Made by a program: the position numbers and the translations under genes. Shown here one piece after another: positions 1-43,726 of a stretch of 43,726 nucleotides of DNA. The notes under the pieces were generated by a model. That model saw only the letters and a list, made by a program, of their open reading frames with translations, had not been told where the DNA came from and did no database searches. Location: NCBI GenBank assembly GCA_030446715.1, contig JAUJMU010000014.1, positions 1 to 43,726 on the forward strand, read 5' to 3'. Each line of letters starts with the position of its first letter. The stretch's first letter is position 1. Origin of the DNA: Cytophagales bacterium. GTDB lineage: Bacteria > Bacteroidota > Bacteroidia > Cytophagales > 172606-1.

Positions 1-1335
1 GCTACCCCAGCCGGTACTATCTTAGGGATTGCCTTTAAAGTAGATGGGGTTACTAAAAATGTGTCCGATACCTATACCACTTCCCTGGCTGCCGGTGCAT
101 CGGTTACCCTTACAGCTAATGCAACCGCATCCCATAGCGCTACCTGGACGGCGACTGTCGGCAGCCATACAGTAGAAGCCTTCGTGGATGACATCAACCG
201 CTTCCCCGAAAGTGACGAGACCAATAACAAACTCACCGCTCCGCTGACCGTGCAGTCTTTATCCGTCACCAGCTTCACCTTGCTCAATGCCGATACGGAT
301 CAACCCGTCAGTGGCTTTGATCCCATTCCGGCTAACGCTACCATTGACTACACCAAGCTGGGCACGAGCCGCATCAGCATCCGGGCCAATACTTCCCCGG
401 CTACTGTAGGCAGTGTGAAGTTCGGTTACGATACTAACGCTGCCTACCGAACCGAGAACGAAGCTCCCTACACCATTGCCGGAGATGCCAGTAACGGCAC
501 GGACTACCTGCCCTGGACGCCGGCCCTGGGCAGCCATACCCTGACGGCTACGGCTTATTCGGGTGAAAATGCTACGGGCAGTGCCGGCCCGGCTAACAGC
601 ATCAGCTTTACCGTTACCAATACCGGTACCAACCTGGCCTTGTTCAAGCCCGTTACGTTTTCTTCCCAACAAACCGGTAACGAAGCCAGTAGAGCTGTGG
701 ACAATAATTTGACTACCCGCTGGTCGGCCAGTGGCAGTGGTTATCCCCAAACCCTGCGGGTAGATTTAGGCAAGACTTACAGCCTCAACAGGACTGAACT
801 GGCTCCTTACGAGAACCGGGCTTACCAGTACAAGGTGGAAGTCTCTACCGACGGGACTACCTACACTCAAGTAGTCAATCGGACTACTAACACCACCGGC
901 GGCAGCCTGCTGGCCGATAACTTCTCAGCCGTCACTGCCCGCTACGTCCGGCTCACCGTCACGGGAGCTTACAACTACACCGGCGGCTGGGTCTCCATCA
1001 ATGAGTTCAGGGTATTCGGCAAAGAATTAGTCACCGTCAGTGCCCGGCTAAGTCTGGAACCGCAAAGGGAAACAATGGAAGAAAGGGAAAGCCTGCTCTA
1101 CCCCAACCCGGCCAGGGGGGCAGTAACGGTAAGCTATACGGCCAGTGAAGCCGGGCAGGTAGAGATCCGGCTGCTGGATGCGGGCGGCCGGGGGCGGTTG
1201 ACCAGTGTGCACCAGGCGGTAAAAGGCAGCAACAGTTTCCGGGTAGACGTTAGCGGAGTACCGGCTGGGTTGTACGTAGTGCAATTGCAGGGAGTGAGCC
1301 TGCCGGTAGTGAGAAAACTCGTCATTGCCAAATAG
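1..1335 (+). CDS. C-terminal part of a T9SS-secreted CARDB/F5-8 type C protein (5' partial)
   Basis: The reading frame is open from the first base, so the gene begins outside the window; 444 codons are visible. Residues 1-85 resemble the end of a CARDB adhesion domain, 88-205 an Ig-like beta domain (TLLNADTDQPVSGFDPI), 210-345 an F5/8 type C (discoidin, carbohydrate-binding) domain with TTRWSASG and VSINEFRVFGK, and the last 80 residues a T9SS type A sorting domain (LYPNPARGAVTVSY through VVRKLVIAK). It aligns almost end to end with 35217-36536, the C-terminus of the second glycoside hydrolase of the tandem array. The missing N-terminus is therefore probably a clan GH-A-like hydrolase, which is inference. 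The product should be exported, have its C-terminal signal removed and end up on the cell surface or outside. No frameshift is seen in this part. Confidence 0.88.
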   Translation, partial: ATPAGTILGIAFKVDGVTKNVSDTYTTSLAAGASVTLTANATASHSATWTATVGSHTVEAFVDDINRFPESDETNNKLTAPLTVQSLSVTSFTLLNADTDQPVSGFDPIPANATIDYTKLGTSRISIRANTSPATVGSVKFGYDTNAAYRTENEAPYTIAGDASNGTDYLPWTPALGSHTLTATAYSGENATGSAGPANSISFTVTNTGTNLALFKPVTFSSQQTGNEASRAVDNNLTTRWSASGSGYPQTLRVDLGKTYSLNRTELAPYENRAYQYKVEVSTDGTTYTQVVNRTTNTTGGSLLADNFSAVTARYVRLTVTGAYNYTGGWVSINEFRVFGKELVTVSARLSLEPQRETMEERESLLYPNPARGAVTVSYTASEAGQVEIRLLDAGGRGRLTSVHQAVKGSNSFRVDVSGVPAGLYVVQLQGVSLPVVRKLVIAK

Positions 1336-1373
1336 GCATAGCGGCTGGCTACCGGAATGCCAGCTTGGCTAGT

Positions 1374-1411
1374 AGCAGGTCTGGCGGGTTTTAACACCCG
1401 CCAGACCTGCT
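1374..1411. terminator. Perfect 16-bp hairpin downstream of the T9SS gene
   Basis: The stem arms 1374-1389 and 1396-1411 are perfect reverse complements around a 6-base loop (TTTAAC), 38 bases after the stop codon. There is no strong T-run, so it may be a bidirectional terminator-like hairpin or a dispersed palindrome. A related GC-rich hairpin lies after the homologous gene near 36590. Confidence 0.55.
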
Positions 1412-1549
1412 AAACAGTTTATTCGGGAGGATTCCGCGGTAATCGTGCCCGTCCCGCTGCTTTGGGTTTAAAGGACGCTGTGAATACTTTGCTGCCGGTT
1501 GCCCGCTGATAAAACAGGTAGAACAGTTATATACAAGACCAGGAAATAG

Positions 1550-2905
1550 ATGAATGAAAAAATGTTAATAAGTGTATTGATTTTAATACATAGCCTGCTC
1601 GTGGATGCCCGGGAGAAATCTCCTGCCGGTTGTGTTCCTCTCTTCATGGGTGTGTGGTATGCAGGTGCCCCCCTGCCAGGGATGGCCTTGCCAAATGGAT
1701 CAGTTTATCCAAGCCCATTCATCCGTGATAGCAGAAGGCCGGCTCCTGGTGAAAAATTTATAGGTTTTCCACAATTGCGTCCTCAGTCAGCTATTAAGCA
1801 GGAGATTATACGTACCCTGCGTTCCCAGATATTATCTGAGGCAGCATGGGCGCTGAATGAACTTCCTGTGACAGTAACTTCTTACCAGTGTGCACGAAGC
1901 GCAGGCGGGAAGCACGATTTTTACTCCGAAGGGGACTACTGGTGGGCTGATCCCAATGCCCCCGAAGGTCCCTATGTACAACGGGACGGCCAAACAAATC
2001 CTGACAATTTCGTTGAGCACAGAAGAGCAATGATCCGGTTGAGCAAAATCATTGGGGCACTGGCATCCGCTTACTCTGTCACCAAAGAGGAGAAATATGT
2101 AATTCATGCGGTTAAGCATCTGAAGGCATGGTTTGCGGACACTGCCACCAGGATGAATCCGTCCCTGCTGTATGCGCAAGCCATTAAAGGCAAAGTAACC
2201 GGCAGGGGCATTGGTATAATTGATACAATCCACCTGATAGAAGTAGCACAGGGCATAAGGGTCATGGAAACGTCAAAAGGATTTGATAAAGCAATCCTTG
2301 CTGAAATTAAAGAATGGTTCTCTGATTATCTCAGTTGGCTCACCACCCATCCTTACGGAAGAGACGAAATGAATGCCAAAAATAATCACGGTACATGCTG
2401 GGTGATGCAGGCGGCTGCTTTTGCAAAACTTACCGGGAACAACGCGTTGATTGAGTTTTGTAAAGATCGTTTCAAAAATACCCTGCTTCCCGGGCAGATG
2501 GCCGGTGATGGAAGTTTTCCACTCGAGTTAAACCGGACAAAGCCCTATGGATATTCACTTTTTAATCTTGATGCTATGGCCACTATTTGCCATATGCTCT
2601 CGGATGAAAACGAGAATCTTTGGAACTATGAAACAAGTGATAAGCGCAGTGTAAAGAAGGGAATAGAATTTCTTTATCCATACGTGAAGGATAAAAATCA
2701 ATGGCCGTATCCAAAAGATGTCATGTATTGGAATAATTGGCCAGTAGCTCACCCGTTTCTGGTGTTCGGGGCGTTGGCCTGCCAAAATAAGGAATGGCTT
2801 GCTACCTGGAAACAGCTTGATCATTCATCGGTGGTAGCAGAAGTTAACCGTAATCTTCCAATAAGAAATCCGGTTATATGGTTAAATGAAAGGGAGGGGC
2901 ATTAG
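1550..2905 (+). CDS. Alginate-lyase-family protein (PF05426-like, PL5/PL38-type fold)
   Basis: A 451-residue secreted protein starting at an ATG with a hydrophobic N-terminus (MLISVLILIHSLLVDA). Signature segments are GDYWWADPNAPEGPYVQRDG, TRMNPSLLYAQAIKG, GRGIGIIDT, KNNHGTCW and a late PYGYSLFNLDA stretch. In this superfamily an Asn-His pair and a downstream Tyr form the lyase centre of an alpha/alpha toroid, and both are visible here, so it is probably active. Family members cleave uronate-containing polymers (alginate, glucuronan) by beta-elimination; the actual substrate cannot be read from sequence. A damaged paralogue lies at 4006-5240. The reading frame is intact, unlike that paralogue. 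It is followed by 300 bases of palindrome-rich non-coding DNA. Confidence 0.85.
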   Translation: MNEKMLISVLILIHSLLVDAREKSPAGCVPLFMGVWYAGAPLPGMALPNGSVYPSPFIRDSRRPAPGEKFIGFPQLRPQSAIKQEIIRTLRSQILSEAAWALNELPVTVTSYQCARSAGGKHDFYSEGDYWWADPNAPEGPYVQRDGQTNPDNFVEHRRAMIRLSKIIGALASAYSVTKEEKYVIHAVKHLKAWFADTATRMNPSLLYAQAIKGKVTGRGIGIIDTIHLIEVAQGIRVMETSKGFDKAILAEIKEWFSDYLSWLTTHPYGRDEMNAKNNHGTCWVMQAAAFAKLTGNNALIEFCKDRFKNTLLPGQMAGDGSFPLELNRTKPYGYSLFNLDAMATICHMLSDENENLWNYETSDKRSVKKGIEFLYPYVKDKNQWPYPKDVMYWNNWPVAHPFLVFGALACQNKEWLATWKQLDHSSVVAEVNRNLPIRNPVIWLNEREGH

Positions 2906-3031
2906 TTAACAGGCAACAGGAAGTAGACAACCGGCAATCCTTCCGAAAATAAACAAGCTTACTTTAATAGCATGTTACCTGCCGCTAATCGTCTGGTGTA
3001 CTTCCAATTTAGTTATTGGGGATTCAACCCA

Positions 3032-3063
3032 CGGATTCCATCCCTCCGGAGGGATGGAATCCG
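3032..3063. repeat. Perfect 32-bp palindrome (REP-like)
   Basis: The 32 bases read identically on both strands, with centre CCCTCCGGAGGG. It lies in the 300-base gap between the alginate-lyase-family gene and the sulfatase relic. It could fold as a hairpin or be a REP-type dispersed repeat. Confidence 0.75.
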
Positions 3064-3136
3064 TTTTCAAACTCTATAAATTGAACTGTAAGTGCACTTA
3101 GTACATTGTAAAGTAAATAAATTGATAATTATAGTC

Positions 3137-3213
3137 TGTCATCCCCGGAGGGGATCTTAGCAATGTAAGTCACTGATTGTCTATTACTACGAAGATCCCC
3201 TCCGGGGATGACA
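3137..3213. repeat. 22-bp perfect inverted repeat with 33-base spacer
   Basis: Arms 3137-3158 and 3192-3213 are exact reverse complements and each contains a CCCCGGAGGGG-type core related to the palindrome at 3032-3063. The right arm lies about 30 bases before the point where homology to the sulfatase at 22379 begins, so the repeat sits at the edge of a duplicated fragment. Confidence 0.75.
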
Positions 3214-3245
3214 AACCGGAGAACGGAGTATCAACTTATTTACTT

Positions 3246-3943
3246 TATGCCAGGTTTTCCCTTTACTTCTGCCGAGCAGATTTACTACGCTTCCGTAACG
3301 GCGCTGGACAGCCACCTGGGCCGCTTGTTTGATTATCTGGATTCCACCGGTCTGAGCCGCAATACGCTGATTGTTTTTGCCAGCGACAACGGGCCGGCTT
3401 TTATCGAATCGTTGCATGCGGGACATAGTGGAGCCGGGAGTACGGGTCCTTTCCGGGGCAGGAAAACGAGTATCTACGAAGGCGGCATCCGCCTGCCGCT
3501 GATTGTGAGTATGCCGGGTAGAATACCGCAAGGGACGAGTGAACGATACGACCGTGGTGGCCGCCATTGATTTTCTGCCGACCCTGTCGGCCATCATCGG
3601 GAGCAAAACGACTGCCAGAACGGACGGAGAAGATATGTCAGGCGCCTGGATGGGAGCTGGTATGTCCAGGAAAGAGCCTGTGTTCTGGCGCTGGCGCTGG
3701 CAGATGCCGCCGCAGCTCTATCACCGCAGCCCGGCCCTTGCCATGCGGCAGGGCCACTGGAAGTTGCTGATGAACCCGGACGGCAGCCGCGTGGAACTCT
3801 ACAATCTGTCCGCTGATCCTACCGAACTGGATAACCTGTCAAGGGAATACCCTCAAATAGTGCAGCAGATGCAAAAGGCCTTGCTGGAATGGCATAAAGC
3901 CCCTGCCCCAGGCAAAGTTCCAGGCAAGTGCCGGCCAGAATAA
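3246..3943 (+). pseudogene. Truncated sulfatase relic (C-terminal half only)
   Basis: The translation (FPFTSAEQIYYASVTALD onward) matches the C-terminal half of the sulfatase at 22379-23799 at very high nucleotide identity, and similarity continues to about 3953, just past the stop. Homology begins abruptly near 3246. The N-terminal half, including the formylglycine motif and the first metal-binding Asp residues, is absent, so it cannot encode an active sulfatase. Relative to the longer copy there is a one-base gain near 3535 (GGGACGAGTG against GGGAAAGTG) that splits the frame, and another small indel near the end. It looks like a partial duplication left beside a palindromic repeat. Open frames are 3208-3570 and 3539-3943. 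Confidence 0.88.
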
Positions 3944-4005
3944 TTATAATTGGCCGAAGACAAAATAATTACAACTAAATGAATTAGTGAGTTAAATGAA
4001 AAAGA

Positions 4006-5240
4006 ATGAGGCATTATATATATTTTTTTATCCTTTGGTGTAGCCCGGGCTTATTCGTACTGTTTTCCACGGCTCAGCTGGCCGCTCAGAAAAGGCTGAT
4101 CTTCCGGGTACCATTTACCTGGATGCCAGGTTGCTGCAGTCCAATAAAAACAAGTTGAAAGCAGGCGATCCGGAATTAAAAAGTTCCCTGCAATACCTGG
4201 TAGCTGCCGCCGATAAAGCTTTAACAAAAGGTCCGTACTCGGTAGTAAATAAAGATAAGATTCCGCCTGGCGGCGATAAGCACGATTACATGAGTATAGG
4301 GCCTTACTGGTGGCCTGATCCGGCCAAGCCAGACGGCCTGCCCTATATCCGGCGTGACGGAGAAGTGAACCCGGAGCGCCAGGCCATCAAAGATGTGGAC
4401 TATTTAAAGAATTTAAATGCCGATGTATCCGTGCTGGGCCTGGCTTACTATTTAACCGGTGAAGAGAAATATGCCCGGCACGCGGCGGATTTACTACGGG
4501 TCTGGTTTCTGAATAAAGAAACCCGGATGAACCCCAATTTAAATTACGGGCAGGCTATTCCTGGAAAGACTGAGGGGCGTGGCATTGGCATAATTGATAC
4601 CAAAGGGCTGGTAAATTTAATTGATGGGGTACAATTGTTAAAGGTTCACCCGCCTGGAAACCTGCTGATCACCGCGCCTTGCAGACATGGTTCCGGGCAT
4701 ATACCGATTGGCTGCTAAACAGCCCCCTTGGAAAGAATGAAGCGAAAGAACATATTAATCACGAGGTGTACTACGATTTGCAGGCAGGCACCTATGCCCT
4801 TTTTACCGGCAACAGGGAACTAACTGAAACCCTGCTGCAAAAGCAATCGCTGGCCCGGCTGGAAAGCCAGATAGAAGCAGACGGCAGCCTCCCTTTCGAA
4901 TTAGCCCGTACCAGATCATGGCATTACGCTATTTTTAATCTGAAAGCTTTTTTGGTCTGGCCCTGCTTGGCGAAAAAGCCGGGGTGGATCTTTGGCATTA
5001 CAAAACATCAAAAAACAGCGGCATTAAAGCAGCTTATACCTGGCTGAGTCCCTTTGCTGCGGGTGATAAACCTGGCAGCACAAGTTGCTTGAACCGGTTA
5101 AGCATCAGGAATTTTACCCGTTAGCTCGTCTCGCCGCGGTTAAATACGAAGATTTGAACCAGGAAACCTTGATGAATCACCTGAAGGACAACCAGCTGGA
5201 ACATCACATTGCCCTGCTTGCTAACGGTTTACTGTATTGA
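4006..5240 (+). pseudogene. Alginate-lyase-family gene broken by four single-base frameshifts
   Basis: Joining frames gives a complete protein of about 411 residues: an ATG at 4006 with a clear signal peptide (MRHYIYFFILWCSPG), then LPGTIYLDARLLQ, GPYWWPDPAKPDGLPYIRRDG, TRMNPNLNYGQAIPG, GRGIGIIDT, ADGSLPFELARTRSWHYAIF and a C-terminus ending LANGLLY. It is the paralogue of the gene at 1550. Breaks fall at A-run 4090-4093, A-run 4640-4642, T-run 4949-4954 and CC at about 5071, all where one base more restores the frame. The Asn-His segment reads EHINHEVYY instead of NNHG, so activity may be changed even if the frame is repaired. All breaks at homopolymers makes sequence error plausible. Confidence 0.82.
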
Positions 5241-5363
5241 ATTACAATGAAGGTCACGTTAAAGCGTAAAAGTTAACCACACCATAAATCAATTTATTAA
5301 TGCCTCCGCGCACCCCTGACCAGGAATACCGGGAAGCAAAAGTAATTTAAATCATTGCCATTT

Positions 5364-6902
5364 ATGAAAAACAGGAGAAGAATTAATGTCTGGAGCAAAG
5401 CATGTAATGCAGGAGTCTGTATGCTGGCCCTGATCTTTTTGTCATCAGGAAGGATAGTCCGGAAGCCGCAGCAGGTGAGTTCCAGGTCAGCGGTCAATAT
5501 CCTGCTGATCACGGCTGATGACATGAACTGGAATTCAGTTGGCGCGTTTGGCTGTCCGGTTAAAGATATTACCCCCAACATAGACCGGTTTGCGGCTCAG
5601 GGTTTAAAATTTAATTACGCCCACGTGAACATGGCCGTATGCGCTCCCTGCCGGGGAACCCTGCTGACCGGCAAGTATGGGCACAATAGTAAAATAGAAG
5701 GTTTTTACCGGGTAGATGCAAATAATATTACCTTACCGGATGTTTTTAAGAAATCCGGTTACCTGACGGGTATTATTGGAAAGCATGGACACTCTACACC
5801 GGAAATAGGCATGGCTCCTTACGACTTTGTGGATAAAGTAGTCGCCAGCCGGGACAAAGAACATTACTATACCACTGTTAAGGCGTTTTTAGACCGGGCC
5901 AGGAAAGAACAAAAACCCTTTTACTTTAACGTAAACATTCTGGACCCGCACCGGCCTTTCGCGGGCAGTGAAGAAGAAAAAAAGCGTAACAACGGGGCTA
6001 TTACCCCTCCTTCCAAAACGTACACTGCCGGGGAAATAACCTTGCCCGGCTTTATTGCCGACCTTCCCGATGCCCGCAAAGAAGTAGCCCAGTATTATTC
6101 CTCCGTGAAAAGAGGCGACGATGTTTTTGGGGTGGTTATCCGGGCATTAGAAGAAGCCGGATTAGAGAAGAATACGGTAGTTATGTTTCTGTCGGATCAC
6201 GGAATGTCCTTTCCTTTCGCTAAAACCAATGTGTATTACCACAGTACCCGTACCCCCTGGATTGTGCGCTGGCCGGCAGTGGTACAGCCCGGTACCACCG
6301 AGAACCAGCATTTTATTTCTACTATTGATTTTATGCCTACCGTCCTGGATATTGCGGGTATTCCTGTCCCCAGGGGAGTAGACGGAAGTTCTTTTAAGCC
6401 TTTGCTCCAGGGTAAAAAGCAGCCGAACCGCGACTACGTTTTTACGCAGTTCCACGAAACCAGTGGCAGCAAACGCTACCCGATGCGGTCCGTACAAAAT
6501 AAAAAATACGGCTATATCTTCAACGCCTGGGCGAACGGAAAGACCCCCTTTACCAGTGAAACCATGGGAGGCCTGACCTTCCCGGCCATGCGGAAGGCTG
6601 CTCAGTCAGATGCCGGGCAAGCGAAAAGAACCGGTTTTTTTGAATACCGGACTCAGGAAGAATTCTATGATTACGAAAAAGATCCGGATGCCCTGAACAA
6701 CCTCATCCATAATCCTGCCTATAAAGAAGAACTTAATAACCTGCGAAAAGAGCTTGCCAACTGGATGCAGGCAAACCACGATCCGCTCTTCGAACCTTAC
6801 CGGAGAAGAATGCAGGAACCGCAAGGCATTGAAGCATTTGTATCCCGGGAGCAAGCGGAAGCCGACAGGAGAAAAAAACAAAATGAGAAGGCAGGCGAGT
6901 AA
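5364..6902 (+). CDS. Sulfatase, heparan N-sulfatase (sulfamidase)-like
   Basis: A 512-residue type I (formylglycine) sulfatase. The ATG at 5364 is preferred over the TTG nine bases upstream; the N-terminus is basic then hydrophobic (VCMLALIFLSSG), fitting export. Features are ITADDMNWNSVGAFGC (calcium-binding Asp pair), C93-A-P-C-R97 followed by GTLLTGKYGH (Cys93 to be oxidised to formylglycine), GIIGKHGH and FLSDHGMSF. The TNVYYHSTRTPWIV stretch after the DHG motif resembles N-sulfoglucosamine sulfohydrolases rather than arylsulfatase A types. Such enzymes remove sulfate from sugars; N-sulfate is suggested only by resemblance. The reading frame is intact. The closest neighbours are the broken lyase gene upstream and another sulfatase downstream. 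Confidence 0.93.
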   Translation: MKNRRRINVWSKACNAGVCMLALIFLSSGRIVRKPQQVSSRSAVNILLITADDMNWNSVGAFGCPVKDITPNIDRFAAQGLKFNYAHVNMAVCAPCRGTLLTGKYGHNSKIEGFYRVDANNITLPDVFKKSGYLTGIIGKHGHSTPEIGMAPYDFVDKVVASRDKEHYYTTVKAFLDRARKEQKPFYFNVNILDPHRPFAGSEEEKKRNNGAITPPSKTYTAGEITLPGFIADLPDARKEVAQYYSSVKRGDDVFGVVIRALEEAGLEKNTVVMFLSDHGMSFPFAKTNVYYHSTRTPWIVRWPAVVQPGTTENQHFISTIDFMPTVLDIAGIPVPRGVDGSSFKPLLQGKKQPNRDYVFTQFHETSGSKRYPMRSVQNKKYGYIFNAWANGKTPFTSETMGGLTFPAMRKAAQSDAGQAKRTGFFEYRTQEEFYDYEKDPDALNNLIHNPAYKEELNNLRKELANWMQANHDPLFEPYRRRMQEPQGIEAFVSREQAEADRRKKQNEKAGE

Positions 6903-6957
6903 AAGGTTTTTAAGCAGAGGCATGAAACCGCCCAGGCGTTCGTATGCCTGACCTGAC

Positions 6958-7002
6958 AAAGACATCGCCATTGTGGACGGACCCGTTCCTTTCCCAATAT
7001 AA
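6958..7002 (+). pseudogene. Short relic matching the end of the GH28-like gene
   Basis: The bases translate as KDIAIVDGPVPFPI then a stop, against KNIAIVDGPIPFSI in the GH28-like protein at 39389-40858 (11 of 14 residues identical), and the DNA is also clearly similar. It lies in the spacer after the sulfatase and has no start or upstream domain. It suggests that a second GH28-like gene once stood here. Confidence 0.5.
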
Positions 7003-7100
7003 TAATAAAGAAAAGCAATTACCTGCGATCCGGAACATAGTGCCTGAGCATGTATAATTCCAGTTTGAATTTTATACTAAACAACCTTTCTAATAAAAAA

Positions 7101-8735
7101 ATGATGAATAGTTTAAAAGCAGCAGCAGTTGATTATCAGAAATTAGTAATGGTATGCATTGGCCTCTTGCTGTTTACCTCCTTTTGCGCCTACGCCCAGA
7201 ACGGGGTGGTGCGGCAGCCCAAAGGCTCCTTAAAGCTCCAGAAAACGGGCAAAGACAAGCCCCGTAACATTATTTTTATTCTCACCGATGACCACCGCTA
7301 CGATGCTTTGGGCTTTCTCAAGGCGCAAACCTTTATTCAGACTCCGTCCCTGGATAGAATGGCCAGGGAAGGTGCTTACCTGCCCAATGCTTTTGTGACC
7401 TCGTCACTATGTTCTCCCTCGCGGGCTTCTATTCTAACGGGCCTGTACGCCCATAAGCACCAGGTAGTGGATAACAACAATCCCGTATCCAAAGAGCTTA
7501 TATTTTACGCGCAGTATTTGCAGCAGGCCGGCTATCAGACTGCCCTCATCGGCAAGTGGCACATGGGCGGCGAGTTTGATGACCCCCAGCGTGGCTTTAA
7601 CCATTGGGTATCATTTAAAGGCCAGGGTTCCTATACGCCCACGACGCAGGGCCTGAATGTAGACGGCAAACCCGTTCCCCAGAAAGGCTATATCACCGAT
7701 GAACTGACTGATTACGCGGTGGAGTGGCTCAAAAAACAAAAAAAGAACGAGCCGTTTGCCCTGTACCTGTCGCATAAAGGTGTGCACGGCAACTTTGAGC
7801 CGGCGCCGCGGCACCGGGGTAAGTTCAAAGACCATACGTTCCTGCCGCCGGCGACTATGCTGCCGGGGGTGCACCAGGATGCGCCCATGTGGGTGCAGGA
7901 CCAGCGCAATTCCTGGCATGGGGTAGGTTACCCGTACCACAGCAACCTGGACATCAGCGAATATTACAAGAGCTACGCCGAAGCCTTGCTGGGCGTAGAC
8001 GAATCGGTGGGGCGGGTACTGGATTACCTGCAAGAGGCCGGGCTATCGGAATCCACGCTGGTGATTTACATGGGGGATAACGGCTTCCAGTTCGGCGAGC
8101 ACGGCCTGATTGACAAGCGAACGGCTTACGAAGCTTCCATGCGGGTACCGATGCTGGCTTATAGCCCCGGGCTGATTAAACCGGGCACGGTGGTAAAAGA
8201 GGTAGTGGCCAATATAGATATCGCCCCGACGGTGCTGGAGGCGGCCGGTTTAAAAGCTCCTGATTATATGGATGGGAAGAGTTTTTTGCCGTTGCTCAAA
8301 GGCCGGCAAACCGATTGGCGTACCGCCCTGCTCTATGAATACTACTGGGAGCGGAATTTCCCGCAGACCCCAACCCTGTATGCGCTGCGGGGTGACCGCT
8401 ACAAGTACATTCACGTGCATGGGCTTTGGGATATAGATGAACTGTATGATTTGCAGGAAGACCCCCAGGAAACGGTTAACCTGATCCACAGCCCGGAGCA
8501 CCGGCAAATAGTAAAAGAGATGAATAAACAACTGTTTGCCGAGCTCAAAAGCACGCAGGGGATGTACATGCCGCTTTACGAGCATGGGGGCGGGCAGAAT
8601 AACCTGCGCTACGAATATGGTACGCCGGCGGCTGATTTTCCCTCTTACCTGAAGCGCGATAAAACGGTTTCCAGTCCTGATGAAAGAAAGACGCCGGCCA
8701 AAGCGGGAGCTAAAAATTTAGAAAAAGAAAGATAA
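7101..8735 (+). CDS. Sulfatase (type I, CSPSR active site)
   Basis: A 544-residue formylglycine sulfatase. The ATG at 7101 gives a good signal peptide (LVMVCIGLLLFTSFCAYAQ) and is preferred over the ATG at 7050. Motifs are FILTDDHRYDALGF, C104-S-P-S-R108 followed by ASILTGLYAHKH, LIGKWHMGG, and a second metal site YMGDNGFQFGEHG. The layout (short C-terminal subdomain, KYIHVHGLWDIDELYDL near the end) resembles broad iduronate-2-sulfatase/GlcNAc-6-sulfatase-like bacterial enzymes; substrate position cannot be assigned. The export signal indicates a periplasmic site. The frame is intact. It is followed after 93 bases by the cytochrome/propeller lipoprotein. Confidence 0.95.
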   Translation: MMNSLKAAAVDYQKLVMVCIGLLLFTSFCAYAQNGVVRQPKGSLKLQKTGKDKPRNIIFILTDDHRYDALGFLKAQTFIQTPSLDRMAREGAYLPNAFVTSSLCSPSRASILTGLYAHKHQVVDNNNPVSKELIFYAQYLQQAGYQTALIGKWHMGGEFDDPQRGFNHWVSFKGQGSYTPTTQGLNVDGKPVPQKGYITDELTDYAVEWLKKQKKNEPFALYLSHKGVHGNFEPAPRHRGKFKDHTFLPPATMLPGVHQDAPMWVQDQRNSWHGVGYPYHSNLDISEYYKSYAEALLGVDESVGRVLDYLQEAGLSESTLVIYMGDNGFQFGEHGLIDKRTAYEASMRVPMLAYSPGLIKPGTVVKEVVANIDIAPTVLEAAGLKAPDYMDGKSFLPLLKGRQTDWRTALLYEYYWERNFPQTPTLYALRGDRYKYIHVHGLWDIDELYDLQEDPQETVNLIHSPEHRQIVKEMNKQLFAELKSTQGMYMPLYEHGGGQNNLRYEYGTPAADFPSYLKRDKTVSSPDERKTPAKAGAKNLEKER

Positions 8736-8828
8736 CAACAACAGCAATAGGGGAGTTCAGGCAGGTGGCTTGCAGCGATGGGCCACCAATGAGTTTTGCC
8801 AATTACAATTTTAAAATTACGTACGTAT

Positions 8829-11800
8829 ATGCATCCTGAAAATTCAGATTTTAGAAACACCTTAAACAAGTTCAACTACACCTATTACTTCCTGGCTCAA
8901 CTACTCATTCTGTTGGTGGCTTGTTCCAGGGGAACACAATCTAATGACACTGCACAACAGGAAACTGGGGCAGTTCCAGCCGTGCAAAGGCCGCGCGAAG
9001 CCTGGGTACTCCGGTCCGTGCTGGATTTAAAACCCAGAATGCTAAGCATAGCCCTGCACGATAAACTCTGGCTCGCTTACAATACCCAAACCGCCTCTTT
9101 GTACAAGGCCTGGAACGGGACCATCAATTTTGAGGGCTCGGTTTATACCACCGCCCACGGCCCGCAACCCACTACTGAGGGGATAAGTTATATGCAGGAA
9201 CCGGACAGCGCTGCCTGGCAGCTTGTAGCCAACGGCACTGCAATTACCCCGGAAGTTATCTATAAAGGCCATCACATCATTAATAACCAGGTAACCCTAA
9301 ACTATGTGCTCCTTTATCCGGGAGGTCAGATAACGATTGCCGAAAAGCCGGAGGTGAAAATTACTGGTGGCGAACAAATAAGCCTGGAGCGGATTTTTAC
9401 GACCAGCGGTGTACCGGCCGGAGTTCAGGTGTCGCTAAACATGCATCTGAATTCACTCCTGAACGAAAATGATTACCAAACCGACGGCAGATTTACCGTG
9501 TCGGAAAAATCAGCGGAAGAGGTAGCTACCCAAAAATATTACGCCATCAGCGGACAATTGCAGCTGAATCCTAATGCCAGGACCAGCATGCTGGTAAAGC
9601 TATCCCCTAAACCAGCGCCTCCGGTGGTGGAATACCCGGTCTTAAGCAATGAAGAAGCCGTATCGGCCCTGATGGCAAAGAGTGATTGCAATACCTGCCA
9701 TAACAAGGAGCTAAGAACAGTCGGACCATCCTACCAGGCCATTGCCGCCCGCTACGATAATACCCCACAAATTACCGAGCGGCTGATCAATAAAGTCATA
9801 AAAGGCGGAGCCGGTAACTGGGGCCAGATACCGATGACTCCGCATCCTGATTTAGCCAAAGAAGATGCCGGTAAAATGGTGGCTTATATCCTGGCGCTGG
9901 ATGCCGGCAAAGCCGGAAAGGCAACCGCCCCTACGGCATTTATCCCATCCGATATTCCTTTTGAGCTGCAAGCCATTAACCCGGCCAAGGTTAATGTACA
10001 AGCCGAAAAACCGGGTATTGCGGTTAACGTGTACCAGTTTGAAGAAAACGTGTACGGCTTCCCATCCATTGATAAAAAGATGCTCCCGAATTTTTCAGGG
10101 ATAGCCAATATTTTACACGCCCAGAATACCGATTTTGGCGACCTGCAGGAGAACTTCGTGCTGCATGCTTCCGGTTACCTGAACCTGGCCAGGACAACCA
10201 ATATTGTATTCCGGCTGGTATGCGATGACGGAGCCCGTTTGTACATTGATGATAAATTAGTGGTGGAAAACGGCGGTAACAACCGGGGCGCCCCCCGGGA
10301 CGGCGAAATGCTCCTGAAAGCCGGTAAACACGCTTTTAAAGTCGAATATTTCCAAAGATGGCAAGGTAAAATGCTGTCGTTGCAATGGCGTCCGCATGGT
10401 GCCGATGCCTTTGCCGTAGTGCCGCCGGGTGTATTTACCTTTAAAGGGGCTGACATCAGAAGAACGCAACCGCCGGTTGTAACCAAGAAGGTAGCGCCTA
10501 CCCCCGGTGATGGAGCGGTACTGGCGGGTGTGCATCCCAGCTTTACGCTTTCTCAGGCCCGTCCAGCTAATTTTAAGCCCCGGGTAGGGGGTATGGATTT
10601 TCTGCCCGACGGTCGCCTGGTGGTGAGCACCTGGGATTCGCTGGGTGCAATCTATGTACTGGAAGGCGTGCAAAGCGCGGATCCGGAAAATATCAAGGTA
10701 AAACGCATTGCCTACGGACTGGCCGAACCTTTAGGGTTAAAAGTGGTGGATCGTGACATTTATGTACTGCAAAAACAGGAGTTGACCAAACTGGTAGATA
10801 CCAATAAAGATGATATCATTGATGAATACCAGACTGTTTGCAACGGCTGGAGGGTATCGGCCAATTTCCACGAATTCGCTTTTGGCCTGGTCTATAAGGA
10901 CGGTTATTTCTACGGCACCCTGGCTACGGCTATTAACCCCGGCGGGGCCAGTGCCAACCCCCAAATCCCTGACCGCGGCAAAGTGGTGAAAATCTCCCGA
11001 AAAGACGGCTCTTTTTCCTTCGTGGCCAAAGGGTTAAGGACCCCTAACGGCATTGGATTGGGCGTAGACAATGAAATCTTTATTGCCGACAACCAGGGCG
11101 ACTGGCTACCCGCGAATAAAATCCTCCATTTGCAGGAAGGGGCTTGGTACGGCTCCCGGTCGGTAGATTTTGAAGGGACTGCCCAATTAACCGAAACCCA
11201 ACCGGTAGTATGGTTGGCACAGGATGAAATCGGTAATTCGCCGAGTCAGCCAATATTATTTAATGTCGGCCCTTATCAAAACCAGATGGTGCACGGCGAC
11301 GTCAGGCACGGCGGCTTGAAAAGGGTGTTTCCCGAAAAAGTGAATGGCACTTACCAGGGGGCCGTTTTCCGGTTTACCCAAGGCTTGGAAGCCGGCACGA
11401 ACCGCTTGGTCTGGGGGCCGGATAAAGCCCTTTATATTGGCGGGGTGGGTTCTTCGGGCAATTGGGCACATACCGGGAAATTAACTTACGGGCTGCAAAA
11501 GCTAAGCTACAATAATCAACCTACCTTTGAAATGTTAGCGGTCCGGGCGAAGGCAAACGGCATGGAAATAGAATTTACCGAGCCCCTGAAAGCGGGAGCG
11601 GGAGTCAATGCCGCCGATTATACGGTTAAGCAATGGTATTATAAACCCACCGGCAATTATGGCGGCCCAAAGCTGGACCAAAGAAATCTGCAGGTGAAAA
11701 GCATCAACGTATCGGCTGACCGCAAAAGGGTTTTCCTGGAGCTGGAAGGCATGGAACCGAAACACGTGGTGTACATCCGGTTGGATAAGAATACCGTGAG

Positions 11801-11891
11801 CAGCAGCACGGGCAATAATCTGTGGGCGACGGAAGCCTGGTATACCCTGAATACGATCCCCGCGGAAACCGGGAAATCAAGCAAACGCTAA
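8829..11891 (+). CDS. Lipoprotein with cytochrome c, PA14 and glucose-dehydrogenase-like beta-propeller domains
   Basis: A 1020-residue protein from the ATG at 8829 (an in-frame TTG at 8796 is less likely). A hydrophobic segment ends in LLVAC, a lipobox with Cys32, so it is probably membrane-anchored. Residues 55-260 are a beta-rich N-terminal region. A mono-haem class I cytochrome c follows, with C287-N-T-C290-H291 and a likely axial Met336 (GQIPMTPHP). A PA14 carbohydrate-binding module is at about 400-535 (CDDGARLYID), a PQQ/sorbosone-dehydrogenase-like beta-propeller at 580-890 (GGMDFLPDGRLVVSTW, GLRTPNGIGLG), and a C-terminal Ig-like domain. Such fusions suggest sugar binding and oxidation with electron transfer to haem; no activity can be proved here. 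The nearby DUF1080 gene makes an oxidative glycan step worth considering. Confidence 0.88.
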   Translation: MHPENSDFRNTLNKFNYTYYFLAQLLILLVACSRGTQSNDTAQQETGAVPAVQRPREAWVLRSVLDLKPRMLSIALHDKLWLAYNTQTASLYKAWNGTINFEGSVYTTAHGPQPTTEGISYMQEPDSAAWQLVANGTAITPEVIYKGHHIINNQVTLNYVLLYPGGQITIAEKPEVKITGGEQISLERIFTTSGVPAGVQVSLNMHLNSLLNENDYQTDGRFTVSEKSAEEVATQKYYAISGQLQLNPNARTSMLVKLSPKPAPPVVEYPVLSNEEAVSALMAKSDCNTCHNKELRTVGPSYQAIAARYDNTPQITERLINKVIKGGAGNWGQIPMTPHPDLAKEDAGKMVAYILALDAGKAGKATAPTAFIPSDIPFELQAINPAKVNVQAEKPGIAVNVYQFEENVYGFPSIDKKMLPNFSGIANILHAQNTDFGDLQENFVLHASGYLNLARTTNIVFRLVCDDGARLYIDDKLVVENGGNNRGAPRDGEMLLKAGKHAFKVEYFQRWQGKMLSLQWRPHGADAFAVVPPGVFTFKGADIRRTQPPVVTKKVAPTPGDGAVLAGVHPSFTLSQARPANFKPRVGGMDFLPDGRLVVSTWDSLGAIYVLEGVQSADPENIKVKRIAYGLAEPLGLKVVDRDIYVLQKQELTKLVDTNKDDIIDEYQTVCNGWRVSANFHEFAFGLVYKDGYFYGTLATAINPGGASANPQIPDRGKVVKISRKDGSFSFVAKGLRTPNGIGLGVDNEIFIADNQGDWLPANKILHLQEGAWYGSRSVDFEGTAQLTETQPVVWLAQDEIGNSPSQPILFNVGPYQNQMVHGDVRHGGLKRVFPEKVNGTYQGAVFRFTQGLEAGTNRLVWGPDKALYIGGVGSSGNWAHTGKLTYGLQKLSYNNQPTFEMLAVRAKANGMEIEFTEPLKAGAGVNAADYTVKQWYYKPTGNYGGPKLDQRNLQVKSINVSADRKRVFLELEGMEPKHVVYIRLDKNTVSSSTGNNLWATEAWYTLNTIPAETGKSSKR

Positions 11892-11919
11892 TGCAAATGT
11901 TCCGGATAGGATGGACCAC

Positions 11920-11971
11920 CGGTTTATAAAGTATTAAGAAGCTTTAATTACTAAAAAGGCGGCAAATAAAC
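11920..11971 (+). promoter_or_regulatory. AT-rich leader element shared with 16236-16288
   Basis: About 52 bases, from CGGTTTATAAAGTAT to GGCAAATAAAC, align with few differences to the leader of the DUF1080 gene. Here it ends 88 bases before the alpha-galactosidase-like gene. Shared non-coding sequence ahead of two otherwise unrelated locus genes suggests a common promoter or operator, or a remnant of duplication. Confidence 0.45.
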
Positions 11972-12059
11972 GCAAAAACAAAATTTCAACTTTGAATTTT
12001 CTTAAAAATATTATATCCAGCTGCTTTACATCGTACGTGTTGGGCATCTTTTAATTTAC

Positions 12060-14117
12060 ATGACTAAACTTCTTATCAGAATAGCCTTCGGGCAGGTTTC
12101 ACTTTTTTTTCTTAGTCTGCTGCCGTTGTGTGCCCAGCAGCAGACTAAATACCTGGACTGCTCCGTGCTGTGGAACGACAGCCTGCTGGTGCTGGAAAAT
12201 GCGCAGATCCAACGAAAATATAACTGGAATAATGGACTGCTGCAAACCATCAGTATAACCAATAAAGCGACTGGCAAAAGCTGGGCATTGCAAACCAGTA
12301 AGCCGGATTTTTGGGTGCCGGGCATGCCGGAAACAGCCCGCGAAAGTAACCTGGAAGTAAACGTAGTAGCAGAAAACCCGGTACAGCACACGTATTTACG
12401 GGTAGTGGTAACTACCAAAGCCGGCTTGCTCCAGGTAAAGCGTATCTTTAAAGTATACCCGCAGGTACCCGCTATTGCCTGCGATTTTTACCTGCAAGGG
12501 GTAGCGGAGGCAGGTTGGCAGCAGCAGCAGCTCAGCCTCACCGACCTGAAAAACATTGAAGACGAAGCTGCCGCCAGGCAAGGCCAGATAGAAGCACCCA
12601 CCCTCGAAACCCTGGGTTTGCCGGGTAAGCATTGGCGACTGCGGAACGTCGAGTTTTTTGACGTTACCGACCGGAACAATACTTTAATCGATGAATCGGA
12701 AAGCCTGTTGTATATCCGGGAAAAGCGTTTGAGGGGCAACCTCCTGTTTGCGGAAGAGCTGGCGGACGGGCAGGGAATATTCCTGTTAAAAGAATCGCCG
12801 GCCGGTGAAAGTCAGCTGGCTTACCCGGGAAGTGATTTCGTTTGCAAAGCCGGTGAAGTTAAAATGATTGGCCTCGGGCTTTCTCCCGGCGACTTGCAAC
12901 CCAAAAGCTGGGTTAAATGCTACAGTGCCGTAACGGGCGTTTTCGGGCCCGGCGAATACGAAAAATTAGCCGCTTTGCGCAGCTACCAGGAAAAAATCCG
13001 GCGCCGGTTACCCGCCCGCGACGATATGATTTTAATGAATACCTGGGGCGACCGCAGTAAGGGATCAAAACTCAGCGAAAAATTTGCTATCGCGGAATTA
13101 GAAGCCGGCAAAAAATTAGGGATTTCTCATTTCCAGTTAGATGCCGGGTGGTACCAAACTACGCAACCCGGCGCAGAGGACTTCTGGAAACCGCATAAAG
13201 AAAAGTTTCCCAACGGTTTAACGCCCGTAGTCGCCAAAGCCAAGAGCCTGGGGATTGAAGTTGGTTTGTGGTTTACCCCGCATAAAGCAGGCGAATACCA
13301 GGGCTGGCAAAAAGATGCGGAGGCTTTATACCACCTGTACCAAACGTACGGCATCAAAACTTTCAAAGTGGACCTGGTGGATATTAAAACGAAGCTGGCC
13401 GAAGAAAACCTGCGTAAAATGATGGACACCCTGCAACAGCTAAGCCAGGGAGAAATTGTGCTTAACCTGGATATCACCGCCGGTAAAAGATACAGTTATC
13501 ACTACTTTAACCATTACGGTAATTTTTTTCTGGAAAACCGGTATACCGACTGGTTTAACTATTATCCGCACTGGACCTTGCGTAACCTGTGGATGCTCTC
13601 TAAATATGTCCCGCCCCAAATATTACAAGCCGAATTTCTGAATAAGTGGCGTAATCCAAATCAGTACGACAAAGCAGATAAGCTGGCGCCAAAAAATATT
13701 CCTTTTGATTATATTTTTGCGCTTACCATGATGGCGCAGCCTTTGGCCTGGTTTGAAGCCAGCCAGTTACCGGCCGAAGCCTTTGCCATTGCCCCGCTGG
13801 TAAAAGCCTATCGGGAACGGCAGGCCGACCTGCATGCAGGATTTATCTTTCCGGTGGGGGAAGAACCTTCGGGCCGGAGTTGGACCGGGTTTCAGTCCAT
13901 CCGGGGGAAAGAAGGCTACTTGCTGGTGTTCCGGGAAAACAATGACCAGACGCAAACATACCTGAGAACCTGGCTTCCTCCCCGGCAAGCGGTGAAACTG
14001 ACGGCACTACAGGGGCATGGGAAAAGTTTCAAGGCTAAAACCGATTCGGAAGGGCGGCTGGCAGTCCGGCTTCCTTCCTCCAACAGCTTTGCCCTTTATC
14101 ATTACCAGCTAAAATAA
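12060..14117 (+). CDS. GH36-like alpha-galactosidase (clan GH-D), secreted
   Basis: A 685-residue protein with an N-terminal signal peptide (VSLFFLSLLPLCAQQ). Residues 30-300 form a beta-sandwich-like N-terminal region and about 310-600 a TIM barrel. Visible motifs are FQLDAGWYQ (Asp361), VGLWFTPHKAGEYQGW, and FKVDLVD, where Asp438 occupies the place of the catalytic nucleophile in the KxD motif of clan GH-D. A later segment, NLDITAGKRYSYHYFNHYG, lies where the acid/base region is expected but is unlike the usual GH36 consensus. It probably releases terminal alpha-galactosyl or a related residue in the periplasm; the exact sugar is uncertain. The frame is intact. It follows a shared AT-rich leader and precedes the DUF4832 gene. 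Confidence 0.78.
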   Translation: MTKLLIRIAFGQVSLFFLSLLPLCAQQQTKYLDCSVLWNDSLLVLENAQIQRKYNWNNGLLQTISITNKATGKSWALQTSKPDFWVPGMPETARESNLEVNVVAENPVQHTYLRVVVTTKAGLLQVKRIFKVYPQVPAIACDFYLQGVAEAGWQQQQLSLTDLKNIEDEAAARQGQIEAPTLETLGLPGKHWRLRNVEFFDVTDRNNTLIDESESLLYIREKRLRGNLLFAEELADGQGIFLLKESPAGESQLAYPGSDFVCKAGEVKMIGLGLSPGDLQPKSWVKCYSAVTGVFGPGEYEKLAALRSYQEKIRRRLPARDDMILMNTWGDRSKGSKLSEKFAIAELEAGKKLGISHFQLDAGWYQTTQPGAEDFWKPHKEKFPNGLTPVVAKAKSLGIEVGLWFTPHKAGEYQGWQKDAEALYHLYQTYGIKTFKVDLVDIKTKLAEENLRKMMDTLQQLSQGEIVLNLDITAGKRYSYHYFNHYGNFFLENRYTDWFNYYPHWTLRNLWMLSKYVPPQILQAEFLNKWRNPNQYDKADKLAPKNIPFDYIFALTMMAQPLAWFEASQLPAEAFAIAPLVKAYRERQADLHAGFIFPVGEEPSGRSWTGFQSIRGKEGYLLVFRENNDQTQTYLRTWLPPRQAVKLTALQGHGKSFKAKTDSEGRLAVRLPSSNSFALYHYQLK

Positions 14118-14273
14118 GGCAGGTTAACTTAATTTAAATAACAGGACTTATGCAAGTCCATCCTGGCCAGGTGTATTTACCGGCAAATATAGCCATCAGT
14201 AAGGATGTTTGTAATACAGTCAGTTATTAAAAAGAAGCGAGAGTGCCTGTTACTATTTTAAAATTACTATCAA

Positions 14274-15754
14274 ATGTTACAAAAATCAGTGCTACCTGTA
14301 TTATCGTTTCTACTGCTTTGCTTTTTGCCAGCTCTTCAGCAAAAGGAACAGCTTAGTAATAAAAAGATACGTTTTGAAAAAGATGAACAAGTAAAAAAAC
14401 TGGATTTACAAAAGTTATGGGATACGACCAAAGTTTGTAATAATCCACATAAGGGCTGGTACATCCATTATTTCGATAATGGCATCAGTAAATATCATAA
14501 TAAACTTGCAAAAGGGGATTTTCTAAAAGATTTTCCCGGCTTAAACCACGTTTATCTGCGATTAGCCTGGAGTTACCTGGAACCGGAAGAAAACCGTTAT
14601 AATTGGGATGTAATAGATACGGTCATTACAAAATGGGTTGCGCAGGGTTACACAGTTTCTTTTCGTATTACCTGTAAAGAAACCAGCCAGCAATTTGCTA
14701 CGCCCGAATGGGTAAAAAATGCAGGGGCAAAAGGCACCATGATCAAGAAAGAAGGGAAACCAGATGCTTGGGAGCCTGATTTTGGCGACCCGGTTTTCCT
14801 GGAAAACTAGAAGATTTTCACCGGGTTTTTGCCGGACGCTACGATGGCAAGCCTTGGGTTGAATACGTAGATGTTGGAAGCTATGGAGACTGGGGAGAGG
14901 GGCATACCTCGTTTGGCAGTAAGAAAAAATGGCCGGTAGAAGTAATTAAAAAGCATATTGATATTCATACCAAATATTATAAAAAAACCCTGGTCGTAAT
15001 CAGCGACGATTTTTTCTCAAACAGAAGCAACACGAATAAGGAAGAGGCCCAGGCAATTCTGGATTATATACTCGCCAAGGGTCTGGCTATAAGGGACGAT
15101 AGTGTGTGCGTAAAATCGTACGCCAGGCAATTTGGGTTTAGCACCTTGAAAGACCCTGAGATGTTTCAAAAATTTTGGCCCGATACCCCGGTTAACCTGG
15201 AACTTGAGCATTATCACAAAACAGTAGAAGAAGGCACCTGGAAGAGAGGCTTACCTTTTGCTGCCGCCATCAGGGAAGCCCGGGCTACTTTTATTGGTTT
15301 TCATGGTCACCCGCGGGAATGGCTGGCCGAAAACCCGGAAATAGCCAGAATTTTAGCTAATAAAGCAGGCTATTGGTATTTTTTACAGGAAGCAGAAGTG
15401 CCGTTGTTTATTAAATCAGGAACCTCGGACTGGTTGAAGTTGCATTGGGTAAACAAGGGCGTTGCTCCGGCTTATTTCAAATACAAACTTCTGCTAACGC
15501 TTCAGGGGGTAAAGAACAAAGAAAGTTATACAATTGCGCTGCAAGAGTCAGATAATAGAAAGTGGATGCCTGGTGAAGTAAGTACAGAAAAGTACAAAAT
15601 CAAGGTTCCCGCGTCTCTTAAAAAACAAAAATATAAAATGCTGGTAGCATTAAGAGAGGAAGCTGCCGGTAAAATAGTACCCATAGAATTAGGTTTTCAG
15701 GACAAAATAAAGCGGGATAATGCTTATGAAATTGGCGTGTTGGAGATCCGATAA
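14274..15754 (+). CDS. DUF4832-type glycoside-hydrolase-like protein, one frameshift
   Basis: Two frames (14274-14810, then open to 15754) join into one protein of about 493 residues. The break is at A-run 14803-14806; one more A turns EN-stop into EKLEDFHRVFAGRYDG and continues cleanly. The signal peptide is LPVLSFLLLCFLPALQQ. The N-terminal half looks like a TIM barrel (NPHKGWYIHYF, YLRLAWSYLEPEENRYNW) and includes VDVGSYGDWGEGH, the hallmark of proteins carrying DUF4832, whose WGE Glu is a plausible catalytic acid. The C-terminal 130 residues are a beta-sandwich (WVNKGVAPAYFKYKLLLTL). Relatives are called beta-galactosidase-like, but activity is not established. The start sits 7 bases after ATTTTAAAATTAC, also found before the gene at 8829. 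Confidence 0.78.
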
Positions 15755-15778
15755 ATACCAGTTAATGGGAATCTTACT

Positions 15779-15976
15779 GGTTCCTGGAGAGATGCAGGGA
15801 AAGGCTGGTATAAAACCTCACCCCCCGACCTCCTCTCCTGAGGCGAGGGGGAGAAAAACCCTGTTTTGAAGTCCCTCTCCCAGGAGAGACAAGCCTAAAC
15901 GAGAGTTTGGAGCTTGCGAACGTAGTTCTAGGGTGAGGTCCTGCAACCGGTAATTTCCTATAAGTCTTCAGAAACC
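15779..15976 (-). repeat. MITE-like element, copy 1 (inverted relative to 22155-22348)
   Basis: This 198-base stretch aligns over its whole length with the reverse complement of 22155-22348. It begins with GGTTCCTGGA and ends with a degraded version of the complementary end (CAGAAACC). Internal palindromes contain the CTCTCCC...GGGAGAG cores. No coding capacity is seen. The rest of the 570-base gap, to 16325, holds the shared leader and a small open frame at 16006-16245 with no recognisable product. Confidence 0.75.
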
Positions 15977-16235
15977 ATCTTACTTAACTTAAGCGCTGTT
16001 GGCCGATGAATTGTCATAAATCGAAACAGGCAGTTTGCTACCCTGGTGATGTAGCGGCGCTGGCAGGCACGCACGCGGGTTTACCCTTGATTAAGCCCTT
16101 TAATTGGAGAGGTAAGATCTTCGGTAACTGGGCCTGTCCGGGGAAAATTAAACACGGCTTGCAAAGGTTTACCTGCCGTAACCAGCCTATGATACTGATA
16201 TGTTCATACCCGCTAACACAATTGGATAGTTCAAT

Positions 16236-16288
16236 CGGTTTATAAAATATCAAATAAGATTTAATCGCTAAAAATATGGCAAATAAAC
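16236..16288 (+). promoter_or_regulatory. AT-rich leader element shared with 11920-11971
   Basis: The segment from CGGTTTATAAAATATC to GGCAAATAAAC matches the leader of the alpha-galactosidase-like gene with one small indel and scattered substitutions. It ends 37 bases before the DUF1080 gene start, where a promoter or operator would be expected. Confidence 0.45.
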
Positions 16289-16325
16289 AAGTGATCAGTA
16301 TTTTAAATATATATTTTCCAAGAAA

Positions 16326-17052
16326 ATGAATGCCTTCTTATCCTTTATTCTTATTGCTAGTTTACTTTTTGCTTGTGCTTCTACGTCTGGCAGTAGTTCT
16401 GCCAACATAAATAATACCTTAACCAAAGCCGAAGAGAAAGCAGGGTGGCAATTGCTCTTCGATGGCAAATCAATGGAACATTTCCGCGGCTTCCGGAAAG
16501 AAAGTGTGCCAGCCTCGTGGCAAGTAGAAGACGGTGCCATTGCCTTGACCGGCAAAGGCGGCGGCGATATTATTACCAAAAACCAATATGAGAACTATGA
16601 ATTAAGTCTGGACTGGAAAATTGCGGAAGGCGGTAACAGTGGGGTTATTTATAATGTCTCGGAAGAGCCCCAGTACGCTAAGACCTACAATACCGGCCCG
16701 GAGATGCAGGTGCTGGACGATGAACGGCACCCGGATGCTACGAAAGGGAAGAACGGCAACCACCGGGCGGGTTCGCTTTACGATTTAATCCCTCCGTCCA
16801 CGCCGGCTGTTCATCCGGCCGGAGCGTGGAACACGGCCCGGTTGGTGGTAAACAAAGGACACGTGGAGCACTGGCTGAACGGTAAAAAAGTAGTGGAATA
16901 CCAGTTAGGGGAGCCCCGAATGGGAAGCAATGGTGAAAGAGAGCAAATTCGCTTCCATGCCGGGGTACGGCCGCGTCAAAAAAGGCCACATTGCCCTGCA
17001 AGACCACGGCGACAAAGTGTGGTACCGGAATATTAAAATTCGGCTGCTTTAA
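16326..17052 (+). CDS. DUF1080 / 3-keto-disaccharide hydrolase family protein, frameshifted near the end
   Basis: About 241 residues when repaired. The N-terminus has a lipobox-like LLFACAST (Cys near residue 18). The body is a concanavalin-like beta-sandwich typical of DUF1080: GWQLLFDGKSMEHFRG, SWQVEDGAIALTGKGGGDI, FDWK-type LSLDWKIAEGGNSGVIYN, and GPEMQVLDDERHPD. The open frame ends at 17036 in unrelated residues, but G-run 16908-16911 has one base too many; removing it gives SPEWEAMVKESKFASMPGYG and the family's usual C-terminus (GHIALQDHGDKVWYRNIKI) ending at 17052. Family members hydrolyse 3-keto-glycosides or bind glycans. It is probably lipid-anchored. It may act with an oxidoreductase; the cytochrome/propeller lipoprotein at 8829 is the only candidate in the window. 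Confidence 0.88.
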
Positions 17053-17174
17053 TTTACAGCTGTCTAAGGTATTGCGTTTGCCTTTATTAGTAGCTCCGTA
17101 CCCGGGAGGGGCGCTTTTTTACTTCGCAGCAATACGTTAACGAGTAGCCATCCGGAAGAGAATAATTGCATGTT

Positions 17175-19019
17175 ATGAACCAAAACCAAACGGCGGGCCG
17201 GGTGTTGCCTTTACCCAGTGTGGCAACCCTATTTTTTACTGCAGAAAGATGTAAACGGTTCCGGGCGTGGGCTAAATTCATTTTTTTAAGCCTGGGCCTG
17301 CTTTCGTCCCGGACAATGCCGGCAGCTATGGCTCAGGATGCATTCCAGGACCGGGCTAGTCATATCATCAGCCGGTTTATAGATTCTTCCGGGACCAATC
17401 CGAAACTGGCTTTCTGGTACGCCCAGACCAAATTCTACGACTATAAGGTAAATGGGAATACAGCTAAGCTGGCCGAAGCCCGCAAGCAGGTGAGCCAGGC
17501 TTTGGATCACTTCAATGCCAAAGACCCTTCCTTCCAGTTGTGGGCCTCGATGGACTGCTACCTGCGCTGGGGCCACCTCTACGGCGAGGCACTGAAAGCC
17601 AAGACCAAGGACAAGATGATCAATTCGCTGCTCTACCCGTCGCACAATACGCAGAATAAAGAGCTGATGGCCGCAACCGGGCGTTACCTCGCCGGGGAAA
17701 CCTGGCCGGATGCTTCCTTTGCCAGCGGCTACAGCCCTTCTGATCCTACCGGCAAACTCACCCTGCTGCGGGAAATGAACGAATACGTACACCTGGGGGA
17801 ACAGGAACACAACTCTTATACTTATTATGCCCTGCACTACGGCAGCCTGCGTAGTCTGGGTGACCTGGCCAAAGACCCAGAGATCAAAAACAAAGCGTAT
17901 CTGACGGCCGAATGGCTCCTGGTCTCGGCAGCGGGGGAGTGGCTGGACGGGCACTGGGCAGCAGCGGCCGAACGGGTCTACCGGCCTTTCCGGGCCCAGG
18001 GGCAGTACGAGGCAGGGACGGCGCACTTATGGCTGCATTTCGGGGGGCCTTACCCCCAGCCGGAAACGGCTGAAATGCACAACGCCGTGCAAAGTGCAGT
18101 CTCGGAATACCGCTTGCCGGAGATAATCTTTAACGTAGCCAAGGACCGCCACCAGCCGTACACGCACCGGGAAACGCACAACCACCTGGTTACCAATGAC
18201 CGGTTTTTCTACCTGACTTCGTACCTGAATAAAAGCTATGCTGTATTCAGCCAGCACGAAGCCTGCCAGACCTGGCCCGATTGGATGTACCAGATGCTGC
18301 GCTGGGGCGTGTGCTGGAACCAGGCCGGCGGCAAGAGCATCTTCTTTGTCCAGCATCCTAATGCTACGAACGGGAAAAACAAAAATCAAGAAGCCGGCTA
18401 CGGCGAAACCCGGTACGGTCAGGTGCTCCAGCACGAAAAGACCCTGATCGGGGTATATGACATTCCGGCCACGGACAAACTTCCGTACCTGAAAGGCTGG
18501 ATTCCCGTAAATTACGAGGCGTACGTGGATGATTCGGAGGCCGGGAGAATCTACCTGCACTACGGCAGCGTGATGATTGCGTTGTGCCTCACCGAAGGAT
18601 TTGAGTGGAATGCCGGTATGGAAAATTTCAGGAAGCCCGCCGGCAAGATTGGCCTGGTGGTAGAAACCGCGTTGCCCGCCGATTATTCTGGAAGCACGGC
18701 TTTGGCACAATTACAAAGTTTTAAACAGGCCATTCTGCGGAAAACCAGAATGGATGCATCAGGCATTCGTGATCCAAAGCCCCGGCTGACCTATACATCA
18801 TTGCAAGGGGCCGTTTTAGAAACCACCTACGATCCGGAAGACCGAAGCAAGAATTACGATAAAATTAACAAACAGGCCGTAGACTACGATCACTGGCCTC
18901 TGCTGGAAAACCCCTGGGTAAAGCAGGAATATAACAACCCTGCGCTTCGGCTGAAGTACGGCAAAGCGACCCGAACCTATGATTTTGCCAACTGGAACGT
19001 ATCCGACAACACGCCATGA
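17175..19019 (+). CDS. Unrecognised secreted protein, possible alpha/alpha-toroid lyase-like
   Basis: A 614-residue protein from the ATG at 17175 (an in-frame TTG lies nine bases upstream). A hydrophobic segment (FIFLSLGLLSS) then AMAQ fits a signal peptide, though preceded by a long N-terminus. The first 350 residues look helical with repeated Trp/Tyr-rich pairs (YYALHYGSLRSLGDL, GEWLDGHWAAAAERVY), like an alpha/alpha toroid. Then comes a His-rich stretch (YTHRETHNHLVTNDRFFYL) and a likely beta-sheet C-terminal region. This order is seen in heparinase-type and other polysaccharide lyases, but no family motif was recognised. Its stop overlaps the start of the next sulfatase by four bases (ATGA), so the two are likely translated together and may act on the same substrate. 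Confidence 0.7.
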   Translation: MNQNQTAGRVLPLPSVATLFFTAERCKRFRAWAKFIFLSLGLLSSRTMPAAMAQDAFQDRASHIISRFIDSSGTNPKLAFWYAQTKFYDYKVNGNTAKLAEARKQVSQALDHFNAKDPSFQLWASMDCYLRWGHLYGEALKAKTKDKMINSLLYPSHNTQNKELMAATGRYLAGETWPDASFASGYSPSDPTGKLTLLREMNEYVHLGEQEHNSYTYYALHYGSLRSLGDLAKDPEIKNKAYLTAEWLLVSAAGEWLDGHWAAAAERVYRPFRAQGQYEAGTAHLWLHFGGPYPQPETAEMHNAVQSAVSEYRLPEIIFNVAKDRHQPYTHRETHNHLVTNDRFFYLTSYLNKSYAVFSQHEACQTWPDWMYQMLRWGVCWNQAGGKSIFFVQHPNATNGKNKNQEAGYGETRYGQVLQHEKTLIGVYDIPATDKLPYLKGWIPVNYEAYVDDSEAGRIYLHYGSVMIALCLTEGFEWNAGMENFRKPAGKIGLVVETALPADYSGSTALAQLQSFKQAILRKTRMDASGIRDPKPRLTYTSLQGAVLETTYDPEDRSKNYDKINKQAVDYDHWPLLENPWVKQEYNNPALRLKYGKATRTYDFANWNVSDNTP

Positions 19020-20596
19020 AAAAACTGCCATTTCAACAATTGCTACTGATTACCTGCACCGTGTGCCTAAGTACGATGGCCGGTTCTTCTTCCGCCGTTA
19101 CGGATTCCGGTAAAGCCGGGCCCAAACGCCCGAACATCATCCTGATTATGGCCGACGACATGGGCTTTTCGGATCTTGGCTGTTACGGCGGCGAAATCAA
19201 CACGCCCAACCTGGACCGGCTGGGCCGGAACGGATTGCGGTTTACCCAGTTTTACAACGCGGCCCGTTGCTGCCCGTCGCGGGCCGCTTTGCTCACGGGG
19301 CAGTATCCGCACAAAGCCGGCATGGGCGAAATGGTCGGTTCTAAAAACTACGCCGGGTATTTGTTGCCTTCGTCCGTGACGATTGCCGAAGCCCTGCAAG
19401 GAGCAGGCTACAACACCTACCTGTCGGGGAAGTGGCACGTAGGGGAAGACAGCCTGCACTGGCCGCTGCAACGGGGCTTTGGGAAATATTATGGATTAAT
19501 AAGCGGGGCCAGCAGTCACTACGAACTGGATGAGGGCCGGGTGATGCTCGAAAATAATGGGAGAATAACGCCGGGTAAGGATTTCTATTCCAGCCACGCT
19601 TACACCGATAAAGCATTAGAATATATAAAAGAAGGCCATACCAGTAACAAGCCTTATTTCTTATACCTCGCGTACACGGCGCCGCACTGGCCTTTGCACG
19701 CACCGGAAAAGGACGTGCAGCAATACCTCGGCAAGTACCTGCAGGGCTGGGATGCCGTCAGAAAGCAGCGTTACCAAAAAATGGTAAAAGAGGGCATTAT
19801 TGCCCTTGGCGTGCCATTATCCGACCGTAACCCTGCTATTACCAGTTGGGAACAGGAACCGGATAAGCAGCACTGGGACCGGCGCATGGCCGTGTATGCG
19901 GCCATGATTACCCTGATGGACGAGGGGATCGGGAAGATAATTACTACTTTGGAACAACAGGGCGCCCTGGACAATACCCTGATTTTCTTTCTGGCGGATA
20001 ACGGGGGCTGCGCCGAAGTGCCGCACGTGTACAAGGAACGGTTAAAGACCATGACCGAAGAACAGCTTTCCGGCAGAGTGGGCAACGAAACCTCGTACGT
20101 GGGCTACGAAGACCGCTGGGCCAACGCCAGCAACACGCCTTTCCGTCTGTACAAGCAATACATTCACGAAGGCGGGATTGCTTCGCCTTTGATTGTGCAC
20201 TGGCCGGCGGCCGTTAAAAAAGCCCGTATTGTCCCGGAAATGACCCACATCATGGATATTATGCCTACTTGTTTGGCGGTAGCCGGCGCTTCGTACCCCG
20301 CTACTTACCAAGGCAAGGCAATCCTGCCCGCGGATGGTAAGAGTTTCCTGCCGCTCATCCGCAATGGGAAGTATACAGGTCACGAAGCTTTGATTTGGGA
20401 ACATTTCGGCAATAAGGGCATCCGGCAAGGGAAATGGAAATTAGTGGCCTTGAAGGGCAAAGCCTGGGAACTCTATGATCTGGACGCGGACCGGACGGAA
20501 ACCACGGATGTAGCGGCCCGGTACCCGGACAAAGTACAGGAGTTAACCCGACTGTATGAAGAAAAGGCGTCACAGGCCGGGGTGAAAATACTTTGA
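19016..20596 (+). CDS. Arylsulfatase-type sulfatase (CCPSR active site)
   Basis: A 526-residue formylglycine sulfatase whose ATG overlaps the previous stop codon (ATGA). The signal peptide is FQQLLLITCTVCLSTMAGSS. Motifs are LIMADDMGFSDLGCYGGEI, C85-C-P-S-R89 followed by AALLTGQYPHKAGMG, LSGKWHVGE, FFLADNGG and YIHEGGIASPLIVHWP. This is the classic arylsulfatase A-like layout (S1_4-like by appearance). The doubled Cys means Cys85 is the residue to become formylglycine and Cys86 fills the variable position. The C-terminal RQGKWKLVALKGKAWELYDL is typical. It is periplasmic by its signal. Translational coupling to the possible lyase upstream suggests a shared substrate. Confidence 0.95.
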   Translation: MKKLPFQQLLLITCTVCLSTMAGSSSAVTDSGKAGPKRPNIILIMADDMGFSDLGCYGGEINTPNLDRLGRNGLRFTQFYNAARCCPSRAALLTGQYPHKAGMGEMVGSKNYAGYLLPSSVTIAEALQGAGYNTYLSGKWHVGEDSLHWPLQRGFGKYYGLISGASSHYELDEGRVMLENNGRITPGKDFYSSHAYTDKALEYIKEGHTSNKPYFLYLAYTAPHWPLHAPEKDVQQYLGKYLQGWDAVRKQRYQKMVKEGIIALGVPLSDRNPAITSWEQEPDKQHWDRRMAVYAAMITLMDEGIGKIITTLEQQGALDNTLIFFLADNGGCAEVPHVYKERLKTMTEEQLSGRVGNETSYVGYEDRWANASNTPFRLYKQYIHEGGIASPLIVHWPAAVKKARIVPEMTHIMDIMPTCLAVAGASYPATYQGKAILPADGKSFLPLIRNGKYTGHEALIWEHFGNKGIRQGKWKLVALKGKAWELYDLDADRTETTDVAARYPDKVQELTRLYEEKASQAGVKIL

Positions 20597-20673
20597 AGTT
20601 TCCCGGTAAGCAGCCAGTTCCTGTTCTGCCTCTATTGAGACAGCCCCGCCGGTGAAGAACGGCTTAACGAAAT

Positions 20674-22122
20674 ATGGTTAAAAAAGTAAGACGATTGACA
20701 ATCCCTAAGATGCTTTCACGAAAAAACAAGTTCCCCAAATTACCCTGGCCGGTTTTGGTCTGCCTGGTTGCCCTGCTGCTGGTAGCCGGCCGGCCACCCG
20801 CCCCCCAAAATCAAAGCACGGAAAGCCCCCGGATCGTGGCCGTCCCACCCCGGCCTAACATCTTGGTGATCCTGACCGATGACCAGGGGTACGGCGACGT
20901 GACCGCGTTTGGGGCACCTGATCTGCAAACCCCGCACCTGGATGGCTTGGTAAAGGCCGGCATGAAGCTGACTAATTTTCACGCCAATTCCAGCGTTTGC
21001 TCACCCACTCGTGCCTCCTTACTGAGCGGCCGCTATCCGGAAGCAGTCGGCGTGCCCGGAGTAATCCGTACCAACCGGGCAAACAACTGGGGACACCTGA
21101 GCTCAGCGGCCGTTTTGATGCCGGACCGGCTCCGGAAAGCTGGCTACACTACGGCTTTGATCGGCAAATGGCACTTAGGGCTTACAAGTCCCAATACCCC
21201 GAACGAACGCGGCTTTGATTTCTTCCACGGCTTCGCGGGAGACATGATGGAAGATTATACCACGCACATCCGGGACGGAAAAAACTACATGCGCCTGAAC
21301 GGGCAGGAGATCAACCCCCAGGGGCACGCCACCGACCTGTTTACCCAGTGGAGCGTAGAGTATATTCGTAAACGGGCCAAAGCCGCCAAGCCTTTTTTCC
21401 TGTACCTGGCCTACAACGCGCCGCACGTGCCCATCCAGCCACCCATTGAGTGGGTACAAAAAGTAAAAGTCCGTCAGCCGGGTATCTCTGAAAAGCGGGC
21501 CCAGCTGGTAGCCCTGATTGAGCACATGGACGATGGAATTGGCAAGGTGATCGGAGCACTGAAAGACTCCGGCTTGAACGAAAATACCATGATTCTATTC
21601 ACGAGTGACAAAGGCGGGCACCTCAGTGCCGGAGAGATTAACGTGGCCGTAAACGGCGCCAAAGGAAGCATGTACGAGGGCGGCCTGAAAGTGCCGGCCT
21701 GCGTGGTATGGCCCGGCCGTATTGCGCCTGATTCCCAATCGGATCAGCTGCTGCTCACCATAGACATTTACCCCACGGTACTTGCAGCCATTGGGGCTAA
21801 GGCTGAAGATCAGGTGGACGGGGTGAGTTTTCTGCCCACGCTGCTGGGACAAAAAGCAACGCCGGCAGAGCGGACCGTATTTTTCACCCGGAGAGAAGGG
21901 GAGGGAGGCTACGGCGGCAAGACCATTGATGCCGTCCGCAAGGGCGACTGGAAGCTGTTGCAGAACTTTCCCGACCAGCCCTACGAACTCTACAACCTGC
22001 GGGAAGACCCGCTAGAGCAGCACAACCTGGCCAGGGAGCAGCCCGAGGTGTACAAAGAACTTTTCTCTTTACTGCAGAATCACCGGTCGGAAAGCGGCCT
22101 GGTGCCCTGGCAAAGACCCTGA
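20674..22122 (+). CDS. Sulfatase (CSPTR active site) with unusual SDKG metal motif
   Basis: A 482-residue formylglycine sulfatase; an internal ATG at 20710 is an alternative start. The hydrophobic export segment is PVLVCLVALLLVAG. Motifs are VILTDDQGYGDVTAFG, C109-S-P-T-R113 followed by ASLLSGRYPEAVGV, LIGKWHLG and a C-terminal RKGDWKLLQNFP. The second metal motif, normally SDNG or SDHG, reads SD-K313-G here: the codon at 21610 is AAA where AAC would give Asn. That residue normally helps bind calcium, so this enzyme may be altered, or the base may be an error. The frame is intact. A 194-base MITE-like element lies directly downstream. Confidence 0.93.
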   Translation: MVKKVRRLTIPKMLSRKNKFPKLPWPVLVCLVALLLVAGRPPAPQNQSTESPRIVAVPPRPNILVILTDDQGYGDVTAFGAPDLQTPHLDGLVKAGMKLTNFHANSSVCSPTRASLLSGRYPEAVGVPGVIRTNRANNWGHLSSAAVLMPDRLRKAGYTTALIGKWHLGLTSPNTPNERGFDFFHGFAGDMMEDYTTHIRDGKNYMRLNGQEINPQGHATDLFTQWSVEYIRKRAKAAKPFFLYLAYNAPHVPIQPPIEWVQKVKVRQPGISEKRAQLVALIEHMDDGIGKVIGALKDSGLNENTMILFTSDKGGHLSAGEINVAVNGAKGSMYEGGLKVPACVVWPGRIAPDSQSDQLLLTIDIYPTVLAAIGAKAEDQVDGVSFLPTLLGQKATPAERTVFFTRREGEGGYGGKTIDAVRKGDWKLLQNFPDQPYELYNLREDPLEQHNLAREQPEVYKELFSLLQNHRSESGLVPWQRP

Positions 22123-22154
22123 AGGGCGGATTTAAATGGCTTATTGATCTTTAC

Positions 22155-22348
22155 GGTTCCTGGAGAAATATAGGGCATTATCGGTTGCAGGACCTCACCC
22201 TAAATCCCCTGCCTCGCCGGCAGGCGGGCTCTCCCGGGGAGAGGGACTTGAAGGGACTTCAATAAGAGGGTTTTCTCCCCCTCTCCCCGGGAGAGGGGGC
22301 CGGGGCTGAGGTTTTATACCAGCCTTTCCCTACATGTTTCCAGGAACC
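22155..22348 (+). repeat. MITE-like element, copy 2, with terminal inverted repeats
   Basis: This 194-base non-coding element fills most of the gap between two sulfatase genes. It is bounded by GGTTCCTGGA (22155-22164) and its exact complement TCCAGGAACC (22339-22348), and the match between ends extends imperfectly to about 21 bases. Inside are GC-rich palindromes (CTCTCCCGGGGAGAG type). The other copy is at 15779-15976 in the opposite orientation. Confidence 0.78.
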
Positions 22349-22378
22349 ATTTTTAAGTACTATATAGTCTGACTTACT

Positions 22379-23799
22379 ATGAGATCTTTAATTTTTCTGT
22401 TCACAGCAATCTGTATTGCCTGTTGTATTGCCTGTCCCGCCTTAGCGCAAAAGCCCTCCCGAACCTCTCCCAAAACGAGAGACGCAGCAAAACGCCAGCC
22501 GGCAAAACCCAACGTGATTTTTATCCTGGCTGATGACCTGGGCTGGGGCGATCTGGGCTGTTACGGCAACGAGAAAATCAAAACGCCCAACCTGGATAAA
22601 CTGGCAGGCAGCGGCATTTTGTTTACCCACTTCTACGCCAATGCCCCCGTGTGCGCCCCCAGCCGGGCAGCCTTCTTCACCGGCCGCTACGCCGAAAGTT
22701 CGGGCGCCTACAGCGGGGACGGGGCCAACGAAATTGAAGTGCCTGCCGGACTGCCTAACCTGGCTACTCTTTTCAAACAAGCCGGTTACCAAACCCTGCA
22801 TACGGGCAAATGGCACCTGAGCGCCAGGACCACGCCGGATAAGTACGGCTTTGACCAGTACCAGACCCGGGAAGCCAACAGCTGGGGGGAGCGGCAAAAG
22901 GACCCTTACTTCCGGGCCAAGTCTACCGGGTACCTGGTGGAGAACACCATTGATTTCATCAAAGCCCATCCGGAGAGTCCTTTTTTCGTGCAGCTCTGGG
23001 CCGTGCTGCCGCACGATATTCTTTTTCCCACCGAGGAGCAGCTGGCATGGTACGAGGAGTACGACATGCGTAAAAAATTCAAAATACCCGGCTTCCCGTT
23101 TACTTCCGCCGAGCAGATTTACTACGCTTCCGTAACGGCACTGGACGACCACCTGGGTCAGTTGTTTAATTATTTAGATTCCACCGGTCTTAGTCAGAAT
23201 ACGCTGATTGTTTTTGCCAGCGATAACGGGCCCGGCATGATGGAAGCCCTGCAGGTGGGCCACAGTGCCGCCGGCAGTACGGGTCCTTTCCGGGGCAGGA
23301 AAACAAGTATCTACGAAGGCGGCATCCGCATGCCCTTGATTGTGAGTATGCCGGGTAGAATACCGCAAGGGAAAGTGAACGATACGACCGTGGTGGCCGC
23401 CATTGATTTTCTGCCGACCCTGTCGGCCATCATCGGGACCAAAATGACTGCCAGAACGGACGGAGAAGATATGTCAGGCGCCTGGATGGGAGCTGGTATG
23501 TCCAGGAAAGAACCCGTCTTCTGGCGCTGGCGCTGGCAGATGCCCCCGCAGCTCTATCACGCAGCCCGGCCCTTGCGATGCGGCAGGGCCAGTGGAAATT
23601 ACTGATGAACCCGGACGGCAGCCGGGTAGAGTTATACAATCTGTCCGCTGACCCCACGGAGTTGGATAACCTCTCGCGGGAATACCCGCAAATAGTGCAG
23701 CAGATGCAAAAGGCCTTGCTGGAATGGCATAAAGCCCTGCCCCCGGCAAAGTTCCAGGCAAGCGCCGGCCAGAATGATTATAATTGGCCGGGGGAGTGA
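22379..23799 (+). CDS. Sulfatase (CAPSR active site), frameshifted near the C-terminus
   Basis: A formylglycine sulfatase of about 473 residues when repaired. The signal peptide is IFLFTAICIACCIACPALAQ. Motifs are FILADDLGWGDLGCYG, C92-A-P-S-R96 followed by AAFFTGRYAESSGAY, HTGKWHLS, FASDNGPG and SIYEGGIRMPLIV. The open frame stops at 23605 in meaningless residues; the true C-terminus (MRQGQWKLLMNPDGSRVELYNL) is open in the next frame to 23799. The break is at about 23560, where TATCACGCAG should read TATCACCGCAG: the duplicate at 3246-3943 has the extra C and reads through. The two copies are damaged at different places, so this gene may be intact in the organism. It is the last gene before the regulatory module. 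Confidence 0.9.
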
Positions 23800-23904
23800 A
23801 GGATGGATTTTGATTTTACCAGGCGGGTAGCCTGGCAGGTTAGTACTGAGAGATTCGTATGAATTTCATAATAAAAACGGTACCTGTTATTTTTAAATAA
23901 AAAA

Positions 23905-23929
23905 ATTATATATATTAGTGATATATAAT
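23905..23929. promoter_or_regulatory. AT-rich inverted repeat upstream of the sigma factor
   Basis: Perfect 9-base arms ATTATATAT (23905-23913) and ATATATAAT (23921-23929) around a 7-base spacer. It lies in the 304-base gap before the sigma gene, about 175 bases from its start, a sensible place for an operator or promoter. No known regulator site was recognised. Confidence 0.4.
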
Positions 23930-24045
23930 CCAAAACGTTTTTGGAAGGACAACAAAATTTACCAGGTCGTTCCGGCCCTGCATTCAATCTTTGATCTTAC
24001 CCCTTGACCTTATCCAGGCTGGAGGAACAGCCAACCGTTACGAAG

Positions 24046-24071
24046 GCAGTCGGATTGAGCAGTCGGATTGA
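24046..24071 (+). repeat. Two tandem 13-bp repeats before the ECF sigma start
   Basis: GCAGTCGGATTGA occurs twice back to back (24046-24058 and 24059-24071), 32 bases before the ATG at 24104. An inverted copy of 11 bases (TCAATCCGACT) lies at 24127-24137, inside the first codons of the gene. The arrangement could be an operator or a hairpin in the mRNA leader. Confidence 0.55.
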
Positions 24072-24103
24072 TAAATACGTACCTGGTTAAATACTCATTC
24101 CGG

Positions 24104-24707
24104 ATGAAGCAAAGTCAGTTTCCTGATCAATCCGACTCCCTCATGTGGCACCGCTTCAAAGGAAGGGGACCGGGAGGCGCTGACGTTTGTGTACCTGCAC
24201 CATCACCCGCATCTGATCAACTACGGCATCCGGCTCTGCCGTGACCAGGAACTGGTGGAGGACTGCGTGCACGACCTGTTTCTGGAACTCTGGAAAGGCA
24301 GAAAGGGGCTGAGCCCGACCAATTCTATCCGGTATTACCTGCTCAGAGTACTGCGCAATAAAATCCATACCCGTTTGAAACTCACTCATCCCACGGCGGA
24401 TGTAGACTTGTACGCTGACCATTATCATTTCCAGGTAGAGTATTCTTTTGAAGAGCACCTGATCCGGGAACTGGGCAACGAGCAGCTGCAAGGTAAGCTG
24501 CTGGCGGCACTCAACGCCCTGCCGGCCCGGCAGAAAGAAATCGTCTACCTGCGTTTTTACAATAACTTCGATTACCAGCAGATCGCTTCCATCATGGGCA
24601 TTGGTTACCAGACCGCCCGTACCCACGTCTACCAGGCCGTTAAGTCCCTGCGGGTACGGTTTGCCGTGGAACTGTGCATACTGGCCTTGCTGCTGATTAT
24701 TTTTTGA
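24104..24707 (+). CDS. ECF sigma factor (FecI-like, sigma-70 family), one frameshift near the start
   Basis: About 201 residues when repaired. The open frame beginning at GTG 24189 lacks the usual N-terminus. An ATG at 24104 gives MKQSQFPDQSDSLMWHRFK and then breaks; removing one A from 24158-24160 yields FKEGDREALTFVYLHHHPH, the expected start of sigma region 2 for Bacteroidota FecI-like factors. Region 2 continues as ELVEDCVHDLFLELWKGR, and region 4 is LPARQKEIVYLRFYNNFDYQQIASIMGIGYQTARTHVYQAV with a helix-turn-helix. It directs RNA polymerase to locus promoters when released by the FecR protein encoded next. The C-terminus is hydrophobic (LCILALLLIIF), a common feature in this group. Tandem repeats precede the start. 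Confidence 0.92.
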
Positions 24708-24905
24708 GAAAAATTTTCCTTGAAAAAATTCAATAACATCCTTTCTTCTGGTTGAGATTGCTCAATACTTTATTCAAATATTGATAAAGCACTCACGAGA
24801 ATATTATTTTTCTGCTGAAAAACTTCACTTAGCCTATACTACAAAACGCTCATCGCGCACATTTACTGATGAAGCCTGTTGAACGGGTTTTCATTATCCT
24901 GATAT

Positions 24906-25931
24906 ATGATGAGCAAGTATGCAGCTTTTGAAACGGCCGACTTTGTAGTGGACGAGGGCTTCCGGGATTGGGTGATGGCGCCTACGCCCGAAGCAAATGC
25001 TTTTTGGCGCCAGTTCCTGCAAACGTATCCCCACCGGAGCCAGCACGTGGAAGAGGCCCGCCTGCTGCTGCTCGCCCTGCGGGTAGACTGGCAGGAAGTC
25101 ACGCCCGAGCAGTCTCTGGCCTCCTTCCGCAAGTTTGAGGAGCAATTGCCCCAGGAGTCGTTACGGTCCTTGTGGAAAAGGCCGGCGGTTTGGTACCCGG
25201 TAGCGGCGATGCTTACCCTGCTGCTCGTCTCGGTGGGCGCCTGGTGGGCAATGGTGGGGCAGGCTGGCGGTACCCGGTACCGGACCGCCTTCGGGCAGAC
25301 CCGCACCATCACCTTGCCCGATCAATCGGTGGTAACCCTCAATGCCAACAGTGTGCTTACCGTACCGGCCGAATGGAACGAGGAGACTAGTCGCGAGGTC
25401 GTGCTGGAAGGGGAAGCTTTTTTTACCGTGCGGAAACACGAACGGAAAGGCCGCCCGGTCAAATTCACCGTCCGCAGCCGCCAACTCGTCATTGAAGTAC
25501 TGGGCACGGCCTTCAACGTGAACAACCGCCACCACCAGACGGAGGTCGTGCTGGCTTCCGGCAAAGTCCGCCTGCGGAATACCACGCCGGAGAAGCAACA
25601 ACTCGTGGAGATGCGGCCCGGAGAGCGGGTAGTATTCTCTCCCGCCCGGCAATTTTCCAAACAAACCGTCAACGTCCGCCGGTACAATTCATGGACCCGC
25701 CGGGAACTGGTCTTTGACAATACCCCCGTAAGCGAAATTGCCCGGGTCATTACCGATACCTACGGACTAAGCGTCGTCATCCGGGAGGAGGAGATTGCCA
25801 GGGCCCGCTTTACGGGTACGGTACCCTCAGACGACCTGGCTGCCCTGCGCACCGCCCTGGCCCAGGCCCTGGATCTGCGCATCGGGCTGGAGGCGGATAA
25901 GCAGCTGGTTATCTCCAAAAGCGGAGATTAA
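24906..25931 (+). CDS. FecR-type anti-sigma factor
   Basis: A 341-residue single-pass inner-membrane protein starting at ATG 24906 (a second ATG follows at once). The cytoplasmic N-terminus (1-92) should bind the sigma factor, one membrane helix spans about 95-117 (WYPVAAMLTLLLVSVGAWWAMV), and the periplasmic FecR domain follows at about 123-220 (AFGQTRTITLPDQSVVTLNA, VVLEGEAFFTV, VIEVLGTAFNV). The C-terminal region at 265-335 matches DUF4974 (RELVFDNTPVSEIARVITDTYG), a secretin/STN-like fold that contacts the transporter. It lies 198 bases after the sigma gene and 51 bases before the SusC gene, the standard order for a trans-envelope signalling relay. The frame is intact. Confidence 0.96.
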   Translation: MMSKYAAFETADFVVDEGFRDWVMAPTPEANAFWRQFLQTYPHRSQHVEEARLLLLALRVDWQEVTPEQSLASFRKFEEQLPQESLRSLWKRPAVWYPVAAMLTLLLVSVGAWWAMVGQAGGTRYRTAFGQTRTITLPDQSVVTLNANSVLTVPAEWNEETSREVVLEGEAFFTVRKHERKGRPVKFTVRSRQLVIEVLGTAFNVNNRHHQTEVVLASGKVRLRNTTPEKQQLVEMRPGERVVFSPARQFSKQTVNVRRYNSWTRRELVFDNTPVSEIARVITDTYGLSVVIREEEIARARFTGTVPSDDLAALRTALAQALDLRIGLEADKQLVISKSGD

Positions 25932-25938
25932 TTTTTTG

Positions 25939-25980
25939 AACCACCCCAAAAACACGGATAAACCACCCAAAAACACGGAT
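25939..25980 (+). repeat. Two near-perfect 20-bp tandem repeats before the SusC start
   Basis: AACCACC(C)AAAAACACGGAT occurs at 25939-25959 and 25961-25980, differing by one C, and ends two bases before the SusC ATG. It fills almost the whole 51-base gap after the FecR stop, where a ribosome binding site would be. No Shine-Dalgarno sequence is present. Confidence 0.7.
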
Positions 25981-25982
25981 AT

Positions 25983-28900
25983 ATGAACAGACAAACGTTT
26001 ACTTCCCCCCTCGTCGTCCTCTTGTTTGGGCTGCTGCTAACCGTCCAGGCGACTCCTGCCCAGGAGTTAGCCCTGGGTACTACAGCAACGAAACTGTCCG
26101 GGAAGCCGGTACAGCAAAAAGCCCGGACGCTGGAAGAAGCCCTCCGCCAGATCGAGCAGCAGTACCAGGTACGCTTCAGTTTCAGCAGCCGCAAAGCCAA
26201 AGAAAGCCGGCTGGCTGACTATCGTTTTGAACAAGCCCGCACCCTGGAAGAATCCCTCCAAACATTACTGCTGCCCTTTGAGCTGACGTTTGAAAAAATC
26301 AAAGAAGGCTACTACGTGATTACCAGAAAAAGAAGAACCAGCCCCTTACTCAATCAGACTGATCCCCCGGATGCTTCCCCTGCCGCTCCCCCAACCAGTG
26401 ATGCCCCGGCGCCTGACAGTCAGGCGCAGGAAGACTCCGGTAGCCAGGCCCCTGCCCTCGCCGTTACGGGCAAAGTAACAGACCAGGATGGCAATGGCAT
26501 TCCGGGGGTAACCGTGTTGTTAAAAGGCACCACAACCGGCACCACTACCAGTGCGGATGGAAACTATACGCTATCTGTCCCGGATGGGCAAGCCGGCGGC
26601 GTACTGGTGTTTTCCTACATCGGATATACTACGGAGGAAGTGCCCATCAATAACCGGAGTACGGTTAATGTTTCTTTAGTGCAGGACACTAAGGCATTAA
26701 GTGAAGTAGTCGTAATCGGGTATGGTACGATAAAGAAAGAAAACCTGACCGGCGCCGTATCGCAGATTAAAGCCGAAGCCCTGGAAAACCGGGCTATTAC
26801 TTCCGTCGGAGAAGGCCTGGCCGGCCAGTTGGCCGGCGTGCAGGTGCAGCAAACTTCCGGAGTGCCAGGAGCCGGGCTGCAGATAAAAATCCGGGGGAGC
26901 AACTCCATCAACGCCGGCAGCCAGCCCCTGTACGTAGTGGACGGCATTCCCATGACTGACATAGAAGGATTAAATCAGAACGATGTCGAATCAATTGAAG
27001 TATTGAAGGATGCGTCTTCCGCCGCGATTTACGGCGCCCGGGGAGCCGGCGGGGTGGTGTTGGTTACCACCAGGAAAGGGAAAAAAGGGAAACCAACCTT
27101 CGACTTCAACGCTTATTACGGCTTGCAGAAAGTCGACCGGATCATTGATGTGATGAACACGCGGGAGTACACCGCTTATGGCATATGGCGCAACAATGCC
27201 GAATACCTGCGCAACGGCGGCGACCTGAACGACCCGCTGGAGGCCCGGGCGGCCAACTTCCGCTACCCGGAATCGTACCTGCGCCCCGAGGAATTGCCGG
27301 ATAACAACTGGCAGGAGTTAATCTACCGGGTTGCTCCCATGCAAAATTACCAACTGACCGCATCGGGGGGCGGCGATATGGGCAATTTCCTGGTATCGGG
27401 GGCTTATCTGAAACAGGACGGGGTAATCCGGCATACCGGATACGAAAGAGTCAACTTCCGGTTGAATACGAGTTTGAATGTGGGTAAAAAACTCACCCTG
27501 GGCATGAACATCGCCCCTTCTTTTGCGACTCAGAATAATCCGGATTCAGAAGGAAAAGAAAGTGTGGTGCATCACGCCCAGAATATGCCGCCCTTTGTGG
27601 CCCGGAATTTAAATACGGAAAAATGGGGGTATGCTGATTCCTACGGTGATGTATACGCTAACCCGCTGGCCCGGTTGGCAGAGGTATACGATGAAACCAA
27701 AGACACCCGGATATTGACCAATGTGTGGGGCGAAGTAAAGATTATAGAAGGCCTGACATTCCGGTCACAATACGGCTATAACGTAAGACAGTCCCGCGAG
27801 TCTTATTTTAAGCCGGCTAATGTGAACAAGGGCAGACTTACTTTTGGGGAGGCGGAAAAGCGGGATTGGAACGACTGGTCCCTGCAAAATACCCTGACCT
27901 ACAGTAAGATTTTCAACGATACGCATGATCTGTCCATACTCCTGGGGCAGAGTGCCGAGAAGTCTGATTACCATCAACTGGAGACACGCGCCAGCGGATT
28001 TCCCAGTGATTTGGTGTATACCTTAAACGTGGCATCTACCCCTTCCCAGGCGCGAACGTACGAAAGCGAAAGCGCGCTGGCTTCTTTTTTCGGAAGGGTA
28101 CAGTACAATTTTAAAGATAAATACTTATTCTCGGCCAGTTTGCGGCAGGACGGCTCTTCCAAATTCGGATCAGACACTAAATTCGGGTTATTCCCTTCCG
28201 CATCCGTAGGTTGGAAAATTGACCGCGAAAACTTTCTCAGCGGGGTTACATGGCTGTCGTTGCTGAAAGTAAGGGCCGCCTGGGGCAAAACCGGTAACGA
28301 CCGCATCGGGAACTATGACCACCTCGCCCTGATGAACATTAACAATTACAGCCTGAACGGCGGCATCGTAAGCGGTCTGACGCCGAGTACTTTGGGAAAT
28401 GCTGGTCTGGGCTGGGAAACGACCGTTACCAAGGACGTAGGCATTGACATCGGGGCCTTTAAAAACCGCTTGCAACTGAACCTGGATTACTACCAGAACG
28501 ATACCAGAGACCTGCTGCTGAGTGTTCCGGTTCCTTATGTATCCGGCTATACTTCTAACCGGGAGAACATCGGCGCCGTGCAGAACCGGGGATGGGAAGC
28601 AGAAGTTACTTCCCGCAATACCACCGGCAGATTGCTTTGGGAAACCTCCTTTAACATCGCCCATAACGTGAATGAAGTAAAAAAGATGGGGGAGGGAGAC
28701 GCCCCGTTAATATTTCCCACATGGGGGAAAAACGGCTACATCACGCAGGTAGGCCATCCCATTGGCAGCTATTACATGTTAAAGGCCGATGGATTGCTGA
28801 TGCCGGAAGATTTTGACGATAGCGGCAAACCCCTGGTTCCCATCATGAACGGCCAGGAGCCCGGCAATATTAAAATAGTGGACGTGAACGGAGACGGCAG

Positions 28901-29477
28901 GATTACGACCGCCGACGAAACCATCGTAGGGAGTAATTTTCCGGACTTCATCTGGGGACTTACCAACACCGTCAAGTTTAAAAACTTCGACCTCCGCGTA
29001 CTGGTACAAGGTTCCCAGGGAGGTGAGGTTTTCTTCCTGGGCGCCCGGCAGCTGGACACTGGCGGGGACTCCAGGAACCAGTTCTCCCGGTGGCTGCGCA
29101 GCTGGAAACCCCCCTATGAGGATGGCCAGAACCCCATCCCGCAGGACCACGGCGTGGATATGTCGTGGGACGGTAAAACGCCCAATCCGTTCGGCAACAA
29201 CCCGACCTATAACGACACCTGGCTGTACGATGCCTCCTTTATCCGGTTGAAAAACATTACGCTGGGGTACAACCTGCCCGTCAGCCTGAGTAATAAGGTC
29301 GGCATCAAAAGGGCCCGGATCTACGTGATGAGCGACAACGTGTACACCTGGAACCGTTATCCCGGCGCTACCCCGGAGTCCAACAGTAATGGTAACAATT
29401 CCACGCGGCCGGGTACGGATTACGGAACCTATCCCCTTTCGAGAAGATACAACCTGGGCCTTAATGTAACCTTTTAA
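25983..29477 (+). CDS. SusC-like TonB-dependent transporter with STN signalling domain
   Basis: A 1164-residue outer-membrane protein. Order: signal peptide (VVLLFGLLLTVQATPAQE); STN domain at about 45-110 (TLEEALRQIEQQYQVRFSF); a Pro/Ala/Ser linker at 120-155; a carboxypeptidase-like regulatory domain at 158-240 (VTGKVTDQDGNGIPGVTVLL); the TonB-box region SEVVVIGYGT; plug (VQQTSGVPGAGLQIKIRGSNSI, YVVDGIPM, YGARGAGGVVLVTTRKG); then a 22-strand-type barrel ending in YNLGLNVTF. It imports oligosaccharides with the SusD-like partner encoded 12 bases downstream. The STN domain should relay occupancy to the FecR protein and so switch on the sigma factor, matching the gene order. Full length and frame intact. 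Confidence 0.97.
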   Translation: MNRQTFTSPLVVLLFGLLLTVQATPAQELALGTTATKLSGKPVQQKARTLEEALRQIEQQYQVRFSFSSRKAKESRLADYRFEQARTLEESLQTLLLPFELTFEKIKEGYYVITRKRRTSPLLNQTDPPDASPAAPPTSDAPAPDSQAQEDSGSQAPALAVTGKVTDQDGNGIPGVTVLLKGTTTGTTTSADGNYTLSVPDGQAGGVLVFSYIGYTTEEVPINNRSTVNVSLVQDTKALSEVVVIGYGTIKKENLTGAVSQIKAEALENRAITSVGEGLAGQLAGVQVQQTSGVPGAGLQIKIRGSNSINAGSQPLYVVDGIPMTDIEGLNQNDVESIEVLKDASSAAIYGARGAGGVVLVTTRKGKKGKPTFDFNAYYGLQKVDRIIDVMNTREYTAYGIWRNNAEYLRNGGDLNDPLEARAANFRYPESYLRPEELPDNNWQELIYRVAPMQNYQLTASGGGDMGNFLVSGAYLKQDGVIRHTGYERVNFRLNTSLNVGKKLTLGMNIAPSFATQNNPDSEGKESVVHHAQNMPPFVARNLNTEKWGYADSYGDVYANPLARLAEVYDETKDTRILTNVWGEVKIIEGLTFRSQYGYNVRQSRESYFKPANVNKGRLTFGEAEKRDWNDWSLQNTLTYSKIFNDTHDLSILLGQSAEKSDYHQLETRASGFPSDLVYTLNVASTPSQARTYESESALASFFGRVQYNFKDKYLFSASLRQDGSSKFGSDTKFGLFPSASVGWKIDRENFLSGVTWLSLLKVRAAWGKTGNDRIGNYDHLALMNINNYSLNGGIVSGLTPSTLGNAGLGWETTVTKDVGIDIGAFKNRLQLNLDYYQNDTRDLLLSVPVPYVSGYTSNRENIGAVQNRGWEAEVTSRNTTGRLLWETSFNIAHNVNEVKKMGEGDAPLIFPTWGKNGYITQVGHPIGSYYMLKADGLLMPEDFDDSGKPLVPIMNGQEPGNIKIVDVNGDGRITTADETIVGSNFPDFIWGLTNTVKFKNFDLRVLVQGSQGGEVFFLGARQLDTGGDSRNQFSRWLRSWKPPYEDGQNPIPQDHGVDMSWDGKTPNPFGNNPTYNDTWLYDASFIRLKNITLGYNLPVSLSNKVGIKRARIYVMSDNVYTWNRYPGATPESNSNGNNSTRPGTDYGTYPLSRRYNLGLNVTF

Positions 29478-29489
29478 AAGACTTCGATC

Positions 29490-30959
29490 ATGAAAAGCAC
29501 CCTATCAAAAATAATAATATCAGTAGTAATAGTAGGTTCATTCGCTTCCTGCGGCGAGTTTTTAGACTTAAAACCCGTTTCCGATTACAATACTTCGACT
29601 TTTTACAAAACCCAAGGCGATTTTGAACTGGCGGTTAACGGCATTTATGCTGAAGTGCAGGCATTGAGTGACAACAATATACCTTTAGCCCTGGAATCCC
29701 GGAGCGACAATGTAAGGACCACCGGCGGATATGATACCGGCGTCATCAGCAAATTTATTGACGACGGCACGGTGCCCATACTGGAAAATATATACACCGG
29801 ATTTTGGCGGACGATAGACCGTTCCAATGCCGTTCTGGATAGAATTGGCGGCGTACCCTTTGAAGATACCAAACTAAAAGAGCAACTAACCGGGGAAGCG
29901 TATTTTCTGCGGGGCTACGCTTATTTTCAACTCGCCTGGATGTACGGCGGGATGCCCCTCATTGACCGGCAAACGGCGATTGAAAAAATCCGGCAAACGC
30001 CCCGCAGTACCCAGGAACAAACCCTGGACCTGGCCAGGGAGGATCTGCAAAAAGCCGCTGACCTGCTGCCCGAAGTGTACCCGGCGAAATATTCAGGAAA
30101 AGCTACCCGGTACGCGGCCAAAGGAATCCTGGCCAGACTGTACCTGTTTGAGCGAAACCACGCAGCGGCTAAACCTTTATTAGAGGAAATCATCAACTCC
30201 GGTAAGTACGAGATGTTTGCCAAATACGCAGATAGTTTCGCAGACCAGTACGACAATGGCAAAGAACATGTATTTCAGATCCAGTACAACTCCGGGCTGG
30301 TCGGTGAGGGGAACGAACTGGTGTATACATTAGCCCCGGAAAATATCCGTTCCAGCTTATTTCCCCAGGGAGGGCGTTCTATCTCACTTCCGGTTTCCAT
30401 TGACTTGTACGAGTCCTACGAGCCGAATGACATCCGGAGAGACTTTACCATTCAGAGCGGGCATATCAGTAACACTGGTGCGGAGAATAGGGGAAGCTTG
30501 TTTTACATCAAATTCGCCCACGGTTCGATTCCCCCCGACAAAACGGATTATGAGGTGAATGTGCCCGTGTTACGGTATACCGATGTAAGGCTGATGTACG
30601 CGGAAATCCTCAATGAGGAGGGCTATACGGCCGGTGGAGAAGCCTTCCAGATTTTGAATGACGTACGGAAAAGAGCCGGCTTGCCGCCGCTTACCACCCA
30701 GGAAGTACCCGATCAGGCGGCGTTCCGGGATCAGCTTTTCAAAGAAAGAAGAGTAGAATTTGCGGGCGAGTTCCTGCGGTGGTTCGATTTAGTCCGTTCC
30801 GGGCGAGCCCTGGCTACGATGAATGCTTTTCTGAAACGCCCGGACGAAGGCGGGGGACGATATGTCATGAAAGACTACCAGGCCATCTTTGCCATTCCGA
30901 ATAACGAATTGAACATTAATCCGAACCGGGACGTGATGTATCAGAACCCGGGGTATTAG
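29490..30959 (+). CDS. SusD/RagB-like surface glycan-binding lipoprotein
   Basis: A 489-residue lipoprotein with lipobox GSFASC (Cys21) followed by GEFLDLKPVSDYNTSTFYKT, a typical SusD beginning. TPR-like helices follow (EAYFLRGYAYFQLAWMYGGMPL; ATRYAAKGILARLYLFERN), and the C-terminal hallmark is DVRLMYAEILNE, then FKERRVEFAGEFLRWFDLVRSG. It lies on the cell surface as the lid over the SusC-like channel and captures substrate. It starts 12 bases after the SusC stop, so both are on one transcript. A strong hairpin follows about 40 bases after its stop. No frameshift is seen. Substrate specificity cannot be read from sequence. Confidence 0.97.
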   Translation: MKSTLSKIIISVVIVGSFASCGEFLDLKPVSDYNTSTFYKTQGDFELAVNGIYAEVQALSDNNIPLALESRSDNVRTTGGYDTGVISKFIDDGTVPILENIYTGFWRTIDRSNAVLDRIGGVPFEDTKLKEQLTGEAYFLRGYAYFQLAWMYGGMPLIDRQTAIEKIRQTPRSTQEQTLDLAREDLQKAADLLPEVYPAKYSGKATRYAAKGILARLYLFERNHAAAKPLLEEIINSGKYEMFAKYADSFADQYDNGKEHVFQIQYNSGLVGEGNELVYTLAPENIRSSLFPQGGRSISLPVSIDLYESYEPNDIRRDFTIQSGHISNTGAENRGSLFYIKFAHGSIPPDKTDYEVNVPVLRYTDVRLMYAEILNEEGYTAGGEAFQILNDVRKRAGLPPLTTQEVPDQAAFRDQLFKERRVEFAGEFLRWFDLVRSGRALATMNAFLKRPDEGGGRYVMKDYQAIFAIPNNELNINPNRDVMYQNPGY

Positions 30960-30998
30960 TAGGTAAAGAATCACCCTCCTGTTCAGTCCTGCTCTTTT

Positions 30999-31026
30999 CT
31001 AAGGCTTGGCAAAAGTCAAGCCTTAG
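30999..31026 (+). terminator. Hairpin after the SusD gene
   Basis: A perfect 10-base stem CTAAGGCTTG / CAAGCCTTAG around an 8-base loop, flanked by a second, shorter complementary pair (CCTGC/GCAGG). It lies about 40 bases past the SusD stop and 170 before the next gene. It probably ends or attenuates the SusCD transcript, although no T-run follows. Confidence 0.55.
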
Positions 31027-31198
31027 GGGCAGGATGTTCTTTGCCCGCCCAAAAGCAGGCAGGCTGCTCAAGTAACAGACTAAAATCAATTTAACCTCTT
31101 TATACCCTTTACCCATTCTACCTATGAACATAATTACATTGCCCTTCTTTGCTTGGCCTACCAACGGATTGGGGAAAGCGGCAATCAAACAATCATGT

Positions 31199-32731
31199 AT
31201 GACCCGGCTGCTGTGCCTGCTGTTTTTGCTGATGCCGATGCTGCTAAAAGCCCAGGTAGCGGCTCGTCGGGCCAATGATTTGATCGAGACTATGGCCGTA
31301 AATACGCATTTAGGCTATACCGATTCAAAGTATTATCTCCAGTACGAAACCATCAAATCCCGCCTGGCTGAGCTAAAGGTCCGGCACATCCGCGATGGGG
31401 TCAGGCTCCGGTGGGCACATAAATATGAAGTACGGGACCGCTATCTGGAGTTGTACAATACTTTGGGCATCTCTGTACTTTTTGTAGGAGGAGTCAAAGA
31501 TGCAAGTGACGTACTGGATGCTACCCGGATTCACGAAGAGTTGGATTTTCTGGCGCCGGCCGCCCAAGCCATCTACTCGGTAGAAGGGCCTAATGAATAC
31601 AGGAAGAATAGCGACTGGCCTACCGTATTGCTGAATTATCAGCGGGAACTCTACAACCAGTTGAAAGCCCATCCCACCTTATCTAACGCCAAGCGGGTAG
31701 GCCCTTCGGTGATTGCCGGCGACATGTCGCAAGCCCTCGATATGAGTGCCTACTGTGACTATGGCAACCTGCACCTGTACCTGAACCATCCGGGAGGAGA
31801 TGCCGGAGGAAGTAGACCCGTAAAATATACTAAGATTCTTACCGAGTACGACCGGATATTTGGAGCGAATAAACCAGGTATGATTACCGAAACCGGTTTT
31901 CACAATGCCTTAAGTAAAGATCCTGCTAAACCTTATCGTCATTTTTCCTACCGGGTGAGTGCCAAAATGGTACCCCGCCAGTTTACCCAGTATTTTGCCG
32001 ATAACCGGGACTGGCCGGTGGTTTCCAATTATGAATTTATTGATATCCGCAACAATGAAACTTACGCGGAAGACAACTGGGGATTGTTGCACCGGGACCT
32101 GACGCCCAAGCCGGCTTATACTTCACTGAAGAACCTGATCACTCTGCTCCACGATACGGATGCTACCTTTACGCCTTCTTCGCTGGACTACAGTTTAAGT
32201 GGAGATATGACCGATGTGCGGCACCTGCTCCTGCAGAAAGGCGACGGCAAGTTTTATTTGTGCACCTGGCTGGAGTTGCCTAAAGACAAGAGTTATAATT
32301 CTACCACCGGTGCGGAGTTTGACCCCACCCGTTCCCTGACCTTGAACTTTGGTTCGGCGGTGGCAAGCATGAAACGCTATGAGCCTTGTGATCCCGACAA
32401 CTTAACTACGGGTACAGCAGCCAAACAGACTTTCAGCAATCCTGCGTCTTTGGAGATCACGGTTCATGACTGGGTGAGCGTGTACGAGATCGAACTGAGC
32501 CAGGTAAAGAACTTTACTTTAATCAATGCCGAGACGCAGCAGCCGGTGGCCGACTTTGATCCATTCCGGATAATGCTGTCGTTGACTTTACCAAAACTCG
32601 GTACTACGCATTTAACTATCCGGGCCAATACTTTTCCCCAGCAGGTGGACAGGGTGATGTTTGACTACGATGGCACTGCGGTTACTCCACCGACTCTGCC
32701 TTTCCCTACGCCCTTGCCGACAGCAGACTGA
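31199..32731 (+). CDS. Secreted clan GH-A-like glycoside hydrolase, tandem copy A (frame breaks in C-terminal module)
   Basis: The ATG at 31199 gives a direct signal peptide (MTRLLCLLFLLMPMLLKAQ); an upstream in-frame ATG at 31124 adds 25 residues. A (beta/alpha)8-barrel follows. Glu in EGPNE (residue 158 counted from 31124) is the likely acid/base and Glu in MITETGFH (residue 256) the likely nucleophile, as in GH39/GH5-type clan GH-A enzymes. NLHLYLNHPGG is the usual beta-6 segment. A C-terminal beta-sandwich (DVRHLLLQKGDGKFYLCTWLELP) follows the barrel. From about 32565 the frame is disturbed and the predicted tail is wrong; the real module continues in other frames to 33571. The exact GH family is not certain. 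It should be exported and surface-displayed by T9SS. Confidence 0.8.
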   Translation: MTRLLCLLFLLMPMLLKAQVAARRANDLIETMAVNTHLGYTDSKYYLQYETIKSRLAELKVRHIRDGVRLRWAHKYEVRDRYLELYNTLGISVLFVGGVKDASDVLDATRIHEELDFLAPAAQAIYSVEGPNEYRKNSDWPTVLLNYQRELYNQLKAHPTLSNAKRVGPSVIAGDMSQALDMSAYCDYGNLHLYLNHPGGDAGGSRPVKYTKILTEYDRIFGANKPGMITETGFHNALSKDPAKPYRHFSYRVSAKMVPRQFTQYFADNRDWPVVSNYEFIDIRNNETYAEDNWGLLHRDLTPKPAYTSLKNLITLLHDTDATFTPSSLDYSLSGDMTDVRHLLLQKGDGKFYLCTWLELPKDKSYNSTTGAEFDPTRSLTLNFGSAVASMKRYEPCDPDNLTTGTAAKQTFSNPASLEITVHDWVSVYEIELSQVKNFTLINAETQQPVADFDPFRIMLSLTLPKLGTTHLTIRANTFPQQVDRVMFDYDGTAVTPPTLPFPTPLPTAD

Positions 32732-33571
32732 AGACAATACCTACCTTTCTGGACGCCTTCTCTGGGTGAGCCACCCTGACGGCTACCCCTTACGCGGGAT
32801 CGGATGCGCCAGTGCGATGGGCACGGGGAGTATGCTTCGTTTCTCGGTCACCAACTCGGTGCAGAACCTGGCGGTAAATAAACCCGTTACGGCTACTTCT
32901 GCTCAGGCCGCTCATCCGGCTGTGCTGGCCGTGGATGATGATGTGACTGCCCGCTGGTGCTGAGAAGTGGCCCGTGTGGCTGGAAGTGGACCTGGGCAAG
33001 GTTTACCTTATTGAGCAGACCCAGCTGCTCACCCGCAGAGCCGTTCCTACCGCTACAAGATCGAAGTCTCCGCTGATAGTGTAAATTATACTCACCTTAA
33101 CAAGACCACGGCTACCGGGAAGCGGGTTTGTTCACCGACAGTTTTGCTCCTCTTGCTGCCCGCTACGTGCGGGTGGAAACTGCTGGAGGATGAAGTGGAT
33201 ATGACGGGAAAGGAAAAAGACGGATGGGTAAGCCTTGCTGAATTCCAGGGTGTTCGGCAAAACGATGCTGGATGCTCCGGCAGGGGCGGCCCCAAAAGGA
33301 GTTGAAAAGATAGTAGCCGATTTCCTGTCCCCGCCTGGGGCTCTATCCCAACCCGGCGGGGGGAGCCCTGCGGGTAGCGTATTTGGCCAGCCAGGCCGGA
33401 GGTCCATGTCCGGCTGCTGCCGTGAGCGGCGGGGGCGGCTGACTACTGCTTACCCAGGCGGTAAAGGCAGCAACATCTTTCAGACGTGAGTGCCTTACCG
33501 CTGGGTGTGTACCGGGTACGGCGGCAGGGGTGGGCCTGCCGGTAGTGGGAAAACTCGTCATTGCCAGGTAG
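32732..33571 (+). pseudogene. C-terminal module of copy A (Ig-like, F5/8 type C, T9SS signal), frameshifted
   Basis: Joined across frames this reads as a beta domain, an F5/8 type C-like domain (NLAVNKPVTATSAQAAHPAVLAV; KIEVSADSVNYTHLNKTTAT; FGKTMLDAPAGAAP) and a T9SS sorting domain ending LVIAR at 33571. At least ten single-base indels break it. The same module is in copy C (38238-39205) with different indels, so a consensus of both would be largely open. It belongs to the gene starting at 31199 if the breaks are sequence errors. Confidence 0.75.
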
Positions 33572-33750
33572 CCCTAAATAGCTGTTTTTAGCACCTCACC
33601 CCGGCCCCTCTCCTTGGGAGAGGGTGCCAGGGCCGGAGCGACCCGCTGGGTGTCACTCCCCGCCGGAGCTTTTGGCAACCGGTTTCAGCATCCTTTTTTA
33701 GTTTCTGCTCTTCTTTACTTTCGACTGTCCCTACCCTTACTTAATCTTTT

Positions 33751-34958
33751 ATGCTGACATTTACTCCCAATGCCCCCTGCTCTGCCCACCAACCGGTTGG
33801 ATCAAGCTGGAACAAAGCAATCATGTATGACTAAGCTGTTGTGCTGCTTTCGCTGGTGCCAACGCTGCTGCAGGCGCAGGTAGCGGCCCGTCGGGCCAAT
33901 GACTTCATGGAACCATGGGCGTGAATACCCATTTTGGCAATGGAAACTTTGAAAAATCAGTATAACCACGGCTACGACACGTTGAGAAATGGTATCTGGG
34001 TGATTTGAAAATGCGCTATATCCGGGAAGGGATGCGTTCTGATTGGCCGCAAAGATTTACTACCCGGGATAAATACCTGGATTTATATCAGACTTCAGGA
34101 ATACGCCTGCTCTACATCTGTGGGAAACAAACCGAACTACAGGTGTGGCAGATACCACGAGGATCAAGGCTAATTTAGATCTTATTGGAGAAATTGCGCC
34201 TGCCATTTATTCGGTGGAAGGCATCAATGATACAAGAAGAACAGTGACTGGCCCGAACAGTTAAAGAATTACCGAAAGAGTTTATACAATCAACTGATAA
34301 ATCATCCTACGCTGAACAAGGCGCTAAGGGTGGGGCCCTCTTTTGTTTACAGGGATATGTATTCCGCTTTGGATATGAGCGCTTATTGTGACTACGGAAA
34401 TTTGCATATTTACGCACCTCATCCCGGAGGCGATAATCTCGAGAAGACCTTTGCTCAAAATTTAGCAGAATACGACAGGGTTTTTTGGTAAAGACAAACC
34501 AGGGTTAATTTCAGAAACCGGTTTTCATAACGCCCTAAATACTACTACCGGAAACAGGCATTTTTCTTACCGGGTAAGTGCTAAGATGGTGCCCTCGTCA
34601 ATATACCAGTATTTTTTGGATAACCGCGACTGGCCAGTGGTAGCATTATGAACTCATTGATGAATGGACCGATGAAACAGCAGTGGAACATAACTGGGGT
34701 TATTGTACAGAGATTTTAGTCCTAAGCCCGCCTATTATTCTTTTAAGAAACTTAAATACGCTTTTAAATGACAGAGCGCGACTTTCACCCCCTCTTCCCT
34801 GGACTACACTTTAGCAGGCGATATGACCGATGTGCGGCACCTGCTCCTGCAGAAAGGCGACGGCAAGTTTTACGCACTCTGCACCTGGCTGGAAATACCT
34901 AAAGACAAAGTTATAATTCACCACCGGTGCGGAGTTTGACCCTACCCGTTCCCTGACC
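33751..34958 (+). pseudogene. Glycoside hydrolase domain of tandem copy B, heavily frameshifted
   Basis: Across frames the region aligns with copies A and C from the leader (ATG at 33751; signal peptide region ending LLQAQV) through the barrel: YSVEGINEYKKNSDW after repair, ALDMSAYCDYGNLHIYAPHPGG and LISETGFHNALN. Both likely catalytic Glu positions survive, with GPNE replaced by GINE. Single-base gains and losses are frequent (for example a T-run too long near 34487). It joins in frame order to the open part at 34959. Either this copy is decaying or the sequence is poor here. The preceding gap 33572-33750 carries a degraded GC hairpin and a leader also found before copy C. Confidence 0.75.
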
Positions 34959-36536
34959 TTGAACTTTGGTTCGGCGGTGGCAAGCATGAAACGCTATGAG
35001 CCTTGTGATCCCGATCACCTGGAAACGGGTACTGCTGCCAGGCAGACTTACAGCAATCCTGCTTCCCTCGGCATCACCGTTCGTGATTGGATCACTGTCT
35101 ACGAAATCGAGCCTGCGGTTGATGTAGTGGTTTCTGATGTCAGCTGGACCCCGGCTGATCCGGTAACGGGCACAGGAGTTACTTTTAAGGCAACCGTTAA
35201 AAACCGAGGAACCATTGCTACTCCTTCGGGTACTGTTTTAGGCGTTTCTTTCAAAGTGGACGGTAAGCAGGTAAGCTGGTCGGATACTTACACTTCTTCT
35301 TTGGCTCCCGGCGCATCGGTTACCCTTACGGCCAATAGCGGCCCCAGTGGCAGTGCTGGCTGGACGGCTACCGAAGGCTCCCATACAGTAGAGGCGCATG
35401 TAGATGACATCAACCGGATTGCCGAGAGTGATCATACCAATAACAAGCTCACGGCACCCCTGACCGTACAAGATCTTACCGTCACCAGCTTTACTTTGCT
35501 CAATGCTGATACGGATCAACCCGTCAGTGGCTTTGATCCCATTGCTGATGGCGCCGTGATTGACTACACCAAACTCGGCACGAGCCGCATCAGCATTAGG
35601 GCCAGCACTTCCCCGGCTACGGTGGGCAGCGTCAGGTTCGGCTACGATGCAACGGCCAGTTACAGAACAGAGGAGGTGGCCCCCTACACCATTGCCGGGG
35701 ATGTCAGTAACGGCATGGATTACCTGCCCTGGACCCCTGCTCCGGGCAGCCATACCCTGACGGCTACGCCTTACACCAATGCCGACGGAACCGGCACGGC
35801 TGGTACGGCTAAAACCATCAGCTTTACCATTGCCAATAACGCCACTAACTTAGCGTTAAACAAACCCGTTGCGTTTTCTTCCCAGCAAACCGGCAACGAA
35901 GCCGCTAAAGCGGTGGACAATGATTTGACTACCCGCTGGTCGGCTAGCGGCTATCCCCAAACCCTGCGGGTAGATTTGGGCAAGAGCTACAGTATCAACA
36001 GGACCGAACTGGCCCCCTACCAGAACCGGGCTTACCAGTACAAGGTAGAAGTATCCACCGACGGGACTACCTACGCTCAAGTAGTCAATCGAACGACCAA
36101 CACCACCGGCGGCAGCCTGCTGGCTGATAACTTTACGGCCGTTACTGCCCGCTACGTCCGGCTCACCGTCACGGGGGCTTACAACTACACCGGCGGCTGG
36201 GTTTCTATCAACGAGTTCAGGGTATTCGGCAAAGAACTGGTCACAGTCAACGCCAGACTGGCCTACGGGCTACAGGGGGAGGAAAGTGAAACCAGGTTGT
36301 ACCCTAACCCGGCCAAGGGGGCAGTAACCCTAAGCTATACGGCCAGCCAAGCCGGAGAGGTGCAAATCCGGCTGCTGGACAATAGTGGTCGGCCCTGCCT
36401 GACTACTACTCACCAAGTGGTAAAGGGGACTAATACCTTCCGGGTAGATCTTGGTACAGTACCGGGTGGGTTATATGTAGTGCAGCTGCAGGGAGCCGGC
36501 CTGCCGGTAGTGAGAAAACTCGTCATTGCTAGGTAG
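34959..36536 (+). CDS. C-terminal half of tandem copy B: beta-sandwich, CARDB, F5/8 type C, T9SS signal
   Basis: A 525-residue open frame whose ATG is internal: the first 50 residues are the end of the hydrolase beta-sandwich (SMKRYEPCDPDHLETGTAA). Then CARDB at about 55-170 (VVVSDVSWTPADPVTGTGVTFKA; DINRIAESDHTNNKL), an Ig-like domain at 170-290, F5/8 type C at about 295-430 (NLALNKPVAFSSQQTG; VSINEFRVFGK), and a T9SS type A sorting domain from LYPNPAKGAVTLSY to LVIAR. It is the tail of the gene that starts at 33751, not a separate protein, and it is nearly the same as 1-1335. CARDB and discoidin modules are adhesive or sugar-binding, the last domain a secretion tag. Intact throughout, in contrast with its N-terminal half. 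Confidence 0.88.
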   Translation: MNFGSAVASMKRYEPCDPDHLETGTAARQTYSNPASLGITVRDWITVYEIEPAVDVVVSDVSWTPADPVTGTGVTFKATVKNRGTIATPSGTVLGVSFKVDGKQVSWSDTYTSSLAPGASVTLTANSGPSGSAGWTATEGSHTVEAHVDDINRIAESDHTNNKLTAPLTVQDLTVTSFTLLNADTDQPVSGFDPIADGAVIDYTKLGTSRISIRASTSPATVGSVRFGYDATASYRTEEVAPYTIAGDVSNGMDYLPWTPAPGSHTLTATPYTNADGTGTAGTAKTISFTIANNATNLALNKPVAFSSQQTGNEAAKAVDNDLTTRWSASGYPQTLRVDLGKSYSINRTELAPYQNRAYQYKVEVSTDGTTYAQVVNRTTNTTGGSLLADNFTAVTARYVRLTVTGAYNYTGGWVSINEFRVFGKELVTVNARLAYGLQGEESETRLYPNPAKGAVTLSYTASQAGEVQIRLLDNSGRPCLTTTHQVVKGTNTFRVDLGTVPGGLYVVQLQGAGLPVVRKLVIAR

Positions 36537-36578
36537 CAATAACGGCTACTTCCCACGACGGCTGCAACCGGAATAGAG

Positions 36579-36608
36579 CCGGCGGGTGTCACTACCCGCC
36601 GGGCTTTT
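36579..36608 (+). terminator. GC-rich hairpin with T-tract after copy B
   Basis: Stem CCGGCGGGT (36579-36587) pairs with ACCCGCCGG (36594-36602) around GTCACT and is followed by GCTTTT, a fair intrinsic terminator. It begins 43 bases after the stop codon. A degraded version follows copy A near 33640, so it is part of the duplicated unit. Confidence 0.6.
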
Positions 36609-36791
36609 GAGCGCCTGTTTCAGCACCCTTTTCAGTTGCTACTCTCCTTTGGTTTCTACTCTCCTTTACTTTTGACTGTTCCTACCCTTGCTTAATCTTT
36701 TATGCTAACCGCTACCTTAAATGCCCCTGCTTTGTCCACCAACGCGTTGGGTCAAGCCAGAACAAAACAATTACGAACAAAACCACTACGG

Positions 36792-38237
36792 ATGACCAAA
36801 CTGCTGGGCCTGCTGCTTTTGCTGGCGCCAACGCTGCTGCAAGCCCAGGTACAGGCCAGACGTGCCAATGATTTTGTAGAAACCATTGGTGTTAATACTC
36901 ATTTTGGCAGTACCGATACAAAATATTATACCCAATACGACAGTATCAAGGCCCTCTTAGCCGACCTAAAAGTTCGTCACATCAGAGAAGGAATGCGTGT
37001 TGGTTGGGCTCATGGAGAAACTGTACGCAACCGATTCCAGGATCTCTATAGCAGCTTAGGCATCACCTTGCTTTACATCAGTGGACAAAGAACCAGATCT
37101 TCTTCTACTCCTGCACTCAATGATATACTCGATACAACGCTCATATCACGTGAGTTAACTTTTCTTTCTCCTATTGCTCCAGCTATTTACGCTATAGAAG
37201 GGCCTAATGAATACAGAAAGAACAGCCCAACTACTACCTGGCCTACTATATTAAAGAACTATCAGATCCAGCTTTATAATAAGTTAAAAAACCATCCTAC
37301 TTTATCTAATGTTAAACGGGTAGGTCCTTCTATTATTAACAGAGATATGCCTAATGCACTGGATATGAGCGAATATTGTGACTATGGCAATATGCACCTG
37401 TATGTAGATCATCCCGGAGGAGATGCAGGAGGAAGTGTACCCATGACCTATGCCCGGATGATGCAAGAATATGACCGCATCTATGGCGTAAATAAACCAG
37501 GCATGATTACAGAAACAGGGGGACATAATGCCATACTTCCTACAGGCTTTCGTCATAACTCTTACCGGGTGAGTGCCAAGATAGTACCGCGTCAGTTTAC
37601 AGAATACTTCTATGATAATAGAGATTGGCCGGCAGTAGTTCATTATGAACTCATTGATGAAAGACTGGTTGATACGCTCAATCAGCAGCACAACTTTGGC
37701 TTAGTCTACCGTAATCTCAAGCCTAAACCTGCTTTTATAACACTCAAAAACCTCATTACCCTTCTTGATGATAAGGACGCTACCTTCACGCCTGCTTCTC
37801 TCAACTACACCATTACCGGAACCGATATGAGTGACGTGCGTCACTTGCTTTTGCAGAAAGGAGATGGGAAGTTTTACCTCTGTACCTGGCTGGAGCTGCC
37901 TAAAAGCAAGAGCTACAATTCTTCTACTGGTGTAGAACTTAATCCTACTCGTTCATTGACTTTGAACTTTGGCTCTCCCATCGCAAATATGAAACGCTAT
38001 GAGCCTTGTGATCCCGATAACCTCTACACAGGTACTGTTGCCAGACAAACTTACACCAATCCTTCGTCTTCTCTAGATATTACCGTCCGTGACTGGGTGA
38101 GCGTGTACGAGATCGAACTGAGCCAGGTAAAGAACTTTACTTTAATCAATGCCGAGACGCAGCAGCCGGTGGCCGACTTGATCCGATTCCGGATAATGCT
38201 GTCGTTGACTTTACCAAACTCGGTACTACGCATTTAA
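36792..38237 (+). CDS. Secreted clan GH-A-like glycoside hydrolase, tandem copy C (frame breaks in C-terminal module)
   Basis: The ATG at 36792 gives the signal peptide MTKLLGLLLLLAPTLLQAQ; an in-frame ATG at 36702 adds 30 residues of the duplicated leader. The barrel shows VNTHFGSTDTKYYTQYDSIK, AIEGPNEYRKNS (acid/base Glu), MHLYVDHPGG and MITETGGHNA (nucleophile Glu), and the beta-sandwich DVRHLLLQKGDGKFYLCTWL follows. The barrel DNA differs clearly from copy A, and is more AT-rich, whereas from 38091 on the two are nearly identical, which points to gene conversion or recent module exchange. The frame breaks at about 38177 (GACTTGATCC for GACTTTGATCC), so the last 20 residues are spurious. 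The GH family is uncertain (GH39-like). Confidence 0.82.
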   Translation: MTKLLGLLLLLAPTLLQAQVQARRANDFVETIGVNTHFGSTDTKYYTQYDSIKALLADLKVRHIREGMRVGWAHGETVRNRFQDLYSSLGITLLYISGQRTRSSSTPALNDILDTTLISRELTFLSPIAPAIYAIEGPNEYRKNSPTTTWPTILKNYQIQLYNKLKNHPTLSNVKRVGPSIINRDMPNALDMSEYCDYGNMHLYVDHPGGDAGGSVPMTYARMMQEYDRIYGVNKPGMITETGGHNAILPTGFRHNSYRVSAKIVPRQFTEYFYDNRDWPAVVHYELIDERLVDTLNQQHNFGLVYRNLKPKPAFITLKNLITLLDDKDATFTPASLNYTITGTDMSDVRHLLLQKGDGKFYLCTWLELPKSKSYNSSTGVELNPTRSLTLNFGSPIANMKRYEPCDPDNLYTGTVARQTYTNPSSSLDITVRDWVSVYEIELSQVKNFTLINAETQQPVADLIRFRIMLSLTLPNSVLRI

Positions 38238-39205
38238 CTATCCGGGCCAATACTTTTCCCCAGCAGGTGGACAGGGTAGTGTTTGACTACGATGGCACTG
38301 CGGGTTACTCCACCGACTCTGCCTTTCCCTACGCCCTTACCCGACAGCGGAGCTGAAGACAATACCTTTCCTGGACGCCTTCTCTGGGTGAGCATACCCT
38401 GACAGCTACCCCTTACGCGCGGATCGGATGCCGCCAGTGCGATGGGCACGGGGAGTATGCTTCGTTTCTCGGTCACCAACTCGGTGCAGAACCTGGCGTA
38501 AATAAACCCGTTACGGCTACTTCTGCTCAGGCCGCTCATCCGGCTGTGCTGGCCGTGGATGATGATGTGACTACCCGCTGGGTGCTGAAGTGGCCCGTGT
38601 GGCTGGAAGTGGACGCTGGGCAAGGTTTACACCTTATTGAGCAGACCCAGCTGCTCACCCACCAGAAACCGTTCCTACCGCTACAAGATCGAAGTCTCCG
38701 CTGATAGTGTAAATTATACTCACCTTAACAAGACCACGGCTACCGGGGAAGCGGGTTTGTTCACCGACAGTTTTGCGCCCCTTGCTGCCGCTACGTGCGG
38801 GTGAAGCTGCTGGAGGATGAAGTGGATATGAACGGGAAAGGAGAAAGACGGGTGGGTCTCGCTCAACGAGTTGAGGGTGTTTGGCAAAACGATGCTGGAT
38901 GCTCCGGCAGGGGCGGCCCCAAAAGGAGTTGAAAGAAAGTAGCCGATTTCTTGTCCCGCCTGGGGCTCTATCCCAACCCGGCCAGGGGAGCCCTGCGGGT
39001 AGCGTATTTGGCCAGCGAGGCCGGAGAGGTCCGCGTCCGGCTGCTGGCAGTTAGCGGCCGGGGGCGGCTGACTACTGCTTACCAGGCGGTAAAAGGCAGC
39101 AACAGTTTTCAAATAGACGTGAGTGGCTTACCGGGTGGGGTGTACCTGGTGCAAATTCAGGGCGCCGGCCTGCCGGTAGTGGGAAAACTCGTCATTGCCA
39201 GGTAA
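38238..39205 (+). pseudogene. C-terminal module of copy C (Ig-like, F5/8 type C, T9SS signal), frameshifted
   Basis: The same module as at 32732-33571. Joined frames give YSTDSAFPYAL, NKPVTATSAQAAHPAVLAV, WPVWLEVD, KIEVSADSVNYTHLNKTTAT, FGKTMLDAPAGAAP and then an intact T9SS sorting domain in the open frame 38951-39205 (LYPNPARGALRVAY to LVIAR). Indels sit at sites different from those in copy A. It is the tail of the gene at 36792. Confidence 0.77.
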
Positions 39206-39388
39206 GACAATTGGCCCTTTACCAGGCTGCCGGCCTATTTATCCTCAGCTGTTTATTTTATCAGGGTTATTGGGGAAGAGTGGGCCGGCAGTCTGGTAGG
39301 TGCCGATGGAGGATTATTCAGACTGCCGGAGGTTTATTCCGCATTAATATAACTGGTTATTCCTATCTTAATACCCGCGACCAAATTC

Positions 39389-40858
39389 ATGAAAAACTTA
39401 ACCGGCAAATGTTTACTGGCTTTGCTTTGCCTGCTGCTTCCGGGAAAGGGCTGGGCTAGCCTGGTTACCTACCCGGCCCCCCCGGGCATCGAGCCCTACC
39501 AGGATTACCAGGTGCGGGTGAATGGCCAGGCGCTTTCAGTGTACTCCTCGGGTCCGGCAGCTTTTGCGCATTTCAGCGCGGATGAACCCGTGCAGGTAGC
39601 CATTTCTTCGGCGGTAAAAATCAACTGGGTGGACATCCGGCCCAAAAGCCTGGGGATAAAAGCAGTGCTGAAAGACAACGTGATTTATTTCCAACTGGCC
39701 AAGCCCTGCAAGATAAGCGTCGAAATCAACGGCAACATCGCCTTGAACGGCTATACCCAACTCCCCCTGTTCCTGTTTGCCGACCCTCTGGAAGTCAAAC
39801 CACCCCGGCCGGACGACCCGAACGTCCGGTACTTTGAGGCCGGCAAGGTGCACGAGGCCGGCGAAATTCATTTAAAAGACAACCAAATCCTCTACATCGC
39901 GGGGGGAGCGGTGGTAAGAGGCGTGGTACGGGCCGGGAATGCAAAGAATATCCGGATCACCGGCCGGGGTATTCTGGATGGCGGTTTTTTAACCGACCGG
40001 AAGACGCTGGTTGCGCTAACCGGGTGCCGGAACGTCCAAATTGAAGGCATTATCATCCACAACTCCATCGGCTGGACGGTTTTTCCCAAAGATTGCGAAG
40101 GGGTAACCATTAAAAACTTTAAAATTGTATCCTGGCGGCAAAACTCCGACGGGATTGACGTGGTGAGTTCTTCCCGCGTGCTGATTGAGGACTGCTTTAT
40201 TTACAGCGCCGATGACTGCATCGTGCTCAAAAGCTGGAAGGGCAACGACAAGTACGATCACTCGGAACCCGGACCGGACGTAACCGATGTAAAGGTATTG
40301 AACTCGGTATTCTGGAACCAGAAGCCGGGCAACGCCCTGGAAATCGGCTACGAGTTGCGTTCCCGGGAAATCAGCGACGTGCTTTTTAAAAACTGTGACG
40401 TGATCCACGTCGAGCAGGGAGCCGTCATCAGCATTCACAACGGCGATTTTGCCACCATCCGCAACGTTCGCTTCGAGGACATCCGCGTGGAGGATGCCCG
40501 CCACAAGTTATTCGACATCGGCATTTACCTGTCCCGCTACAGCACGGACCGCCCCAAAGACGAGCAGCTGCGGGCCAGTTGGGGGCAAAAAGGGACCATT
40601 AATGGCGTACTCTCCATTCCCGAAGGAGAAAAACCGCAGTACGCCCAAAACCGGGGGCACATCCGCGACATCGTTTTTAAAAATATTGCCATTGTGGACG
40701 GCCCCATCCCTTTTTCCATCATCACCGGGTTTGACCAGGCGCACCGGGTGGAAAAGGTACACGTTGAAAATCTTACATTTCACGGCGTTAAAATTACCAA
40801 TCCCGAAGCGGGCCGCCTGTTTACCGAGTGGGTAAAAGACGTTCAGTTTGTGCCCTGA
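39389..40858 (+). CDS. GH28-like right-handed beta-helix glycoside hydrolase
   Basis: A 489-residue protein with signal peptide LTGKCLLALLCLLLPGKGWAS. An N-terminal beta domain (25-135) precedes a pectin-lyase-like parallel beta-helix (ILYIAGGAVVRGVV, NIRITGRGILDGG, NVQIEGIIIHNSIGW, VTIKNFKIVSW). Catalytic motifs of GH28 are visible: N252-S-D254-G-I-D (usually NTDG) and A-D275-D276-C-I. The later GHG and RIK motifs are not clear; the equivalent place reads GNALEIGYEL. The fold is therefore well supported, but polygalacturonase activity is not, and a related alpha-glycosidase of uronic acids or galactose is possible. A short relic of a similar gene is at 6958-7002. The frame is intact. It starts 183 bases after the tandem array and ends 96 bases before a sulfatase. 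Confidence 0.85.
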   Translation: MKNLTGKCLLALLCLLLPGKGWASLVTYPAPPGIEPYQDYQVRVNGQALSVYSSGPAAFAHFSADEPVQVAISSAVKINWVDIRPKSLGIKAVLKDNVIYFQLAKPCKISVEINGNIALNGYTQLPLFLFADPLEVKPPRPDDPNVRYFEAGKVHEAGEIHLKDNQILYIAGGAVVRGVVRAGNAKNIRITGRGILDGGFLTDRKTLVALTGCRNVQIEGIIIHNSIGWTVFPKDCEGVTIKNFKIVSWRQNSDGIDVVSSSRVLIEDCFIYSADDCIVLKSWKGNDKYDHSEPGPDVTDVKVLNSVFWNQKPGNALEIGYELRSREISDVLFKNCDVIHVEQGAVISIHNGDFATIRNVRFEDIRVEDARHKLFDIGIYLSRYSTDRPKDEQLRASWGQKGTINGVLSIPEGEKPQYAQNRGHIRDIVFKNIAIVDGPIPFSIITGFDQAHRVEKVHVENLTFHGVKITNPEAGRLFTEWVKDVQFVP

Positions 40859-40954
40859 CCATTCCCGGCCGGAATTTATTCATCCAACGACGAACAACTA
40901 ATAACTAGCAACTCTTTATCTGTGCCCTTTGGCTTGGACCTTTCGTTAACTTTT

Positions 40955-42337
40955 ATGAGAATTGTACTCCCCCTGTTCGTGTCCCTTTGCATCAGTGTTG
41001 CTGCGTTGGCGCAGCAGCCTTTCCCGGCTTCCCGCAAGAATACACCTGCCGCAGTGCGCAAACCGGCTAAGCCCAACGTGATCGTGATCCTGTCCGACGA
41101 CCAGGGTACGCTGGACTTGCAGAGTTACGGCGCTACCGATCTGCACACCCCCAATCTGGACGCGCTGGCCCGTCAGGGCGTACGATTCACCCAGTTTTAC
41201 GCCGCTGCCCCCATCTGCTCCCCTTCGCGGGCGGCGCTGCTGACCGGAAAAGTGCCGCAACGGGCCGGCCTGACCGGGAACGCTTCTGCCAAAAACCCTG
41301 CTTCCAGCCTGCCCACTGAGCAGGTTACGCTGGCGGAACTCATGAAAGGGGCCGGTTACGTGACCGGTCACATCGGAAAGTGGCATCTGGGGTACGCGCC
41401 GGCTACCATGCCCAACGGGCAGGGATTCGACTATTCATTCGGGCACATGGTGGGCTGCATTGATAATTATTCGCACTTCTTCTACTGGGACGGCCCCAAC
41501 CAGCACGACCTGTGGCGCAACGGGCAGGAAGTGTGGCACGACGGGGAATTCTTCCCGGACCTGCTCAATCAGGAAATGACGGCTTTTATCGGGCAGCACA
41601 AAAGCCAGCCCTTCTTTGTGTACTGGGCAATCAACTATCCGCATTACCCCATGCAGGGTTCCCCCGAATGGCGCGCCAGGTACGCGAACCTGCCGCGTCC
41701 CCGGCGCGATTACGCCGCGGCCGTATCCACCATGGACGAGAAAATCGGCGAGGTGCTCCAAAAATTAACCGACCTGAAACTACGGGAAAACACCATCATC
41801 GTGTTTATGTCGGACCACGGGCATTCTACCGAAGAACGGGCCATGGGCGGGGCTGGTTTTGCCGGTCCGTTCCGGGGGGCGAAGGGCAGTTTGTTCGAAG
41901 CCGGCATACGGGTACCCGCTTTCATCAGCTGGCCCGGGCATCTCCCGCAAAACCAGGTCCGCCACCAGTTGGGCGTGGGCACCGACTGGTTCCCGACCGT
42001 GGCCGAACTGTGCGGCATTCCGCTGCCCGCCGGCCCGCTGGACGGCAAAAGCCTGGTGCCGGTGATTACTCAAAACGCCCCGAGTCCGCACCAGACCTTT
42101 TACTGGGCTTTCGGCAAACAGTGGGCCGTCCGCCAGGGCGACTGGAAGCTGTTGGGTAACCCGCAGGATCCCTCTAAGAAGGACAAAACGCCCCCGCCGG
42201 ATCAGTTGTTTCTGGCGAACCTCCGGCAAGACAGCACCGAGACAGAAAATTACGCAGCGCAGCACCCGGACGTTGTAACCAAACTAAAAGCTTTACACGA
42301 GAACTGGGCGAAAGAGCTTTCGCCGGCAAAGCCTTAA
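40955..42337 (+). CDS. Sulfatase (type I, CSPSR active site)
   Basis: A 460-residue formylglycine sulfatase from the ATG at 40955, which opens directly into a signal peptide (IVLPLFVSLCISVAALAQ); the GTG at 40922 is less likely. Motifs are VILSDDQGTLDLQSYGATDL, C88-S-P-S-R92 followed by AALLTGKVPQRAGLTG, HIGKWHLGY, VFMSDHGHSTEERAMGG and SLFEAGIRVPAFISWPG. The usual C-terminal RQGDWKLLGNPQD is present. It is predicted to be periplasmic. The position right after the GH28-like gene suggests it desulfates products of that enzyme or of the tandem hydrolases. Frame intact; no maturase gene is seen in the window, so activation must depend on one elsewhere. Confidence 0.95.
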   Translation: MRIVLPLFVSLCISVAALAQQPFPASRKNTPAAVRKPAKPNVIVILSDDQGTLDLQSYGATDLHTPNLDALARQGVRFTQFYAAAPICSPSRAALLTGKVPQRAGLTGNASAKNPASSLPTEQVTLAELMKGAGYVTGHIGKWHLGYAPATMPNGQGFDYSFGHMVGCIDNYSHFFYWDGPNQHDLWRNGQEVWHDGEFFPDLLNQEMTAFIGQHKSQPFFVYWAINYPHYPMQGSPEWRARYANLPRPRRDYAAAVSTMDEKIGEVLQKLTDLKLRENTIIVFMSDHGHSTEERAMGGAGFAGPFRGAKGSLFEAGIRVPAFISWPGHLPQNQVRHQLGVGTDWFPTVAELCGIPLPAGPLDGKSLVPVITQNAPSPHQTFYWAFGKQWAVRQGDWKLLGNPQDPSKKDKTPPPDQLFLANLRQDSTETENYAAQHPDVVTKLKALHENWAKELSPAKP

Positions 42338-42415
42338 CTGTCCTTTACTTCACGTACCCAGATAATTGTAACAATTAAAATACAGCATTAATAAATTACC
42401 CGTCCATTTATACCC

Positions 42416-43726
42416 ATGAGGAACTCAAAGTCAATGATGAACCTAAACCTGCAACGCCTGCTGCTGTGCACGCTGCTAGCCTCCGGCTGCGGGCTGCCCG
42501 CACTCTACGGGCAAACGTCTAAAATCCGGACGACCCCGGTAGAAAAAATTACCGAGGCGGACCGAAAGAATATAATTGAGAAAATACAAAAGCAGGAAAA
42601 GCAGTGGGATGAAAAAGTGAAAATGCCGGCCAAATACGTTTCACCCACGGCCAATCATTACCATTCAGCGCTGGTTGACCGCACGCTGCACCCGGTACGT
42701 GATGCGGCCGGTTACGCCGCGGATTTGTTAGACAGCCAGGTACCCGAAAACCGGGAGCGGGCTTTCCAGGTGATCGAAAGAGTCATTGCCCGCCAGGATC
42801 AGAACCCGGAGAGTGAAACCTACGGCATCTGGCCGTACTACGACGAAGAGCCGTTAAACCAGATGGCCAAACCGGATTGGAACTGGGCGGATTTCATCAG
42901 CGTGCGCCTGCTGGAAAGTTACCTCAACCACGGGGACGTATTACCGGCTGCGCTGAAGGAGAAGATGAAAGGCTCCATCATCCACGCGGCCAACTCCATC
43001 CAGAAACGCGACGTCAAGCCGGGCTACACCAACATCGCCATTATGGGTACGTTCGTGACCTACGTGGTTTCCCACCTGTTTAATCTGCCCCAGATGCAAA
43101 CTTACGCTGACATGCGGCTGAAGCGGTTTTATGACTACACGGTGGACTTAAGCGGCTTTGCCGAATACAACAGCCCAACCTACACCCGGGTTGCATTGGA
43201 CGAACTGGCCCGCATGAAAAAGTACATCGTGGACCCGGAAGCTTTGCGCATGACCAATGCCTGCTACCGGATTGGTTGGCAGGGACTAGCCGCGCATTTT
43301 CATGCTCCGTCGGGGCAACTGGCCGGGCCGCACAGCCGGAGCTATTCCACCCTGCTCAGGGATGATTTTTACGCGCTGCTCTACGAAGCATCTGGTGGCC
43401 GGGTGCAGTACAACAATGTTCAAAAGTCAAGTGACCACTACCAGTTGCCGCACCAGATACCGGCTGATCTGGTGGATCAATTCCAGAAGTTACCTCAGGC
43501 CCGCATCAGCATGGATACCTTTGGACTGGAATCTGCTCCCCCGGTGGGGTATACCTACCTGCATCCCCAATTCTGCCTGGGTACGGTGAGCCGCGGCAAT
43601 ATGTGGGAACAGCGCCGGCCGTACATTGCCTACTGGGGCGGGGTCCAAAAGCCCAAATCCTTCCGCGTGCGGCTGCTGCACGACAACGTGGATTTTGCCA
43701 CCGGCCAGATTTTCAGCAGCCAAAAA
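42416..43726 (+). CDS. Unrecognised secreted protein, alpha/alpha-toroid lyase-like (3' partial)
   Basis: An open frame of 437 codons from the ATG at 42416 to the window end with no stop. The N-terminus is a signal peptide (LQRLLLCTLLASGCGLPALYGQ), with a weak lipobox (ASGC). The first 300 residues look helical and toroid-like (AFQVIERVIARQDQNPES; YGIWPYYDEEPLNQMAKPDW; NWADFISVRLLESYL; YTNIAIMGTFVTYVVSHLF; FAEYNSPTYTRVALDELA), and then AGPHSRSYSTLLRDD and a beta-rich part begin (GYTYLHPQFCLGTVSRGNMWEQ). The Asn-Ser-Pro-Thr-Tyr and His-Ser-Arg-Ser-Tyr segments could be active-site loops. The order is like polysaccharide lyases of the toroid plus beta-sheet type, but no family was recognised. 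It has a faint structural likeness to the protein at 17175. Confidence 0.75.
   Translation, partial: MRNSKSMMNLNLQRLLLCTLLASGCGLPALYGQTSKIRTTPVEKITEADRKNIIEKIQKQEKQWDEKVKMPAKYVSPTANHYHSALVDRTLHPVRDAAGYAADLLDSQVPENRERAFQVIERVIARQDQNPESETYGIWPYYDEEPLNQMAKPDWNWADFISVRLLESYLNHGDVLPAALKEKMKGSIIHAANSIQKRDVKPGYTNIAIMGTFVTYVVSHLFNLPQMQTYADMRLKRFYDYTVDLSGFAEYNSPTYTRVALDELARMKKYIVDPEALRMTNACYRIGWQGLAAHFHAPSGQLAGPHSRSYSTLLRDDFYALLYEASGGRVQYNNVQKSSDHYQLPHQIPADLVDQFQKLPQARISMDTFGLESAPPVGYTYLHPQFCLGTVSRGNMWEQRRPYIAYWGGVQKPKSFRVRLLHDNVDFATGQIFSSQK

Follow-up and report, generated by a model that had tools for sequence, protein, structure and literature searches.

Results

A heme lipoprotein and a DUF1080 gene lie in one window

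A stretch of 43,726 nucleotides from a Cytophagales bacterium (contig JAUJMU010000014.1, positions 1 to 43,726; hereafter the window) raises the question of what supplies a DUF1080 protein, by its family a putative hydrolase of 3-keto-glycosides, with an oxidised substrate. The first-pass annotation proposed a nearby lipoprotein with a heme site, a PA14 domain, and a sugar-dehydrogenase-like propeller. That gene (8829–11891, + strand) does encode DUF6797-like, cytochrome c, PA14, propeller, and C-terminal β domains; its ORF spans 8796–11891 (TTG opening at 8796, ATG at 8829) and contains LLILLVAC, which resembles a lipobox. A lipobox regular expression matches only 40/80 orthologs (the best 80 of 496 matched relatives), so lipoprotein character is not established as a family trait.

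The N-terminal all-β domain (8988–9620, + strand) is DUF6797-like by profile comparison: it aligns with three proteins of the same genome (hhalign probability 92.4, E = 5.2e-7), two of them just below the DUF6797 cut-off and the third without a match. Its AF2 model (pLDDT 90.3; alignment of 41 sequences, 40 of them among the 80 orthologs) has only weak PDB matches (GH38, mutarotase-like) and no clear solved relative. The class I cytochrome c domain (9660–9899, + strand; PF00034, 25.3 bits, cut-off 21.3) carries the heme site CNTCH at 9687–9701, with Met336 (ATG numbering) as the distal ligand, and its PDB hits are small cytochromes c (lowest E = 6.9e-15). Both CxxCH and the distal Met are kept in 80/80 orthologs (best 80 of 496), the Met being counted as an alignment column (a narrower regular expression gives 42/80). 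The PA14 domain follows at 10122–10409 (+ strand; 54.9 bits, cut-off 24). PA14 and the DUF1080 domain described below score far over their cut-offs and the cytochrome modestly over, so these matches are not due to chance. The redox half of the proposed pair is intact in the window, and may be, as annotated, the only redox protein there: no further redox family was found among 21 window ORFs scanned by profile, which are part of the window's ORFs.

The DUF1080 (3-keto-disaccharide hydrolase) gene occupies 16326–17043 (+ strand). Its family assignment stood (ORF 16326–17036 against PF06439, "3-keto-disaccharide hydrolase": 150.4 bits, cut-off 26.8), but as sequenced the reading frame breaks at about 16.91 kb: profile positions 1–160 are read at 16443–16928, and positions 154–187 at 16909–17043 in a different frame (32 bits). 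The break may reflect a sequence error or a pseudogene, as may that in a GH42-like/DUF4832 gene spread over two frames (14274–15754, + strand). This gene and a Melibiase/GH97-like glycoside hydrolase (12060–14117, + strand; PF02065, 36.2 bits, cut-off 27) intervene between the lipoprotein and DUF1080 genes, which are 4.4 kb apart.

A GFO/IDH/MocA gene just outside the window had been named as counter-evidence. The contig (C3) starts at the window, and the downstream side was searched; no such gene lies beside DUF1080, the nearest (C3:70764) being 53.7 kb from it and 27 kb beyond the window. PF13618, which we take to be the LacABC-type small subunit, is likewise absent from C3. The genome as a whole holds 28 GFO/IDH/MocA matches and three to PF13618, the latter on C4 and C10.

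The propeller resembles PQQ sugar dehydrogenases in predicted fold

Sequence searches place the propeller (10512–11516, + strand) poorly. This half of the protein scores 25.3 bits against DUF7133 (just below the cut-off of 27) and 25.1 against TIGR02604 (PVC-type heme-binding CxxCH; far below the cut-off of 122.2), and a profile search of the ORF gave no propeller match to PF07995 at E 0.01. The lipoprotein sequence and propeller profile found cytochromes, PA14, and generic designed or NHL-like propellers among PDB chains and no PQQ enzyme, so structure and hhalign were needed. The best fold matches of the AF2 model (pLDDT 90.9 across 10512–11864; alignment of 48 sequences, 35 of them orthologs among the 80) come from the six-bladed PQQ sugar dehydrogenases, at Z = 29.1 to 2ism and 27.7 to PQQ-bound 3das. 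Soluble glucose dehydrogenase (sGDH) itself reaches Z = 24.7, the ceiling also of non-PQQ propellers (Diels-Alderase, lactonase, and DFPase, Z = 23–24.7; the Diels-Alderases, at 24.6–24.7, tie with sGDH), and Foldseek TM-scores to PQQ enzymes are only about 0.5, normalised on model length. By hhalign, the propeller aligns with eight aldose-dehydrogenase-like proteins at E = 8.9e-12, and with a GSDH-type set from neighbours' relatives at a probability of only 47.5 (P = 1.9e-4). The annotated likeness to sugar dehydrogenases, which PF07995 failed to return, is supported by the predicted structure and the profile comparison.

His681 (10869) and Arg737 (11037) align by hhalign with the catalytic His and Arg, the equivalents of sGDH His144 and Arg228, whose roles are given in excerpts of PMC6881810 and PMC6881789. 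Together with Arg859 (11403), its role assigned through by-eye alignment, they are invariant in 80/80 orthologs (best 80 of 496). Two further cofactor residues are lost: in the same 80 the Asn229 equivalent is always Thr738, and position 826, which we take to be the Lys377 equivalent from a by-eye alignment, is Thr in 67/80 and Cys in 13/80, and Arg in the window protein. A propeller without cofactor residues had also been named as counter-evidence, and this is half borne out: the catalytic His and Arg228 equivalents persist, and two others do not.

Searches for PQQ synthesis genes count against a PQQ-type cofactor. PqqC was over cut-off in none of 30 genomes (one weak match), and 0/14 control genomes were positive, so this search has no positive control; PqqE was not over cut-off in the window's own genome. 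PQQ synthesis genes occur in 0/206 PqqU-bearing Bacteroidota according to the available part of PMC12124388, so PQQ scavenging would be expected.

DUF1080 is fused to the propeller protein in many orthologs

In 50/80 orthologs (best 80 of 496, hence not a census), DUF1080 is fused at the C-terminus of the cytochrome c-PA14-propeller protein; Pfam confirmed the fusion in three isolates (L052, Fulvivirga marina; L069, Lewinella cohaerens; and L097). Another 27/80 are unfused. L057 and L090 (both cut by a contig end) and L112 (partial) count as neither, and the tree does not include them. A same-strand GFO/IDH/MocA, isomerase, or MFS gene lies no more than 5 kb away in 23/50 fused loci (GFO/IDH/MocA in 12/50) and in 0/27 unfused loci, where SusC (16/27) and often SusD are neighbours instead; in a Dyadobacter strain the lipoprotein gene comes after SusC and SusD genes. 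A DUF1080 gene was found on the retrieved stretch, some stretches being short, in only 2/27 unfused loci (L067, adjacent; L043, weak, ∼7 kb away). The gene context of unfused orthologs thus differs, and the clade to which the window belongs may have another function. The window DUF1080 groups with the 50 fused domains (SH-aLRT 93, in a quick tree with long branches). That it is a split-off fused domain was considered and dropped, as the tree gives no such placement.

The fusion was unreported among the literature matches listed (titles and abstract openings, subscription journals mostly uncovered), and it is not described in the parts available of PMC9007349, PMC10881899, PMC5352709, PMC5673643, PMC11003636, PMC11501099, PMC10628242, PMC6881789, PMC6881810, PMC12124388, and PMC9765024.

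Propeller and DUF1080 genes pair in the family, less clearly in the window

The annotation had called for a survey of co-occurrence, which at the family level returned, besides the fusion, a consistent pairing of paralogs: 13/13 propeller paralogs in the window's family have a DUF1080 gene within 2.4 kb. Their C-terminal electron carrier is a cupredoxin motif in nine (Pfam-checked on two of these) and cytochrome c (CxxCH) in four. The window's own two genes fared differently, DUF1080 lying within 10 kb in 0/2 assessable same-family orthologs: the nearest is 30 kb away in G003 and 881 kb away in G004 (measured against part of its 31 DUF1080 places), and G002 was left out because its contig is too short.

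Within the window's genome, 4/8 propellers lie ≤5 kb from a DUF1080 vs. 0.17 expected, with the limit set post hoc, the window pair as one of the four, and the gene ends of the C4 and C18 paralogs approximate. In G004, a single contig, the count is 3/14, matched in 197/20000 random placements, a modest excess. DUF1080 matches number 8 to 31 per genome in eight genomes of the family. Among the 11 DUF1080 places of the window's genome, four are ≤5 kb from a propeller, one from a GFO gene, and six from neither, which leaves those six with no neighbouring candidate of either kind for making the 3-keto substrate.

Discussion

Proposed mechanism

The best reading of the lipoprotein is as a member of a periplasmic quinohemoprotein-like sugar dehydrogenase family. 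Using a PQQ-type cofactor scavenged from the surroundings, the propeller would oxidise a glycoside, with C3 the most likely position, and hand the electrons to the heme c of the same protein, from which they would enter the respiratory chain. Cleavage of the 3-keto-glycoside would follow, carried out by DUF1080, which is a fused domain in many orthologs and is encoded separately in others; where fused operons carry the genes, MFS import of the released keto-sugar, isomerisation by TIM-barrel isomerases, and reduction by GFO/IDH/MocA would come next. The fusion in many related bacteria suggests such oxidise-then-cut glycan breakdown in the periplasm, and we hold somewhat better than an even chance that, at the family level, a quinohemoprotein glycoside dehydrogenase feeds a 3-keto-glycoside hydrolase. 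The narrower proposal, of a one-polypeptide enzyme widespread in Bacteroidota that joins a quinohemoprotein glycoside 3-dehydrogenase to a C-terminal DUF1080 3-keto-glycosidase, uses scavenged PQQ, and feeds electrons into respiration by way of its heme, the window ortholog being unfused with a DUF1080 gene nearby, is a tentative one, a little short of even. The oxidise-then-cleave interpretation finds its evidence in the family's fusions and gene pairs rather than in the window's specific pair; that the window's DUF1080 is functional and the lipoprotein's partner has about one chance in three. Against oxidation at C3 stands that the solved propeller relatives oxidise C1. Also counting against the mechanism, no lactose phenotype was seen for ten DUF1080 genes in a Pedobacter (PMC9007349, in excerpt), and deletion of BT2157 left growth on raffinose-family sugars unaffected (PMC11501099, in excerpt).

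Alternative explanations

The propeller might instead oxidise C1 of sugar ends to lactones, like sGDH and aldose dehydrogenases, the fused DUF1080 being an ordinary glycosidase or a binding jelly roll. Its closest solved folds are indeed sugar dehydrogenases, lactones are sGDH products (PMC6881810, in excerpt), and a DUF1080 protein is reported as an endo-xanthanase on native xanthan in the available part of PMC10881899. We nevertheless find this fairly unlikely, given that PMC9007349 (in excerpt) cites the DUF1080 protein BT2157 as hydrolysing 3-ketotrehalose and that the GFO/IDH/MocA and isomerase genes in some fused loci are 3-keto pathway partners (PMC10628242, likewise). Oxidation at C3 by GFO/IDH/MocA or LacABC, with the heme-propeller in another role, for instance oxidation of a side group or of the sugar once released, would suit the 12/50 fused genes near a GFO/IDH/MocA gene and the many such genes of the window's genome. 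It accords less well with the 38/50 (best 80 of 496) that have no same-strand GFO gene ≤5 kb away, with the distance of the nearest GFO gene from the window and the lack of PF13618 on its contig, and with the four-to-one preference of DUF1080 places for propellers; we judge it unlikely. A dead, lactonase-type, or ligand-binding propeller, its cytochrome serving another purpose, is a still slimmer prospect: the incomplete PQQ site and the scores of the Diels-Alderase, lactonase, and DFPase propellers would fit, but His681, Arg737, and Arg859 are invariant, and paralogs swap the carrier domain, heme vs. copper.

One alternative concerns the window only and is compatible with the family-level reading, namely that the two genes are unrelated, chance neighbours in a sulfated-polysaccharide locus. 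This has nearly an even chance of being true. G003 and G004 lack the pairing, two genes intervene, the DUF1080 frame is broken, and unfused orthologs often sit beside SusC/SusD; on the other side, propellers of this genome are near DUF1080 oftener than expected, and the window DUF1080 falls in the subfamily of the fused domains.

Comparison with known systems

The heme-propeller/DUF1080 fusion is a candidate maker of the 3-keto substrate. If the proposed mechanism is true, glycan cleavage would be tied directly to respiration, and a PQQ-scavenging phylum would gain a use for PQQ. A 2024 Nature paper reportedly describes an alternative pathway for glycan breakdown. In the 3-keto pathway of the BT2156–BT2160 type, DUF1080, isomerase, and GFO genes occur together and GFO-type enzymes oxidise; some fused operons share this gene set, whereas the family analysed here joins DUF1080 to a heme-propeller. 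The PVC-type heme-binding CxxCH proteins are related through a weak match to the propeller stretch, the window protein being far under the TIGR02604 cut-off. With the PQQ aldose sugar dehydrogenases and sGDH (2ism, 3das, and 1cq1) it shares the propeller fold and the catalytic His and Arg228 equivalents, and it differs in lacking the Asn229 and Lys377 equivalents and a PF07995 match and in adding heme, PA14, and DUF6797-like domains. We know of no DUF1080 domain in CcPDH, the AA12 quinohemoprotein pyranose dehydrogenase. That enzyme resembles the window protein in fusing a cytochrome domain to a PQQ propeller and in missing Lys377, but it is fungal and carries heme b (PMC6881789, in excerpt). 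Replacing an NAD-dependent oxidoreductase, as the first-pass annotation envisaged, is not new in kind, given the periplasmic LacABC plus DUF1080 route that, in the available part of PMC9007349, is already proposed from fitness data. In that system, of Caulobacter and others, the lactose 3-dehydrogenase LacABC similarly performs a membrane-linked oxidation in the periplasm, followed by a proposed cut by a DUF1080 protein encoded nearby; LacABC, however, is a separate three-component dehydrogenase, whereas here the oxidation would be done by a PQQ-type propeller protein that carries heme c itself, often in one polypeptide with DUF1080.

Fusion of DUF1080 to the lipoprotein in relatives

We compiled 80 full-length orthologs of the heme/PA14/propeller lipoprotein from named records (the best 80 of 496 matched relatives, 46–66% identical). 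Fifty of these 80 carry a C-terminal DUF1080 domain (PF06439) in the same protein; the rest are 27 unfused proteins, two cut by contig ends, and one partial. The fusion is not a metagenome artefact because Pfam confirms PF06439 at 150–169 bits in the fused proteins of three named strains (loci L052, L069, and L097). In a quickly built 78-row tree with a midpoint root (the root itself not being inferred), the fused state requires at least four changes, fused rows occur on either side of the root, and the window is placed in an unfused set of 20 (SH-aLRT 100). The fusion was likely lost in the window's clade.

The window covers bases 1–43,726 of a 174-kb contig in a 6.4-Mb genome and holds a polysaccharide locus with sulfatases, an alginate lyase-family protein, GH28, FecR, a TonB-dependent SusC-like receptor, and SusD. 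Two genes separate the lipoprotein ORF (8796–11891, ATG at 8829; cytochrome c, PA14, and propeller domains) from the DUF1080 ORF (16326–17036), which matches PF06439 and whose profile runs on in a different frame from 16909. The readable part matches 42 of the 45 columns common to at least 90% of fused domains, shares up to 55% identity with them, and groups in the subfamily containing all 50 (SH-aLRT 93). The tree does not place it as a split-off copy of the fused domain.

The DUF4832 gene (14274–15754), the DUF1080 gene (16326–17043), and a sulfatase-like stretch (3187–3943) are each split over more than one reading frame, which suggests sequence errors or decay. Near-identical sulfatase C-terminal sequence, with broken frames, lies at 3509–3940 and 23407–23796 and seems to represent a second, incomplete copy of the sulfatase starting at 22379; CARDB/F5_F8/secretion-tail-like stretches recurring at 31076–39202, also with broken frames, are apparently duplicated.

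Pairing of the two genes

The first-pass annotation paired the window's two genes. Full-length orthologs (64–65%) are present in three genomes of the window's family, but the nearest DUF1080 lies 30 kb away in G003 and 881 kb away in G004, and the G002 ortholog contig, only 10.4 kb long, contains none; the window-type pair is therefore not conserved. The pairing does hold at the family level, in the 50 fused orthologs and in shorter propeller paralogs (32–39% identity across matched parts), 13/13 of which have a DUF1080 match within 2.4 kb. Both of the two adjacent DUF1080 proteins checked by Pfam also carry PA14. Cupredoxin and cytochrome c swap as tails between paralogs, nine ending in a cupredoxin motif and four in a cytochrome c motif, and at L025:6250–10421 and L026:6038–10055 a propeller-cupredoxin gene immediately adjoins a DUF1080-PA14 gene. 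A third layout, on own-genome contig C8, has a propeller gene adjoining one whose product matches cupredoxin and, slightly below cut-off, DUF6797; all three propellers of this type lack DUF1080 within 5 kb. The lipoprotein N-terminal domain resembles this DUF6797-like part (hhalign E = 5.2e-7), a label taken from sub-threshold Pfam matches. These layouts thus seem to arrange a shared set of modules in different ways.

The 50 fused and 27 unfused loci differ in the same-strand genes lying within 5 kb: GFO/IDH/MocA (12/50 vs. 0/27; label checked by Pfam on one representative), isomerase (10/50 vs. 0/27; checked on two), MFS-like (13/50 vs. 0/27), and SusC (2/50 vs. 16/27), the SusC, SusD, MFS, and regulator labels being our own from sequence clustering. 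At least one of the first three occurs at 23/50 fused loci, so the majority have none. The differing context of the unfused clade, including the window, may reflect a different substrate or partner.

In 12/80 loci (L035–L037, L039, L040, L042–L047, and L050), cluster labels give a consecutive run of large regulator-like, SusC-like, and SusD-like genes leading up to the lipoprotein gene, a putative small utilisation locus. GSDH-PKD-cytochrome c-CBM6 proteins, a candidate second heme dehydrogenase, are encoded beside the fused gene at L097:13562–16159 and L053:5254–8622, the latter also with ThuA. In the window's own genome, another DUF1080 gene adjoins an isomerase-like gene and lies 2.2 kb from the gene for a GSDH-like CxxCH protein; this locus (L144:3572–10350) comprises the 1138-aa protein, a twin-arginine-like-start gene, the DUF1080 gene (minus strand), and the isomerase-like gene, which is similar to ISO1 of L097.

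Fold and cofactor residues of the propeller

The propeller had been called sugar-dehydrogenase-like, which its fold and the retained His681 and Arg737 bear out, but the equivalents of Asn229 and Lys377 in the PQQ soluble glucose-dehydrogenase-type reference (sGDH) are replaced. For the AlphaFold2 model (pLDDT 90.9), the top PDB folds are PQQ sugar dehydrogenases (2ism, Z = 29.1; 3a9g, 28.6; PQQ-bound 3das, 27.7); sGDH (24.7) is level with Diels-Alderase propellers (24.6–24.7), followed by lactonases and DFPase (~23–24). Profile comparison with eight aldose-dehydrogenase-like proteins (E = 8.9e-12; first template row matching 2g8s) aligned His681 with the catalytic His and Arg737 with the PQQ-quinone Arg. 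CxxCH, the distal Met, His681, Arg737, and Arg859 are invariant in all of the best 80 of 496 relatives. Thr replaces Asn229; where sGDH has Lys377, the orthologs have Thr or Cys and the window protein has Arg. PqqC gave no match above cut-off in 30 genomes, nor in any of 14 control genomes, so that the search had no positive control; its absence is unsurprising, since PMC12124388 reports PQQ synthesis in none of 206 PqqU-bearing Bacteroidota.

Proposed mechanism and comparison with known systems

The lipoprotein family would be a periplasmic dehydrogenase with its own built-in electron outlet, whose 3-keto product would pass to DUF1080. We consider this family-level mechanism somewhat probable, our confidence being slightly lowered because sGDH scores level with non-PQQ propellers. 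The claim for the window itself is weaker because the DUF1080 frame is broken and the pairing not conserved, although the redox protein is intact. Published genetics do not always show a DUF1080 requirement: ten Pedobacter DUF1080 copies gave no lactose phenotype (PMC9007349), and BT2157 deletion left growth on raffinose-family sugars without defect (PMC11501099).

AA12 enzymes, as described in PMC6881789, likewise lack the Lys377 equivalent. The own-genome GSDH-like/DUF1080/isomerase-like grouping is reminiscent of the oxidation, elimination, hydration, and reduction route for glycosides outlined in PMC10628242. Periplasmic oxidation by the lactose 3-dehydrogenase LacABC followed by DUF1080 has already been proposed (PMC9007349), so this kind of route is known; what differs, and is new here, is the redox partner and the union of dehydrogenase and DUF1080 in a single polypeptide.
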